A DNA stretch of 64,000 nucleotides, taken from the NCBI RefSeq assembly GCF_007559275.1, contig NZ_VMHK01000002.1, positions 310,001-374,000 of the forward strand. Reading direction: 5' to 3'. Under the pieces are notes generated by a model that was not told where the DNA came from, searched no databases, and was given only the letters and a program-made list of their open reading frames with translations. The translations under genes and the position numbers were made by a program. The first letter of the stretch is position 1; each line of letters starts with the position of its first letter. The DNA comes from Bifidobacterium apousia (GTDB lineage: Bacteria > Actinomycetota > Actinomycetes > Actinomycetales > Bifidobacteriaceae). Shown here one piece after another: positions 1 through 64,000 of the stretch.

Positions 1-1422
1 CGGGAGAGCGGGCTGGACGACCAGGCCCGCCCGGTCAGGGCCGATGCCATCGCCCCCTCTCAGCGCGAACAGTACGGCCGTCGGCTGCTGGACGACGAGC
101 GACGGCTGATCTATGTGGCGGCGACCAGGGCCCGGCATGATCTGCTGCTGACCTTCAGCCAGGATTCCCAGGCAGAGTCGGCGGCCCTGAATACCCCGGC
201 TCCGGACCCGGATAAGGCCTCCAACTTTTGGAGCGAGCTGGTGGAGCTCTTCCAGGAAGAGCCTGATGCGGTCAAGCTGGAGCAGGCAGAGGATGCCCAG
301 GAGGGCCAGCCAACGCCGCCCTTGGGGCTCTTTGTCGGCGAGCATGCCCAGTCCTACCGTCAGGCCATCGTCGACCGTGCGCTGGATCAGGTGGATCAGG
401 TCGCTGCTCGAGACGGTCAGCGTGACCAGGCGCTTTGGCCGCCGGTGCTGAGTGTGCGCACTCGTGAAGCCCTGAATCGTTCGGCCGCCTGGGTGCGCGC
501 CGGGCAACCCGGCGATCCCGTAATTGATGAGGAGGGCGATGACGGGCTCTACGCCAATGCGGTCCGCGTCCTGCAGGTCAGCACCGGCCGCCTGGGGGTA
601 GCTGACGACCAGCTGCTCACGGACCTGGATCTGCTGCGGCGCACCGGCCGTCGGATCCTGGGGCATGGGGCTAGCAGCGTCACCGCCATCCAGGCCGGCT
701 CGGCAGGGGGCGATCCCAAGATGGAGAGGGATTACTGGCAGGGGCTGGTCAGACCCATACCTCAGGTGGCCTCCCCGCAGGCCGAGGCGGGCACCCGCTT
801 CCACGACTGGGCCAGGCGCTTCATCCTGCCCGATATCTCCGCCCCTGAAGGACTGGTGGACCTGCCCGATCAGGCGGAAGCACCGAATCTGCTCGATGGT
901 CCGCTGGGTCCCGGAGCCATGGCCGAGCGGGCCCGCATGCTGGCTGAGCTTGACCAGGAGCGGGAGTCCCTGGACCCCCAGGCCGACCCCGTGCAGGCCC
1001 GTCTGCTGACCTGGGAACAGCGGCTGGCCGAGTCTGACTGGGCCCATCGCACTCCTGTCTGGGTGGAACGGCCCATCGTGGCGGTGCTGGCAGGCCAAAT
1101 CGTCAAGGGCAAGCTGGACGCGGTCTTTGCCGGCGGACTGGACCCTGAACGCACGGACCTGCGCTACAGCATCGTGGACTGGAAGACCGGAGCCCGACCG
1201 CGCGGAGAGGAGTCGACCAAGCGCCGTCTGGTCCAGCTGGACTTCTACCGGCTGCTCCTGTCACGCTTGGAGGGTATCGGCCTGTCGACCATCGACGCCT
1301 GCCTTTATTATGTAAGCGAAGACCGGCCCCAGGATCGACTCATCAGGGCCCGTGCCAGGACCGAAGAAGAAATTCTCGCATCCCTGGCCGAGGGCATACC
1401 CGAGCAGTCGGACGAGGACTGA
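1..1422 (+). CDS. UvrD/AdnB-like helicase with C-terminal RecB-type nuclease domain (5' truncated)
   Basis: Only the C-terminal part is in the window; the frame is open from base 1. The first residues contain DERRLIYVAATRAR, the motif VI signature of UvrD/PcrA superfamily 1 helicases (arginine finger). Near the C-terminus GKLDAVF, then VDWKTG and QLDFYRLLL match the catalytic strand arrangement (D...DxK, then Q) of PD-(D/E)XK nucleases of the RecB/AddB type. A helicase fused to such a nuclease is the layout of the actinobacterial AdnA/AdnB end-resection machines, so a role in processing double-strand breaks is inferred. Which of the two subunits this is cannot be decided without the N-terminus. 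The gene ends about 120 bp before the acetyltransferase gene on the same strand. Confidence 0.8.
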   Translation, partial: RESGLDDQARPVRADAIAPSQREQYGRRLLDDERRLIYVAATRARHDLLLTFSQDSQAESAALNTPAPDPDKASNFWSELVELFQEEPDAVKLEQAEDAQEGQPTPPLGLFVGEHAQSYRQAIVDRALDQVDQVAARDGQRDQALWPPVLSVRTREALNRSAAWVRAGQPGDPVIDEEGDDGLYANAVRVLQVSTGRLGVADDQLLTDLDLLRRTGRRILGHGASSVTAIQAGSAGGDPKMERDYWQGLVRPIPQVASPQAEAGTRFHDWARRFILPDISAPEGLVDLPDQAEAPNLLDGPLGPGAMAERARMLAELDQERESLDPQADPVQARLLTWEQRLAESDWAHRTPVWVERPIVAVLAGQIVKGKLDAVFAGGLDPERTDLRYSIVDWKTGARPRGEESTKRRLVQLDFYRLLLSRLEGIGLSTIDACLYYVSEDRPQDRLIRARARTEEEILASLAEGIPEQSDED

Positions 1423-1540
1423 GTCTGCGGCAGACCCCGCCAGATAAGGCGATGGGTGCCGCGCATCAGCAATCATGAACAGCAGGCGATCGGCAGACGG
1501 CCAAGTGCCGTCGTTGGGCCGGGCACGCCCGAATGGAGCA

Positions 1541-2290
1541 ATGAGACAGATGACAACGTCCAGTATTCACGACCAGGCCTCCCGGCGGAGGGGGAGCGTG
1601 GCGATACGACCTATGGTCTGGGCGGATATGCCCGACCTGGTGGGGACTTTCGACGCTACTTGGAAGGTGCAGGAGGATCCCGAGGGCACCGTGTCCCGGC
1701 TGAGCGCTGCCCACTTCATCCTGCACTACCTGGTGGGCGCCACCAGGGCCCGGATAGCTGTCGATGGGCAGGATTTTCTGGGGGTGACCCTGCTTGCTGA
1801 GGGGCGTGGCGAACTGTGCTTCCCTCAGGCCGAAGAGGAGCTGGAGCAGGTCGATCAGCAGCTGTCTGCCACGACCTTGGGCGCCCAGACCCTGGACCGG
1901 GCGCGCCAGTGGCAGCAAACCGAGGTCAAGCTGGAGGAGCAGTGTGGTCTGGCTGTTCCGCCCCAGGCAGAACTGAGGCTCTTCCTGGTCTCCAGCCGTG
2001 CCCGGGGACGAGGCGTGGGCGGCGCCCTATGGCGGGACACCCTGGAGCATCTGGACCAGGCGGGGATCGAGCGCTTCTACCTGCACACGGACTCCTCCTG
2101 CGACGTCGGCTTCTACGACCACCAGGGCATGGAGCGGCTGGCCGAGCTCAGGGGGAGGGACCATGCGGCTTTCGCCGGGCGCGACCCCTCTGACGATCCG
2201 CAGTTCTTCGAGGGTATCGACGACATCTTCATCTACGGAGGCCGTGTGAGCGACCAGCTGGGCAAGGACGGTGATCATGGCGGCCGCTAA
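1541..2290 (+). CDS. GNAT-family N-acetyltransferase
   Basis: Predicted cytoplasmic acetyltransferase of the GNAT fold. The acetyl-CoA-binding motif A is visible as LFLVSSRARGRGVGGALW in the second half, followed by a helix and FYLHTDSSCDVGFYDHQGM, the usual late strand-turn-strand of the fold. The substrate is unknown. The frame is open from an ATG at 1475. I chose 1541 because the conserved part begins soon after; a GGAG at 1535-1538 would suit the next in-frame ATG at 1550 best, so the start is uncertain by a few codons. The 3' end overlaps the following MFS gene by 14 bases, which suggests translational coupling and a shared operon, a common arrangement for resistance or detoxification pairs. 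Confidence 0.75.
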   Translation: MRQMTTSSIHDQASRRRGSVAIRPMVWADMPDLVGTFDATWKVQEDPEGTVSRLSAAHFILHYLVGATRARIAVDGQDFLGVTLLAEGRGELCFPQAEEELEQVDQQLSATTLGAQTLDRARQWQQTEVKLEEQCGLAVPPQAELRLFLVSSRARGRGVGGALWRDTLEHLDQAGIERFYLHTDSSCDVGFYDHQGMERLAELRGRDHAAFAGRDPSDDPQFFEGIDDIFIYGGRVSDQLGKDGDHGGR

Positions 2291-3584
2291 ATCCCCCTTC
2301 CTGCGCCTGTTCACCTACCCGGGCGCCGCCGGCTTCTGCCTGTCGGCCGTCCTGGCCCGCCTGCCCCTGGGCATGATGGGTCTGGGCATTGTACTGGCCT
2401 TGAACAACATCTATGACAACTGGACCTCAGCCGGGTTGATGAGCGCCGTCTACACGCTCTGCGCGGCCCTGGTCACCCCCTTCTACGCCCGTCTGTTCGA
2501 CCGGTTCGGCCAGCGTCGGGTCGGAGTGACCGCCCTGCTCGTGCAGGCCCTGGCCATACTGGGATTTGCGGTGGGTGCCATGCGCCGGGTTCCCTTGGGG
2601 GTGCTCTTTGTGCTGGCGGCCCTGATGGGCCTGACCCAGTTCGCCTTCGGAGCCCTGGTGCGCACCCGCTGGGCCTGGGTGCTGCGCGACGACAAGACCA
2701 ATCTGCTCAACACCGCCTACGCCCTGGAGTCGGGCCTGGACGAGTGCGTCTTCATCCTGGGACCCATCCTCTCCGCCTACCTGGCCACCTCGGTCAGCCC
2801 GGTCTCCCAGCTTTACCTGCCTGCCCTGGCTCTGCTGGTCGGCGGGCTGACCTTCTTCGCCATGCGTTCCACCGAGCCTCCGGCCGTCGTTCGCATGGAG
2901 GCCGTCAGCCAGTCTGCAGCGGATCATTCCCCGGTGGACGCCCATGGGGACGTCCTGCCAAGCGACACTGACGGTCACCAGGGTTCTCGTTCGGCTCTGG
3001 TCTACCCGGGCATCCTTCTGCTGGTGGTGATCTTCGTCGTCTTCAACATGAGCTTCTCGGCGGTGGACGTCTCGGTGACCGCCCTGACCAAGTCCATGGG
3101 ACGAGAGGGTGCGGTAGGCCTGCAGCTGGCCCTGTTCGCCCTGGGCTCCCTCTGCGGAGCGCTGATCTTCGGCTCGGTCAAGCTCAAAGGATCCCGCTGG
3201 CGCTATCTGACGACCTTCCTGGTGCTGCTGACCCTGGGCTACGTGGTCTTCCGCCTGGTCATGGACAACCTGGTCCTGCTGGGTCTGGCTGAGGTGCTGA
3301 CCGGCCTGTGCGTCTCGCCCATCTTCGCCACCGGCAACCTGATTGTACGCGAGAATGTGGATGCCCGTGCCCTGACCGAGGGGCTCTCCTGGCTGTCCAC
3401 CGGCGGATCCATCGGCACCTCCCTGGGATCTACCCTGGCCGGAGTCGCCCTGGATCAGTTCGGGCCCCACGGCGGCATGACCATCCCCGCGGTGGTCACC
3501 TGCTGCGCTGTTCCTCTGGCCCTGCTGGGCTGGGCCAGGAGCCGCAGGAGGGGTATGGTCGTGGAAAAGACCGAAAATGCATAG
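2277..3584 (+). CDS. MFS transporter, 12-TM type
   Basis: A 435-residue hydrophobic protein with two blocks of about six membrane segments separated by a hydrophilic loop near residues 200-240, as in 12-helix major facilitator exporters. RFGQRRVG after the second helix resembles MFS motif A (GxxxDRxGxR). The substrate cannot be read from the sequence; efflux of a small molecule is likely from the family and from coupling to the upstream acetyltransferase. Start: an in-frame GTG lies at 2271, but ATG 2277 is 8 bases from AAGGA and is preferred. The dapB ribosome-binding site begins 17 bases after the stop, so all of these genes may be co-transcribed. Confidence 0.8.
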   Translation: MAAAKSPFLRLFTYPGAAGFCLSAVLARLPLGMMGLGIVLALNNIYDNWTSAGLMSAVYTLCAALVTPFYARLFDRFGQRRVGVTALLVQALAILGFAVGAMRRVPLGVLFVLAALMGLTQFAFGALVRTRWAWVLRDDKTNLLNTAYALESGLDECVFILGPILSAYLATSVSPVSQLYLPALALLVGGLTFFAMRSTEPPAVVRMEAVSQSAADHSPVDAHGDVLPSDTDGHQGSRSALVYPGILLLVVIFVVFNMSFSAVDVSVTALTKSMGREGAVGLQLALFALGSLCGALIFGSVKLKGSRWRYLTTFLVLLTLGYVVFRLVMDNLVLLGLAEVLTGLCVSPIFATGNLIVRENVDARALTEGLSWLSTGGSIGTSLGSTLAGVALDQFGPHGGMTIPAVVTCCAVPLALLGWARSRRRGMVVEKTENA

Positions 3585-3613
3585 TGAATGAACAGTCGAG
3601 AAGGAGGCAGCCG

Positions 3614-4351
3614 ATGATCCGCGTATCGGTGCTGGGCGCAGGCGGACGCATGGGAACCGAGGTGGTGCGTGCTCTCAAGGACGCGCAGGATATGCAGACG
3701 GCCCTGTTGCTGGGGCCGGATGACGATCCGTCGTCCATCAATCCGAGCAATACGGATGTGGCGGTCGACTTCACCAGCCCCGATGCCGTCCTGCGCAACA
3801 CCCTGACCCTGATAGGGCAGGGGGTCCATTCCGTCATCGGCACCACCGGATGGACCAAGGAGCGCCTGGACCAGGTCAGGCAGGCCCTGGACGGGCATCC
3901 TGGACTCAGCGTCTTCATTGCTCCCAACTTCGCCATCTCCGCAGTGCTGGCCGACCGGTTTGCAGCCATGGCGGCCCGCTACTTCGAGTCGGCCGAGGTG
4001 GTCGAGCTGCACCATCCCGACAAGGTCGATGCCCCCTCCGGCACGGCTCTGGGAACCGCTTCCGCCATCGCCGAGGCCCGCCGTCAGGCTGGGATGGGTC
4101 CCATGCCCGACGCGACCCAACAACCTGATCCCTCCAGAGGCCGGGTGGTTGACGGTGTCCATGTCCATGCCGTCCGGCTGCGGGGACTCAATGCGCATGA
4201 GGAGGTGCTCATGGGCAACCCCGGCGAGCAGCTGACCATCCGCGCAGACAGCTTCGAGCGTGTCTCCTTCATGCCTGGAGTTCTCCTGGCCGTGCGCCGT
4301 GCTGGAAGCATCCCCGGACTGACCGTAGGCTTGGACCACTACCTGTTCTGA
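3614..4351 (+). CDS. dapB: 4-hydroxy-tetrahydrodipicolinate reductase
   Basis: Second committed step of the diaminopimelate/lysine pathway: NAD(P)H-dependent reduction of 4-hydroxy-tetrahydrodipicolinate in the cytoplasm, feeding peptidoglycan and lysine synthesis. The N-terminal dinucleotide-binding motif GAGGRMG is at residues 8-14, and the substrate-binding signature ELHHPDKVDAPSGTA is at about 131-145, containing the catalytic His pair and Lys. At 245 residues it has the usual family length. A perfect AAGGAGG sits 6 bases before the ATG, so longer in-frame extensions upstream were rejected. It is followed after 40 bp by dapA, the enzyme of the preceding step, and then by RNase J. Confidence 0.95.
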   Translation: MIRVSVLGAGGRMGTEVVRALKDAQDMQTALLLGPDDDPSSINPSNTDVAVDFTSPDAVLRNTLTLIGQGVHSVIGTTGWTKERLDQVRQALDGHPGLSVFIAPNFAISAVLADRFAAMAARYFESAEVVELHHPDKVDAPSGTALGTASAIAEARRQAGMGPMPDATQQPDPSRGRVVDGVHVHAVRLRGLNAHEEVLMGNPGEQLTIRADSFERVSFMPGVLLAVRRAGSIPGLTVGLDHYLF

Positions 4352-4391
4352 TATTCGCAAGAGCGTCCCCATCTGCAAGTAGCGTGAAGAT

Positions 4392-5297
4392 ATGACTGAG
4401 ACCGTTACCCATCTGCTTCCTTCTGCACCCTTCGGACGGGTGATCCCCGCCATGATCACGCCTATGAATAAGGACGGATCCGTGGATTACGAGGCTGCCG
4501 CCAATCTGGCCCGCACCTTGGTGGCCGATGGGGCCGACGGCATTCTGGTCAACGGCACCACAGGCGAGTCTCCCGTCACCCATATGGAGGAAAAGGTCAA
4601 CCTGGTCAGGGCCGTCAAGGATGCTGTCGATGTGCCCGTCATCTCCGGAGCTGGCTCCAATGACACAGCACACACGGTACGCATGGTGGAGATGACCCAG
4701 GAGGCCGGGGCCGATGCCCTGCTGGTGGTCATGCCCTACTACTCGCGGCCCTCCCAGGACGGGGTGGTGGCCCACTTCCGCTCGGTCTGCCAGTCGGCTC
4801 AGCGACCGATCATTCTCTACGATGTGCCCGGACGGACCGGACTGCACGTCGAGCTGGACACCTACCGGCGGCTGGCTGAGCTGGATGGGATCGCAGCCGT
4901 CAAGGATGCCACGGGCGATCTGGCCTCCATGACCCGCAAGCGCCAGGAGACCGGCCTGACCTGGTATTCAGGCGACGACGGGCTCTATCTGCCTTTCCTG
5001 GCCCTGGGCGCGGTCGGCGTCATCTCGGTCATCGCTCATGTGGCATCCGGGCCCATGAAGCGTCTGGCCGACGACTTTGATGCCGGCGATCTGAATGGCG
5101 CAAGGGAACTGGCCGCACGTCTGGATCCGCTGGTCCAGGCTCTGAACGGTCAGGGTCAGCAGGCCGTCATGGCCAAGGCCGCTCTGAAGGTGGCAGGCAG
5201 ACTGGATCAGACGGCCATGAGGCTGCCCAATCTGGGTCCCGATGAGGACCAGGTGGCTCTCGCCCGCAAGGGAATGAAGGCCGCGGGGCTGATCTGA
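4392..5297 (+). CDS. dapA: 4-hydroxy-tetrahydrodipicolinate synthase
   Basis: Condenses pyruvate with aspartate semialdehyde, the branch point into lysine and diaminopimelate. This class I aldolase-like TIM barrel has 301 residues. The Schiff-base lysine is Lys171 in AAVKDATGD, the catalytic tyrosine is Tyr143 in LYDVPGRTG, and the substrate loop NGTTGES is at residues 54-60. The ribosome-binding site is weak (GTGAAGAT directly before the ATG), so translation may depend on dapB. The dapB-dapA-RNase J order is common in Actinobacteria. Confidence 0.95.
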   Translation: MTETVTHLLPSAPFGRVIPAMITPMNKDGSVDYEAAANLARTLVADGADGILVNGTTGESPVTHMEEKVNLVRAVKDAVDVPVISGAGSNDTAHTVRMVEMTQEAGADALLVVMPYYSRPSQDGVVAHFRSVCQSAQRPIILYDVPGRTGLHVELDTYRRLAELDGIAAVKDATGDLASMTRKRQETGLTWYSGDDGLYLPFLALGAVGVISVIAHVASGPMKRLADDFDAGDLNGARELAARLDPLVQALNGQGQQAVMAKAALKVAGRLDQTAMRLPNLGPDEDQVALARKGMKAAGLI

Positions 5298-5318
5298 ATC
5301 AGTCCTGAAAGCAACGTC

Positions 5319-5338
5319 GCCCCTGTATAGGCAGGGGC
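5319..5338 (+). promoter_or_regulatory. Hairpin covering the RNase J ribosome-binding site
   Basis: GCCCCTG (5319-5325) pairs perfectly with CAGGGGC (5332-5338) across a 6-base loop. The right arm contains the AGGGG that serves as Shine-Dalgarno for the ATG at 5343. The stem would hide the site until opened or cleaved. Regulation is an inference. Confidence 0.5.
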
Positions 5339-5342
5339 ACAG

Positions 5343-7217
5343 ATGATAGAAACACAAGTGACAATGGCAAGAAAACAAGAAGAATCAAACGCGACCGGCA
5401 AGAGCAGAAATCGTCGGTCCTCCTCCAAGAACGGCAAGCAGGGGTCAGGCAGGTCCCGGGGCGAATCCCGCAGCCGCCGCAATGGCACCATCGCCCGCGG
5501 CAAGGGCACTCAGACTGAGCAGCGTCTGGTGGCGCCCCCAAAGTACCGCAAGGGCTCCATGCGCATCGTCCCCCTGGGTGGCCTGGGCGAGATCGGCCGC
5601 AATATGAATGTGATCGAGTACAACGGCCACATTCTGCTGATCGACTGCGGCGTGCTCTTCCCCGAGGAGGAGCAGCCGGGCGTGGACCTGATTTTGCCCG
5701 ACTTCAGCTACATCAAGGACAAGTTGGACCAGGTGGATGCCCTGGTGCTGACCCACGGGCATGAGGACCATATCGGCGGCGTGCCCTACCTGCTCAAGCT
5801 GCGTCCGGACATCCCCCTGATCGGCTCCAAGCTCACCCTGGGATTCGTCGATGCCAAGTGCGAAGAGCACCATCTCAAGCCCACCGAGGTGGAGGTCAAG
5901 GGCCGCGACAAGCTCAAGGTAGGCCCCTTCAACCTGGAGTTCGTTGCGGTCACCCACTCCATTCCTGACGCTCTGGCCGTCTCCGTGCGCACCCCGGCAG
6001 GCCACATCATCGACACCGGCGACATGAAGATCGACCCGCTGCCTCTGGATCACAGGCTGACCGATCTGCGCGAGTTCGCCAAGCTGGGCGAGTCCGGCGT
6101 GGATCTGCTCATGGTCGATTCCACCAATGCCGAGGTCCCCGGCTTCGTCAAGCCCGAGATCTCCATCGCCCCCGCCCTGGACAAGGCCTTCGCCGAGGCC
6201 CAGCGCAAGATCATCGTGGCCTCCTTCTCCAGCCACGTCCACCGGGTGCAGCAGGTGGTCGACGCCGCCCACAAGTTCGGCCGCAAGGTGGTCTTCGCGG
6301 GCCGGTCCATGGTCCGCAACATGTCCATCGCCTCCGACCTGGGCTACCTGCACCTGCCTGAGGACACCGTGGTCGACCTCAAGGATGCCCACAGCATCCC
6401 GGACGAGAAGATCGTCTACATGTGCACCGGCTCCCAGGGCGAGCCCATGGCGGCTCTGGGCCGCATCGCCGACGGAACCCACCGCGACATCACCATCAAT
6501 GAGTTCGATACGGTCATCCTGGCCAGCTCGCTGATCCCCGGCAATGAGCATGAGGTCTACAAGGTCATCAACAAGCTGGTGCGCCTGGGGGCCAAGGTGG
6601 TCAACCGCGACAACGCGGCCATCCACGTCTCCGGCCACTCCGACGAGGGCGAACTGCTCCACTTCTACAACATCGTGCAGCCCAAGTGCGCCATGCCCAT
6701 CCACGGCGAGAACCGGCACCTGGTGGCCAACGGTCTGATCGCGGTCAAGACCGGCGTGGACCCGCAGAACGTGGTGCTGGCCGAGGACGGCGACGTGGTG
6801 GATCTCTACCATGGCCAGGCCGCTGTGGTCGGATCAGTGCCCTGCGGGTACGTCTATGTGGACGGCGACTCCGTGGGCCAGCTGACCGACGACGAGCTGG
6901 AGCAGCGCCGGATTCTGGGCACCGAGGGCTTCGTCTCCGCCTTCGCCGTGGTCGACACCGAGACCAGCAAGGTTGTCTCCGGCCCCAAGCTCTACCTGAA
7001 CGCCGTAGCCGAGGACGAGAGCGAGTTCAAGTCCATCAACGCCCAGATTGTCGATCAGCTTGAGGATGCCATGGCCAAGGGCACCACCGGCACCTACCAG
7101 CTCCAGCAGATGATGCGCCGCACCCTGGGCGGCTGGATCTCTCGCAAGCTGCACCGCCGGCCCATGATCGTGCCCGTGGTGGCCGACATCGCCACCGACG
7201 TGCAGCCGCAGGACTGA
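5343..7217 (+). CDS. rnj: Ribonuclease J
   Basis: Metallo-beta-lactamase/beta-CASP ribonuclease with 5'-3' exonuclease and endonuclease activity, central to mRNA decay and rRNA maturation in Gram-positive bacteria. The zinc-binding motif LTHGHEDH is at about residues 136-143, and further metal ligands appear in VAVTHSIPD and DTGDMKID. The beta-CASP region holds ASFSSHVHRVQQ and CTGSQGEPM, and a late HVSGHSDEGEL completes the site. A basic, Ser/Arg-rich extension (residues 10-60) precedes the core, as is usual in actinobacterial RNase J. The start at 5343 uses AGGGG inside a hairpin; ATG 5364 is an alternative outside it but has a poorer ribosome-binding site. Confidence 0.93.
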   Translation: MIETQVTMARKQEESNATGKSRNRRSSSKNGKQGSGRSRGESRSRRNGTIARGKGTQTEQRLVAPPKYRKGSMRIVPLGGLGEIGRNMNVIEYNGHILLIDCGVLFPEEEQPGVDLILPDFSYIKDKLDQVDALVLTHGHEDHIGGVPYLLKLRPDIPLIGSKLTLGFVDAKCEEHHLKPTEVEVKGRDKLKVGPFNLEFVAVTHSIPDALAVSVRTPAGHIIDTGDMKIDPLPLDHRLTDLREFAKLGESGVDLLMVDSTNAEVPGFVKPEISIAPALDKAFAEAQRKIIVASFSSHVHRVQQVVDAAHKFGRKVVFAGRSMVRNMSIASDLGYLHLPEDTVVDLKDAHSIPDEKIVYMCTGSQGEPMAALGRIADGTHRDITINEFDTVILASSLIPGNEHEVYKVINKLVRLGAKVVNRDNAAIHVSGHSDEGELLHFYNIVQPKCAMPIHGENRHLVANGLIAVKTGVDPQNVVLAEDGDVVDLYHGQAAVVGSVPCGYVYVDGDSVGQLTDDELEQRRILGTEGFVSAFAVVDTETSKVVSGPKLYLNAVAEDESEFKSINAQIVDQLEDAMAKGTTGTYQLQQMMRRTLGGWISRKLHRRPMIVPVVADIATDVQPQD

Positions 7218-7241
7218 TGCCACTGCCTGCATACTGATACC

Positions 7242-7279
7242 GAAGGCTCCGGTCGCCCAGATGGACGGCCGGAGCCTTC
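7242..7279. terminator. Bidirectional terminator between rnj and the dehydrogenase gene
   Basis: GAAGGCTCCGG (7242-7252) pairs perfectly with CCGGAGCCTTC (7269-7279), a 16-base loop between. It lies between convergent genes, so it can serve both. Confidence 0.75.
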
Positions 7280-7303
7280 AGTGTTATCAGTAAAAGGGAG
7301 CGC

Positions 7304-8371
7304 TTACATGCTCACGATGATCTTGACGTGGTTTTCCGCGTCCTCACGCAGCTGACGGAAGCCCTTGTCCACGATGTCCTCGACCTTGATCCGATCGGTG
7401 ATGAAGGTGGACAGGTCGATGTTCCGGTCGTGGATGAGCTTGATGGCGTCAGGATGGTCGTTGGCGTATCCCATAGTACCGCGGATGAACTTCTCGCCGA
7501 AGCCCAGCTCCTTGGTCAGGTTCAGCGTAATGGGCTTGCCATGCAGGGCTACGACCATGAGCCCGCCAGTGGCCTTCAAGGCCTCCAAAAGCTGGTGGTC
7601 GACCGGTTCGGCTCCAGCTGCATCGAAGGCCAGATCAGCCCCGGCTCCGTCGGTCTCGTGGCGGACCCGCTCCGCCAGGTCCTCCTTGCTGGGATCGACC
7701 ACAATGTCGGCCGAATGAGACTGCAGGGCCTTCTCCTTACGGGCCGAGGAGAGCTCGGACATGATCACCCGGACTCCCTTCGCCCGCAGGATGGTGCCGA
7801 TGAGCAATCCTACGGGCCCGGCGCCGCCGACCACTGCGGTCTGTCCTTCGTGGGGATCCATGGCGCGGATGGCGTGGTGAGCCACGGCGAAGGGCTCGAT
7901 CATGGCAGCCTGATCCAGAGGGATGTCGCCCACGGGGAAGACGTGCTCTGCCGGAACCACGATGTGCTCGCTGAGTCCGCCGCCGCCTCCATTGATGCCG
8001 ATGCCGGCCAGCTTGTCGCAGTCATTGTAGTTGCCGGCCTTGCAGGCTGGGCATTCGCCGCAGGCGATTTCGGCCTCGACCACCACCGAGTCGCCCACTT
8101 TCATGTCAGTGTGCACGTCGTCGGCGATGGCCTCGACGGTACCAGAGATCTCATGGCCGAAAACCACCGGCAGGGTCTCTCCCGTCAGAGGATGGGGATG
8201 GTCGGGCGAATTGCCTCCGCCGTTGACTGCTCCGTCGTAGTACAGATGGACATCGGAACCGCAAATGCCGGTGAAGGCGGGGTGGATCTTGATGGTCCCG
8301 GGTTTGAGCTCAGGCTCGGGCACGTCCTCCAGACGCACATCTTCCTTGCCGTAGTACATCAATGCTTTCAT
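7304..8371 (-). CDS. Zinc-dependent medium-chain dehydrogenase, butanediol/polyol type
   Basis: A 355-residue NAD(P)-dependent alcohol/polyol dehydrogenase. Catalytic zinc ligands: Cys37 in GICGSD and His73-Glu74 in VFGHEISG. Structural zinc cysteines: CGECPACKAGNYNDC (104-118). A Rossmann motif VVGGAGPVGLL follows. The insert between Cys37 and the GHE motif resembles (R,R)-butanediol and sorbitol dehydrogenases, so the substrate is probably a diol or polyol; this is inferred. The frame extends upstream, but the ATG at 8371 is preceded by AGAGAGGA at good spacing. It lies downstream of a LacI-controlled sugar ABC importer on the same strand, from which it is separated by a terminator-like hairpin, so it may be only partly co-transcribed. 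Confidence 0.85.
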   Translation of the reverse strand: MKALMYYGKEDVRLEDVPEPELKPGTIKIHPAFTGICGSDVHLYYDGAVNGGGNSPDHPHPLTGETLPVVFGHEISGTVEAIADDVHTDMKVGDSVVVEAEIACGECPACKAGNYNDCDKLAGIGINGGGGGLSEHIVVPAEHVFPVGDIPLDQAAMIEPFAVAHHAIRAMDPHEGQTAVVGGAGPVGLLIGTILRAKGVRVIMSELSSARKEKALQSHSADIVVDPSKEDLAERVRHETDGAGADLAFDAAGAEPVDHQLLEALKATGGLMVVALHGKPITLNLTKELGFGEKFIRGTMGYANDHPDAIKLIHDRNIDLSTFITDRIKVEDIVDKGFRQLREDAENHVKIIVSM

Positions 8372-8518
8372 ATCGTATATCCTCTCTGATATGCGTAAAG
8401 GTCCTGCATGGACGAAGTTGAATACCCAACATGACATCCTTGCGGGTGGGTGACGCTCCCTCGTTGGAGACCGCCCGATTCTCATATTACCGCTGATATG
8501 CAGCCGCAGTAAGGGGAG

Positions 8519-8555
8519 TTTTGGGACGGTTCCCGATGAAGGGATCGTCCCAAAA
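8519..8555 (-). terminator. Terminator after the ABC permease gene
   Basis: TTTTGGGACG (8519-8528) pairs with CGTCCCAAAA (8546-8555), with inner CCC/GGG pairs. The T/A flanks fit an intrinsic terminator just beyond the second permease gene. Confidence 0.6.
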
Positions 8556-8575
8556 TGCAACAGAAGAAGCGTCGT

Positions 8576-9481
8576 CTACTTGACAGCGCCTGCTACGATC
8601 CCTTGGTTGAGCTTGCGCTGGAAGATCACGTAGAAGATGATAGTCGGGATGATGCTGAGCAATGAAGCTGCAGCCAGGGAAGTAGCATCCATGGTGTGCT
8701 GTCCCTGAATGGTGGCCAAGGCCAGAGGGACGGTTTGCACTGAGTCGTCCATGAGGAAAGCCATGGGAATCATGTACTCGTTCCAGGTCCATACGAAGAA
8801 GAACACGAACAGTACGCTGATGGTTGGCCACGAGATGGGAAGGACGATCTTGCTCAGCACCTGTCGGCGGTTGGCGCCATCTATGGAGGCTGCTTCAAGA
8901 ATGGCTTGTGGGAAAGTGCCATATACCGCCGAGAGAAGATAGGTGCCGTATGCGCTCTGAATCACGGTGAAAATGATGATTATGGAGAGCTGAGTGTTAT
9001 AGAGACCGATGTCTTTAAAGACGGTATAGAGCGGGTAGAGCAAGGACTCTTGAGGCAGCATATTGGCCAGCATAATCAAGAGTATGATCCACCGGTTACC
9101 TTTGACGCGCCCGATGCCCAGGGCGAACGAGTTGAGAACCGAGAGCACAACCCCCATCACTGCGACAACAAGAGAGATAACCAAGCTGTTGACAAATTTC
9201 ATGGGGAAGTTGCTGCTGACCCAGAAAGATGTGATGCCGCTCATTGTCGGGTGCGCTGGAAGAGAGAGCGGCCCTGTTGCGTTATAGTCTCCGATGGTCT
9301 TAAAGGCATTCATGGCCAAGATGAGCAGAGGGAAGAGCATGATGACCGCGCCCAGAACAAGGAGGATCAGAGCCAGCCAGTTGCCCCAACTACGAATATG
9401 CTTGCTTTTCTTGTCATTGGATGTGATTGGAAGTGTAGAGCCTGACTGTTCGGTTACCATTTCCGCATTTGCTTGTGTCAT
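8576..9481 (-). CDS. Carbohydrate ABC transporter permease, MalG-like
   Basis: Inner-membrane permease of a CUT1-type sugar importer, 301 residues. About six hydrophobic segments are visible, starting at LALILLVLGAVIMLFPLLIL. The conserved EAA loop that docks the ATPase is present as EAASIDGANRRQVLSKIVLP in the second half. A strong AGAGGGGAAA ribosome site precedes the ATG. The partner permease ends 12 bp upstream. No ATPase gene lies nearby, so a shared ATPase of the MsiK type encoded elsewhere is inferred. Confidence 0.88.
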   Translation of the reverse strand: MTQANAEMVTEQSGSTLPITSNDKKSKHIRSWGNWLALILLVLGAVIMLFPLLILAMNAFKTIGDYNATGPLSLPAHPTMSGITSFWVSSNFPMKFVNSLVISLVVAVMGVVLSVLNSFALGIGRVKGNRWIILLIMLANMLPQESLLYPLYTVFKDIGLYNTQLSIIIIFTVIQSAYGTYLLSAVYGTFPQAILEAASIDGANRRQVLSKIVLPISWPTISVLFVFFFVWTWNEYMIPMAFLMDDSVQTVPLALATIQGQHTMDATSLAAASLLSIIPTIIFYVIFQRKLNQGIVAGAVK

Positions 9482-9493
9482 GGTTTCCCCTCT

Positions 9494-10432
9494 CTAGTCC
9501 ATGTTCTTTTCGACGCGTCCCTGAATCAGGGTGAACACGATAGAAAAGACGATAATCACAATGGTCAGGGCTGTGGAGATTGCAGCACCGTAACCCACTT
9601 GATGAAGTTGGAAGAACTGATTGTAGGAGTAGTAGGAAGGCACAATGGTGCTTGTGCCGGGTCCGCCCTTGGTCAGCAGGTAGACTGGCCCGAAGGTTTT
9701 CAAGGCTCCAATGGTGGCGGTCAGAATGACTACCAGGAGTTCTGGGATAATGGATGGGAGGGTTACTACTCTGAACTTCTGCCACCAGTTGGCCCCATCT
9801 AGGCTGGCGGCTTCGTAGAGTTCGGGGTCAACGCGCTGCAGCCCGGACATGAAGATGACAATTGGGTAGCCCAGCTGTATCCAGATCAAGATGAACATGA
9901 GTACGGGTAATGCGCTGCCTGGGTCTCCCAGCCAGTTGTGCTGGAGACCGCCAAGTCCTATTTTTTGTAAGAGTGCGTTGAACGCGCCATCCTCCGGCCG
10001 GAAGATCCAACCCATAATGATGGAAGCCACGGCCACTGGAAGCAACTGGGGAAGATAGTAAAGCGCCCTGATGAAAGAGGCACTGCCGGAGTTGAACTTT
10101 TTCTGAATCACATCTGTCAGGACAGAAGAAATAAGTAGGCCCAAAATAGTGGGAATGACGACTATTGCCACGATGATCCAGAAAGAGTTGATGAACGATT
10201 TCCAGAAAGTCGCGTCACCGATCAGCCGTTGCCAGTTGTGCAGGCCCACGAATCGAACGGGGCCGACACCCCGCCAGCGCGTAAAGCTGAGATAGATATT
10301 CCAGATGAAGGGAACAATGATGATTACAGCCAAGGACAATATCCCTGGAATCAGATAGGGGATGAACTTGGTCGATTTGTTGCCGGGCAGTCTTGACGCT
10401 GTCGACTGTTTACTGCTAGCGCCTTGGGACAT
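9494..10432 (-). CDS. Carbohydrate ABC transporter permease, MalF-like
   Basis: Partner permease of the same importer, 312 residues. A short hydrophilic N-terminus precedes about six membrane segments, beginning with PYLIPGILSLAVIIIVPFIW. The ATPase-docking EAA motif is YEAASLDGANWWQKFRVVTL. GGGAGG lies 7 bases before the ATG. It follows the binding-protein gene after about 110 bp that contain a stable hairpin, the usual way to keep permease expression below that of the binding protein. Confidence 0.88.
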   Translation of the reverse strand: MSQGASSKQSTASRLPGNKSTKFIPYLIPGILSLAVIIIVPFIWNIYLSFTRWRGVGPVRFVGLHNWQRLIGDATFWKSFINSFWIIVAIVVIPTILGLLISSVLTDVIQKKFNSGSASFIRALYYLPQLLPVAVASIIMGWIFRPEDGAFNALLQKIGLGGLQHNWLGDPGSALPVLMFILIWIQLGYPIVIFMSGLQRVDPELYEAASLDGANWWQKFRVVTLPSIIPELLVVILTATIGALKTFGPVYLLTKGGPGTSTIVPSYYSYNQFFQLHQVGYGAAISTALTIVIIVFSIVFTLIQGRVEKNMD

Positions 10433-10478
10433 GGCAGCCTCCCGATCTCCTTATTTGCTAGTTAATATTGGGAAGGAT

Positions 10479-10512
10479 GGACGGTGCTTTCCGAACATGA
10501 CAAGCACCGTCC
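10479..10512 (-). promoter_or_regulatory. Intercistronic hairpin between binding protein and permease genes
   Basis: GGACGGTGCTT (10479-10489) pairs perfectly with AAGCACCGTCC (10502-10512), loop of 12. No T-run follows, so partial termination or 3' protection of the binding-protein message is more likely than full termination. Confidence 0.55.
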
Positions 10513-10542
10513 AGCCCAGATAATGATTGGATTGCGTGGAGC

Positions 10543-11850
10543 CTAGTCCTTGACGTCCATGTCTTTGACGCCTGAAGTATAGGCATCCTTGATGGCGTTC
10601 AGGGTTTGATCCGGGTTCTTGGTGCCATTGACAAGCTCCTGAAGGGCGGCAGGCATGGCATCTGTCAGATTGGCAGCTGGGTAATCAGGGTAATAGGAGA
10701 GTGCATTCTTCTTGGAGAATTTTGCGTACTCTTCGGCCATAGCCTTGTTCTTGGGGTTGTCGATGCTGTTGTTATCTGCGGCAACAGGGATTCCACCATG
10801 CTTGGCGATTCCATTCTGCTCTTTTTTGGACAGGACAATGTCGATCAGCTGAGCGGCCAGTTCCTTATGCTTGCTCTTCTCAGGAATAGTCAGCAGATTG
10901 CCGGTGCATCCCTGTGCGAACTTGGAACCAGGCAGAATAGAGGCATCCCAGTCGAAGTTCTTAATCTGCTCCACAAAACGACCTTGGTTCCAAGTGCCGG
11001 TCTGATAAATCGGGTAATCACCTTTGATGAAGGAAGTTGTGGTGTCCTCGGCCTTGAGACCGGTGGCATTACGGGAGATGTATCCTTTGTTCAACCAATC
11101 ATTCAAAGTCTCAGTGGCATAGGACAGGGCTGGATCTTTCCAATTTACTGGGTGCTTATACATCTGCCAATCTTGAATCAAGCCCTTATCTGCCTTGGTG
11201 GAGACCAGCTGCCACCAGAGCCAGAGCACGCCGAACTCACCGGCATCAGCTGCGATGGGTGTAACGCCTGCATCCTTGAACTTTTGGCACGCTTCCTCGA
11301 ACTCGGCTAGAGTAGTTGGTTCCTTGATGTTGTGCTTGGCAAACAGATCCTTGTTGTAATAGACGCGCTGGTACTCGGCATAATTGGGGGCACCGTACCA
11401 AGTGTCGCCGTCCATGACACCTTTGTCGTTGTACCTGGCCATGGAGGAATCTGCTTTGGTCACTTTCTTGTCCCATCCATACTTCTTGACATAGGGACCC
11501 AAGTCACTGAGGAGTCCCATGGAGGAGAGCATGCCAGCGCTTCCGTTTCCTCTATTGGATTCCATAATGTCTGGAGCTTGGTCAGAATTCAGGAATTGGC
11601 TGCTATTCTGTGCGATCTGGGCGAAGGACTTGACTTCGAATTTGACCTTGACCCCTGTCTTCTTCGTAAAATCGGCTGCAGCCTCTTTCCAAGCCATGGT
11701 TTGAGCGGAGGTCTCTTTGTCATAGTGCCAGAAGGAAATGCTCTCAGGCTTTTGTTCTTCCGACTGGCTTCCACCGCTCCCGCATGCTGCCAAGGTCGCT
11801 ACCGTCGATGCGGCAACTAATAAAGTAGCTAGCGCTTTCTTCATTCTCAT
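10543..11850 (-). CDS. Sugar ABC transporter substrate-binding lipoprotein
   Basis: Extracellular solute-binding protein (family 1, CUT1), 435 residues from ATG 11850. The signal peptide ends in the lipobox LAAC with Cys23, so it is lipid-anchored outside the membrane. Tryptophan- and tyrosine-rich segments such as ISFWHYDKETS and GVLWLWWQLVS are typical of sugar-binding clefts. A GTG at 11859 is an alternative start, but AAAGGAA is better placed for 11850. The sugar cannot be identified. A perfect LacI-type operator lies 44 bp upstream of the start, so the gene is probably induced when its sugar or a derivative relieves the neighbouring repressor. Confidence 0.88.
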   Translation of the reverse strand: MRMKKALATLLVAASTVATLAACGSGGSQSEEQKPESISFWHYDKETSAQTMAWKEAAADFTKKTGVKVKFEVKSFAQIAQNSSQFLNSDQAPDIMESNRGNGSAGMLSSMGLLSDLGPYVKKYGWDKKVTKADSSMARYNDKGVMDGDTWYGAPNYAEYQRVYYNKDLFAKHNIKEPTTLAEFEEACQKFKDAGVTPIAADAGEFGVLWLWWQLVSTKADKGLIQDWQMYKHPVNWKDPALSYATETLNDWLNKGYISRNATGLKAEDTTTSFIKGDYPIYQTGTWNQGRFVEQIKNFDWDASILPGSKFAQGCTGNLLTIPEKSKHKELAAQLIDIVLSKKEQNGIAKHGGIPVAADNNSIDNPKNKAMAEEYAKFSKKNALSYYPDYPAANLTDAMPAALQELVNGTKNPDQTLNAIKDAYTSGVKDMDVKD

Positions 11851-11893
11851 ATTCTTCACTTTCCTTTTTGCGTTTGACGAAAACTACTCTGTG

Positions 11894-11909
11894 ATCGAAA
11901 CGTTTCGAT
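11894..11909. promoter_or_regulatory. LacI-family operator, perfect palindrome
   Basis: ATCGAAACGTTTCGAT is a perfect 16-bp palindrome with the central CG of LacI/GalR operators, upstream of the binding-protein gene. A closely related site precedes the lacI-type gene, which supports regulation by that product. Confidence 0.8.
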
Positions 11910-12034
11910 TCAAAAAAATATACCTCCCTAATTGTGATATTTATGGACACAAACTTGTGAATGTCGGTCGGAACTTATAAAACTGAGGAGCTTCATCGCT
12001 TTGCCTCGTTGATGCAAGGAGCTGATTGATTATT

Positions 12035-13075
12035 TCATACTGTACCTCCTTCAGTGATGGACCGAACACTGGCCAAGGAACCACGATCGACCAGTTCTGG
12101 TTCAAATAGACGGACAGCCCCCCGTATATCGCGTTTATCCTCGATAGCATTCCGCAAAATGCTGACGGCTCCAGTGCACAGTTTGCCAGGGGTAAATGGG
12201 ATTTCACTGATGGGCTGATGAACAAGTTCCTTTTCTAAGTAGGTTCCACAGGAGAGAACAGAACAGTCATCTGGTATAGAGATTCCGGCATTCTGCATGG
12301 AATCCAAAACGGCATTGAGTATATCCGAGCCGGACTGATTGATAAGGGCTGTGGGATGTTCTGGACCATTGATAATCCTTTGGGTAAATTGATTAGCATC
12401 GAAGTTGTGATGATCCACCTTTTCCGATTCGATCAAAGTAATACCTAGAGCTTGTGTCTCCTTGAGAAGTGCTTCGTAGAACAGAATCATGTAACCTGCA
12501 CCGCGCTGATAGTCCTCTTCCAGACCCCTGAGAAAGGCGATGGTACGGTGTCCAAGGCGGTAGAGGGTTTGCGCGGCCATTTGTCCCATTTTAGTGAAGT
12601 CAATGTCAATACAGGCACAGTCCTGATGCTCGACAGGGTAGCCGATGGCCACACATGGTTTGCTATACAGATGAGCTAGCGCAGCCCGTTGATCGTTGTG
12701 CATCAAGTCGAGAAGGATTACCCCTTCGACTAGATTGCTGCCCGTCACTCGTTGGATGTCGATCACAGCCTCTTCACTGGTCAATATGAGTACGTCGTAC
12801 CCAGCGTCCTTAGCCTGTTTGGCAGTTTCCAGAAAATACGCATTGTATTGGGTCTGGTTCATTTCATCGCGGATGGGCTCACTTATAGCAATGATCCGAT
12901 TATGTCCGCCCCGCAGGCGCTGCGCGCTGGCATTCGGGATGTAGCCTAGCTCTTCTACTGCTTGACGAACTTTTTCAGCGGTTTTTGGAGAAATGGAGCG
13001 TTTGCCTGAAAAGACATACGAGACTGTGCTCACGGATACTCCAGCCAGTCGAGCCACATCCTTTATGCCAGGCAT
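12035..13075 (-). CDS. LacI-family transcriptional regulator
   Basis: A 346-residue repressor with an N-terminal helix-turn-helix and hinge: IKDVARLAGVSVSTVSYVF (about residues 4-22) followed by ELGYIPNASAQRL, then a periplasmic-binding-protein-like effector domain. The frame also offers ATG 13105, but that codon abuts the operator, while ATG 13075 follows GAGGTGGAG, so 13075 is preferred. It lies upstream of and on the same strand as the sugar importer. Near-identical operators before its own gene and before the importer indicate autoregulation and control of sugar uptake. The effector is unknown, presumably the imported sugar. Confidence 0.88.
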   Translation of the reverse strand: MPGIKDVARLAGVSVSTVSYVFSGKRSISPKTAEKVRQAVEELGYIPNASAQRLRGGHNRIIAISEPIRDEMNQTQYNAYFLETAKQAKDAGYDVLILTSEEAVIDIQRVTGSNLVEGVILLDLMHNDQRAALAHLYSKPCVAIGYPVEHQDCACIDIDFTKMGQMAAQTLYRLGHRTIAFLRGLEEDYQRGAGYMILFYEALLKETQALGITLIESEKVDHHNFDANQFTQRIINGPEHPTALINQSGSDILNAVLDSMQNAGISIPDDCSVLSCGTYLEKELVHQPISEIPFTPGKLCTGAVSILRNAIEDKRDIRGAVRLFEPELVDRGSLASVRSITEGGTV

Positions 13076-13107
13076 CTCCACCTCGTTGTTTATGCTTACG
13101 ATCATCG

Positions 13108-13121
13108 TCGAAACGTTTCAA
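13108..13121. promoter_or_regulatory. LacI-family operator at the regulator's own promoter
   Basis: TCGAAACGTTTCAA matches the core GAAACGTTTC of the site at 11894-11909 with slightly imperfect ends. Its position just upstream of the regulator fits autorepression. Confidence 0.7.
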
Positions 13122-13481
13122 CAAGTTACCATAGCATAACTTTCCGTAACAAGTCAATATGCTTAGAATCATGCTTGTGTTGACGTGAAATAGCCAATTT
13201 ATGGCTGAGGCATAGAAAGATCCCAACATACGTGTCGAGAAGAGCACTGTGGCAAACGAGGTTGGTTCTATGCTCCTCACGGGGCATGTGGCTTTGGATG
13301 GATTTAAAGCGTCGATTCATGACGATGCCGAGCAGGTAGCCCTGTTTCTCATGCGCTGATTCCTGCTCGGCATGGTTGGCTAAACTTGTTCTACATGAGC
13401 AGTGATTGGCTCGGAGGAGCCTCGGCCCCCTTGTCGGTCCATACGCCTAGCGGCACAAACCGCATAAAAGGAAAGGAACCT
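13122..13481. other. Divergent intergenic region with a 12-bp inverted repeat
   Basis: No gene is supported here. It separates the lacI-type gene from pepN and must hold both promoters. ATGCCGAGCAGG (13325-13336) and CCTGCTCGGCAT (13362-13373) form a perfect inverted repeat with a 25-base spacer; role unknown. The pepN ribosome site AAGGAAAGGAAC is at the right end. Confidence 0.5.
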
Positions 13482-16097
13482 ATGCCTGGAGCAAATTTGA
13501 CTCGTGTGGAAGCCGAAGAGCGAGCCGTCGTCGTATCCAATGTCAGCTACAAGGTCAATCTGGACCTGACCAAGGGGCCTGCCACCTTCCCCTCCACGGC
13601 CCTGATCGACTTTGATGCCCGGCCGGGGGAGCCCACCTTTGTGGATCTGATCGCCGACCAGGTCAGCCTGATCGAGCTCAACGGCCAGCGCCTGGACCCG
13701 GCCCTGGCCTTCCGGGACGACCGGATTGAGCTTAACGACCTGCACGAGCACAACCAGCTGCGGGTGGAGGCCCTCTGCCGTTATTCGCGCACAGGCGAGG
13801 GGCTGCATCGCAGCGTGGACCCCTCGGATGGCAACGTCTACCTCTACTCCCAGTTCGAGGTGCCTGACGCCCGCAGGGTCTACGCGGTCTTCGACCAGCC
13901 GGACATCAAGGCCGTCTTCGACTTCACCGTGGACGCCCCGGCGTCCTGGACGGTCCTGTCCAACATGCCTCCCGCCTCCCATCAGGACCTGGACAGCCGC
14001 ACCGCCGAGGGAACCCTGGAGGGCGGCCGCATCGAAGGCGTGACCCGCTGGGTCTTCCAGACCACACCGGTCATGAGCTCCTACCTGACCGCCTTCGCCG
14101 CCGGACCCTATGCCCAGTGGACCAGCGAGTATCAGAACGAGGATGGGCGGACCATCCCCATGGGCCTGTACTGCCGCCAGGCGCTGAAGGACTCCCTGGA
14201 CGGGGACGCCGAATACCTCTTCGATGTGACCAAGAAGGGCTTCGCCTTCTACGCCAAGACCTGGGACTTGCCCTTCCCCTGGGCCAAATATGACCAGATC
14301 TTCGTGCCCGAATACAATGCGGGCGCCATGGAGAACATCGGCCTGGTCACCTTCCGCGACTCCTACGTCTTCGAGTCCAAGGCCACCGGTGCCCAGATCA
14401 ACCGCCGCGTGGAGACTGTCCTGCACGAGCTGGCCCACATGTGGTTCGGCGACCTGGTGACCATGAAGTGGTGGAACGACCTGTGGCTGAACGAGTCCTT
14501 CGCCGAGTTCATGTCGACCCTGGCCACTGCCGAGGCCACTGAGTGGACCGACGACTGGGCCACCTTCTGCTCCGGCGAGAAGAGCTGGGCCCTGACCGAG
14601 GATCAGCTGCCCACCACCCATCCTGTTGTCGCCCCCATCCGCGACCTGCACGACACCGAGGTCAACTTCGACGGCATCACCTACGCCAAGGGCGGTTCCG
14701 TCTTGAAGCAGCTGGTCGCCTACGTGGGCCGTGAGCGCTTCTTCCAGGGCATCCACAACTATCTGACGGCTCATGCCCATGGCAATGCCACCTTGAAGGA
14801 TCTGCTGACCGAGCTGGAGAAGACCAGCGGCCGCGATCTGGGCAACTGGTCCCGGCTCTGGCTTGAGGAGGCCGGCATCACCACGCTGACCAGCCGGGTG
14901 CAGACCGACGAGCAGGGGATCATCACCGCCATGCGGATCGACCAGACCGCCCCCGAGGAGCATCCGGTCCTGCGCCCGCACCGTCTGGCTGTGGGCTTCT
15001 ACGACGAGGCTCAGTCCGGCAAGGTGGTGCGTACAGACCGGTTCGAGCTGGATCTGGAGGGCCAGGGAGCCGAAGTGCCCCAGGCTGTTGGCAGGAAGCG
15101 TCCGGCCCTGATCCTGATCAACGACGATGACCTGACCTATGCCAAGCTGCGCCTAGACCGGGACTCTCTGGAGTATGCCACGCAGAACCTGTACCGGATC
15201 GAGGATCGCCTGGCCCGGGCCGTGGTCTGGCTCAGCCTGTGGGACATGACCCGGGATGCGCAGTTCCCTGCTGAGCGCTTCATCAGCCTGAGCCTGAAGG
15301 CCCTGGCCACCGAGCACCAGTCCACCACCTTCCGCTACGCCCTGTCGCAGATCTCCACGGCCGCCCACCACTTCACCGCCTCCCGTCGCCGCCAGCCCAT
15401 GCTGCAGCTGGTGGCCAGCACGCTCTGGGATCTGGCCATGAAGGCCCAGCCGGGTTCTGACGAGCAGTTCCAGCTGGTCCGCGCCTACCTGGGCTATGGG
15501 GACGATGCCGACTTCGAGGATCACGCCCGTGGCCTGCTGAGCGGCGACCTGAAGCTGGAGGGGCTGACCATCGACAACAACACCCGCTGGCTGATCATTC
15601 ACGCCTTGTCCGCCCACGACCTGCTGGCTGACGGCGAGATCGACCGGGAGCTGGCCGCTCGAGACACCACCGAGAACCGCGAGTTCGCCATGGGCGCCCG
15701 GGCCGCCCGCCCGACGGCTGAGGCCAAGGCCTGGGCCTGGGATCAGGCCCTGCACAACGAGGATCTGACCAACTCGCAGATCGAAGCTGTGGCCGACGGC
15801 TTCTCCGGCTCGGGGGACCAGGAGCTCTTCACACCCTACGTGGACCGCTTCTTCACAGCCGTGGACGAGGTATGGGCCCAGAAGACCTTCCACATCGCGG
15901 AGACCCTGCTCAACCCCCTGTCTGCAGGCGGACTCTACCCGTCCAAGGCCGATCCGGCCGCCCTGGTCAAGGCGGGCGATGCCTGGCTGGCCGACCACGC
16001 CGAGGCTCCCAAGGCCCTGCGCGGGATGATCATCCAGAACACGGAGTCCTCCAGGCGCATTCTCAAGGTCCGCGAATACAACGAGCGTCTGCGCTGA
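13482..16097 (+). CDS. pepN: Aminopeptidase N (M1 family)
   Basis: Cytoplasmic zinc metallo-aminopeptidase of 871 residues, the usual length, that trims N-terminal residues from peptides. The exopeptidase motif GAMEN is at residues 281-285, and the zinc site HELAH is at 315-319 with the third ligand in NESFAEF (Glu338). The C-terminal third is the helical ERAP1-like domain. The frame is open further upstream, but AAGGAAAGGAAC sits at the right distance from ATG 13482. It is transcribed alone, divergent from the LacI regulator. Confidence 0.95.
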   Translation: MPGANLTRVEAEERAVVVSNVSYKVNLDLTKGPATFPSTALIDFDARPGEPTFVDLIADQVSLIELNGQRLDPALAFRDDRIELNDLHEHNQLRVEALCRYSRTGEGLHRSVDPSDGNVYLYSQFEVPDARRVYAVFDQPDIKAVFDFTVDAPASWTVLSNMPPASHQDLDSRTAEGTLEGGRIEGVTRWVFQTTPVMSSYLTAFAAGPYAQWTSEYQNEDGRTIPMGLYCRQALKDSLDGDAEYLFDVTKKGFAFYAKTWDLPFPWAKYDQIFVPEYNAGAMENIGLVTFRDSYVFESKATGAQINRRVETVLHELAHMWFGDLVTMKWWNDLWLNESFAEFMSTLATAEATEWTDDWATFCSGEKSWALTEDQLPTTHPVVAPIRDLHDTEVNFDGITYAKGGSVLKQLVAYVGRERFFQGIHNYLTAHAHGNATLKDLLTELEKTSGRDLGNWSRLWLEEAGITTLTSRVQTDEQGIITAMRIDQTAPEEHPVLRPHRLAVGFYDEAQSGKVVRTDRFELDLEGQGAEVPQAVGRKRPALILINDDDLTYAKLRLDRDSLEYATQNLYRIEDRLARAVVWLSLWDMTRDAQFPAERFISLSLKALATEHQSTTFRYALSQISTAAHHFTASRRRQPMLQLVASTLWDLAMKAQPGSDEQFQLVRAYLGYGDDADFEDHARGLLSGDLKLEGLTIDNNTRWLIIHALSAHDLLADGEIDRELAARDTTENREFAMGARAARPTAEAKAWAWDQALHNEDLTNSQIEAVADGFSGSGDQELFTPYVDRFFTAVDEVWAQKTFHIAETLLNPLSAGGLYPSKADPAALVKAGDAWLADHAEAPKALRGMIIQNTESSRRILKVREYNERLR

Positions 16098-16194
16098 ACA
16101 CCCTGCCTGCCCCGATCCGAGTGGCGACGGGTCAGGGGCGGGGCCATAATGAATCTGTCGCCTGTATGCAGAATGGTAGGTTCGGAGGAGAGCA

Positions 16195-17571
16195 ATGCCC
16201 AGATTATTCGGTACCGATGGTGTACGCGGTTTAGCCAATAGAGACCTGACTGCACAGCTGGCCCTGGATCTGGGCGATGCAGCGGTCCGTGTCCTAGGTC
16301 GTGGCGCGGATCGGTCCGCTGGTCGCCGACGGGCCCTGATCGGCCGCGACACCCGGGTCTCCGGGGACTTTCTGGCATCAGCCTTGGCTGCCGGTATGTC
16401 ATCAGGCGGCTTCGACGTGATCGATGTGGGCATCATCCCCACTCCGGGCATCGCCTACCTGACCAGCGTGCTGAACGTGGAGATGGGTGCGGTCATCTCC
16501 GCCTCCCACAACCCCATGCCCGACAACGGCATCAAGTTCTTCGCCCGGGGCGGCTTCAAGCTCCAGGATTCCAAGGAGGACGACATCGAAGCGGTCCTGG
16601 GCCAGGATTGGGAGCGTCCGGTAGGCGAGGGCGTGGGCCGCGTCTCCCATGACACCGTGACCGCCACCAACATGTACATCGACCACCTTGTTGAAGCAGT
16701 TGCCCCTGTCGCCCCCGACAAGACCCAGACCAAGCCCTTGGATGGTCTGCGGATCGTGGCCGACTGCGCCAACGGAGCCACCTCGGTGGTAGCCCCCGAG
16801 GCCCTGCGCCGGGCCGGGGCGGACGTGGTGGTCATCAACGCCTCGCCTGACGGCTACAACATCAACAAGCACGCCGGATCCACCCATCCCGAGCAGTTGC
16901 AGGCCATGGTCCGGGCCTCGGATGCGGTCATGGGCGTGGCCTTCGATGGGGATGCCGACCGCTGTCTGGCGGTGGACGAAGAGGGTCACATGGTCAACGG
17001 CGATCAGATCATGGGCATCCTGGCTCGTGCTAAGCAGCGCGAGGGGAAGCTGGCCAACGACACCCTGGTGGTCACTGTCATGAGCAACCTGGGACTCAAG
17101 CTGGCCCTGAAGCAGATGGGCATCGTCACCGTCCAGACGGCTGTGGGCGACCGCTACGTCCTGGAGGAGATGCTGCGCGGAGGCTATACCTTGGGCGGCG
17201 AGCAGTCCGGGCACGTCATCAACCGGGAGTTCGCCACCACCGGCGACGGGACCCTGACGGCCCTGACCCTGGCCAAGGAGGTTGTGCGCTCGGGCAAGAG
17301 CCTCAAGGAACTGGCCGCCGACTTCCCCCAGCTGCCCCAGCAGCTGATCAACGTGCCCGGGGTGGACAAAAACGCGGCACGCACCAACGCCAAGGTTCAG
17401 GATGCGGTCGAGGCGGAGGAGCGGATGCTGGGCAGCACCGGCCGGGTTCTGCTGCGGCCATCGGGCACCGAACCCCTGGTCAGGGTCATGGTCGAGGCGG
17501 CCACCCAGGAGCAGGCCGACCAGGTCTGCCAGCGGCTGGCGTCGGTCGTGGCTGACGAGCTGGCCATCTAA
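16195..17571 (+). CDS. glmM: Phosphoglucosamine mutase
   Basis: Converts glucosamine-6-phosphate to glucosamine-1-phosphate for UDP-GlcNAc and peptidoglycan synthesis. 458 residues with all family hallmarks: N-terminal LFGTDGVRG, the phosphoserine loop ISASHNPMPDNG with Ser104, the metal loop FDGDADR, the sugar loop GGEQSGH, and the phosphate-binding RPSGTEP near the C-terminus. GGAGGAG precedes the ATG. def follows after 29 bp, probably in one operon. Confidence 0.96.
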   Translation: MPRLFGTDGVRGLANRDLTAQLALDLGDAAVRVLGRGADRSAGRRRALIGRDTRVSGDFLASALAAGMSSGGFDVIDVGIIPTPGIAYLTSVLNVEMGAVISASHNPMPDNGIKFFARGGFKLQDSKEDDIEAVLGQDWERPVGEGVGRVSHDTVTATNMYIDHLVEAVAPVAPDKTQTKPLDGLRIVADCANGATSVVAPEALRRAGADVVVINASPDGYNINKHAGSTHPEQLQAMVRASDAVMGVAFDGDADRCLAVDEEGHMVNGDQIMGILARAKQREGKLANDTLVVTVMSNLGLKLALKQMGIVTVQTAVGDRYVLEEMLRGGYTLGGEQSGHVINREFATTGDGTLTALTLAKEVVRSGKSLKELAADFPQLPQQLINVPGVDKNAARTNAKVQDAVEAEERMLGSTGRVLLRPSGTEPLVRVMVEAATQEQADQVCQRLASVVADELAI

Positions 17572-17600
17572 AGCGACGAACCAGAAAGGCGGAATCATCC

Positions 17601-18254
17601 ATGTTCGGCAGAAAGGCGGCCTTCGACGCCGACCTCAACCACCGGGTGGAGTCCATGCTGGCCGAGGCCGGCAAAGAAGAGCTCCTGCCCATCGTGCAGA
17701 TGGGCGAGCCCGTCCTGCGCCAGCAGACTCAGCCCTACCAGGGTCAGCTGGCAGCCAAGACGCTGAACAGGCTGCTCAAGGCCATGCGCACCACCATGCT
17801 TGAGGCCCCGGGCGTGGGACTGGCAGCGCCCCAGGTGGGCCTGGGGCTGGCCATCGCCGTCATCGAGGACCATGTCCGCGACGACGAGGATGATCCGCGC
17901 CAGATCGACGAGTTGCCCTTCAGGGTCATCATCAACCCCTCCTATGAACCTATCGGGCAGGAGACCGCGGCCTTCTATGAGGGATGTCTGTCCCTGGAAG
18001 GATTCCAGGCGGTCCGGCGGCGTTGGCTGGACATCACTGCCAGCTGGGAGGATCGTTCCGGGCGCAAGCACCGCCAGCACATGCACGGCTGGCCGGCCCG
18101 CATCTTCCAGCATGAGACCGACCATCTGTCGGGCGAGGTCTACATCGACAAGGCCGAGATTCGCAGCTTGTCCTCCGACGACAACCTGAGCGAGTACTGG
18201 GCCTACGACCCGGTCCCCACCGAGGCGGCGCGGGAGCTGGGATTCACCATCTGA
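17601..18254 (+). CDS. def: Peptide deformylase
   Basis: Removes the formyl group from nascent N-terminal methionine. All three metal-site motifs are present: GVGLAAPQVG (residues 71-80), EGCLS (127-131) and HETDH (171-175). At 217 residues it is slightly longer than minimal deformylases because of an N-terminal extension, as in other bifidobacterial and actinobacterial forms. AGAAAGGCGG precedes the ATG. It is likely co-transcribed with glmM and convergent with the SRAP gene, whose stop is only 14 bp away. Confidence 0.95.
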   Translation: MFGRKAAFDADLNHRVESMLAEAGKEELLPIVQMGEPVLRQQTQPYQGQLAAKTLNRLLKAMRTTMLEAPGVGLAAPQVGLGLAIAVIEDHVRDDEDDPRQIDELPFRVIINPSYEPIGQETAAFYEGCLSLEGFQAVRRRWLDITASWEDRSGRKHRQHMHGWPARIFQHETDHLSGEVYIDKAEIRSLSSDDNLSEYWAYDPVPTEAARELGFTI

Positions 18255-18268
18255 ATCCTACAAACCTT

Positions 18269-18952
18269 CTAAATTTTCTTCACCCTCTGATCCAGAGCTA
18301 TATCCTCAGTCAGTTCCGGTCCGTCACCCTTCAGGGGTGCCACCGGGTGCATGGTCAGTGTCTCGGAGGCATGGCGGCCAGGCTCCACGGCTTTGGGCAG
18401 GATCTCCTGGCCTCCTATGCTCGGATCCAGCCAGGAATCCAGATTCTCACCAGTGATCAGCAGGGGCATCCGATCGTGTACCCGGGCGGCATCTGGCGTG
18501 GCTTGTGTCGTCAGGATGGTGGCCGTCAGCAGCCAGGGCTGGCCAGGTCTGGCGCGCCACCAGGAGTAGAGGCCGGCGATGCTCAGGGTGTGGCCGTCGG
18601 GAGCCTGGAAGTAGTAGGGCTGATGGTCTGGTGTCCACTCGTAGTAACCGCTGGCCGGAATGATGGCCCGCTGATTTCTGGCTGAATCCGCATAGGTCCG
18701 CTTGGTCAGAGCGCTCTCGACTCGGGCGTTGTGGGTGGGATAAGACATCTGATCGGTGTCCGACCAGGAGGGGACGAGGTTCCAGCGGGCCGTATGCAGG
18801 TGTCGCTGCCCATGTCGGTCCTGGGCCACCAGGGCGATGACCGACCCGGGGCTGATGTTCCAGGAGGGCTTGGGCAGTCCCGGAGCCTGCCGGGCACCGT
18901 AGTCTTGGGCCAGACTGGAGTAGTCCAGGTCAGCCGCGAATCGTCCACACAT
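18269..18952 (-). CDS. SRAP domain protein (HMCES/YedK-like abasic-site shield)
   Basis: Family members crosslink to abasic sites in single-stranded DNA through Cys2 and protect them during replication. The protein begins MCGRFAADLD, so Cys2 becomes N-terminal after methionine removal. Further family residues are visible: the Asn in NISPG, HNARVES, the catalytic Glu105 in SGYYEW, and the His in HDRMPLLI. It has 227 residues, within the family range. An ORF extends upstream, but only ATG 18952 places the essential cysteine at position 2, which decides the start. It is a lone gene between def and an alcohol dehydrogenase. Confidence 0.92.
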   Translation of the reverse strand: MCGRFAADLDYSSLAQDYGARQAPGLPKPSWNISPGSVIALVAQDRHGQRHLHTARWNLVPSWSDTDQMSYPTHNARVESALTKRTYADSARNQRAIIPASGYYEWTPDHQPYYFQAPDGHTLSIAGLYSWWRARPGQPWLLTATILTTQATPDAARVHDRMPLLITGENLDSWLDPSIGGQEILPKAVEPGRHASETLTMHPVAPLKGDGPELTEDIALDQRVKKI

Positions 18953-19179
18953 GAAGCCCATTCTATGGATGCTTGGAGCCCCCGTCGAGGAAACGCCGGA
19001 GGCCTCTTCCAGGGAAAGTTTGCATGGTAGTTCAGGCCTTTCCCTGCTACCATAGAAAGTGGTCTGCAACAATGGTGTCTGCATTGAAGACCGCTGTGGC
19101 TGCAGTACAGTATTCAACGATATATATATTTGTCCTGCCGGATGGAACCGGCGGGAACATGGTTATTAGGAGATGGCTT

Positions 19180-20298
19180 ATGCCTCAGAAGATCAAGGCG
19201 TCGATTGCTTACGGTATCGGCAAGGGATTCGCCCAGCCCGAGGAGGTCATCATTGACGACCCCATCGGCGCGGAGGTTCTGGTGGACGTGCAGGCCTCGG
19301 GTCTGTGCCATTCGGATCTGCATCTGGTCGAGGATGACGACAAGTTCTTCCCATTCCCGGCTGTGATCGGCCATGAGATCTCGGGCATTGTCGAGGCTGT
19401 GGGCCCCGAGGTGTCCGGCATCAAGGTCGGCGACCACGTGGTGGCCTCCCTGGAGCAGGTCTGCGGACACTGCGCCAACTGCCTCAAGGGCCAGCCTCAG
19501 TCCTGCACCCAGCAGCAGGAGTGCGTGCGTGGCGCGGATGAAAAGCCTCGTCTGTCCTTCCCCGACGGCCGGCCCATCACCCAGGCTTTCGGCGTCGGCG
19601 GCTTCGCCGAGAAGGCACTGGTCCACGAGAACCAGCTGGCCGTGGTCAACAACCAGGTCAAGTGGGATGAGGCAGCCTGCATCGGCTGCGCCACCATCAC
19701 CGGAGCAGGAGCAGCCATCAACACCGCCCATGTGCGCCCCGGCGATACCGTGGCCGTGATCGGTACCGGCGGCATCGGTCTGAACATCATCTCGGGAGCC
19801 CGGATTTGCGGCGCCAAGCGGATCATCGCCATCGACCTGCTGGACAACAAGCTGGAGTTTGCCCGTAAGTTTGGTGCTACCGACGTCATCAACTCTAAGA
19901 ACGAGGATCCGGTGGCCAAGGTGCGCGAGCTGACCAACGGCGGCGTGGACAAGGCCTTCGAGGCCATCGGTCTGCCCGTCACCATGAAGCAGGCCTGGGA
20001 CATACTGGGTGTGGGCGGCACTGCCTACCCGATCGGCTTGGCCAAGCCGGATGCCACGATCTCTCTGGAGATCAACCCGGCCGACCTGCTGGTCCATCAG
20101 CGTGGCTTCAAGGGCGTGTGGATGGGCTCCACCAACATCAAGCACGACATTCCTATGTATGCCGACTTCGCTGTGGATGGACGGCTGAACATGCATGACA
20201 TTGTCAGCCAGCACATCAAGCTGAGCCAGATCGACGAAGCCTACAAGCAGCTGGTCAACGGCGAGGTCATTCGTTCGGTCATCACCGAATTCGACTGA
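19180..20298 (+). CDS. Zinc-dependent alcohol dehydrogenase
   Basis: A 372-residue medium-chain dehydrogenase. Catalytic zinc ligands appear in GLCHSDLH and IGHEISG, the structural zinc lobe is CGHCANCLKGQPQSC, and the coenzyme fold carries VIGTGGIGLN. Overall layout is closest to class III/AdhC-like alcohol dehydrogenases. The substrate is unproven; ethanol/acetaldehyde interconversion for redox balance is plausible. GGAG about 8 bases before ATG 19180 decides the start over longer in-frame options. It is a single gene followed by a strong terminator. Confidence 0.85.
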   Translation: MPQKIKASIAYGIGKGFAQPEEVIIDDPIGAEVLVDVQASGLCHSDLHLVEDDDKFFPFPAVIGHEISGIVEAVGPEVSGIKVGDHVVASLEQVCGHCANCLKGQPQSCTQQQECVRGADEKPRLSFPDGRPITQAFGVGGFAEKALVHENQLAVVNNQVKWDEAACIGCATITGAGAAINTAHVRPGDTVAVIGTGGIGLNIISGARICGAKRIIAIDLLDNKLEFARKFGATDVINSKNEDPVAKVRELTNGGVDKAFEAIGLPVTMKQAWDILGVGGTAYPIGLAKPDATISLEINPADLLVHQRGFKGVWMGSTNIKHDIPMYADFAVDGRLNMHDIVSQHIKLSQIDEAYKQLVNGEVIRSVITEFD

Positions 20299-20349
20299 TC
20301 CCTTCCAACTTAACGGCATGACTGCTGAAGGTTATGCCGAACAGATTAC

Positions 20350-20384
20350 AGGGGCTCCGGGTGCGCAAGGCATCCGGAGCCCCT
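20350..20384. terminator. Bidirectional terminator
   Basis: AGGGGCTCCGG (20350-20360) pairs perfectly with CCGGAGCCCCT (20374-20384), then TTGTTGTT. It separates two convergent genes. Confidence 0.8.
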
Positions 20385-20412
20385 TTGTTGTTCTGCTGAT
20401 CCGAGAGCCGGA

Positions 20413-21543
20413 TCAGGCCAGGAGCCTGCCGATGTTCTCGGCCACTGCGGCGAGATTGTCGGCGGCCTTGGCCATGGCCTCCTCAAGGCTGACGGCTCCG
20501 GGGCTGATGCTGAAGATGGCGTCGATGCCCAGCTTGTAGAGCTCTTCGGTTCCTGCGCCCACGCTGCCCGCCAGGGCGATGACCTTGCAGCCGGGGGAGG
20601 ACTCCTTGACGGCCTGGGCTGTGCCCAAGGGGGTCTTGCCGAAACCAGTCTGGAAGTCGATGCCGCCCTCGCCGGTGAAGCAGAGGTCGGCGCCGCGGGC
20701 CAGCTCCTTAAGACGGGTGGTCTCCACGACAATATTGACGCCTGAGGCCATGACGGCCGGAGTGAAGGCCAGGAATCCTGCGCCCAGGCCACCGGCGGCC
20801 CCCGCGCCCGGCTTGGTTTCCACCTCCCGGTGCAGGTCCTTGCGAATGACGGCTGCATAGTGAGCCAGGGCCGCATCCAGGGTGGCCACCATGGACGGGT
20901 CTGCTCCCTTTTGCGGGCCGAAGACGGCCGAGGCTCCTTCGGGGCCGGTCAGGGGGTTGGTCACGTCCGAGGCCAGACGAATGCGGGTGCGGGCCAGACG
21001 GGGATCCAGCCCGGAGATATCAATCCGGTCCAGCCGGGCCAATGCCGCTCCTCCCTGGGTCAGCTCATGTCCGTCAGCGTCCAGGAGCCGGGCTCCCAGG
21101 GCCTGTGCCATACCGGCGCCGCCGTCGTTGGTGGCCGAGCCTCCAAGGCCGACGATGATCTCTTGTGCGCCTTGGTCCAAGGCCTTGACGATCAGCTCGC
21201 CCGTGCCGTAGGTGGTGGTGATCAGAGGGTCGCGAGTCTGTTCGTTGACGAACTGGATCCCGCTGGCTGCAGCCATCTCGATGGCGGCGGTCCGTCCGTC
21301 GCCCAGGATGCCGTAGCTGGCCATGACGCTCTGCCCTAGAGGTCCAGTGACCTGGGCCTGGATCATATGGCCTCCGGTGGCATCGACCAGGGACTGGACC
21401 GTGCCCTCGCCGCCGTCGGCCATGGGTACCAGGACCGTTTCGGCCTTGAGGGGGCTGCGTCGCAATCCGCGTTCGATGGCCTCTGCAGCCTCCTTGGCGG
21501 TCAGGCTGCCTTTGAAAGAGTCGGGTGCAATGATGATTTTCAT
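20413..21543 (-). CDS. glxK: Glycerate kinase
   Basis: ATP-dependent kinase that brings glycerate into glycolysis as phosphoglycerate. The 376-residue protein opens with MKIIIAPDSFKGSLTAKEAA, the hallmark of the GarK/GlxK family, and contains VGLGGSATNDGGAGMAQALG and GAGAAGGLGAG typical of its nucleotide and substrate loops. AGGAAAGG precedes the ATG. A truncated membrane-protein remnant ends 27 bp upstream on the same strand, suggesting the kinase once had a co-transcribed transporter. Confidence 0.92.
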   Translation of the reverse strand: MKIIIAPDSFKGSLTAKEAAEAIERGLRRSPLKAETVLVPMADGGEGTVQSLVDATGGHMIQAQVTGPLGQSVMASYGILGDGRTAAIEMAAASGIQFVNEQTRDPLITTTYGTGELIVKALDQGAQEIIVGLGGSATNDGGAGMAQALGARLLDADGHELTQGGAALARLDRIDISGLDPRLARTRIRLASDVTNPLTGPEGASAVFGPQKGADPSMVATLDAALAHYAAVIRKDLHREVETKPGAGAAGGLGAGFLAFTPAVMASGVNIVVETTRLKELARGADLCFTGEGGIDFQTGFGKTPLGTAQAVKESSPGCKVIALAGSVGAGTEELYKLGIDAIFSISPGAVSLEEAMAKAADNLAAVAENIGRLLA

Positions 21544-21570
21544 GGTTGTGACCTTTCCTGACCCGTCGTT

Positions 21571-21819
21571 TCAGAAGACCAGATAGACCAGCATGGCCAC
21601 CAGAGTCATAGTAAGGCCTACCCGCAATTCAAAGGGGGCCGCCCTCACCGTGCTCGCCCAGGTCATGTTCAAGGACTTGGTGAGGGAGCTGCTGCCCAGG
21701 ATGACGCTTGTGGAAGTGGCGGCGACCATGAGGATGCCGGCGATGGGTGACAGCATGGGTTCGGGCACGACCATGGAGCAGATGAGGTTTACGATCCGCT
21801 TGGGCAGGTATGGACTAGG
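21571..21819 (-). pseudogene. C-terminal remnant of a membrane transporter
   Basis: An open frame of about 83 codons with no good start signal, bounded upstream by a TGA (21820-21822) that lies right at the 3' end of the neighbouring DUF4391-like gene. The peptide has two hydrophobic stretches, around SPIAGILMVAATSTSVILG and LTMTLVAMLVYLVF, with a typical transporter C-terminus. The permease family is not identified. Position and orientation just before glycerate kinase suggest a former glycerate or sugar-acid permease whose 5' part was deleted. An intact short membrane protein starting at ATG 21774 is the alternative. Confidence 0.5.
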
Positions 21820-21824
21820 TCAGA

Positions 21825-22562
21825 CTAGGCCTGGCTCGGCCCTGCAGCTTTCGCTGCCTGGTTATCGGCGGAAAGCTGTTTCAGCTCGGCGCGGACCTTT
21901 TGGAGCTTGGCAAAGGCTGTGTTGCGGTCCTGGGTGGTTTTGGCCCGGCCATGGTCTCCGGTCAGCTTGACCTCCTGGGCCTTGAGCAGCTCGATGCGCT
22001 CGCGGACGGCGAGGCGGCTGTCCAGATCCGTACCGTCGGTCTGGTCCAGGGTCACCTGGGCGCACAGGCTGTCCCAGAGCTGGTCCATATTCTTGCCGAC
22101 CAAGGTCAGACTGGTCTGATCAGCAGGGCGGGGCCTGCCCAGGTGGAGCGTATGCCTGGTTTCGTGACCGGCCTTGGTGGGCAGGGCCCGGCGGATGGCC
22201 GGCGTGCAGACGAGTCCCTCTTCACCCTGGTGAATGGTGATGAACACCATGCCTGATGAGCGCATGGCAGCGATGTGTTCCAGCACGTCCTCCGGCACAT
22301 CGGGGGTCTTCAACCCGATGGCCATGACCAGCACCTCATGGCAGTGTGCGCCATCCGCTGCAGGGATGGTTCCGGGCCGCAGCAGGGCCAGCATGACAAT
22401 CTTGTCGACGCTGGTGGAGAAGTGCTGACGCAGCCGTGAGGAGACGGGCGGCCGCGTGGTGAAAGCGCGTATAGGCAGTTCGCCCCTGGCTGCCGGAATG
22501 GCGGTGGTGGGCGGCAGGCCCAGGGAGCGCGCGGATACGCCTTCGTAGCTTGCGATTGTCAT
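21825..22562 (-). CDS. DUF4391-like protein
   Basis: A 245-residue protein of unknown function. The pattern LPPTTAIPAARGELPIRAF, then HFSTSVDKIVMLALLRPGTI, then EVLVMAIGL and a helical C-terminal half rich in Glu/Lys/Gln fits the DUF4391 family as I know it, whose members often sit beside helicases or methylases; neither is adjacent here. The long upstream in-frame extension is a shadow of the gene on the other strand. ATG 22562 with AAGG just before it is preferred. The function remains unknown. Confidence 0.6.
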   Translation of the reverse strand: MTIASYEGVSARSLGLPPTTAIPAARGELPIRAFTTRPPVSSRLRQHFSTSVDKIVMLALLRPGTIPAADGAHCHEVLVMAIGLKTPDVPEDVLEHIAAMRSSGMVFITIHQGEEGLVCTPAIRRALPTKAGHETRHTLHLGRPRPADQTSLTLVGKNMDQLWDSLCAQVTLDQTDGTDLDSRLAVRERIELLKAQEVKLTGDHGRAKTTQDRNTAFAKLQKVRAELKQLSADNQAAKAAGPSQA

Positions 22563-22709
22563 CCTTGGCCTTTCTGTCGCTGTTGCCGTTATTCTACCGG
22601 CAGGAGTGCGACCAGGGGCAAGAGTGTCCGTCTGCCGGCAATGTATATTGGCTGTAAACCCGCAGGACCGGATGCGAGGAGCTGTGCGGGTTGGAGTGAT
22701 GAGGGCTGA

Positions 22710-23747
22710 ATGATGAGCAACGATGCAGAGATGACGGTAACCGACGAGGAACGTGAACTCCTGGAGGGCTGGACCGAGGTCGACGGGGACCTGGAGGGCT
22801 GCAGTCCGGATATGGTTCGGGCCGTTCTGGGGTCCCGGCTGACCTTCGGGCGCATGGATGCTCCCCGCTCCCGTCACTGGCAGGTGCCCGAGGGAGTGGA
22901 CTGCTTCAACGACATCGCCTATGTGGACGATGGTTTGCGCGCCCACAAGCTGGATCTGTACCTGCCTCATGATGCCCTGCTGCGCAACGGCAGGGTGACC
23001 CCGGTTTACATCGATATCCACGGCGGCGGGTTCATGTACGGCTACAAGGAGCTCAACCGGAACTTCTGCACCCACCTGGCCAAGCGTGGCTTCGCGGTCT
23101 TCTCGGTCAACTACCGGCTGATCCCCAGCACGGACTTCATGGGCCAGCTGTCTGACGTGCTGATCGCTCTGACCTGGATAAAGAACCACCTGGACGAGTA
23201 TCCGGTCTCGCCCGACCGGATCTTTCTGACGGGAGACTCGGCCGGAGGCACCCTGGCACTCTATACGCTGGCCGTCGAGTCCGATGATCAATTTGCGCAA
23301 AGGCTGGGTCTGAAGCCTGCCGGTCTGCGGCCTCGGGGGGCTGCTTTCGTCTCAGGCCTGCTTGATCTGACTCCTTACTTATCGGTGGATTTGGAAGACT
23401 TCCATCCAACCGGTTCGCCCACCGATGACCTGACAAGGGTCGCACCATCTTTCTTCAGGAGCTTCGTGCAGGCTGGGGGCGATCAGGTGGCCGACCTGAG
23501 GACTATGGTCGACATGGTCCACCTGCCGCCGGTATTCCTGAACACCAGCGCCGACGACTTCCTGCAGGGTGATGCGCTTAAGATGGCCGAGATTCTGTGC
23601 AGGAAGGGCCGCGACTTCGAGCTGCACGACCTGAGGCCCAACCGTTTGCAGACCCTGGGACACGTCTATCCGGTGGCCATGACCTGGCTGGAGGAGAGCC
23701 GGCAGGCCCTGGACCAGATCCACGATTTCTCCTACGACCTGATTTGA
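22710..23747 (+). CDS. Alpha/beta hydrolase, hormone-sensitive-lipase-like esterase
   Basis: A 345-residue cytoplasmic esterase. The oxyanion-hole motif HGGGF is at residues 104-108 and the nucleophile elbow GDSAGG at 175-180 with Ser177, the arrangement of the HSL/Aes branch. A plausible acid is in NTSADDF and the catalytic His in LGHVYP, both in the last quarter. No secretion signal. The natural ester is unknown. An in-frame ATG at 22713 is an equally good start. It is transcribed divergently from the DUF4391-like gene. Confidence 0.85.
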   Translation: MMSNDAEMTVTDEERELLEGWTEVDGDLEGCSPDMVRAVLGSRLTFGRMDAPRSRHWQVPEGVDCFNDIAYVDDGLRAHKLDLYLPHDALLRNGRVTPVYIDIHGGGFMYGYKELNRNFCTHLAKRGFAVFSVNYRLIPSTDFMGQLSDVLIALTWIKNHLDEYPVSPDRIFLTGDSAGGTLALYTLAVESDDQFAQRLGLKPAGLRPRGAAFVSGLLDLTPYLSVDLEDFHPTGSPTDDLTRVAPSFFRSFVQAGGDQVADLRTMVDMVHLPPVFLNTSADDFLQGDALKMAEILCRKGRDFELHDLRPNRLQTLGHVYPVAMTWLEESRQALDQIHDFSYDLI

Positions 23748-23860
23748 GCCTCTGTGCGCGCCCGGTTCATCCGGTTGCTGGCTATGATGGGAGGAGAAAG
23801 GTGGGCATCGATGGCGCAAGGCCCCCGGTGTCTGCACCGCCGCTTACAGAGGAGTGATTC

Positions 23861-24064
23861 ATGGACGAGAAGACCTTGGTAGAGAAGCTAGGCAACCTGG
23901 AGACCATCGACCAGCTGGTTGATCTGTCCAAGGAGATCGGCCAGCCGCTGTCGTACAACGACGCGGACCAGCTCTTCGGCAGGATCAACCAGTGCAAGAA
24001 TGATGTCGCACAGCTGGGCGGCGACACCATCGCCAAGCTGGCCAAGAAGGCCTTCAACATCTGA
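23861..24064 (+). CDS. Small acidic protein of unknown function
   Basis: A 67-residue soluble, acidic, mostly helical protein (MDEKTLVEKLGNL...) with no recognised domain. GAGGAG is well placed before the ATG, and a strong terminator with a T-run follows the stop within 35 bases, so this is a genuine transcription unit. There is no double-glycine leader cleavage site that would suggest a peptide precursor. The function is not known to me. Confidence 0.7.
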   Translation: MDEKTLVEKLGNLETIDQLVDLSKEIGQPLSYNDADQLFGRINQCKNDVAQLGGDTIAKLAKKAFNI

Positions 24065-24095
24065 GGCATCAGAATCTGAAGTATCAGATTCCATA

Positions 24096-24129
24096 AGGGC
24101 GGGCTGGTGTTCGGTTCCGCCCTCTTTTT
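24096..24129 (+). terminator. Intrinsic terminator after the small protein
   Basis: AGGGCGG (24096-24102) pairs with CCGCCCT (24117-24123), followed by CTTTTTA. Confidence 0.75.
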
Positions 24130-24139
24130 ATGCCCGATT

Positions 24140-25510
24140 TCATGCCCGGGCCCGGGCCTCCTGCTCGATCTGGGCCAGGCTCTTGCCTCGGGTCTCGGGC
24201 ACCATGATCCAGGCGAACACCAGGGCGCACACATTGATCAGGGCGAAGAGCAGGTAGGTGCCGGTGCCGCCCAGACGGGCCAGCAGGGTGGGGAAGACCA
24301 GGGAGAGCCCGAAGTTGGTCAGGTTCATGGCCACGTTGGCGTAGCCCATGCCGCGGCTCTTGATCTGCTGGGGGAAGATCTCGGACAGGAGCAGCCAGGT
24401 GACCGGGGCCACCAGCCCCTGGACGAAGACCACATAGATCATCATCATGCCGATCATGATCCAGGCGGCCGTCCGTGACCCGGAGCCCGGGGTGCCGACG
24501 AACCGGTAGCAGACCCCGATAGCGGCCAGGAAGACGATGGTGCCTGCAAGTCCTACAGCCAGAATGGCGCGACGGTCGAAACGGTCGATCAGTCCCAGCC
24601 CTCCGATGGTGGCCGCTACGGCGGAGACCAGGATGACGGGCACGGTGGCGATCATTGATAGTGAGGGGTCGAAGCCCAGGGTGTCAGTGAAGATGGTCGG
24701 CGCGTAGTAGTTGACGATGTTCAGTCCGGTCAGCTGGTTGATCATGGCCACGCCGATGCCCACGATCAGCACCCGCCGCAGCCAGGGGGTCTTGAAGCTG
24801 GGGGTCTTCGCGCTCGCCGGCTGCGACAGCTTCTGCATGGTCACCCGCGCCTCTGCCTGGTCGCGGGTGGACTGAAGGAAGGCTGCTGCCTGGTCCGGCT
24901 GGCCTCGGCGGATCAGGTGGGCCGGGCTGTCATGCAGGAAGCAGGCCAGCAGGGCCAGCAGGATGGCCGGCGGCACGAGGGCCCAGAGCATGGTTCGCCA
25001 GTCGGCACCCATCCGGTCCAGGATGGCGTTGACGCTGACCGCCAGCAGCTGCCAGACCACGATCATGACCGAGTTGACCGAAACTACCCGTCCGCGTTCC
25101 GCCGTGCCGACCATGTCGGCCAGGTAAATGGGCACGATGGTGGAGGTCATGCCGATGCCGGCTCCGATGATCAGTCTTCCCAGTCCCAGCACGGCCAGGC
25201 TGGGGGCCAGGGCGCTCAGCAGGGCTCCCGGGATGGCCAGCAGGGCGCCGGTCAGGATGATGTGCTTGGGGCCGAAACGGTCGTTGAACTTGCCTGCCAG
25301 GTAGGATCCCAGTGCGGCGCCTATCAGCAGGGCTGAGGTGACCATGCCCTGTTCTCCGGCCGTCAGGTGTCCGCCCGAGCCGGAGCCCAGGTTCATATTG
25401 ACCAGCGCTCCGGAGATGACGGTCAATGTATAGCCGTAGAGGCCGCCGGCCAGCACGCCCAGGGCGGTCATCAGTTGCAGATTGCGCCGCCGTCCTTGAA
25501 TCGCGGTCAT
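24140..25510 (-). CDS. Sugar porter (MFS) transporter
   Basis: A 456-residue, 12-helix member of the MFS sugar porter family. Signatures: GGLYGYTLTVISGAL in helix 1, FNDRFGPKH (motif A) after helix 2, RLIIGAGIGMTSTIVPIYLAD, QLTGLNIVNYYAP in helix 7, and the C-terminal PETRGKSLAQIE. A proton- or facilitated hexose/pentose uptake role is expected from the family; the exact sugar is not readable. It is divergent from the nucleoside hydrolase gene, so a ribose-linked role is possible but unproven. Confidence 0.9.
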   Translation of the reverse strand: MTAIQGRRRNLQLMTALGVLAGGLYGYTLTVISGALVNMNLGSGSGGHLTAGEQGMVTSALLIGAALGSYLAGKFNDRFGPKHIILTGALLAIPGALLSALAPSLAVLGLGRLIIGAGIGMTSTIVPIYLADMVGTAERGRVVSVNSVMIVVWQLLAVSVNAILDRMGADWRTMLWALVPPAILLALLACFLHDSPAHLIRRGQPDQAAAFLQSTRDQAEARVTMQKLSQPASAKTPSFKTPWLRRVLIVGIGVAMINQLTGLNIVNYYAPTIFTDTLGFDPSLSMIATVPVILVSAVAATIGGLGLIDRFDRRAILAVGLAGTIVFLAAIGVCYRFVGTPGSGSRTAAWIMIGMMMIYVVFVQGLVAPVTWLLLSEIFPQQIKSRGMGYANVAMNLTNFGLSLVFPTLLARLGGTGTYLLFALINVCALVFAWIMVPETRGKSLAQIEQEARARA

Positions 25511-25830
25511 GGGTTCCCCTTTCGCCTGTTCATCCGGGCTGAATCAGAGTCATCATAGGCACCTGGGGGAGCGGTCCGTCGATCCGGCTCGCCATTGTGG
25601 ACAGGGCAATCGGCCGGAAAACCAGCTGTTGGATTCGCTGTCTGGATTCGTCATCCGGGCCCTGGTCGCCGGCTGCATGAACATTTGGGGATATTGTCCA
25701 CGACTTGCGCATGTCATGGGCAGCGAAACTGCTCAATTTCGCATATGATAAACAAGCATTCACCACAAGGACATCGTGGATGCATACGGCCATGGTTCCA
25801 TACAGCCATGGCAATGAAAGGAAACATTGT
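25511..25830. other. Divergent promoter region
   Basis: No gene is supported. It must contain promoters for the sugar porter and the nucleoside hydrolase. Two CCATGG palindromes (near 25790 and 25806) and CAATG/CATTG flanking the AAAGGAAA ribosome site are possible regulatory repeats; support is weak. Confidence 0.35.
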
Positions 25831-26787
25831 ATGCGCAAGCTGATTCTGGATCTGGACACTGGTGTCGACGACACTCTGGCTATCTCCTATGCCCTGGGCA
25901 GCCCCGAAGTTGAGCTGATCGGCATAACCGGAACCTATGGCAACGTGCTGCTGGAGCAGGGCATCCGCAACGATCTGGCCATCACCGACCTGCTGGGTCA
26001 CCCCGAGGTCAAGGTCTACCCGGGCCTGTCCCACGCCTCCAAGGCGGACTCTTTCGAAGTGCTGCCTGTCTCCGCCTTCATCCACGGACAGAACGGCATC
26101 GGCGACGTGGCCATCCCCGACTCGGACCGCAAGGCGGAGACGGAGTCGGCCGTGGACTTCATCATCGATGCGGTCAACACCTATGGCAAGGATCTGGTCT
26201 ACGTGCCCACCGGCCCCATGACCAATATCGCCGCCGCCCTGGCCAAGGAGCCTGACATTGCCCAACGCATCGGTTCCATCGTGCTCATGGGCGGGGCCCT
26301 GACCGTGCCGGGCAATGTGGACGCCTGGCAGGAGGCCAACATCTCCCAGGATCCGGACGCGGCCGACGTGCTCTTCCGCTCCGGCGCGCCCGTGACCATG
26401 GTCGGCCTGGACGTGACCCTGCAGACCCTGCTGACCTACAAGGAGACCGCCCGCTGGCGGCAGCTGGGCACCGCGGCAGGCAACTTCCTGGCGGACATGA
26501 CCGACTTCTACATCAAGGCCTACGAGACCACCTCGCCCCACCTGGGTGGCTGCGGCCTGCACGATCCGCTGGCCGTGGCCGTGGCCGTGGACCCGACCCT
26601 GGTCACCACCCTGCCCATGAACATGAAGGTGGAGACCGAAGGCGCCACTCGCGGGCGCACCATCGGGGACGAGCAGCGGCTCAACGACCCCAACAAGACC
26701 ATGCGCGTGGCCGTCGGCGTGGACGTGCCCCGCTTCCTGGACGAGTTCATGACCCGCATCACCCGGCTGGCCTCCCAGGCTGACTGA
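25831..26787 (+). CDS. Inosine-uridine-type nucleoside hydrolase
   Basis: Hydrolyses ribonucleosides to base and ribose. The N-terminal calcium-binding motif DLDTGVDD (residues 7-14) is the hallmark of the family, VPTGPMTNIA is the conserved middle motif, and HDPLAV near residue 246 supplies the late His-Asp. At 318 residues it has normal length. ATG 25831 follows AAAGGAAA; longer upstream frames are not supported. It is followed after 51 bp by an MFS gene, probably one operon for nucleoside use. Confidence 0.92.
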   Translation: MRKLILDLDTGVDDTLAISYALGSPEVELIGITGTYGNVLLEQGIRNDLAITDLLGHPEVKVYPGLSHASKADSFEVLPVSAFIHGQNGIGDVAIPDSDRKAETESAVDFIIDAVNTYGKDLVYVPTGPMTNIAAALAKEPDIAQRIGSIVLMGGALTVPGNVDAWQEANISQDPDAADVLFRSGAPVTMVGLDVTLQTLLTYKETARWRQLGTAAGNFLADMTDFYIKAYETTSPHLGGCGLHDPLAVAVAVDPTLVTTLPMNMKVETEGATRGRTIGDEQRLNDPNKTMRVAVGVDVPRFLDEFMTRITRLASQAD

Positions 26788-26838
26788 GGTCCGCCATCCC
26801 CGGCAAGTTCACGCAAGAGAAAGAGAACTGAAGACATC

Positions 26839-28227
26839 ATGTCCGAAAAGCAATCCACCGAGGATTCGACAGCGGTACGATCGCTGATCCTGCTGTTGAT
26901 CACCTTCGTCCTGGGCACCCTGTGCCTGCAGGGCTTCAACCTGGTCTTCCAGCAGGTCGGCAAGGACGCCGGCGCTCCCGACCAGGCCTCGCTGATCACG
27001 GCCCTGCCCAGCATCGTCCTGGGCATCGTCTGCTTCATCTACGGGTCCCTGGGCGACTTCGTATCCCTGCGCAAGCTGGTCACCTTCGGCCTGTGCATAC
27101 TGTTCGTCGGGTCCGTGTACGGATACGTGGCCAATACGATCATGGCCCCCAACATCTGGAATGTGATCGCGGCCCGGCTGCTGCAGACCGCCGGCGAGCA
27201 GGTGGCTGGCTCGGCCTACCTGGTCGTGGCCACCAAGTATCTCAAGCCCTCCCTGAAAGTGATCTTCTTCGGCATCTTCACGGCCGGATACCAGGTGTCT
27301 GCAGCCATCGGCATCTTCGCCGCCGGTCTGCTCAGCTCCATAGCCTGGCAGTACCTCTTCCTGATTCCCGCGGTCACCATCGTCTTCCTGCCCATCCTGC
27401 TCAAGAGCCTGCCCACCGGCGGCGGCAACGGCGAGAAGGTGGACTGGCTGGGCTTCGTCATCTTCGGACTGGCCACGGCCCTGCTGACCCTCTTCTTCTC
27501 TTACACGGCCTGGTGGCTGCTGGCGGCCTCCGCTGTCTGCTACCTGATCTTCGCCGTGTACATCAGCCGGGCCAAGAGCCCCTTCATCACCCCGGACTTC
27601 TTCCGCAACAAGCGCTGGCTGATGGGCATCGGGCTGATCCTGATCTTCTACTTCATGAACTACTGCATGTCGCCCATCTTCAACGCCATCGGTCGTGACG
27701 TCTACAAGGTGTCGACCACCACGGTCTCCCTGCACGTGGTCTGGGCCTTCCTGGTGGCCGCCGTGCTGGGCACCACCTCAGGCGCCATCGTGGACAGGAT
27801 CGGCCGCAAGCCCGCCATCATCATCGCCGCCTGCCTGATGATCCTGGGCTTCGCAGGGACGGCCCTGGTGGTCAACTCCGGCCTGCTGGCCCTGACGCTG
27901 ACTGCCTGCGTCTACTATGCAGGGGTCGGACTGATGTATTCGCCCATCGTCTCCACCGTGCTTGACACCCTGCCTCAGGATCAGTCAGGCCGCGGCGTGG
28001 GCATGAACGATCTGGTCATGAACGTGACCGGCTCCATCGGCATCGCCATCATCGGCGGCCTGATGGGCAAGCCCAGCCTGGAGGGCTTCAGCATCATGGG
28101 CGCTACCGGCCCGGCTGCCAACTACAGCAACCTGCTGCTGATCGGGGCTGCGGTGTCCCTGCTGGGCCTGGTCGTGTATTTGGCCTGCAAGAAGACCATC
28201 TACGCCACGACTGCTGACCAGCAGTAG
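26839..28227 (+). CDS. MFS transporter, DHA2-like (14 TM)
   Basis: A 462-residue very hydrophobic protein. GSLGDFVSLRKLV after the second helix is motif A, and RLLQTAGEQVAGSAYLVV is the motif C-like helix of drug:H+ antiporters; length and spacing fit 14 helices. The family mostly exports drugs or metabolites, but the location directly downstream of the nucleoside hydrolase suggests a substrate such as a nucleobase or nucleoside. This is inference only. The ribosome-binding site is weak (AAGAGAAAGAGAA). Confidence 0.8.
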   Translation: MSEKQSTEDSTAVRSLILLLITFVLGTLCLQGFNLVFQQVGKDAGAPDQASLITALPSIVLGIVCFIYGSLGDFVSLRKLVTFGLCILFVGSVYGYVANTIMAPNIWNVIAARLLQTAGEQVAGSAYLVVATKYLKPSLKVIFFGIFTAGYQVSAAIGIFAAGLLSSIAWQYLFLIPAVTIVFLPILLKSLPTGGGNGEKVDWLGFVIFGLATALLTLFFSYTAWWLLAASAVCYLIFAVYISRAKSPFITPDFFRNKRWLMGIGLILIFYFMNYCMSPIFNAIGRDVYKVSTTTVSLHVVWAFLVAAVLGTTSGAIVDRIGRKPAIIIAACLMILGFAGTALVVNSGLLALTLTACVYYAGVGLMYSPIVSTVLDTLPQDQSGRGVGMNDLVMNVTGSIGIAIIGGLMGKPSLEGFSIMGATGPAANYSNLLLIGAAVSLLGLVVYLACKKTIYATTADQQ

Positions 28228-28237
28228 AACTGTTGCA

Positions 28238-28296
28238 GTCGACCGTCCGGGCGTGGCAAGAAGAGTTGCCTCCTCTGTTGCGCTTGGGCGGTCGAC
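28238..28296 (+). terminator. Probable terminator of the nucleoside operon
   Basis: GTCGACCGTCC (28238-28248) and GGGCGGTCGAC (28286-28296) pair with one wobble, long loop. Confidence 0.5.
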
Positions 28297-28309
28297 TTAT
28301 ATGTGTGGT

Positions 28310-28380
28310 GGGGGCGCGGGAGGAGTGTCGGCTCACTTGGGGTTTGAGCCTTCAGTAACACGTTTCCTCCCTGCTCCCCC
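28310..28380 (-). terminator. Terminator of P1
   Basis: GGGGGCGCGGGAGGA (28310-28324) and TCCTCCCTGCTCCCCC (28365-28380) form a long imperfect stem enclosing GGCTCA/TGAGCC. P2 has the same structure at 32424-32495. Confidence 0.55.
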
Positions 28381-28425
28381 TGTATGGGCCGGGGGCGGGG
28401 GGATTGATACGCCGCCCGGCCGCTC

Positions 28426-31400
28426 TTACTCGTGCGAAGCGTGTAGCAGTCGGTGTATTTCTTTTCGGTGGCGGCGGGATGCCAGCACCCCGCCCATGCC
28501 GGTCATGCCCGTGGCCAGGGCGAGCAGGATGCCCTCACCACCGGCCCTTGGGAGCACGCCCAGGGGGGTGTACGTGTAGGTCAGGGACTTGTCCGTCAGG
28601 GTGCTTCCTGCTCCGCCCATCGTGTAGTCCACGCTGACCCTGACCGGGCCCGGCTGATGAGCGGGCGTGGTTACGGTGACGCTGTTGCTGTTGCTGACAG
28701 GGTTCAGGCTCTTGGCTGGGCTGGTGTCAAACCTGACTGCGCTGATCACCGGCTGCAGGTTGAACGCTACCGGCACAGGAACAGTCGATTCCCTGGTGGT
28801 GCCGTCGCCAAGCCGCCCATAGTTGTTGTATCCCCATGCTTTGATGTTCCCATCCGTGTTGATGGCCAGTGAATGATGGTTTCCGGCGCTTATTTGTACG
28901 GCATTCAGCCAGGGGCCGGCCGAGTTCGTAGATTGTGAAGATGTGAAAACTTTCACGGGGTATGAATACTGAATGTACATGCCCCTGCCAAGCTGACCAT
29001 GATCGTCGTCTCCCCATGCCCAGGCGTTCCCGTCCTTGTCGAGGGCCAGCGAATGAAAGCCTCCGGCGCTGACCTGTGTGGCTTTCAATCCTTTGCTTGC
29101 GTCTGTGGGGCTGTTGGGGTCGCGTACGCGCACAGGAGCATACGAAGAGCTGGAGCTGTTGTTGCCGAGCTTACCAAACCCGTTGTTTCCCCAAGCATAG
29201 GCATATTCGTTGCTGCCCACAGCCAGCGAATAATAGTTTCCGGCGCTGACCTGTGTGGCTTTCAATCCTTTGCTTGCGTCTGTGGGGCTGTTGGGGTCGC
29301 GTACGCGCACAGGCACATACGAAGAGCTGGAGCTGTTGTTGCCGAGCTCACCATTGCCGTTGCTTCCCCATGCCCAAGCGTTCCCGTCCTTGTCGAGTGC
29401 CAGCGAATGATAATTTCCGGCGCTGACCTGTGTGGCTTTCAATCCTTTGCTTGCGTCTGTGGGGCTGTTGGGGTCGCGTACGCGCACAGGAGCATACGAA
29501 GGGCTGGAGCTGTTATTGCCGAGCTGGCCAGTGTTGTTTAATCCCCAGGCGTAGGCGTATCCGTCGCTGCCCACGGCCAGCGAATGATAGCCTCCGGCGC
29601 TGACCTGTGTGGCTTTCAATCCTTTGCTCGCGTCTGTGGGGCTGTTGGGGTCGCGTACGCGCACAGGCACATACGAAGAGCTGGAGCTGTTGTTGCCGAG
29701 CACACCATTGGGGTTGCTTCCCCAGGCGTACACGTATCCGTCACTGCCTAGGGCTAGCGAATGATATTGTCCGGCGCTGATCTGCACATAGGTGAAATCC
29801 TCTGGCAAGTCCGGATACGTCTTGCGGTCAGGCGTCTTCACTTTGACCGGCGTATACCGGTAGTAGGTGGTCGTCCCGTCGCCGAGCTGTCCATACGTGT
29901 TGTTTCCCCAGGCGTACGCGTCCCCGTCGCTGCCCACAGCTAAGGAAAAGCCGTACTCGTAGTTTTCTTTTGACCCGCTTATTTGATTGACCCGTATGCC
30001 TCGGCTGGTGTCTGGTGGGGTGATGGTGGTGGTTTCGTTGCCGAGCTGGCTGCCCTTGTCGGGGTTGATCCGCCATTGGTTGTTTTGCGTGTTGGGTGTC
30101 CAGTGGGCGGTGAGGGTGAGGTCTGTGGTGACGGGTTTGCTGAAGTCGTAGGCGATGCTGCCGGTGAACCATCCGTCGAACTGGTAGCCGTCGCGTGTTG
30201 GGTCGGGGGAGGGCCTCTGGACCCGGCCGTATGGGTAGGAGACCTGCTGGTCTGCTGGTGTGGGGGTTCCGCTGTCAGTGTTGAAGGTGACCGTGTGGGT
30301 GGTGTTTGGTTCCGTGTCTCTGACCAGCTGTTGGTCGACCGTGTAGTTGAGGCTTCTGGTGAAGGGCTGGCCGTCCTGCCTGCCGGTGATGAGGATGGCG
30401 GCTGGTCCGGGCTTGCGTGCGGGGATCGGCGTCTGCCATACGTCGCCGGTCTTGGTGAGTTTGAGCGGCTGGCTGTCCAGGCTGGCTGATTCCAGGGTGG
30501 GCGCGGTGTTGATGTTGAGTCTGGCTGGCTTCCCGGGTTTGCCTTGAGCGTCCAGGCTCCACGCGACTATGCTGCCCTGCCTGCCGATGGCGGTGATCCT
30601 GCTGCCCACGCTGACGGCTTGTATGTACTGTTTGTTCCCGTTGTCTGCGCGTACGGGCGTATCGCCGGGCTTCCACGTCCAAACGCGTCCTTCTGTGTCC
30701 GTGATCAACGCTTGGTCATTGTTAGCGATGGCTCGGCTGGTTTTCGCGCCGTCCGGCAGGCTGAGAGCTGTAGGGCTGGTGGTGCTGTCGGCCAGGTACC
30801 AGGCTTGCCCGTCCGCGTCCAGCAGGAGGAACCCTTGGTTGAGGGCTTGCGCTTGGATGATGCGCATGCCTAGGTTCTGTCTGACGCGTACGGGTTTGGC
30901 TTTTCCGGTGTTGTTCGCGTCCCAGGTCCAGGCTTGTCCGTTCGCGTCCACGATGAGGATCCGGCTGCCGAAGGCGAGGGCGGTGATGGCCTGTGCCTGT
31001 CCGGGCAGGACTGCTGCCGTTTGCTCTCCGGGCTTTGCAGTCGGATCCTGTGTGCCGGGCTGGCTGGCTTGGAAGGTGTGGACCTGTCCTTGCTGGTCCA
31101 CGGCTAGGAGTCGGTCATCGTTCAGGCTGACGCTGGTGAATTGGGTGTTCCGGCCAGTGTCGAGGATGGTGGGCGTGGCCTGTCTGCTGTCCCATGTGTA
31201 GAGGTGCTGGTCGGATCCTAATGCGGCCTGCGATTGGCTGCTGGTTGCGACTTGCAGATAGTGGAACCCGTCGGGAGCCTGGGTGGGGAAGGGGACCTGT
31301 TTTGGTGCACTGTCTTGCGCCCAGGTGTAGATGCGACCGTCGCCGGTCAGGCCCACGATTTGGTCTCTTGTGGCTTGGATGCTGGTGTAGTAGGGCTCCT

Positions 31401-32014
31401 GCTTGTCGGGCGGGTTGATGGTCAGTTGGGCGCCGGTGGAGGGCCCATGGTTCGGGCTCAGCGTCCAGTCTGCAGTTTTGGCCCATTTTGCAGTCAGGGT
31501 CATGTCTTGGAGGATGGGCGTCTGGAAGTCATAGGGCTGGTCGTCAAGCGTCCATCCCTCGAACCGGAAGCTTTCACGTGCAGGGTTGTGTTCTGGAGGG
31601 ATGACGAGAGTGCCGGTTTTCACGGTTGATTGTGTTGGCTTGTTTCCATTATTCGGATCGAAGCGCACCGTGTGCGTGACTTGATCATTCGTCTTGCCGG
31701 ATGGCTTGGCTGAAGCGGAATTCGTACTGCCGGTAGTAGCCGTCGGCGATGAGGGAGCAGACGGATCTGTTGTTTCGGGATTTAATGGTGATGCGGTTGT
31801 CAGTGGTGATGGGGTCGGAAGCGGAGTGTGTGTTGCGTTGCTGGGGAGAGTGCCGGAGGTTCCGTTAGCTACGCGAGGGGTCTGACGACCCCCCCCCCCC
31901 GGTGAGTACAGGAGCGTCCGCCGCGTTTGCGGACGCGACGCCCAAGCCTGCCAGCAGGCCCAGTAGGATGATCATCATCGCCAGCGCGCGACGCAGACGG
32001 GAAATCACATGCAT
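28426..32014 (-). CDS. P1: phase-variable double-propeller surface protein (OFF)
   Basis: Predicted wall-anchored adhesin-like protein of 1,195 residues when in frame. Order: signal peptide (MHVISRLRR..., hydrophobic to about residue 30), Gly4, Ser/Thr/Pro linker, InlB B-type repeat, seven divergent blades (YTW/VWTW cores), second InlB repeat, seven canonical RCC1 blades (AYAWG...QLG), a C-terminal beta domain, LPRAGG, membrane helix, Arg-rich tail. The coding-strand tract is 12 G, so translation from ATG 32014 yields 49 residues and stops at TAA; deleting one G gives an exact codon count and restores the full frame. AAGGGG lies upstream of the ATG. P1 and P2 form subfamily A. The ligand is unknown. 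Confidence 0.85.
29071..29705 (-). repeat. Four near-identical 177-bp tandem units in P1
   Basis: Cores starting at 29071, 29248, 29425 and 29602 recur exactly every 177 bp (59 codons) with few differences. They encode consecutive blades of the second propeller. In-frame gain or loss by recombination is possible. Confidence 0.85.
31889..31900 (-). repeat. Poly-G tract of P1, 12 bases (OFF)
   Basis: Twelve C on the plus strand. ACC-G12-TCG shifts the signal peptide into a frame ending at AGC TAA. 11 would be ON. Confidence 0.95.
31914..31936 (-). repeat. Inverted repeat beside the P1 tract
   Basis: GCGTCCGC (31914-31921) and GCGGACGC (31929-31936), perfect 8-bp stem, 13 bases from the tract. 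The P2 counterpart has GCATCCGC/GCGGATGC, a paired substitution. Confidence 0.8.
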
Positions 32015-32540
32015 GAAACCAAAACCCCTTACCAACACCAAACGAATTCAAATGCCGCTTGCTTGTTTAAAGTTCTGTCCGTCGGAAAGCCCTTCTGTCC
32101 TTCAGCGCCAGCCCTGCATCGGATTGCATGAGCCAATGGCGGAAGCCAGTTGTTTTCTCGACGCCCCCACGTTTTTCACCATACCACCGGATTAACAAGC
32201 AACACACACGAGCCAGGTCTGAGCCCTGGGTGGTGATGACCTCGATGGTGGGTAAAGGCGGCTGCTCGCCAAATCATGAGGAGGGAGGGGGAAGAGAAAT
32301 GAACAGCGGCCAGGCTGGCTTGGGTTTCTGCCCGTGGCCGGCCTGGCCGTGTTTCCCTCTCTCCCAGGCTGGGACGGGGGCGTGCATGCCTGCCCCTTGG
32401 CTTCCCGCCTGCAGAAGTGTGATGGGGGCGCGGGAGGGAAGTGTCGGCTCTCTTGGGGTTGAGCCTTTAAGTGGCACTGTCCTGCCTGCTCCCCCTTGAT
32501 GGGCCGGGGGCGGGGGGATTGATACGCCGCTCGGCCGCTC
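32015..32540 (-). other. P1 promoter/leader region and P2 3' region
   Basis: No gene is supported. The left part (about 32015-32215) resembles the region upstream of P2 over its length and should hold the P1 promoter; it includes AAGGGG for the P1 start. P2's terminator (GGGGGCGCGGGAGGG 32424-32438 with CCTGCCTGCTCCCCC 32481-32495) lies to the right. Confidence 0.6.
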
Positions 32541-35500
32541 TTACTCGTGTGAAGCATGTGACAGTTGGCGTGTTTCCTGCCGGTGGCGGCGGGATGCCAG
32601 GACGCCGCCCATGCCGGTCATGCCGGTGGCCAGGGCGAGCAGGATGCCTTCCCCTCCGGCCTTGGGGAGCATGCCTGCTGACAGGTACGTGTATCGGAGG
32701 GAGGTGTCGGGCGTTTGGGGTGCGCCGCCCAGCGTGTAGTCCACGCTGACGGTGACCGTGCCCGGCTGGTGTGCGGGCGTGAGCACGCTGACGCTGCTGC
32801 CATCGCCGCGCGTGAGCCCTGATGCGGGGGTCTGGTCGAATCTGACGCCGGTGATCACCAGAGCCAGGTTGAACGACACCGGCACAGGAACCGACTTGGC
32901 GTTTGTGCTGCCGTCGCCGAGCCGACCATAGTTGTTGTTTCCCCATGCCCAGGCGTTCCCGTCGCTGCCCACGGCCAGCGAATGAGCGTATCCGGCGCTG
33001 ACTTGCACGGCTTGCAATCCTTGGCTCTTGTCGGTGGGGCTGGCGGGGTCGCGCACGCGCGCAGGAGCAGGATTAAAAGTGGAGCCGCTGCTGTTGTTGC
33101 CGAGCTGGCTCCAGTAGTTGTGTCCCCAGGCGTAGGCGTTGCCGTCGCTGCCCACGGCCAGCGAATGCCAGTATCCGGCGCTGACCTGCACGTAGGTGAA
33201 ATCCTTTGGCAGGTCCGGGTACGTGTTGCGGTCGGGCGTCCTCACCCTGACCGGCGCATACCGGTAGCTGGCACTCGTCCCGTCGCCGAGCTGGCCATAG
33301 CCGTTGGCTCCCCAGGCGTAAACGTTGCCGTCGCTGCCCACGACCAGAGAATGATCCAATCCGGCGCTGACCTGCAGGTAGGTGAAATCCGCTGGCAGAT
33401 CCGGGTACGTGCTGCGGTCGGGCGTCTTCACCCTGACCGGCGCATACCGGTCGATGCTTGTCCCGTCGCCGAGCCGGCCACTGCTGTTGTATCCCCAGGC
33501 GTAAACGTTGCCGTCGCTGCCCACGGCCAGGGAATGATAGGTTCCGGCGCTGACCTGCAGGTAGGTGAAGTCCGCTGGCAGGTCCGGGTACGTGCTGCGG
33601 TCGGGCGTCTTCACCCTGACCGGCGCATTCCGGCTGCTGGTTGTCCCGTCGCCGAGCTGGTCATAGTTGTTGTCTCCCCAGGCGTAAACATTACCGTCGC
33701 TGCCCAGGGCCAGGGAATGTTGGTTTCCGGCGCTGGCCTGCAGGTAGGTGAAGTCCGCTGGCAGGTCCGGGTACGTGTTGCGGTCGGGCGTCTTCACCCT
33801 GACCGGCGCATACTGGTAGCCGCCGGTCGTCCCGTCGCCGAGCTGGCCATCGCTGTTTGATCCCCAGGCGTAGACGTTCCCGTCGCTGCCCAGGGCCAGG
33901 GAATGAGAGGTTCCGGCGCTGGCCTGCAGGTAGGTGAAGTCCGCTGGCAGGTCCGGGTACGTGTTGCGGTCGGGCGTCCTCACCCTGACCGGCGCATGCT
34001 TGTCGTCTCTCGTCCCGTCGCCGAGCTGGCCATAGTAGTTGTTTCCCCAGGCGTAGGCGTTGCCGTCGCTGCCCACCGCCAAGGAAAAACCATAGCTGGA
34101 GCCTTTTGATCCGCTGATCTGGCTGAACCGGATGCCCCGGCTGGCGCTGTCGGGCGGGGTGATGGTGGCGGGTTCCCTGCCCAGCTGGCTGCCCTTATCA
34201 GGGCTGATGCTCCACCTGCTGTTCCTGCCTGCGGGCGTCCAGTGGGCGGCCAGGGTCAGGTCCTTGTCGACGGGCCTGCTGAAATCATAGGCGACATCCC
34301 CGGTGAACCAGCCGTCGAACAGGAAGCCCTCCCGCGCAGGGTCGGGGGAGGGGCGTTTCACCCTCCCATACGGGGAGGGGACAGTCTGGTCCGCTGGTTT
34401 CGGGTTTCCGCCGCCCGTGTCGAAGCGGATCGTGAACGCGGATCCTGGCTCCGCAGCTCGTGCCAGCGGCTGGTCGACCGTGTACGCAAGGCTCCTGGCG
34501 AAAGGCTGCCCGTCCTGCCTGCCCGTGATAAGGATGACGGCTCGTCCCGGATTGCGGGCGGGCATGTCCGCCTGCCAGGCGTTGTTCTTTGCAGTGAGGT
34601 TGAGCGGCTGGCCGTCCAGTCTGGCTGATTCCAAGGTGGGCGCCTGTGTGGTGCCTAGCCTGTCGGGTTTGCCGGGCTGGCCCTGCTTATCCAGGCTCCA
34701 CGCGAACATGCCGCCCTGCCTGCTGATGGCGGTGATCCTGCTGCCGGTGCTTGTGGCCTGCATGTAGGCTTGGTTCCTGCTGTCCGCGCGTTTGGGGGTC
34801 TTGCCGGGCTTCCAGGCCCAGACATGGCCGTCGGTGCCGACGATCATGGCCTGAGCCTTGTTGGCGGCGGTCGAGCTGGCCTGCGCGCCGTCCGGCAGGC
34901 TGAGCTGGATCATGGCGGCAGTGCCGTCTGGCAGGTACCGGGCCTGCCCCTTTGCATCCAAGAGCAGGAACCCCTGGTTGAGGGCCTGCGCCTGGACGGT
35001 GCGCATGCCCGGATCCTGCTTGACGCGTTCGGGCTTGGCTTTCCCGAGGTTGCTCATCTCCCAGGTCCAGGCTAGCCCGTCAGCGTCCACGATGAGCGCC
35101 TGGCTGGCGGAGGCCGCAGCGAGGACGGCCAGCGCCTTTCCGGGCAGGCTGATGGCGGCCTGCTGTATAAGTTCCGGGTTCTGGCTGTCGGCCTTGCTGG
35201 CCTGATAGGCGTGGACCCGGCCCTGCCGGTCCACCGCCAGCAGGAGGTCATTGTCCGTGCTGATGCTGGTGAACCCGGCATCCTTGCCGGTGTCGAGGAG
35301 CGTAGGTGCTGTTTGTCCGCTGTTCCAGGTGTATATCCGCTGGTCGGATCCTAACGCGGCCTGCCGGCGGCTGCCGGCTGCAACCTGCAGGTAGCGGAAC
35401 CCGTCGGGGGCCTGGGCGGGGGAGGGAACTGGTTTGGGTGTGCTGTCCTGCGTCCAGGTGTAGATCCGCCCGTCGCCGGCCAGGCCGACTATCTGGTTTC

Positions 35501-36140
35501 CTGCGGCGTGGATGCTGGCGAATTGAGGCTCCTGCAGGTTGGGCGGGCTGATGGTCAGCCGGGCGCCGGTGGCGGGACCATGGTCAGGGTTCAGCGTCCA
35601 GTCCGTGGTCTTCGACCACTGGGCTTTCAGGGTGGTGTCCTGGAGGATGGGGGTCTGCAAGTCGAAGGGCTGGCCGTCGTGTGTCCACCCGTCGAACCGG
35701 AAGCCCTCACGTTGAGGGTTCTGCTGCGGGGCAGCGGCGAGCGTGCCGGTTTTCGCGCTCGTTTGTGTGGGTTTGCTGCCGTTGTTCGGGTCGAAACGCA
35801 CTATGTGCGAAGCCTGATCAGCTGTCTTCTCTGCTGGTCTGGCAGGTGCGGCGTCTGTGCTGCCGGGTGTTCCCGTCGTCGATGACGGGGTTCCCGGATT
35901 TGCTGTTGGGCTTAACGGTGTGGCGGCTTGTATCGGCGAGGGCGAGGATAGCGGGGTGTCTGGTGCGCTGCTGGGGGGAATGCCGGGGGTTTGCTCAGCT
36001 ACGCGAGGGGTCTGACGACCCCCCCCCCCGGTGAGGATAGGAGCATCCGCCTGGGCGGATGCGACGCCCAGGCCCGCAAGCATTCCCAGCAGGATGGTCG
36101 TCATCGCCAAGGTGCGACGCAGACGGGAAACCAGATGCAT
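32541..36140 (-). CDS. P2: double-propeller surface protein (ON)
   Basis: The only tract-bearing member whose frame is intact: 11 G link the signal peptide to the body, giving 1,199 residues. Signal peptide to about residue 31 (VASA-QADA), Gly4 at 38-41, then RQTPRVA and a Pro/Ser/Thr linker. An InlB-type repeat (VRFDPNNGS ... FRFDGWT) precedes seven divergent blades, a second InlB repeat (FLFDGWFTGDVAYDF) and seven RCC1 blades (VYAWG...QLG). It ends with LPKAGG near residue 1160, a hydrophobic helix and RRHR. It should be secreted and sortase-anchored; binding to a host, partner or phage ligand is inferred from the family folds. ATG 36140 lies 11 bases from GAAGGGG. Confidence 0.88.
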   Translation of the reverse strand: MHLVSRLRRTLAMTTILLGMLAGLGVASAQADAPILTGGGGRQTPRVAEQTPGIPPSSAPDTPLSSPSPIQAATPLSPTANPGTPSSTTGTPGSTDAAPARPAEKTADQASHIVRFDPNNGSKPTQTSAKTGTLAAAPQQNPQREGFRFDGWTHDGQPFDLQTPILQDTTLKAQWSKTTDWTLNPDHGPATGARLTISPPNLQEPQFASIHAAGNQIVGLAGDGRIYTWTQDSTPKPVPSPAQAPDGFRYLQVAAGSRRQAALGSDQRIYTWNSGQTAPTLLDTGKDAGFTSISTDNDLLLAVDRQGRVHAYQASKADSQNPELIQQAAISLPGKALAVLAAASASQALIVDADGLAWTWEMSNLGKAKPERVKQDPGMRTVQAQALNQGFLLLDAKGQARYLPDGTAAMIQLSLPDGAQASSTAANKAQAMIVGTDGHVWAWKPGKTPKRADSRNQAYMQATSTGSRITAISRQGGMFAWSLDKQGQPGKPDRLGTTQAPTLESARLDGQPLNLTAKNNAWQADMPARNPGRAVILITGRQDGQPFARSLAYTVDQPLARAAEPGSAFTIRFDTGGGNPKPADQTVPSPYGRVKRPSPDPAREGFLFDGWFTGDVAYDFSRPVDKDLTLAAHWTPAGRNSRWSISPDKGSQLGREPATITPPDSASRGIRFSQISGSKGSSYGFSLAVGSDGNAYAWGNNYYGQLGDGTRDDKHAPVRVRTPDRNTYPDLPADFTYLQASAGTSHSLALGSDGNVYAWGSNSDGQLGDGTTGGYQYAPVRVKTPDRNTYPDLPADFTYLQASAGNQHSLALGSDGNVYAWGDNNYDQLGDGTTSSRNAPVRVKTPDRSTYPDLPADFTYLQVSAGTYHSLAVGSDGNVYAWGYNSSGRLGDGTSIDRYAPVRVKTPDRSTYPDLPADFTYLQVSAGLDHSLVVGSDGNVYAWGANGYGQLGDGTSASYRYAPVRVRTPDRNTYPDLPKDFTYVQVSAGYWHSLAVGSDGNAYAWGHNYWSQLGNNSSGSTFNPAPARVRDPASPTDKSQGLQAVQVSAGYAHSLAVGSDGNAWAWGNNNYGRLGDGSTNAKSVPVPVSFNLALVITGVRFDQTPASGLTRGDGSSVSVLTPAHQPGTVTVSVDYTLGGAPQTPDTSLRYTYLSAGMLPKAGGEGILLALATGMTGMGGVLASRRHRQETRQLSHASHE
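33192..33950 (-). repeat. Five near-identical 183-186-bp units in P2
   Basis: The core GTAGGTGAA recurs at 33192, 33378, 33561, 33744 and 33930 within long near-identical blocks. Periods of 183 or 186 bp keep the frame (61-62 codons) and encode blades of the second propeller. Confidence 0.8.
36019..36029 (-). repeat. Poly-G tract of P2, 11 bases (ON)
   Basis: Eleven C on the plus strand. ACC-G11-T reads GGG GGG GGG GGT CGT CAG, joining signal peptide and body. Confidence 0.95.
36043..36062 (-). repeat. Inverted repeat beside the P2 tract
   Basis: GCATCCGC (36043-36050) and GCGGATGC (36055-36062), perfect 8-bp stem, 4-base loop, 13 bases from the tract. Confidence 0.8.
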
Positions 36141-36704
36141 CAAACCAAAACCCCTTCACCAAACACCAAACGGAATCAACACCGCCTGTCTATCAAAGTT
36201 CTGCCTGTCGGAAAGCCATGCTGCCTATCAGCGCCAGGCCTGCATCAAATCGCAGGAGCTAATGGCGCAAGCCAGCCGTCTTCTCGACGTCCCCCGTTTT
36301 TCACCATACCACCCAGCCCGCCGACAACACACACGAGCCGGAACCATGCGTTCGAATGTAGAGACCTTTTTTTTTTTTAGCTTTCTGCTAAGCGTCGCTT
36401 CGCTAACAAGTGCTTCAACTTTCAGACTCTTATCTGTCTGGAAGCAAATCGAGCTTACTAATAAAACGAAGGAAAGCGAGGCATGACCGAGGGCACCAAT
36501 CTGATCGGCCGCCCTTCTCGGCGGCTTATCCCCAGTTTTGCGAGGATCGGAAGGGGCAAGCCGCTAGTTAGAGATAAGGCCAATGCCGTTCTGACGGAAG
36601 TATATGGGTGGCCCCATTGCGTTGGGGGAGTTGGGGCCACCCGTGTGGTCCGGGAGTGTGTTGGGGATAGTGATAACCCGGACCTGCTTACACGAGGGAA
36701 GTCT
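36141..36704 (-). other. P2 promoter region and P3 3' region with T12 run
   Basis: No gene is supported. 36141-36350 resembles the P1 upstream region. A run of 12 T (36367-36378) inside an AT-rich patch up to about 36480 stands out from its GC-rich surroundings. P3's terminator is GGGTGGCCCCA (36606-36616) with TGGGGCCACCC (36632-36642). Confidence 0.6.
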
Positions 36705-39700
36705 TTATTGTTGCCGGCTGAGAGTTTCCAGCCTGTGGCGCCTGGCTGCTGCGGCGCATGCGAAGGCGATCAGTCCTGCGATGAGCAGGGGAAGCAGGCC
36801 GCCTCCGCCGGCCCTGGGCAGTACGCTGATGGAGTTGTACCGATACGTGTTGCTGGTGTCGGGGGTCTGGGCTGCTCCGTTTAGTCTCCATTCGATGGTG
36901 ACGGTTGACGTACCGGGCATGTGTGCCGGCGTGGTCACCGTCCAGGTGCCGTTGGAGTTCTTGGTCAGGTCGGAGGCTTCCACATTGTCGAACTGGACGT
37001 GTGTGGGGATGCCAGGCCTGGGGAAGGTGTCCTTGGCCGGGCTGGCGGCCTGAGTATCGGTGGTGTCGCGGCCGAGCTGGCCCTTGGCGTTGTCTCCCCA
37101 GCTGTAGAGGTTGCCGTCGGATCCCAGGGCCAGGCAGTACGATGCTCCTGCGCTGGCCTGAGTGAAGGTGATCCCTGCCGGCGTATCCACCTTCTTGGGC
37201 CTGTCTGACGAGGTTTTGCCGCTGTCTCCCCAGATGTAGAGGCTGCCGTCGGATCCCAAGGCGATGGAACGCGCGCCTCCTGTGCTGGCCTGGGTGAAGG
37301 TGACCCCTGCCGGGGTGTCGGCCTTGCCGGGCTTGTCTGCGGGGGTGCTGCTGGTGTCGCGGCCCAGGCGTCCGTTGGCGGCATTGCCCCAGGTGTAGAG
37401 GCTGCCGTCGTCGCTTGCTGCCACGGAGTGGCTTGCGCCTGCGCTGGCCTGGGTGAAGGTGATGCCTGCCGGGGTGTCGGCTTTGCCGGGTTTGTCTGCG
37501 GGGGTGCTGCTGGTGCTGCGCCCGAGCTCGCCGTGGGTGTTGTCTCCCCAGGTGTAGACGTCGCCTTGCGTGTCCACAGCCACCGTGTGGCCCCAGCCTG
37601 CACTGACACTGGTGAAGGTGACATCTGCCGGGGTGTCGGCTTTGCCGGGCTTGTCTGCGGGTGTGTTGCTGGTGACGGTACGGCCCAGCTGGCCAGCGCT
37701 GTTGTCTCCCCAGGTGTAGATGTTGCCATCCGAGCTTAGGGATACGACATGGGATCCGCCTGCGCTTGCCTGGACGAAGGTGATGCCTGCCGGGGTATCC
37801 ACCTTGTGGGGCCTGTTGGCTGGGGTGTTGCTGGTGATGGTACGGCCCAGCTGCCCAGCGCTGTTGTCTCCCCATGTGTAAAGGCTGCCATCCGAGGCCA
37901 GGGCCACGGAAAATCCGTAGCCTGCGCTGACATGGACGAAGGTGACGCCTGCAGGAGCCTCCGCCTTGCTTGGATGACTGTCCTGCTTGTCAGCGGTGTC
38001 GCGGCCCAACTGACCGTGGGTGTTGTCTCCCCAGGTGTAGAGGCTGCCGTCGGAGCCCACGGCTGCGGAATGGAGGTCTCCTCCGTCAGCCTGGCTGATG
38101 CGGATGCCGCGTGCTGGCGGTGGAGTCAGCGTGATGGTCTGGCCGCCTGACTCGGGCCCGTTGTCCTTGTCGAGCTTCCACTTGTTGCTGTCGACACTGC
38201 TCCAGTGGGCGGTTAGGGTCACCTTGTCGGTGACCGGTCTGCTGAAGTCATAGGCTGTGTCGCCGATGAACCAGCCGTCGAACAAATAGCCCCTCTTGGT
38301 CGGATCCCTATCGGGGCGTTTCATTGGGGTGCCCTCAGTCACGGACTGCCAGTAGAACCCAATGCCTTGGGCGGTGTCGAAGGTGGGATGGTAGGTTTCC
38401 AGGTACCTATAGGGCAGGTGCGCGTCCGGTCGTTCGCCGTTCATCCTCCAGGTAATGACTGCATCCACCTTGCCGTGTTCGTGTTGGGGCGTGGTGACGC
38501 TCCAGGTGCCGTCCGGGTTGGCGTCGAGGTTGGTGCCGGGTGTCCCGCCGAAACTCACATTATCGGGCTTGGGATCCTCGGGGAATGTGACCATGCCGGG
38601 GCTGCTGTCGTACTTGCCGCTTGTGGGGCGTCCAAGTTCGCCGTACTGGTTGTATCCCCAGCTGTAGAGGTTGCCGTCCGAGCCAATGGCCAGGGAGTGG
38701 GAATAGCCGGCGCTGATCTGGGTGAATTGTGCGATGCCCGTCGGCATGATCACCTTACCGGGTTTGGTGTCATATTTGGCTGATCCGGTGTCGCGACCCA
38801 GCTGGCCGCAATCGTTGTTTCCCCAGCTGTAGAGGTTGCCGTCCGAGCCCAAGGCCAGTGTATGCCTGCGTTCTGTACTGATCTGGGTGAATTTCTTGAC
38901 GCCTGCCGGCATAGCCACCTTGCGTGGTCTGCGGTCTTGTGTTGCTGATCCGGTGTTTCGTCCCAGCTGACCGTATTCGTTGTATCCCCAGCTATAGAGG
39001 TTGCCGTCCGAGCCTATGGCCAAGGATGTCCAGTCTCCAGTCGTGATCCACGTGTATTTCTTGACACCTAGCGGGGTGGAGACCTTGCGTGGTGCGGGGT
39101 CTTTTTCTGCCAAACCGGTGTCGCGTCCAAGTTCGTAGTAAGCATTGTTTCCCCAGCTGTACAGGTCACCGTCCGAGTCCAGGGCCATGGAGTAGAAAGT
39201 CCCTGCGCTGATCTGGGTGATTTTCGCGACACCTGCCGGCATCGACACCTTGCCTGGCTTGGCATCATATGTGGCTGAACCCGTGTCGCGTCCCAGTTCG
39301 CCGTAGCTGTTGTTTCCCCAGCTGTAGAGGTTGCCATCTGAGCCCAATGCCAAGGAATGCCAGGCTCCTACGCAGGTCTGGGTGAAGCGGACGCCGGCCG
39401 GAGGAGTCACCAGCCCCGGCTGATTGTCTGTCTTAGAAGGGGGAGTGGTGTCGCTGACGATTTCGCGTCCCAGTTGGCCTTGTTTGTTGTATCCCCAGCT
39501 GTAGAGGTTGCCGTCCGATCCCAGGGCCAAGGAATGAGAGGAACCTCCGCTGACCTGGGTGAAGCGTACGCCGGCCGGCGGGTTGACCAGGCTCGGTGTG
39601 CGTTTTTCTTCTTCAGAGGTTTCCAACTTGTAGTTGTTGTCTCCCCACCTGTAGAGGTTGCCGTCCGAGGCTATGGCCTGGGAGCCTTCTTCTTTTGCTG

Positions 39701-40220
39701 GGACGATGTGGCTGAAGCGTATGTCTGGTGTGGTGGGCGGGGTCAGGGTGATCCTGGTGTATTCTGTGGCTTTCCCTGAGGTGGGGGAGAGGCTCCAGGC
39801 GCTGGTGCCCTTGGTCCAGTGGGCGGTCAGGGTGAGGTCTGTGGTGACGGGCTGAGTGAAGTCGTAGGCCACCTTGGAGTCGCCCTTGGCATCTTTGGTG
39901 AACCAGCCGTCGAACAGGTAGCCGTCCCTGGTCGGGTCTTGCGCGGGACGGCTGGCCTGGGCGCCTTCGGCAATGGTCTGCGGGTCGACACTGCTGCCGT
40001 CGGCGCTGTCGAAGACGACCTGGTATGAAGTTGAACCTGGCTGAGCTCGGGCGGTGGTTGTGCTGACGGATGCGTCTGTTTGCTGGGCCGGGCTGATCGG
40101 ATTTGCGATGGCATCGGCTGCAGTGAGCCCGCCGAAGATCATGCTGGCTGGAAGAATGACGATAACCTTCAAAAGGTCTACAACAATGGCTGACCGGGAA
40201 GACGCATCCGGATGGCACAT
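36705..40220 (-). CDS. P3: double-propeller surface protein without phase tract
   Basis: 1,171 residues with the family architecture but no poly-G and no RQTPRVA segment, so it should be expressed constitutively. The N-terminus MCHPDASSR precedes a hydrophobic stretch ending near GGLTAADA. InlB repeat 1 is YQVVFDSADGSS ... YLFDGWF. Seven blades with LYSWG cores follow, then InlB repeat 2, and seven blades with LYTWG cores. The tail is LPRAGGGG, a hydrophobic helix and ARRHR. ATG 40220 lies 12 bases after AAAGGGG; the longer frame upstream includes that ribosome site and was rejected. Near-identical blades with repeated APAGVTFT-like linkers indicate internal duplication. Confidence 0.85.
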   Translation of the reverse strand: MCHPDASSRSAIVVDLLKVIVILPASMIFGGLTAADAIANPISPAQQTDASVSTTTARAQPGSTSYQVVFDSADGSSVDPQTIAEGAQASRPAQDPTRDGYLFDGWFTKDAKGDSKVAYDFTQPVTTDLTLTAHWTKGTSAWSLSPTSGKATEYTRITLTPPTTPDIRFSHIVPAKEEGSQAIASDGNLYRWGDNNYKLETSEEEKRTPSLVNPPAGVRFTQVSGGSSHSLALGSDGNLYSWGYNKQGQLGREIVSDTTPPSKTDNQPGLVTPPAGVRFTQTCVGAWHSLALGSDGNLYSWGNNSYGELGRDTGSATYDAKPGKVSMPAGVAKITQISAGTFYSMALDSDGDLYSWGNNAYYELGRDTGLAEKDPAPRKVSTPLGVKKYTWITTGDWTSLAIGSDGNLYSWGYNEYGQLGRNTGSATQDRRPRKVAMPAGVKKFTQISTERRHTLALGSDGNLYSWGNNDCGQLGRDTGSAKYDTKPGKVIMPTGIAQFTQISAGYSHSLAIGSDGNLYSWGYNQYGELGRPTSGKYDSSPGMVTFPEDPKPDNVSFGGTPGTNLDANPDGTWSVTTPQHEHGKVDAVITWRMNGERPDAHLPYRYLETYHPTFDTAQGIGFYWQSVTEGTPMKRPDRDPTKRGYLFDGWFIGDTAYDFSRPVTDKVTLTAHWSSVDSNKWKLDKDNGPESGGQTITLTPPPARGIRISQADGGDLHSAAVGSDGSLYTWGDNTHGQLGRDTADKQDSHPSKAEAPAGVTFVHVSAGYGFSVALASDGSLYTWGDNSAGQLGRTITSNTPANRPHKVDTPAGITFVQASAGGSHVVSLSSDGNIYTWGDNSAGQLGRTVTSNTPADKPGKADTPADVTFTSVSAGWGHTVAVDTQGDVYTWGDNTHGELGRSTSSTPADKPGKADTPAGITFTQASAGASHSVAASDDGSLYTWGNAANGRLGRDTSSTPADKPGKADTPAGVTFTQASTGGARSIALGSDGSLYIWGDSGKTSSDRPKKVDTPAGITFTQASAGASYCLALGSDGNLYSWGDNAKGQLGRDTTDTQAASPAKDTFPRPGIPTHVQFDNVEASDLTKNSNGTWTVTTPAHMPGTSTVTIEWRLNGAAQTPDTSNTYRYNSISVLPRAGGGGLLPLLIAGLIAFACAAAARRHRLETLSRQQ

Positions 40221-40294
40221 GATCGCTACAAACCCCTTTCCCAAGGTAAGGCAATCCGATGATGAAAACCCCAAGTTTTTTCATCGGTCGCATG

Positions 40295-40310
40295 CCGGGC
40301 ACGTTCCCGG
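40295..40310 (-). promoter_or_regulatory. Leader hairpin 75 nt before P3
   Basis: CCGGG (40295-40299) and CCCGG (40306-40310). The same element lies 75 nt before the starts of P6 and P7, with a weaker one before P4. Confidence 0.5.
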
Positions 40311-40440
40311 TTGCTAAAAAGTACGCTAGCATGCAGGTTCGGGTCTGAAGGGGAGCAACACTCGGATAAAGTGAGCGAAAAATATTATGTCAAGTTGGGA
40401 TGCCGATATTTTCCTCTAGGCGCAGAGGTAAAAATGAAAA

Positions 40441-40480
40441 TGGGTGGCTCCCTGATGTTGGGGGGGTGCGGAGCCACCCA
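40441..40480 (-). terminator. Terminator of P4
   Basis: TGGGTGGCTCC (40441-40451) and GGAGCCACCCA (40470-40480), perfect 11-bp stem; on the minus strand TTTTCATTTTT follows. Confidence 0.75.
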
Positions 40481-40517
40481 TTATGGCTGGGCCGTTCTTG
40501 GGATGCGGCCCGGCCGT

Positions 40518-43500
40518 TTACTCGAGCGAAGTGAATTCATGCCTGTGGCGTCCGGCTGCCAGAGCACCGGCGGCGGCAAGCAGGCCGGAGGCGAGCAGAA
40601 GGAGTACCCCCGTGTTGCCTGTGAGGGGGAGGATGCCTTTGAAGGTGTAGCTGAGGTGGGTCGGGGTCTGGTTGGCGGTGCCCAGGGACCAGTCCACGAT
40701 CACATCAGACAATCCCGGATTGTGGGCTGGCGTGGTCAGGGTGACCGACCCGTCCGCGTTCTGCTGCAGGCTGTTGGCTGCTGTTTGGTCGAACCTGACG
40801 CCGGTAATCAGCGGCGGCGGATATAGCGCCACCAGGGTCGGCGTAATGATCTTCGTATCGCTGTTGCTGCCGGTGCCGAGTTGCCCACGGTAGTTGTATC
40901 CCCAGCCGTAGCTCTTGCCGTCCTGACCGATGGCCATGGAACAAGCCGATCCTGCGCTGATTCGTGCGACCGCGAACCCCTTGCCTGCGTTGTCCTGGCC
41001 CGCTGGGGGTGACACTTGTGAGGGGACGAGCAGCTCGGAGGTGCCCTGGTTGCTGCCCAACTGATCAAAGGTGTTTTCTCCCCATCCCCAGGCTGTGCCG
41101 CTCTGGTCGATAGCCAGCGAATATGTGGCTCCGGCGATGATTTGGGCGGCCTGGAATCCCTGGCTGGCATCGGCAGGGTTTTTTACCTGCGTGGGTGTGG
41201 ACCGGTCGGTCAGCGTGCCATCGCCGATCTGGCCATCCGCGTTCATTCCCCATGCCCAGGCTGTGCCGTCCTGACCGATGGCCAGTGCGTGGACTTCACC
41301 GCTGCTGATCATCCTGGCCTTAAAGGTCTTGCTGGCGTTCTTGGGATCGGGCACGGGAGCTGGGTCGGCAGCATATGCGGTGCTGTATTTTCCTGTGCTT
41401 TGGCCGTTGCCGAGCTGTCCGTGGTTGTTGTATCCCCAGGTGTATACGTTGCCGTCGGCGTCCAGGGCCATGAGGAAGCTGTATCTTGCGCTTACCTGGA
41501 CCGCCTTCAGCCCATTGTCGGAGCTGCTCGGATCCTTGGCCAGGGCCGGCGTCAGTTTGGGCGCGCTATAGGTGTCCGGGCCGTAGGTTTCGCTGCCCCA
41601 GACGTAGACGCGCCCATTCAGGTCGATGGCTGCCGAGTCGGTGAATCCGGCGGTCACCTGGGTGGCCTTGAAGGGTTGTCCGTCTGGGCCCTTGACGGGC
41701 TGTGGCTTGGAGTGGTCTTGCCTGCTGCCGTCGCCAAGCTGGCCATATTGATTGTGTCCCCAGCTGTAGACGGTCTGGTCGGAGCCGATGGCCAGCACGT
41801 GGGTTCCGCCTGCGGCGACCTGCGTGTAGGTGAACCCGGTAGCTGCGCCGTCAGGCAGGGGGACCTTGGTCGGCGCGTACTGTGTGGCCGTCGTACTCGG
41901 ATCCTGGCCCAGCTGCCCGTAGTCGTTGCCGCCCCAGGCGTAGGCATTCCCATCGCTGGTCACCCCTATAGAAAAACCGGCAAAATTATCGCTGGCGCTT
42001 ATCTGGTTGAAGCGGATGCCCCGGCTGGTTTTGGGCGGGGTGATGGTCACATGCTGGCCGCCCTGGGCATCACCATTATTCGGGCTGATTGCCCAGCTGC
42101 CGATGTCTACAGGGCTCCAATGGGCGACCAGGGTGATGCTGCTGGTGACGGGCTGGCTGAAGTCATAAGCCACCTTGGATTCGCCTTTTGAGTCCTTGAG
42201 GAACCAGCCGTCGAACAGGAAGCCGTCTTTGGTTGGGTCTGCGATCGGGCGTGTGGCCTGCCTGCCTTCGGTGACGGACTGGGGTCCGGGCATGCCCGAG
42301 GGTGCTGTAGGGGAGTCACTGTCGGAAGAGAAAGTGACATGGTAGGCGTTCACGTATTGGTAGGTCAGGTGGGTGTCGGGCTGCTGGCCGTTCATGCCCC
42401 AGATGATGGTGACATCGGTCTTGCCTGCTGCATGCTGGGGCGTGGTGACGCTCCAGGTGCCGTTTGACTGGGCGTTGAGGTTGGTGCCGGGCGTCCCGCC
42501 GAAGCTGACGCTGACGGGTCTGGGATCCTCGGGGAATGTGACTGTGCCGGGGTGGGCGTCAGAATGACCAGTGGTCGTGCGTCCCAACTGGCTTCGGCTG
42601 TTGTCTCCCCAGCTGTAGAGGTTGCCGTCCGAGCCTAGGATCAGGGAGGAGGTATTCTCTGCGTTGATCTGGATGCAGCTGATGCCTGCCGGCAGGGATA
42701 CTTTGCCCGGTGTGGCATTTCTCAAGCTGCTGGCGTCGCGTCCCAGCTGGCCGAATTTGTTGCTTCCCCAGCTGTAGAGGTTGCCGTCCGAGCCTACGGC
42801 CAGGGTGTGTTGGTTTCCTGCGCCGAACTGGGTGAATCTCGTGACGCCTGTGGGCAGCGTCACTTTGCCTGGATCGATGTTTTGTGTTGGCGTGTCGGTA
42901 TCTCGTCCCATCTGGCCGTAGCTGTTGTAACCCCAGCTGTAGAGGTTGCCGTCTGAGCCCATGGCCAGAGAACACCATCCCTGTGCGGCAATCGCGGTGT
43001 ATTTCGTAACGCCTGTCGGCAGGATCACTTTGTTCGGCAGGGTTCCTGGCTGTTCGCTGTTGGTGTTGCGTCCGAGTTCGCCCTGAGTGTTGTCTCCCCA
43101 GCTGTAAATGTTGCCGTCCGAGCCCAGAGCCAAGGAATAGAAGGTTCCCCCGCTGATCTGGGTGCAGGTGATGCCTGTCGGCATTGACACTCTGCCTGGC
43201 GTGGCGTCGTAGGTCGCTGATCCCGTGTCGCGTCCCAACTGGCCTCGGCTGTTGTCTCCCCAGCTGTAGAGGTTGCCGTCCGAGCCGATGGCCAGGGATT
43301 GCGAGTATCCGGCGGTGAACTGGGTGAAGTGGACGCCGGTCGGCGGGGTGACCAGGCCCGGTCTGTCAGCTGGCGTGCTGGTGGTGCTGCGTCCCAGCTG
43401 CCCGTTGTCGTTTAGTCCCCAGCTGTAAAGGTTGCCGTCCGAGCCCATGGCCAGGGAAAGGCTCATTCCTGCGCTGGTCTGGGTGAAGTGGACGCCGGTC

Positions 43501-44219
43501 GGCGGGGTGACCAGGCCTGGGGTGCCTTCTGGCGCCTTGCTCGGTGCGGTGGCTGGTATCTCATTGGTGTCGCGTCCCAGACTTGCTTTGTTTTGTCCCC
43601 AGCTGTAGAGGTTGCCGTCCGAGCCCATGGCCAAGGTATGCCATAGACCCGAGCTGATGTGGCTGAATCGTACGCCGGGTTTGGCGGGTGGGACCAAGGT
43701 GATCTTGTCGCCTCCGGCGGCTGACCCGGAGGTGGGGGAGAGGCTCCAGGCACTGGTTCCCTTGGTCCAGTGGGCGGTCAGGGTGAGGTCTGCAGTGACG
43801 GGTTGGGTGAAGTCGTAGGCAAGATTGCCGGTGAACCAGCCGTCGAACAGGTAGCCGTCCCGGGTCGGGTCCTTGGCGGGCCGGCTGGCCAGTGCGCCGT
43901 CATCGACGTTTTGAGGGTCGATGCTGCTGCCGTCGGCGCTGTCGAAGGTGACGGTGTGCCTTGTTGAGCGTGCTTGGGGGCGACTGTCAGGTGTTTGATC
44001 GTGTTCGGGTATGGTGTTCAGTGGCGAGGGTGTTGGTGTCAATGGGGACTGGGGTGTCGTCGGCGTGGCCTGCAGCGTTGGCTGGCTTGTGTCGGTGTCG
44101 GTGTTGGTGTCAGTGTCGGCTGTGGCGAGGCTGCCCATGATCAGACTTGCGATCAGGATGATGGCAAGCAGAAGGCTCACGGCAATGCATGGCTGGGCAG
44201 AAGCATCCCTATGGTGCAT
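40518..44219 (-). CDS. P4: double-propeller surface protein without phase tract, LPLTG anchor
   Basis: 1,233 residues. Signal peptide MHHRDASAQPC... with a hydrophobic core ending near SLATAD, then a Thr/Asp/Pro linker encoded partly by a hexanucleotide repeat. InlB repeat (VTFDSADGSS ... YLFDGWFTGNLAYDF), seven LYSWG blades, second InlB repeat, seven blades (AYAWG, VYSWG, VYVWG...), C-terminal beta domain, then LPLTG, the only canonical LPxTG motif among the nine, a helix and AAGRHRHE. There is no homopolymer, so expression should be constant. GGAAAGGGG precedes ATG 44219. The second propeller is closely related to those of P6, P7 and P8, while the first differs. Confidence 0.85.
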   Translation of the reverse strand: MHHRDASAQPCIAVSLLLAIILIASLIMGSLATADTDTNTDTDTSQPTLQATPTTPQSPLTPTPSPLNTIPEHDQTPDSRPQARSTRHTVTFDSADGSSIDPQNVDDGALASRPAKDPTRDGYLFDGWFTGNLAYDFTQPVTADLTLTAHWTKGTSAWSLSPTSGSAAGGDKITLVPPAKPGVRFSHISSGLWHTLAMGSDGNLYSWGQNKASLGRDTNEIPATAPSKAPEGTPGLVTPPTGVHFTQTSAGMSLSLAMGSDGNLYSWGLNDNGQLGRSTTSTPADRPGLVTPPTGVHFTQFTAGYSQSLAIGSDGNLYSWGDNSRGQLGRDTGSATYDATPGRVSMPTGITCTQISGGTFYSLALGSDGNIYSWGDNTQGELGRNTNSEQPGTLPNKVILPTGVTKYTAIAAQGWCSLAMGSDGNLYSWGYNSYGQMGRDTDTPTQNIDPGKVTLPTGVTRFTQFGAGNQHTLAVGSDGNLYSWGSNKFGQLGRDASSLRNATPGKVSLPAGISCIQINAENTSSLILGSDGNLYSWGDNSRSQLGRTTTGHSDAHPGTVTFPEDPRPVSVSFGGTPGTNLNAQSNGTWSVTTPQHAAGKTDVTIIWGMNGQQPDTHLTYQYVNAYHVTFSSDSDSPTAPSGMPGPQSVTEGRQATRPIADPTKDGFLFDGWFLKDSKGESKVAYDFSQPVTSSITLVAHWSPVDIGSWAISPNNGDAQGGQHVTITPPKTSRGIRFNQISASDNFAGFSIGVTSDGNAYAWGGNDYGQLGQDPSTTATQYAPTKVPLPDGAATGFTYTQVAAGGTHVLAIGSDQTVYSWGHNQYGQLGDGSRQDHSKPQPVKGPDGQPFKATQVTAGFTDSAAIDLNGRVYVWGSETYGPDTYSAPKLTPALAKDPSSSDNGLKAVQVSARYSFLMALDADGNVYTWGYNNHGQLGNGQSTGKYSTAYAADPAPVPDPKNASKTFKARMISSGEVHALAIGQDGTAWAWGMNADGQIGDGTLTDRSTPTQVKNPADASQGFQAAQIIAGATYSLAIDQSGTAWGWGENTFDQLGSNQGTSELLVPSQVSPPAGQDNAGKGFAVARISAGSACSMAIGQDGKSYGWGYNYRGQLGTGSNSDTKIITPTLVALYPPPLITGVRFDQTAANSLQQNADGSVTLTTPAHNPGLSDVIVDWSLGTANQTPTHLSYTFKGILPLTGNTGVLLLLASGLLAAAGALAAGRHRHEFTSLE
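44089..44119 (-). repeat. Hexanucleotide repeat in P4 linker
   Basis: About five imperfect copies of GTGTCG (plus strand), encoding alternating Thr-Asp. It sits where other members carry the poly-G, but copy changes here stay in frame. Confidence 0.65.
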
Positions 44220-44375
44220 GATGGCTGCGAACCCCTTTCCCCAAACAGGTGGCTCGATGATGAAAATCCCCAAGTCGCTTCACGAGACGTGTGCCGGGGA
44301 CCATCCCGACAGCTGTATTGCAGTCTATCACGCGCGGACGGGCAAGAGTAGGAGCAACACCAGGGCGAATAAGAA

Positions 44376-44413
44376 GGGTGGCTCCGCTGTGTTGGGGGAT
44401 TGCGGGGCCACCC
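44376..44413 (-). terminator. Terminator of P5
   Basis: GGGTGGCTCCGC (44376-44387) and GCGGGGCCACCC (44402-44413), one wobble pair. Confidence 0.65.
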
Positions 44414-47400
44414 TGTAGGGCCAGGATCGTCATAATTTGGGGATAGACGTAATCCGGGCCTGCTTACTCGTGCGAAGTCTACTGATTCAGGCTTTTGGCC
44501 TTTCTCAGGCGTCGCGCTGCCATGGTTGCTGTGATGATGAGCAGACCAACGGCGAGGGGCAGGAATATGCCGGCGCCGCCGGCCCGGGGCAGGACGCTGA
44601 TGGAGGTGTACAGGTAGGTGTTGCTGGTGTCAGGAAGTTGCTTAACCCCGTTCAGCGTCCAGTTGATGGTTACCGTAACCGGCCCTGGAGTGTAAGGCGG
44701 TGTGGTCACCTTCCAGGTACCGTCATTGTTGTCGGTCGGATAAATTCCGCTCGTATTGCCGAATTGAACGAGTTTGGGAATGCCGACTCCAGGGAAGATG
44801 ACCTTGCCTGGATGCGAATCCTGGTTGCCGCTGATGTCGCGTCCCAGTATACCTTGGTCGTTGCTTCCCCAGCTGTAGGTGTTGCCGTCTGATCCTATGG
44901 CCAAGGAGTGGTTTCTTCCTGCCTTAGGCTGGGTGAGGGTGATGCCCGTTGGAGCGTCCATTTTGGTGGGCAGATAGTCGGATTTGCCACTGGTGGTGCG
45001 TCCAAGTTGTCCGCAATCATTGTATCCCCAGCTGTAGGTGTTGCCGTCTGATCCTGCAGCGAGGACAAAGTAACTTCCCGCCGCAAACCGGGTGAAGTGA
45101 ACGCCTGAAGGCATGACGACCCTGGAAGGGGTCGCAGAAATCGGTTCCATGTTCCCCAACTGGTCTTTGCCGTTGCCTCCCCAGCTGTAGAGATTATTGT
45201 CGGAGCCCAGAGCCAGCGAGAAGTTCAGTCCCGTGCTGGCTTGCGTAAATGTGACGCCGGTTGGGGCCTTTACTTTGTAGGGCAGGGGGTCATATAGATC
45301 AGTTATCGTAGTACGTTGGCGGCCCAGTTGGAACGAATCGTTGTATCCCCAGCTGTAGAGGTTGCCGTCTGAGCCCAGGGCGAGGACATGCCTGCTTGAA
45401 TGGACCTGTGAAAACCTGGGTGAATGTGACGCCTTCGGGTGCAGCTACTCTAAGAGGGGCTCTGTTCTTGAATACGGATTTGCCTTGCCCTAGTGCGCCT
45501 CCTTGATCGTCTCCCCAGGCGTAGAGGTTGCCATCGGAGCCTAATGCCAAGGCGAAGCGATCACCCGCGTAGACTCGAGTGTAGCGGATGCCCGCAGGCG
45601 GCGCGACTTTGTCGGGGGCATTGTGATCGTTGCCGAAGGTGTAGCGTCCCAGCTGTTCATAAGTGTTGTTTCCCCAAGTATATACATAGCCGTCTGAACC
45701 GAGTGCCAAGGCGAACTTTTGTCCTGCAGCGGCCTGGGTATAGCGGACTCCGGCTGGAGTCTCCACCATGACAGGCTTATCTGAAGTGGTGTGTCCAAGC
45801 TGGTAATCGTAATTGATTCCCCAGCTGTAGAGGTTGCCGTCTGAACCGAGAGCCAGGGAAAAATCATCTCCTGATTGGATCCAAGAGAAGCGAATTCCGC
45901 GTGTGCCTTGCGGTGGGGTCAGTTTGATGCTCTGGCCGCCAGTTTGGGGCCCCTCCTTCTTGTAGATGGTCCAGTGCGAGACGGGACTGAAGTGGGCGGC
46001 CAAGGTAATGTCGTCGGTGACAGGCTGGTTGAAGTCGTAGGCTATATTGGAGTCGCCCTTGGAGTCTTTGAGGAACCATCCGTCGAACAGATAGCCGTCC
46101 TTGGCTGGATCCTTGTCCGGGCGAGCAGCCTGATCGCCATCCATGACCCGCTGGGTATCTGGTGTTGGTGTACCGCCCGCGCTGTCGAAAGCGACTGAGT
46201 ACGTTGAACCATCATACTTGTAAGGCAGGTGTGCATCGGGCTGATGGCCGTTCCTGGCCCAGGCGACTGTTACCTCCACCTGGCCCTTTTCGTGCGCAGG
46301 GGTGCGGAAACTCAAGGTGCCGTTCTGGTTCCTGGTCAAGTCGGTGATCGGGGTTCCATCCAGCTTGGCGCTGATGAATGTGAATGCTTGTGGGAAGTCT
46401 GCCTTGTTCGGTGTGATAACTGGCACACTGCTGGTATTTCCAGCGCCCAGCTGGCCGCTGCTATCGTCTCCCCAGCCGTAGAGGTAGCCGTCCGAACCCA
46501 TGGCCAGGATGTGCCTGTACCCTGCACTGAATTGAGTATAGGTGATGCCGTCGGGCATGTTCGCTTTGTCCGGCTGGTTGGTGGTCTCTCCACCCGTATC
46601 CCGTCCCAGCTGGCCGCTGCTGTTGTCTCCCCAGCTATAGATGTTGCCGTCGGAACCAGTCGCCAGGGAGTAGTCGTATCCCGCGCTGACATGCCTTGTT
46701 TTGACGCCGTCGGGCAGGGTTACCTTGCTGGGCTGGCTGGTGCTGCCGTACCCCCAGCTGTATGCATTGCCATCTGAATCAATAGCCAGTGTGTGGCGGT
46801 ATCCTGCGCTGACCTGGCTAAAGCTCATGCCGTCCGCCGTATTCATTCTGTATGGCTGATTGGCAGGTTCGCTGGCGTTGGGTGTGCGTCCCAGCTGGCC
46901 GTTGCTGTTGTCTCCCCAGCTGTACACGCTGCCGTCGGATGCGAGTGCAAGGGAGGCCTTGCCGCCTGCGGTCACCTGGGTGATCTTTACGCCTTTTGGC
47001 AGCGGCACAGGGTTCGGGTACGTGCTGTCACCTCCCTTTCCGGTAGTGTCGCGTCCCAGCTGGCCGCTGCTGTTGTCTCCCCAGCTGTACATGATTCCGT
47101 CCGAGCATGTGGCCAGCGCATAGTTTGGTCCTGCACTGACTTGAACAAAGCTTTTGGAGGAATTTACAGCTGGGACCACCTGATTTGGCACTGAACTTGA
47201 TGAGTGGATGGGTCCAAGTCCTGACTGGCCTTTTTCATTGCTTCCCCAGCTGTATAGATGGTTAGTGATATCGATGGCCACAACATATTCGTCTCCTGCG
47301 CTGACCTGGATGAAGCGGGTGCCATCTGGAACGTCTACTCGTCCAGGCCGATCGGCAGGTTCGCTGGCGCTTGGTATGCGTCCCAACTGCCCCTCGCTGT

Positions 47401-48077
47401 TGTTGCCCCAGCTGTATAGCGTTCCTACCGAGTCGATGGCTATCGAAAAGTCTTTTCCTGCGCTGAACTGGCTGAAGCGGATATCCCCTATGGCCGGCGG
47501 GGTCAGGGTTGCTGTCGTGTTGCCGGCGGCAGGACCATGGCTAGGGCTGAGACTCCAGGAATTGAGACCCTTGGCCCAGCGGGCTGTCAGCGTGAGGTTT
47601 GAGGTGACGGGCTGGGTGAAGTCATAAGCGGTATTCCCAATGAACCAGCCGACAAAGGTATAACCTTTGGAGTAGGGGTCTGGGGGACGTACCACTCTAC
47701 TTCCTGGGTCGAGTGTTGACGGTAATACTGACGAACCTATAGTGCTGTCGAAAATTACTCTGTATGAGGACAAGCGTGGCTGGACTGAGTTTCCGCTGTT
47801 TTTGCTGGCCTTGTCAGAATCCTTGGAATTGGTTTCAGGCGGGGTGGTCGTCGGCGCTGGGGAGGAGTCGGAAGAAGGATTCGGCTTGGTGGGATTCTGG
47901 GGCGCGGTAGTACCCGACGGGGAATCTGAAGTGCCTGGAGCGGTGGAAGGCGCTGTTGAAGTGTTTGGGGTTGCTGTAGGTGAAGACGGTGTCGCAGGTT
48001 TTGTTGACGGGCTCTGCGAGTTTACGGTGCTGGAGGAAGTTCCAGGGTTTTGTTTATCTACCCGAGCGGTCGGTCGA

Positions 48078-48089
48078 CCCCCCCCCCCC
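48078..48089 (-). repeat. Poly-G tract of P5, 12 bases (OFF)
   Basis: Twelve C on the plus strand. The downstream block differs from the other copies (TCGACCGACCGCTCGGGTAG), yet both wrong frames still meet TAA or TAG. Confidence 0.95.
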
Positions 48090-48098
48090 GGTGCCATT

Positions 48099-48132
48099 TA
48101 GAGCAGTCTGCGCGCTCGCGCTGGCTGCTCTA
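48099..48132 (-). repeat. Inverted repeat beside the P5 tract
   Basis: TAGAGCAG (48099-48106) and CTGCTCTA (48125-48132), perfect 8-bp stem with an inner GCGCG/CGCGC. Its sequence is unrelated to the P1/P2 stems but its position is equivalent. Confidence 0.75.
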
Positions 48133-48257
48133 GACTCGTTCGTGACTGGCTCGGCAGTAGCAGCAAGGCCAGTCAGAAGGCTGGTAGGCAGGATAATCGC
48201 GAGTAGAAGGCCAGCAACAGTGGATGACCGAATCTGCTTTTTTCGACGATGACGCAT

Positions 48258-48602
48258 GATGGGTGCGATCCCCTTCCTCAAAATCAGCAGCTCTCCAATA
48301 AAAACCCCAAGAAAAACGAGCTGTCTGCCGAGAACTTCCCCGGCTTATAGGTCTTCATGCTACCACGCTCTACACACATTGACTGCCGGACTGGAATTTG
48401 GCGGGGTTGCAGGCAACTAGTTGCTGCCTTGCGGATGTCAAAATTACGTTGTTTTTCCTTTTGGCTTGGTGCTGTAGTTGATGTGAGAGGGAAATGAGGT
48501 GAAGAGGGGGTGGGTGGCTCCGCTGTGTTGAGGTCTGCGGGGCCACCCTGTTTGGCCGGGCCATCTTGGGGTATGGTCCGGCTGCTTACTCGTGTGAAGT
48601 CA
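48258..48602 (-). other. P5 promoter/leader and P6 terminator
   Basis: No gene is supported. P5's ribosome site GGAAGGGG and leader are at the left. P6's terminator is GGGTGGCTCCGC (48512-48523) with GCGGGGCCACCC (48537-48548). An AT-rich stretch around 48430-48490 may hold promoter elements for P5. Confidence 0.55.
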
Positions 48603-51600
48603 TTAGACTTGCAGGCTGCGTGTCTCCCGTTGGTGACGCCCGGCTGCAATAGCGCCGGCTGCGGCCAGTAGCCCGGCAGCCAGCAGAATCATGGTTCCAC
48701 TGCTGCCAGCATTGGGCAGCATGCCTTCGTAGGTGTAGGTCAGGTGCGTCTGGGGCTGGCTGGTCCCGCCTAGGGTCCAATCCACGATCACCTCAGCCTG
48801 CCCTGGATTGTGGGCAGGGGTGGTCAAGGAGACAGAGCCGTCTGAGTTCTGTTGCAGGGCGCCGGCCGTCGTCTGGTCGAAGCTGACACCTGTGATCAGC
48901 AGCTCCGGGTTGAAGGCCACCAGGGTCGGGATACTGTTTTGTGTCGTGCTCCCATTGCCAATCTGGCCATACTGATTGTTGCCCCAGGCATAGGCCTTGC
49001 CGTCCTGGCCGATGGCCACGGAATGGCCCCATCCTGCACTGATTCGCACTGATGTGAATCCTGACTTGGAGCTGCTCTGACCAGCAGGGGGCGAGACTTG
49101 CCGGGGCGCGGTACGTCTGCTGGTGGTGCCGTCGCCGAGCTGGCCGTAGGCGTTGTTGCCCCATCCCCAGGCTGTGCCGTCCTGGCTGATGGCCAGAGAA
49201 TTCCATGTGCTTGCGCTAACCTGCTGGGCTTTGAGATTAGGCACCTGCTTAGGCAACGTCTGATAGTCGGTACTGAAGCCGAGCTGGCCGTTGTTGTCCA
49301 TTCCCCAAGCCCAGACCGTACCGTTCTTACCGATGGCCAGGGCGTGCCATGCGCCCGTGCTGATCTGAGTGGCCTGCAATCCTTTGCTGGTGTCCGTGGG
49401 ATCGAGCACCTGCGTGGGAATGGAGGAGTAGGCCGACCAGGTGCTGTTGGTCGAGGTTCCGTTGCCGAATTGCCCCCAATTGTTGTATCCCCAGGCGTAT
49501 ATGTTGCCATCCGCGTCCAAGGCCATGATGAAGCTCCAGTTGGCGCTGACCTGGACCGCATGCAGACCCTGGTCGGTGCCGCCAGGATCGGCCACTAGGG
49601 TGGGCTTCGGCTTGGCAGCGGAGTTTGCCGTATTGACGCTATCACCGAGGGTTGTGGTTTCGCTTCCCCAGCTGTAGACCTTGCCCGTAGTATCGATGGC
49701 GACCGAGTCGCAGGCTCCGGCGCTGACTTGGATGGCCTGGAACGGTTGGCCCGTACTGGGGTTGATGACGGCTTCCGGCTTGGTGTGGACGCTCGTGTCC
49801 GTGCTGCCGTTGCCCAGCTGGCCGAAATCGTTGCGCCCCCAGCTGTAGAGTATGCCGTTGGAGCCGATAGCCAGAGTGTGTGCTCCCGCTGACGAAATCT
49901 GTGTGTAGGTGAAACCTTCTTTGACACCCTCCGGCTTGAGAACCTCGGTTGGTGTGCTCTGCTGCTTGTTGTCGCCGGTTCCCAGTTGCCCGTAATTGTT
50001 GTTACCCCAACCGTAGGCGTTTCCGTCGCTGGCCACGCCTATTGAGAAGCCGCGCATCTCTCTGTTTTTGGAGCCGCCTGCGCTGATCTGGTTGAAGCGG
50101 ATGCCCCGGCTTGTTTTGGGTGGCTTGATGGTCACCTGTTGGCCGCCCATCGAACTGCCCTTGACCGGGTTGATCGACCAGCCGCCAGTATCTGCAAGAC
50201 TCCAGTGCGCGACCAGCGCGACGTTCTTGGTTACGGGCTGGCTGAAGTCATAAGCCACATTGGAATCCCCTTTGGCGTCCTTGATGAACCAGCCGTCGAA
50301 CAGGCACCCGGCCGCTTGCGGGTCAGGATACGGGCGTTTGACCTGCTCGCCCTCCGCTGCAGTCTGATCTTTGGACATGCCTGAGGGTGTTGGGCAGGAA
50401 CTGTCATTGGACGAAAATGAGACATTATAAATGCCCAGGTATCGGTAGGTCAGGTGCACATCAGGCTGCTGGCCGTTCATGCTCCAGGTGACGGTGACGT
50501 CGATCTTGCCTGCTGCATGTGGGGGTGTGGTGACGCTCCAAGTGCCGTCCGTGTCGGCAGTCAGATTCGTTCCCGCTGCTCCGCCGAAATCGACGGAGCT
50601 GAGAATGGCTGTTTCAGGGAAGGATGTGAGCTTTGGGGTTCGGGTACCTGTTGATGTGCCGACATTGTCGGTGAGTCCTAGCTGGCCGTAATTGTTGTTG
50701 CCCCAGCTGTAGAGGTTGCCGTCCGAGCCTAAGGCCAAAAGATAATCGTCTCCAGCGCTGACCTGTGTGAAGCTGACCTGGCTGGGAGCGCCGGTTATGG
50801 GCGTCCCCCCGTACTTTCCCCAGCCGTAGAGCTTGCCATCGGATCCCAAAGCCAGGGTGGTTCCTCTTCCGGCACCGGCCTGTGTGAAGCTGACTCCGCT
50901 CACGCTGAGCTTGTCTGGATTTACATAGAAGGCGCTTGATCCTGTAGCTCCTCGTCCTATCTGGCCATTGTCGTTCCATCCCCAGGCGTACAGGGTGCCA
51001 TCAGAGGTGAGAGCGAGGGAGGAGTCGCTTTTTGCGCTGATTTTGGTAATGGTGGCGGCATCGGGCAGTTGGGCTTTCACGAGTGTAGTGCTCCAGTAGG
51101 AGCTTGAGTCACCGTTGCCCAGTTGACCATGGTTGTTGCCGCCCCAGCTGTAGACGCTGTTATCTGAGCCTATGGCCAATGCATGGTCGTATCCTGCGCT
51201 GACCTTGCTCCATGTGATGGTTGCTGTTGATGGCTCTTTGATGGGGCTTGGCGTGATATGGGTCTGCGAGTCTCGGATGCCGATTCCCAGCTGTCCCCAT
51301 TGGTTGTTTCCCCAGCTGTACAAAACGCCGTCGGAACCGATTGCCAGAGAAAATGCGCCGCCTGCGCTGACCTGCGACCAGGTAAAGGTTTTTGAAGTTC
51401 CTGCGGGTTTGGCGACCAGACCTGGCTGGGCATCGTTGGCTGAAGCGATGCTGCGGCCCAGCTGACCGAAGCTGTTGATGCCCCAGCTGTAAAGGTTGCC
51501 GTCCGAGCCTATGGCCAAGGAGTGATCGTATCCTGCGCTGGCCTGCACCCAGGTAAAGTCTTCTGATGCTCCTGCGGGTTTGGCGACCATGCCTGGCTTG

Positions 51601-52419
51601 GCATCGTATGAGGCCGATCCGATGTTGCGGCCCAGCTGTCCGTTCTGGTTGCTGCCCCAGCTGTAGAGGTTGCCGTCCGAGCCTATGGCCAGAGAGTGGC
51701 TGTTGCCTGCTTGGATTTGGCTGAATCTGATGTCTTGCCTTGTAGGCGGCGTAATAGTGACCTTGTTATTGCCGGTTTCGGGCCCGTGATCAGGGCTGAT
51801 GCTCCAGGTTTCAGAACCCTTGGTCCACCTGGCCGTGAGGGTCAGATTGCCGGTGACTGGCTGGTTGAAGTCATAGGCGACCGGGGTGTCGCCGATGAAC
51901 CATCCGTCAAAGAGGTAGCCGTCCTTGGTCGGGTCGGCCGGTCGTATTGCGCGCTCGCCGTCTGTTGTTGTCTGAGTTGTATCGGTGCCTTGGGGATTGC
52001 TGAAAGTGACGGTGTATTGGGTGTTCGAACGTGTTTGTAAGAGGCTATGGGCGGAGCTGCCTTCGGTGCTTGTTTTCTCTGGCGTGGAATGCAGAGGGGA
52101 AGAAGTGGCTAGTGGAGAGGATGTGGTCAGCGGAGATGGTGAAACTAGTGGAGATTCGGGTGTTGACGGTGTGGCCTGTGATGTTGTCTTGCTAGAGGAA
52201 ATGCCGGAATTTTGCTTAGCTACGCGAGGGGTCTGACGACCCCCCCCCCCCGGTGCCTCCTGTTGTGGTGGGCGCGCTCGCGCCGGACACAGCAGGTTCG
52301 CTGGCCTCAGTGCTGGCATCGGCGCTGGAGCCGACAAGCAGGCCTAGAGGCAGGATGACAGCCAGCAGTGTGCTGAGAGCCATAGCCGGTCCGATAGACG
52401 TGTGCTGATGCTGACGCAT
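48603..52419 (-). CDS. P6: phase-variable double-propeller surface protein (OFF)
   Basis: 1,271 residues when in frame. Signal peptide MRQHQHTS... with core TLLAVILPLGLLVG, Gly4, RQTPRVAKQ, Ser/Thr/Pro linker, InlB repeat (YTVTFSNPQG ... YLFDGWFIGDT), seven LYSWG-type blades, a second InlB repeat, seven blades including the shortened third one (VYSWGSETTT), then LPNAGSSG, a helix and GRHQRE. Tract length 12 stops translation after 67 residues. Deleting one base gives a whole number of codons. With 12 G an alternative frame upstream is open from an ATG at 52337, but that product would have no signal peptide. Promoter, leader, tract and hairpin are nearly identical to those of P7. Confidence 0.85.
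52240..52251 (-). repeat. Poly-G tract of P6, 12 bases (OFF)
   Basis: Twelve C on the plus strand. The signal frame ends at AGC TAA just downstream. Confidence 0.95.
52259..52296 (-). repeat. Inverted repeat beside the P6 tract
   Basis: Arms 52259-52276 and 52279-52296 match at 14 of 18 positions around GGGCGCG-CT-CGCGCC; two of the other positions are G/T. It lies 7 bases from the tract. Confidence 0.75.
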
Positions 52420-52493
52420 GATAAGCATGATCCCCTTCCCCAGGAACTGCGGCTACATGCCCGGAACTCCCCAGTCCGGATCCCCCGCCGCAT

Positions 52494-52511
52494 GCCGGGC
52501 ACATTCCCGGC
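52494..52511 (-). promoter_or_regulatory. Leader hairpin 75 nt before P6
   Basis: GCCGGG (52494-52499) and CCCGGC (52506-52511), 6-base loop. Confidence 0.5.
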
Positions 52512-52625
52512 CTCATCTGCAACAACTTTATCACCCTGGTGGACATGCCTAGGCGCAGGCGCCTGAGAACTGTTTGTTCTAACTGGCTTATCGATTCTTC
52601 TGGGCGGACGGGTGCTAAAGAGAAT

Positions 52626-52662
52626 GGGTGGCTCCGCTGTGTTGGGGACTGCGGGGCCACCC
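52626..52662 (-). terminator. Terminator of P7
   Basis: GGGTGGCTCCGC (52626-52637) and GCGGGGCCACCC (52651-52662), same family element. Confidence 0.65.
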
Positions 52663-52716
52663 TGTTTAACCTGGCCATCTTGGGGTATGGTCCGGCTGCT
52701 TACTCGTGTGAAGTCT

Positions 52717-55700
52717 TCAGGCTTGCAGTCTGCGGGTCTCCCGCCTGTGGCGTCCGGAGGCTGCGGCACCAGCTGTTGCCAGCATTCCGACGGCCAGCAG
52801 GATCATGATCCCGCTGCTGCCGGCGTGGGGCAGGATGCCTTCGTAGGTGTAGGTCAGGTGTGTTTGAGTCTGGGCGATTCCGCCCAGGGTCCAATCCACG
52901 ATGACATCAGCCTGTCCCGGGTTATGGGCGGGCGTGACCAGGGAAACAGAGCCGTTAGAGTTCTGTTGCAGAGTACCAACTGCTGTCTGGTCGAAGCTGA
53001 CACCGGTGATCAGCAGGACCGGGTTGAAGGACACCAGAGCCGGAGTACTGCTCTGCGTCAGGCTTTGCTCGACGCCAAGCTGGTTGTACTGGTTGTCACC
53101 CCAGGCGTAGGCGTTGCCATCCTGACCGATGGCCAGGGAGTGGTTTCGTCCTGCATTGGCACGTGCGGCTGTGAGCCCGCCGTCGGCCTTGCCTTGGCCC
53201 GCGGGCGACGATACGCGCGTGGGCGTGGGCTGGTCGCTGGTGGTGCCGTTGCCGAGCTGGCCGTCGGTGTTCCATCCCCAGGCCCAGGCTGCGTCGTTCT
53301 GGTTGACGGCCAGGGAGTGGTGCACGCCGGCGCTGATCCATGCGGCCTGGAATGCTTGGCTGGAGTTCGTAGGATCCGGGATCTGCTTGGGGGAGGGCTG
53401 GCTGGTTGTCGTACCGTCGCCTAGCTGCCCGTGGTCGTTGTATCCCCATGCCCAGGCTGTGCCGTCCTGGCTGATGGCCAGGGCGTGGTTGGCGCCTGCG
53501 CTGATCTGCGCGGCTTTGAAGGCCTTGCTGGTGTCTCCGGGGTCGGGTACGGGTGCCGGGTCGGCGGCGTATGTGGTGCTGTATTCTCCTGTGGCCGCTC
53601 CGTTGCCGAGTTGCCCGTAGTTGTCGTATCCCCAGGTGTAGAGGCTGCCGTCCGTGTCCTTGGCCATGATGAAGCTCCAGCCGAGGCTGACCTGGGCCGC
53701 GTGCAGTCCCAGGCCGGAGCCCTTGGGATCCTTGGCTAGGGCTGGCGCCAGTTTGGACGTGCTGTATGCGGTGTAATTGTTGTTTTCGCTGCCCCAAGTG
53801 TAGACGCGCCCCTGCGGGTCGATGGCGGCCGAGTCGTAGGCACCGGCGCTCACCTGGACGGCTTTGAAGGGCTGACCGTCCGGGCCTTTGACGGGCTGCG
53901 GCTTGGAATGGTCGCTGGTGGTGCCGTCGCCCAGCTGCCCGTGGTCGTTGGCCCCCCAGCTGTAGACGATGCCGTCGCTGCCAACAGCCAGCACGTGGTA
54001 GCCGCCAGCTGCAACCTGCGTGTAGGTAAAGCCGGCGGCCACGCCGTCGGGCAGGGGAACCTTGACCGGCGTTTTCTGCGTGGTGTTGTTGGCGGTGCCT
54101 TGGCCAAGCTGGCCGTGCTGGTTGCTGCCCCAGGCGTAGGCGTTCCCGTCGCTGGCCACGCCCAGAGAGAAGCCGCGGAAGTCCCCCGCATGGTAGCCGC
54201 CGGCGCTGACCTGGTTGAAGCGGATGCCTCGGCTTATCTTGGGCGGCGTAATGGTCACCTGCTGTCCGCCCATCGAGCTGCCCTTGATCGGGTTGATCGA
54301 CCAACCGCCGGTGTTGGCAGGGCTCCAGTGGGCGACCAGCGTGATGTCTGCGGTGACCGGCTGGCTGAAATCATAAGCCACATTGGAACCGCCTTTGGCA
54401 TCCTTGAGGAACCAGCCATCAAAGCGATGGTCATTCCAGATCGGATCGGCTGGTCGTTTAACCCGGTAGCCGTCGTTGACGGTTTCGCTATTTGCCGCAC
54501 TGCCATTGGCTGGGTCGAAGGTTACGGTGCGCGGTGTTCCTATGTAGGTGTAACCCAAATATACTGTCTGGTCTGGCTGCGGGGCACTCAGCCTCCATGT
54601 CACGGTGATGGGAACCCAGCCTTCCGCATGCTGCGGCGTAGCGAAGGTCCAAGTGCCGTCGATATTGAATGTCGCTTCCGTAATGGCTGTTTCATCGAAG
54701 GTGACGCTGGTAAGTATAGGCGATGCAGGGAATGTCAATTGACCAGGTGAATAGGCATCGTTGCCGATTGCGCCCCTGCCGATTTGGCCGCCATTGTTAA
54801 GTCCCCAGGTGTAGAGGTTGCCGTCCGAGCCGATGGCCAGACAATGGAAGTTTCCCACAACGGCCTGAGAGGCGGTGATGTTCGTTGGCATAGCGACTTT
54901 GCCGGGTTGCATGACTGAGCCGGAAGCGGTACGTCCCAGTTCGCCGGCATCGTTGAATCCCCAGGTGTAGAGGTTGCCGTCCGCGTCCATGGCCATGCTG
55001 AACCAGTATCCGCCATAGGCTTTGACGATTTGTGTGCCTTCAGGTATACCCACAAGGCCTGGCTTGCTTCTAGGTATGCTGTCGGTGTCCCGTCCCAGCT
55101 GCTTGCAGTCGTTGTTTCCCCAGCTGTACATCTCGCCTTTCTGGTCAATGGCCATGGAGTGGAAGACACCTGCAACGGCTTGAGTGAAAGTGACGCCTGC
55201 AGGCGTTTCCACTTGATCTGGCTGGCTGGTTGAAGAACTCCCGATGTCCCGTCCCAGCTGGTCGTAGTCGTTGTTTCCCCAGCTGTACAGCTTGCCGTCC
55301 GAGCCCATGGCCAGAGTATGATTCATTCCTGCGCTGGCCTGTGTCCAGGTGAAGCCAGGCTTGGCATCTGCAGGTTTTCCGGCCACTCCCACGGGAACAT
55401 TGTTGTCGGCATCGGTTGGACGTCCTAGTTCGCCATATTCGTTGTCCCCCCAGCTGTACAGGTTGCCGTCTGAGCCGAAAGCCATGGAGAATCCGTTTCC
55501 TGCGATAGCCTGGGTAAATTTGACTCCTGTCGGCGCTTTCACCTGGCCTGGCTGATCGGTTGAGGCTCCTCCGGTATCGCGTCCCAGTTGGCCATCCTGA
55601 TTGTCTCCCCAGCTGTAGAGGTTGCCGTCTTTATCAATGGCCAAGCAATAGGCGCCAGCCGCGCTGACTGAAACGAAAGTATGATGAGCGTTGCCAGGTA

Positions 55701-56497
55701 TAGTCACCATCCCTGGCCGGTTATCGGCCAGTATGGCGAGTTTTCGACCCAGCTGTCCATTTCTGTTGTAACCCCAAGTGTACAGGTTGCCGTCGGAGCC
55801 AAGGGCCAGAGAGTGGTTCTTTCCTGCACTGACTTGGCTGAATCGTATGCCTCTTGTGGCAGGCGGCGCAAGCGTGACATCGGTGTTGCCGGAAGTGGGG
55901 CCATTATTCGGATTAATGCTCCAGTCGCCTGATCCCTTTGTCCAGTGAGCTTTGAGAGTCAGATTGTTGGTGACGGGCTGGCTGAAGTCGTAGGCGATGG
56001 GCGTATCGCCGTTGAACCAGCCGTCAAAGAGGTAGCCGTCCTTGGTGGGATCGTCGGGCCGTTTTGCCTGTCTCCCGTCTGTGACGCTTTGCTGTATATC
56101 GGCGCCCTGCAGGTTTGTGAAGGTGACGGTGTATTGCGTGGATGAGCGAGCCAGCTTCTGGCTGTCAGGACTTTTATGCTTGTCGGTTCCGTCGGGTTCG
56201 ACGTGCGTGGGGTTCAGGGGAGAGGGTGTGGATAAGGGAGATGCTGGTGTTGCCAGCGATGTTGCCTTGCTAGAGGAAATACCGGAATTTTGCTTAGCTA
56301 CGCGAGGGGTCTGACGACCCCCCCCCCCCGGTGCCTCCTGCTGGGGCAGGCGCGCTCGCGCCGGCCACAACAGGATCGCTGGCGGTCGTGTCGGCCGCAG
56401 CGAGGCCACCAGCGATCAGACTTGCCGGCAGGATGACGGCGAGCAGAAGGCTGACGGCCATGACCGGACGACTGTGCGTGTTCGTATGCTGACGCAT
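52717..56497 (-). CDS. P7: phase-variable double-propeller surface protein (OFF)
   Basis: 1,259 residues when in frame. Signal peptide MRQHTNTHSRPV... with core VSLLLAVILPASLIAGG, Gly4, RQTPRVAKQ, linker, InlB repeat (YTVTFTNLQG ... YLFDGWFNGDT), seven blades, second InlB repeat (RFDGWFLKDAKGG), seven blades with the short third one (VYTWGSENNN), LPHAGSSG, helix, GRHRRE. The 12-G tract ends translation after 67 residues; one base less restores the frame exactly. Its second propeller is close to those of P4, P6 and P8, whereas the first is distinct, so the N-terminal propeller is the more variable module. GGGAAGGGG precedes the start. Confidence 0.85.
56318..56329 (-). repeat. Poly-G tract of P7, 12 bases (OFF)
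   Basis: Twelve C on the plus strand, flanked as in P6. Confidence 0.95.
56337..56374 (-). repeat. Inverted repeat beside the P7 tract
   Basis: Arms 56337-56354 and 56357-56374 match at 15 of 18 positions. The outer arms differ from P6 (CCTGCTGGGG versus CCTGTTGTGG) while pairing is mostly kept. Confidence 0.75.
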
Positions 56498-56837
56498 GGT
56501 AAACATGATCCCCTTCCCCAGGACCTGCGGCTACATGCCCGGAACTCCCCAGTCCGGATCCCCCGCCGCGCGCCGGGCACAATCCCGGCCTCATCTGCAA
56601 TAATTTTATCACCCTGGTGGACATGACTATCCACTCTTCGCCAAGGTCAGTGATGTGTGCCAGGAAATCGATCCTGCTTTGTCTAAGGAATGTTTATTCT
56701 GTTCGACTTATCGATCCTCCTGGGCGAGCGGTTGCAAAAGAGAATGGGTGGCTCCGCTGTATTGGGGGAGTGCGGGGCCACCCTGTTTAGCCGGGCTGTC
56801 TTGGGATGCGGCCTGGCTGCTTACTCGTGCGAAGTCT
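56498..56837 (-). other. P7 promoter/leader and P8 terminator
   Basis: No gene is supported. The leader hairpin GCCGGG (56572-56577)/CCCGGC (56584-56589) lies 75 nt before the P7 start. TAAAAT on the minus strand near 56605 is a possible -10 element. P8's terminator is GGGTGGCTCCGC (56746-56757) with GCGGGGCCACCC (56772-56783). Confidence 0.55.
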
Positions 56838-59800
56838 TCAGGCTTGCAGGCTGCGTGCTTCCCACCTGTGGCGTCCGGCTGCTGCAGCACCCGCAGCTGC
56901 GAGTAGTCCTGCGGCCAGCAGGATCATGATCCCGCTGCTGCCGGCGTGGGGCAGCATACCTTCGTAGGTGTAGGGTAAGTGCGCTTTGGTCTGGACTATC
57001 CCGCCCAAGGTCCAATCCACGATCACATCGGCCCGTCCCGGATTGTGGGCAGGAGTGGCCAGGGTGACGGAGCCGTCGGTGTTCTGCCGCAGGGTGCCGA
57101 TCACTGTCTGGTCGAACCTGATCCCGGTGATGTTCAGGGGGGTGGGGTCGAACATGGTCTGTATGGGTTTGGGGCTGTTGCCTGTTGTGGGGATGCTGGT
57201 GTTGCCGAGCTGGTTGTAGTCGTTCTTGCCCCAGGCGTAGGCGTTGCCGTCCTGGCCGATGGCCAGGGAGTGGTTGTGGGATGCGCTGATGCAGACGGCC
57301 TTGAATCCCTGGCCTGCCTTGTTCGGACCGGTAACTTTTATCGGGGTTGCCTGTTGGTCGCTGGTGCTGCCACTTCCGGTCTGCCCATAGTAGTTCCAGC
57401 CCCATCCCCAGGCGTTGCCGTCCTGGTCGATGGCCAGGGAATGCCATGTGCCGGCGCTGATCTGGGTGGCTTTGATGGTCTTGCCGGTGTTGGCGGGGTC
57501 GTTCGTGGGCCTTGTGTAGTTGGTGTCGTTGATCCTGCCCCAGGTGTAAAGGCTGCCGTCCTCCTTTCCGATGGCGAGGGCGTGCCTGGTGCCTACGCTG
57601 ATCTGGGTGGCTTTGAAGGTCTTGCTGGCATCCTTGGGGTCCTGGACCGGCTTCGGGTCGTTGGCATAATCCTTGTTGTGCTCCCCTGCGGCTGTTCCGT
57701 TGCCGAGCTGGCCGTTGGTGTTGTATCCCCAGGCGTATACGTTGCCGTCCTCGTCCAGGGCCAGGATGAAGCTCCATTTGACGCTGACCTGAACTGCATG
57801 CAGCCCTTGGCTGGAGCCGTTGGGATCTTTGGCCAGGGTCGGTGTTGATCTGACTGTGCCGTAGTCGGAGTAGCTGGTGTGCTCGCATCCCCAGGTGTAG
57901 ACGCGGCCCTGGTCGTCGATGGCGGCTGAATCGTAGGCACCGGCGCTAATTTGCACGGCTTTGAAGGACTTGTCTGTATAGGGGTTGTTGACGGGCTGTG
58001 GCTTGTATCGGTCCGTGGTGCTGTCGTCGCCTAGCTGCCCGTGATCGTTACGGCCCCAGCTGTAGAGGATTCCGTTGGAGCCTATGGCCAGAGTGTGGGC
58101 GCCGCCTGCTGCGATCTTCATGTAGGTGAAGTCGGAACCCACGCCATCGGGCAAAGGAACCTTAGTAGGGGTGTTCTGCACAGTCGTCTTGGCTGGGTCT
58201 TGACCCAGTTGTCCATACTGGTTGCTGCCCCAAGCGTAGGCGTTCCCGTCGCTGGCCACACCCTCGGAGAAGCCGAGGATATTGGCCTGCTCGCCACCGG
58301 CGCTGAGCTGATTGAAGCGGATGCCACGGCTGTGATCAGGAGGGGTTATCGTCGTCTGCTGGCCGCCAAGCACGTTGCCTTGGCTAGGATTGATCGACCA
58401 GTGTGTGTCAACTGGAGACCAGTGCGCGACCAGACTGATGCCGCCGGTGACGGGCTGGCTGAAGTCATAAGCCACATTGGAATCGCCTTTGGTGTCTTTG
58501 ATGAACCAGCCGTCGAACATGCAGCCGTCTGATTTTGGATCGGGATAGGGGCGCTTAGCTTGTTCGCCTTCAACGACCGATTGGTTTCCGGGCATGCCTG
58601 AGGGTGTCGGGCAGGAGCCGTTCTTGGAAGTGAACCCGACGCTGTATTTGGGGCCGATATACGTGTAGAGCAGGTGTGCGTCAGGCTGCTGGCCGTTCAT
58701 ACTCCAGGAGATGGTAACATCTACTTGGCCTTTGCGATGTGACGGAGTAGAGACGCTCCATGTACCGTCTGAATTTCTGGACCGGTTGGTACCGGATATC
58801 CCATCAAACTTAATATCGGAGATTTCTGGCTGTTCAGGGAAAGGAATCTTGCTGGCCCATATGCTGTTTTTGGCTGATCCAGTGTCGCGTCCCAGCTGGC
58901 CGCTGCTGTTATCTCCCCAGCTGTACAGGTTGCCGTCCGAGTCCAGGGCCAGTACGTGTTGGTTTCCCGTTCTGACCTGGGTATAGGTGACTCCAGAGGG
59001 TGTGGATACTTTGGTAGGGTCAGCAATAGTGCTATAGTCATTTGGGTCTTTTGCCAGCTGGCCCTTGCTGTTGTCTCCCCAGCCATACAACTTGCCATCA
59101 GATCCGATCGCGAGTGAGTATTCCGATCCTGCACTGATCTGTTTCCAAGCGAAGTCTTTTGCCGTGCCAGATGGATGAGCAATATTACAGTAGTCGTGGG
59201 CATTGCAACCTACCGAGCTGTATAGCTGGCCATTTGCGACAAGGCCCAGTGAATGCATGTATCCTGCCGAAACCTGCTTCCAAGTATTTCCAGAAGGACC
59301 GAATTTTGTTATTTGGGTCGGTGTACTGGCTCCGGTACCGAGGCCGGGCATTGTTTGTTGTTGACTCCATCCGGGCAAGTCCAATCCATTCCACCCCCAG
59401 CCGTACAGTTTTCCGCTCGTGTCAATGGCTAAAACGTGTTGGAAGCCTGCGCTTACTTGGGTGAAGTGAACTCCTGAAGGCATAGTGACCGGGCTGGGTT
59501 TGCTGGACGGTTCACTGCCGGGTTTATTGCCGGAAGGGCGTCCCAGTTCGCCGTTGTAGGCGTCGCCCCAACTGTATAGCTTGCCATCAGAGCCGAAGGC
59601 CAGAGCAAAGTCAGCTCCAGCAATGACCTTGGTCCAAGTGAAACTTGAATCAGCCTTTGTCGGTTTGTCGACTGGTTTGGGAGTAGGGTCACCCTTCATG
59701 GTGTTGGAATCATCCTTGTCTGTTATGCGCCCTAGCTGGCCGTATCCGTTGCTTCCCCAGCTGTAGAGGTTGCCGTCGGTGCCAATGGCCAAGGAATAAC

Positions 59801-60652
59801 CTCCTCCAGCCACCGCTTGAACCCAGGTAAAGCCGGAGGATGCTCCCTTGGGCCTTGTGACCAGATTTGGCTTGCCGCTTGGTGTTTCATTGGTAACAGC
59901 GCGCCCTAGCTGCCCGCTGCTGTTGCTTCCCCAGCTGTAGAGGTTACCGTCTGAGGCAAGGGCGAGGGAATGAGCCCCTCCTGCACTGATTTGAGTGAAG
60001 TGGATGCTGTTTGCTGACGGCGGGGTGATGGTGATTTTGGTGCTTCCGGCTGTTGGCCCATTATCAGGGTTAATAGACCATGTGCTTGATCCTCTGGTCC
60101 ATTGGGAAAGCTGCTTGGTCCAATGCGCATTAAGGATGATGCTGCTGGTGACTGGCTGATTGAAATCGTAGGCAAGGTGTGCGCCATCCTTGAACCAGCC
60201 TTCGAAAACGTAGCCGTTCCTGGTCGGATCAGCGGGTCGCTCCGCCAGTTCACCAGCTTTGACGTTTTGCCTCATGCTGGTGTGCTGGTTGGGGTCGTTG
60301 AAGATGACAGTGTACTGAGAGTCCGGGGTCTGATCGGTTTTAGTGGATTCTGTCGGCGTGGGGTTTAGGGAAGATGGTGTGGATAAGGGGGATTGTGGTG
60401 TACTTGGCGCTGATGTTGGAGTCGCGCTACTGGGGAAAGTGCCGGAATTTTGCTCAGCTACGCGAGGGGTCTGACGACCCCCCCCCCCCCGGTGCCTTCT
60501 AGTGTCGCCGGCGCGCTGGCGACATTAGACTCGTTGGTGGCCGTGTCTGCTGCGGCGAATCCACAGATAGCCAGGCTGGCTGGCAGGATAACGGCCAACA
60601 GTAGGCTGACAGCCCTTATTGGACGGCTTGGCATGTTCGTATGCTGACGCAT
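56838..60652 (-). CDS. P8: phase-variable double-propeller surface protein (OFF, 13 G)
   Basis: 1,270 residues when in frame. Signal peptide MRQHTNMPSRPI... with core VSLLLAVILPASLAICG, Gly4, RQTPRVAEQ, linker, InlB repeat (VIFNDPNQHTS ... YVFEGWFKDG), seven blades of which the fourth and fifth are divergent (LYGWGWNGLDLPGW; LYSSVGCNAHDYC), second InlB repeat, seven blades with a short third one (VYTWGCEHTS), LPHAGSSG, helix, GRHRWE. The tract has 13 G, so the signal frame runs into GCG TAG after 64 residues. It is the only copy in the second OFF register and needs loss of two G or gain of one. Confidence 0.85.
60478..60490 (-). repeat. Poly-G tract of P8, 13 bases (OFF)
   Basis: Thirteen C on the plus strand. 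Reading GTC GTC AGA CCC CTC GCG TAG terminates at once. Loss of two bases or gain of one would be ON. Confidence 0.95.
60499..60528 (-). repeat. Inverted repeat beside the P8 tract
   Basis: CTAGTGTCGCC (60499-60509) and GGCGACATTAG (60518-60528) match at 10 of 11 positions with one G/T, 8 bases from the tract. Confidence 0.8.
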
Positions 60653-60895
60653 GATAAAGCAAAATCCCCTTCCCCAAAGACTGACTCACCGGCCCCTACC
60701 GGTAGAGATACCCTTGGATGCTTCCTGACATAGCGCATATCCCCATCCCTCTGTGCGAGGGTGCGAGCAGGAAGCCTTGCGTCTTTCAACTATACTACCT
60801 GCTGATAAGGTTCTCTCAGATGGAATGTCGGGGAAGCACTCCTAGGCAGGATTAATGGTGCGGTGGTTTTGCTGAACTGGTTCGGCAGCCCCAAG

Positions 60896-61561
60896 TCAGG
60901 CAGGCCAACCGGCGATCAGGGCGTGCAGGCCCTTGCGGTAGCTGGCCTCCATAAGGGCGCTAATGCCGTCGTCCGTAGAAGCGAAGAGTGCCTTCAAATC
61001 ATCGAATCCTTGGGTGTTGTCGGCCAGTCTTTTGGCCAGATCCGTATTGGTCTGGCCGCCCGCCCCGCCGACCGGGGGAGAGGCCTGGGCGATGGCGCTG
61101 CCCAGGGTCAGTCCTGCAAGGCTGTTGAGCAGGTGGATGGTGTCGGAATCGACCTTGAGCCCATGGGCGGTCAGCTGGTTCAACCAGGTGCTGACCATGT
61201 GGAAGGACTGGTCCGTGTTGATGGGGTGCGTGGCCATGAGCGGGAGTGCCCGGGGATGCGAAAGCAGTGTCCGGTGAACCTGGAGCATGACCTCTTCCAG
61301 CGCTTGCCGCCATCCCATGCCTTGGGGTATGGAGTCGAGGTCGGTGGCTGACTGCCAGATGAGCTCGACGATCCCATCGAGCAGAGCGGCCTTGCTGGGC
61401 ACGTGACGGTAGATGGCCGGCCCCGACACTCCCATCTGCTTGCCCAGGGCGCGGATGTTCAGGGCCTCCAGTCCGTGCTCGTCGACGAAATAGAGGGCGG
61501 AACGCAGAACGTAGTCGCGGTTGAGCGTCGTCTTGACGGGTGCCTTGGGTGGGTCAGCCAT
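60896..61561 (-). CDS. TetR-family regulator of the ABC exporter
   Basis: A 221-residue repressor. The N-terminal helix-turn-helix region is LNIRALGKQMGVSGPAIYRH (about residues 34-53), followed by the ligand-binding helical domain. ATG 61561 has GAGGAAA just upstream. It is the last gene of a three-gene operon (7-bp gap to the permease). A perfect palindrome at the operon promoter is its probable operator, so it would repress itself and the exporter until an exported compound binds. The ligand is unknown. Confidence 0.88.
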   Translation of the reverse strand: MADPPKAPVKTTLNRDYVLRSALYFVDEHGLEALNIRALGKQMGVSGPAIYRHVPSKAALLDGIVELIWQSATDLDSIPQGMGWRQALEEVMLQVHRTLLSHPRALPLMATHPINTDQSFHMVSTWLNQLTAHGLKVDSDTIHLLNSLAGLTLGSAIAQASPPVGGAGGQTNTDLAKRLADNTQGFDDLKALFASTDDGISALMEASYRKGLHALIAGWPA

Positions 61562-61568
61562 GCTTTCC

Positions 61569-62336
61569 TCACTCCTTCCGCTGTACTCCTCTCTTGAATA
61601 GTACCGTTGCCAGGAGAGCCAGGGCGAGCAGGAAGGCCAGCAGGATACGCAGGTCAGGCCATACATCCGCCATTCCGGCATGGTCGAAATTGATTTTTCC
61701 TACCGCATCCATGGCCCAGTAGACGGGGCTGCCCTTGGCCAGCTTCTGCGCCCAGTCCGGGAATCCGGAGACAGGGCTGAGCGCGCCGCCCATGCCAGCC
61801 AGGAGCATGCCGAGGATATTGTTGAAGGACATGGCCATGTTCTGGGAGGACGAGAAGATGTAGAGCAGCAGGCCGAAGAGGGTCAGCACAATCGAAATGA
61901 CCAGGCAGACCGCGGCCAGGGCCAGGACTGATCCATTGGGCCGATAGTGGTAGAGCGCCGTCCCGATCAGCATGACCAGAGCGACCTGGACCACCTGCAC
62001 CATGGAAGACACGCTCAGCTTGGCCATGACCAGGTCGAGGAGGGAGACCGCTGACACCCGCATCCTGTCCCAGGTGTGCCATTCGTGCTCCTGGAAGAAC
62101 AGTTGGAGGACCAGCTGCAGGGAGAACATGGCGAAAAGGATGGCGAACCCCGGAAGCGCCTGCTCGGATCCATTGGCGCCCAGATGCCCCTGGGCTCGCA
62201 GTGAGTCCCGGTAGGAGGGCAGCATGAAAGGAATGATGATCAGGGGAATGGCCACGATGACCGCCTGCAGCCAGATGCTCCGCAGCTCGATTTTGAAATT
62301 CAGGCGGAATGCTGCCAGGTAACCGTTGAAATGCAT
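61569..62336 (-). CDS. ABC-2-type transporter permease
   Basis: 255 residues with about six membrane segments, starting with AVIVAIPLIIIPFML, and an extracellular loop after the first segment, the layout of ABC-2 export permeases. Its last residues are RGVQRKE. AGGTGAG precedes ATG 62336; the longer frame upstream overlaps the ATPase gene and was rejected. It is encoded 5 bp after the ATPase and pairs with it as an exporter, probably of a toxic or signalling compound. Confidence 0.87.
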   Translation of the reverse strand: MHFNGYLAAFRLNFKIELRSIWLQAVIVAIPLIIIPFMLPSYRDSLRAQGHLGANGSEQALPGFAILFAMFSLQLVLQLFFQEHEWHTWDRMRVSAVSLLDLVMAKLSVSSMVQVVQVALVMLIGTALYHYRPNGSVLALAAVCLVISIVLTLFGLLLYIFSSSQNMAMSFNNILGMLLAGMGGALSPVSGFPDWAQKLAKGSPVYWAMDAVGKINFDHAGMADVWPDLRILLAFLLALALLATVLFKRGVQRKE

Positions 62337-62341
62337 GACAC

Positions 62342-63313
62342 TCACCTGTCTTCCCATGCTCGTGACCCGGTGGGATCGCTTGAGGATGTATCCATGACGG
62401 TCATGTAGGCCGATTCGATGTCCGGCTGGACGATGGTGATCGATGCCAGACGGGCCTCTTTCATGACTGGCTCCTGCAAAAGGCGGGCCAGCTCCTGCTC
62501 CGGACTGGATACCGGGTGGTCGGGCTCCAGGACGCCCTCGATCATCTGCCATCCGGGGATCTGGCCTGGGGTCTGACCGACGAAGGAGATGCGCAGGGAT
62601 GCCCGGGCATATTTGTGGAGCACCTCCTGCAGAGAGCCATGGACCTGGATCCGCCCGTCGATCAGGAAGGCCAGGTCCGCGCCCATCTCTTCCAGCTCCT
62701 TCAGGTAGTGGGTGGTGTAGATGATGGTGGTGCCCTGTCGGCTCATGGCCTTGACCATGTCCAGTATTCTGGCGCGCGCCTCCACGTCCGCTCCGACTGT
62801 CGGCTCGTCCAGGAAGAGCACTGGGGGATTGTGGACCATGGCCATAGCAGTGTGAAGGCGTCGTTTCTGCCCTCCCGATAGATCCTCGGCTGCTGTTCCT
62901 GACTGGGATCCCAATCCCATGAGCTCTATCAGCTCGTCGGCCCTTTTGCTGCCCTGTTTGGTGCCCAGTCCCTGCAGGCCGGCCATGCCGCGCAGGTTGT
63001 CTCGGACGCTGAGATGGGGATAGATACCCAGGTCTTGGGGTGCGAGTCCGATGACCCGGCCGAAGATGCGCGAAGGGGTTCGATAAGGGTTGTGCCCCTC
63101 GACTGTGATGTGGCCTGAGTCCGGCTCGCCCAGCCCGGTCAAGGCCGAGATCAGGGTTGACTTGCCTGCCCCGTTCCTGCCCAGCAGGCCCAGGATGCTG
63201 CCGCGCCTGACTTCAAGATCCACACCCTTGAGCACCTGCCTGCTGCCGAACGATTTGCGCACCTGGCGACAGGACAGGGCGTATTCCCCTGAGTTGTTTT
63301 TTGCAGGTTGCAA
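62342..63313 (-). CDS. ABC transporter ATP-binding protein (exporter type)
   Basis: 323 residues. Walker A is GRNGAGKST (residues 45-53), the signature is LSGGQKRR, Walker B is VLFLDEPTVG, and the switch histidine is in IYTTHYLKE, all typical of DrrA/CcmA-like export ATPases. A C-terminal extension of about 90 residues follows the nucleotide-binding domain. The start is a TTG, decided by a perfect AGGAGG 6 bases before it. First gene of the operon, directly downstream of the TetR-type palindrome. Confidence 0.9.
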   Translation of the reverse strand: MQPAKNNSGEYALSCRQVRKSFGSRQVLKGVDLEVRRGSILGLLGRNGAGKSTLISALTGLGEPDSGHITVEGHNPYRTPSRIFGRVIGLAPQDLGIYPHLSVRDNLRGMAGLQGLGTKQGSKRADELIELMGLGSQSGTAAEDLSGGQKRRLHTAMAMVHNPPVLFLDEPTVGADVEARARILDMVKAMSRQGTTIIYTTHYLKELEEMGADLAFLIDGRIQVHGSLQEVLHKYARASLRISFVGQTPGQIPGWQMIEGVLEPDHPVSSPEQELARLLQEPVMKEARLASITIVQPDIESAYMTVMDTSSSDPTGSRAWEDR

Positions 63314-63336
63314 GGTATACCTCCTGACGATTGTTG

Positions 63337-63375
63337 GTAGTTAACAATGTAAACTATAATAACATTGTTAACTAC
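63337..63375. promoter_or_regulatory. TetR-type operator, perfect 14-bp inverted repeat
   Basis: GTAGTTAACAATGT (63337-63350) and ACATTGTTAACTAC (63362-63375) are exact inverted copies separated by 11 bases. It lies 24 bp upstream of the ATPase start in the AT-rich promoter and is the probable site of the operon's own TetR protein. Confidence 0.85.
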
Positions 63376-63755
63376 TCAGTCTCACCATGATTCTTGTGGA
63401 CTGCGTCAGCTCTCGGATATTCTGACGTGGCGTGGTGGGGATATACGCCTCGCATCGTCTTGGAAGTATTATGCTTACCTCAGCAGTGTTGGGAATCCGA
63501 TAATTACTCTTCAACGAAGAAGACCCGGGGGATTGTTCAAGTGCGAGCGGGGCAGGATGCTGTCTATGCCGCTATGCCTTGGTTGGCCGTAGCCTTGGCT
63601 TAGTGATTCCGCAGGCGCCGGCCTTCAGGGTCCCGGTGGGCGTGGCAATAGCTGGCGTATACAGTAGCTGGCCTATGACAGAAGAATGTTGGCCCTGCAT
63701 AAGAGGAAGCTCCAGTTGGTGAGCAAAGCAGGAGATTGAAAGAGATTAAAGAAAT
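63376..63755. other. Intergenic stretch without recognisable gene
   Basis: No ORF here has a convincing ribosome site or protein-like composition. It separates the exporter promoter from the 3' end of P9. Confidence 0.5.
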
Positions 63756-63795
63756 GGGGTGACCCCGCAATCTTGGGGGTTTGCGGGGCCACCCC
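63756..63795 (-). terminator. Terminator of P9
   Basis: GGGGTGACCCCGCAA (63756-63770) and TTGCGGGGCCACCCC (63781-63795) form a 15-bp stem with one mismatch/wobble, then a T-rich minus-strand tail. Same family as the P3-P8 terminators. Confidence 0.75.
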
Positions 63796-63814
63796 GCTTA
63801 CTCGGGCAAAGAGC

Positions 63815-64000
63815 TCAGTGGCGGCGGCTGCTGGTTTCCCGCTGGTGGGAGGTTGCTGCTGTGGCGCCTGCAGCGGCCAGCAGTCCTGTGGCGAGTAGGA
63901 CAAGGAGGCCGGTGCTGCCGGCCATGGGCAGGATGCCCTCGTAGGTGTAGCCCAGGTGTGCGGTCGTCTGCGCGACTTGGTCGATGGTCCAGTCGACGGC
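63815..64000 (-). CDS. P9: C-terminal anchor of a ninth propeller-family protein (truncated)
   Basis: Only the last 61 codons are in the window. AVDWTIDQVAQTTAHLGYTYEGILPMAGSTG aligns with the C-terminal beta domain and sorting signal of P6-P8 (for example VIVDWTLGG...THLTYTYEGMLPNAG), in both order and spacing. LPMAG is followed by a hydrophobic helix and a basic tail ending in SSRRH. The 3' region has the same terminator and a TTACTCGGGCAAAG echo of the family 3' block. Whether it carries a phase tract cannot be seen. Confidence 0.75.
   Translation of the reverse strand, partial: AVDWTIDQVAQTTAHLGYTYEGILPMAGSTGLLVLLATGLLAAAGATAATSHQRETSSRRH

Follow-up and report, generated by a model that had tools for sequence, protein, structure and literature searches.

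A tract-linked stem kept by paired substitutions in one leader type of RCC1 surface-protein genes of Bifidobacterium

Introduction

Do the inverted repeats that stand before the G tracts of tandem surface-protein genes in Bifidobacterium apousia form a structure that is conserved without conserved sequence, and what might such a structure do beside a tract whose length sets the reading frame? The window, by which we mean the whole stretch of 64,000 nucleotides that was analysed, comes from a genome of 2.06 Mb and carries tandem genes on its minus strand from 28 to 60 kb. The six genes that were scanned (P1 to P6) encode surface proteins with RCC1 and Listeria-Bacteroides repeats, the protein family described from bee bifidobacteria as RCC1-repeat LPxTG proteins, which are encoded in tandem arrays and combine Listeria-Bacteroides repeat and RCC1 domains (PMC3447821, PMC4449606), with 7 to 24 RCC1-type genes per bee bifidobacterium (PMC4449606). 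The main texts of these two papers do not contain the terms "phase vari-", "homopolymer" or "frameshift", and a full-text literature search joining Bifidobacterium, phase variation and RCC1 returned no paper.

G-tract switching was described in B. breve UCC2003, where the sortase-pilus genes bbr_0113 and bbr_1889 carry an intragenic switch of 9 to 12 G (PMC9187656). As in the genes studied here, an early G tract in a surface-protein gene sets ON or OFF through the frame, and the productive event is the loss of one G, but the genes there are pilus genes and here they encode RCC1 proteins. The main text of PMC9187656 uses none of the words hairpin, inverted repeat and stem-loop. G-tract phase switches in bifidobacteria (PMC9187656) and the RCC1 proteins of bee bifidobacteria are already known; among the matches listed in our searches, no title or opening of an abstract speaks of a stem that covaries beside a phase-variable homopolymer.

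Results

Six G tracts and five leader types

The plus strand of the window holds six runs of 11 to 13 C, which are G tracts in the coding sense.

31889..31900, minus strand: G12 tract of P1, OFF
36019..36029, minus strand: G11 tract of P2, ON, with an open frame at 32541-36143
48078..48089, minus strand: G12 tract of P5, for which the ON length would be 11
52240..52251, minus strand: G12 tract of P6
56318..56329, minus strand: G12 tract of P7
60478..60490, minus strand: G13 tract of P8

Two RCC1 surface-protein genes between them have no tract and served as controls.

36705..40274, minus strand: P3, tractless RCC1 surface protein (L184)
40518..44273, minus strand: P4, tractless RCC1 surface protein (L146)

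The initial annotation had placed an inverted repeat 7 to 13 nt before each of the six tracts in the coding sense and none in P3 and P4, and we found both to be so: the repeat is present in all six, and at the place matching the tract leader the best inverted-repeat score in P3 and P4 is 4.0 (p=0.88 and 0.46).

Relatives were compared among asteroides-clade bifidobacteria, a clade which we take to be honeybee-associated, for example B. asteroides ESL0199 (G007), B. mellis Bin7N (G019), B. mizhiense S053-2 (G020), B. polysaccharolyticum W8117 (G022) and B. choladohabitans B14384H11 (G011). Searching for at least eight G followed by TCGTCAGACCCC, with at most two mismatches, detected the element in 11 of 27 Bifidobacterium genomes, and a looser pattern returned the identical 11. 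The 83 leaders gathered, with 13 more, make 96, which were sorted by the sequence adjacent to the tract into types A to E. Type A (P1, P2) has 55 leaders, 48 with a tract of at least 11 and seven without; type B (P5 to P8) is represented by 27, spread over 10 honeybee-clade Bifidobacterium genomes; types C, D and E have 5, 5 and 4 loci. In the assembly of the window (G000), the contigs C7, C8 and C9 end within about 130 bases of the tracts L018, L021 and L024, so the assembly breaks at RCC1 arrays and may lack some copies. A search of viral contigs for relatives of one neighbouring protein, and of plasmids for relatives of window positions 25000-32000, found none.

In types A and B the frame from the signal-peptide ATG is open (ON) at 11 G (or 14, or 17), and at most loci the other two frames meet stops 17 and 21 nt past the tract, so that tract length sets the frame, as expected of slipped-strand phase-variable genes with a homopolymer in the coding region. 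Lengths vary among homologues from 11 to 15 in type B and from 11 to 17 in type A. The commonest length in type B is 12 G (22 of 27 leaders). One G over the ON length, such that the loss of one G is needed, is likewise found in 22/27 tracts of type B, against 2/9 in the hairpin-less classes D and E taken together (Fisher p=0.0025), a count in which L055 was corrected manually, its in-frame ATG lying 162 nt upstream, and L059, which has leader deletions, was scored as not needing the loss; L062 and L070 are ON, and P8 and L026 need a gain of one. The frame survey behind these numbers contains a spurious upstream ATG in several rows (e.g. L055, L059, L068, L085), and L021 and L024 are cut short. 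Twelve G is also the commonest length in type A, in 32 of the 48 tract-bearing copies, and type A lengths go by genome: 12 in 11/11 copies of G020, 11 in 5/9 of G018, and 12, 13, 15 and 17 in G006.

Coding accounts for the type A repeat

Since the repeats lie in coding sequence, each was compared with 300 recodings of its own peptide, in which synonymous codons were drawn by window codon usage; leaders with fewer than 60 nt upstream (L024), tracts shorter than 9 and identical regions were omitted. The type A copies of the window are the following.

31914..31936, minus strand: type A inverted repeat of P1, coding for ASANAADA at the end of the signal peptide (recoding p=0.29)
36043..36062, minus strand: type A inverted repeat of P2 (recoding p=0.14)

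Ala/Ser/Asp/Gly-rich codons at a signal-peptide cleavage site could be self-complementary by chance, given that ASA and ADA codons can be mutual reverse complements. For type A this explanation holds: none of 32 distinct sequences, one of which (L135, with an interrupted tract) was read in the wrong frame, exceeds its recodings at p<0.05, the mean z is -0.37, and there is no covariation at pair 3. The change between P1 and P2, proposed as a compensated base-pair swap, turned out to consist of two silent third-position differences, GCG/GCA for Ala and GAC/GAT for Asp. Among the 48 tract-bearing type A relatives the swapped pair occurs as A-C in 28, A-U in 11, G-C in 7, G-U in 1 and A-G in 1, and since an unpaired A·C stands in 28 of 48, the swap is no evidence for structure. 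Of the two marks of a structured cis-acting element, pairing beyond coding and covariation, type A shows neither, and the recoding null together with the pair counts among the 48 relatives rules out its stem as a covarying element.

One hint is left even so: five of the seven type A leaders without an intact tract are changed at a stem position that is never altered in the 48 tract-bearing copies, four of them in the 3' arm and one in the 5' arm.

The type B hairpin is kept by paired substitutions

The four remaining repeats of the window belong to type B, whose stem comprises 11 bp plus a 5-bp inner stem.

48097..48134, minus strand: type B hairpin of P5, arms at 48097-48107 and 48124-48134, 7 nt upstream of the tract in the coding sense
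52259..52296, minus strand: type B hairpin of P6, with an imperfect outer stem and an intact inner GGCGC/GCGCC
56337..56374, minus strand: type B hairpin of P7, 9 Watson-Crick pairs and 1 GU of 11 (recoding p=0.007)
60498..60529, minus strand: type B hairpin of P8, with a shorter loop and 10/11 pairs (recoding p=0.003)

The P5 hairpin has 9 of 11 Watson-Crick pairs in arms unlike those of P6 to P8, and none of its 300 recodings was as good; the P6 hairpin keeps 8 of 11 outer pairs and is not outstanding (recoding p=0.42). Copy by copy, P5, P7 and P8 thus stand out from their recodings, and P1, P2 and P6 do not. Across type B, 20 of 25 distinct sequences exceed the recodings of their own peptide at p<0.05, and amino acids change jointly on both arms (Ala and Ala in L046, Val and Thr in L060), so a chance property of the codons is unlikely for type B by this test, and as an explanation of the hairpin we hold it to be very improbable. 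One of three distinct type C sequences reaches p<0.05 in the same test.

Importantly, type B pairs covary. In an alignment of the 27 homologues built from sequence alone, 88.2% of the stem cells are paired, and slid registers reach at most 61%. Double-change cells number 47 against a shuffle mean of 14.7, and the covariation score is 0.472 against 0.202 in shuffles, neither value being attained in 500 shuffles. A weaker measure, pairs changed on both sides, gives 8 of 11 against 5.7 expected and was matched by 10 of 500 shuffles, and the pair-type count shows no excess (15 against 14.7; 292/500). Pair 32-61 is seen as GC, CG, UA and AU, and among twelve distinct arm pairs with 10 or 11 Watson-Crick pairs each, up to 12 of 22 positions differ. 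When whole arms were swapped among type B sequences, the observed pairing was reached in 0 of 2000 trials, with the same result when only 14 arms at least 3 apart were used and when the P5 clade was left out. With P5 to P8 alone, 8% of such trials attained the observed pairing, so the window's own four copies are insufficient to prove covariation. Moreover, a tree-aware null, in which columns evolved independently on a tree of the flanks, gave a mean of 0.499 and a maximum of 0.660 in 1000 runs against an observed 0.879, one gap in P8 having been moved for this test; in its list of events parsimony ties were broken by alphabet, so ancestral A·C states carry no weight. The compensatory excess of a structured cis-acting element is therefore found in type B over shuffles, over slid registers and over the tree-aware null. 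Furthermore, RNA folding that included the tract and the downstream sequence left 8 or more of the 11 stem pairs intact in 23 of the 27.

The six repeats of the window are accordingly two different things, type A and type B. Conserved structure without conserved sequence describes the leader type of the four copies P5 to P8 and not P1 and P2; likewise, the excess of paired substitutions expected in a larger alignment is large for the P5 to P8 type and nil for the P1/P2 type, which includes the repeat at 31914-31936.

Covariation could arise without selection for the stem if DNA polymerase switched template between the arms and corrected the quasipalindrome, a process reported to create and maintain hairpins (PMC8794818). 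The comparison of L138/L139 with L142 resembles a copied arm, since two neighbouring changes in the 3' arm each restore a pair. On the other hand, stepwise intermediates are extant, which argues for point mutation and selection: L142 has C-A at pair 30-63, between P5 and L138, and L033, L051, L065 and L071 have G-U at pair 34-59, between G-C and the A-U of L026. Since 36 of 297 type B cells (12%) are unpaired and most tractless homologues are stemless as well, we consider such neutral upkeep improbable.

Mismatched cells in type B comprise 22 A-C, 6 G-U and 14 other. The preponderance of A-C over G-U in the coding sense (22:6 in type B; 28:1 at one pair in type A) corresponds to G-T wobble on the template strand. 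An RNA stem should show G-U above A-C at changed pairs, which was seen in neither type B nor type A, and as G-U is not preferred, the wobble lends no support to RNA over DNA. A search of Rfam with window positions 31000-61500 (E<=1) gave one match, RF02570 at 50118-50190, which at 26.2 bits falls short of its gathering score of 112; no known RNA family thus matches the hairpin at gathering score.

The stem goes with the tract

A stem beyond coding is present in 22 of the 27 tract-bearing type B leaders, compared with 3 of 30 tractless homologues with a similar signal peptide. The median stem score is 12.0 in type B and 4.65 in the tractless set (Mann-Whitney p=5e-10, a value that is too small because the 30 loci include many orthologues and are not independent). 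The tractless set consists of 30 of the 48 loci L146-L193, from which five were left out as tract-bearing (L155, L163-L166) and 13 more because the leader was unrecognised or unrelated (L149, L156, L159-L162, L169-L172, L174, L182, L183). The distance from the stem base to the first G is 7 nt in 25 of the 27 type B leaders, and 6 and 8 in the other two. In the type B leader, then, paired substitutions maintain a stem whose presence follows that of the tract, and we infer that this stem is selected for acting on the tract.

The stem sits at the end of the signal-peptide region, where it might slow the ribosome for the handling of the signal peptide, or otherwise control translation, independently of the tract. 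Against such a role, 27 of 30 tractless homologues with a similar signal peptide show no stem beyond coding, and we regard it as scarcely probable.

Outside the window the rule of a hairpin at every G tract, as first proposed, does not hold: the tract-bearing leaders of class D (5 loci) and class E (4 loci) have no hairpin beyond coding, with none of their 3 and 2 distinct sequences reaching p<0.05 in the recoding test. Among 47 other G tracts, taken from five genomes only (G000, G003, G004, G005, G006; 48 loci, L212 having dropped out) and including the RCC1-like leader L206, whose type A/C stem has p=0.08, an inverted repeat at p<0.05 against dinucleotide shuffles was found upstream in 4 and downstream in 4. 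G tracts as such therefore do not bring palindromes, and a general hairpin rule for them is ruled out.

The tract was further claimed to sit between two stems. The second one is indeed present.

31877..31892, minus strand: second stem GGGGTC-GTCA-GACCCC of P1, overlapping the tract end, probably coding

It is nearly unchanged in types A to D and differs in the P5 clade and type E. Because it persists in the tractless copies L066, L067, L079 and L095, its presence gives no evidence of a tract-linked function; we dropped it from the element, coding being enough to explain it.

Several observations concern other tracts. Two loci, L017 (G000:C7 near 596534) and L219 (G006:C1 near 618240), carry a second tract of G14/G18 with a stem ending 7 nt before it; the one in L017 lies about 470 nt upstream of the RCC1 tract and its stem reads CCGTCCAG...CTGGACGG. 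A strong inverted repeat follows these second tracts, which stand outside the five leader types. In L175 (G022:C5:711660), a relative of L061, the tract is no longer a homopolymer (...NNERGNRQTSRV) and most of the stem is still visible, perhaps a recent tract loss. The 1.9-Mb genome G002:C1 has 47 runs of at least 11 G, mostly T-G11+. Below 1.0 Mb the minus strand carries 26 of 28 of them, and above 1.07 Mb all 19 are on the plus strand, a distribution that looks as though it were polarised by replichore. Many runs of at least 11 G were also counted in G017 (47) and G026 (84).

Discussion

How might a stem 7 nt from a G run act on it? We hypothesise, tentatively, that an RNA hairpin acts on the reading of the type B run by polymerase or ribosome, such that one G fewer is read. 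The hairpin would fold in the nascent or translated mRNA right behind the machine that reads the run. Its base lies 19 nt from the last G of G12, which would be just beyond the footprint of RNA polymerase (a 9-10 bp hybrid plus the exit channel) or of the ribosome, and the folded stem could block backward sliding, so that the run would be read one G short. The product would be transcripts minus one G, or a +1 ribosomal shift. Since the commonest allele, G12, is the ON frame plus one G, such recoding may let alleles with an OFF sequence be expressed in a leaky, tunable way, and ordinary replication slippage would set the DNA state underneath.

We favour this recoding because of the covariation in type B, its stems beyond coding, their linkage to the tract and the fixed 7-nt spacer, because the ON+1 length prevails in type B and not in D and E, and because precedents exist for both machines. 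In an insertion sequence of Roseiflexus, a nascent-RNA stem-loop beside a slippery run leads to transcripts lacking one base (reviewed in PMC5009743); there too the stem lies 5' of the run, and a one-base-short transcript would also be the outcome here. The run there is T5C5, with the stem directly adjacent and the effect shown by experiment, whereas here the run is G11-13, the spacer is 7 nt and the case is known from sequence. An upstream hairpin likewise stimulates +1 frameshifting in yeast, as confirmed in a 70S system (PMC6321510), and lies, as here, upstream of the shift site, +1 being the direction that G12 would need; the shift sites that the abstract of that paper names do not include a G run.

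Several points count against recoding. An RNA stem should favour G-U, which is not favoured; the Roseiflexus stem abuts its slippery run, and here it is 7 nt off; classes D and E carry the tract without the stem; and two of five covariation measures are weaker (both-side changes and pair types). Moreover, length 12 peaks in type A as well, whose stem is within coding expectation, and this peak, together with the genome-dependent lengths, means that mutation or assembly may set the lengths.

P6 and P7 carry a Shine-Dalgarno-like AGGAGG (window positions 52256-52261 and 56334-56339) that ends 4 nt short of the G tract. Shine-Dalgarno-like sequences stimulate ribosomal frameshifting.

The hairpin could instead form in single-stranded DNA at the fork and influence how often, or in which direction, the tract slips during replication, tuning the rate of ON/OFF switching. 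Replication slippage is the reported switch in the B. breve pili, where the productive event is also a one-G loss (PMC9187656), the stem goes with the tract, and the A-C excess, which on the template strand is G-T, may point to DNA or to the opposite strand; this excess, however, comes from few independent changes, partly at the edge pair 38-55. Against it, the other G tracts of the five genomes have stems upstream no more often than downstream, and classes D and E are stemless as well, so tracts exist and vary in length without one. We judge action on the DNA to be rather unlikely, and rank recoding first, replication slippage second and neutral template switching third.

Taken together with the frame, recoding may make the type B leader a two-layer switch, a picture that we offer with somewhat more reserve than the action of the hairpin itself: the tract would stand by default one G above ON, and a selected, sequence-free hairpin would make a fraction of the reads drop a G. 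If this is true, the strength of the stem would determine the level at which the "OFF" alleles in this large family of surface proteins are expressed, so that a digital phase switch would have an analogue dial. Phase switches of the homopolymer kind are usually regarded as no more than the run itself; a stem tied to the tract and maintained by compensatory change would imply that the reading or copying of the run is under evolutionary tuning too. The natural series of stems would allow testing if slippage during replication, transcription or translation is set by structure beside a homopolymer, and the RCC1 proteins of bee bifidobacteria would join the repertoires of phase-variable surface proteins.
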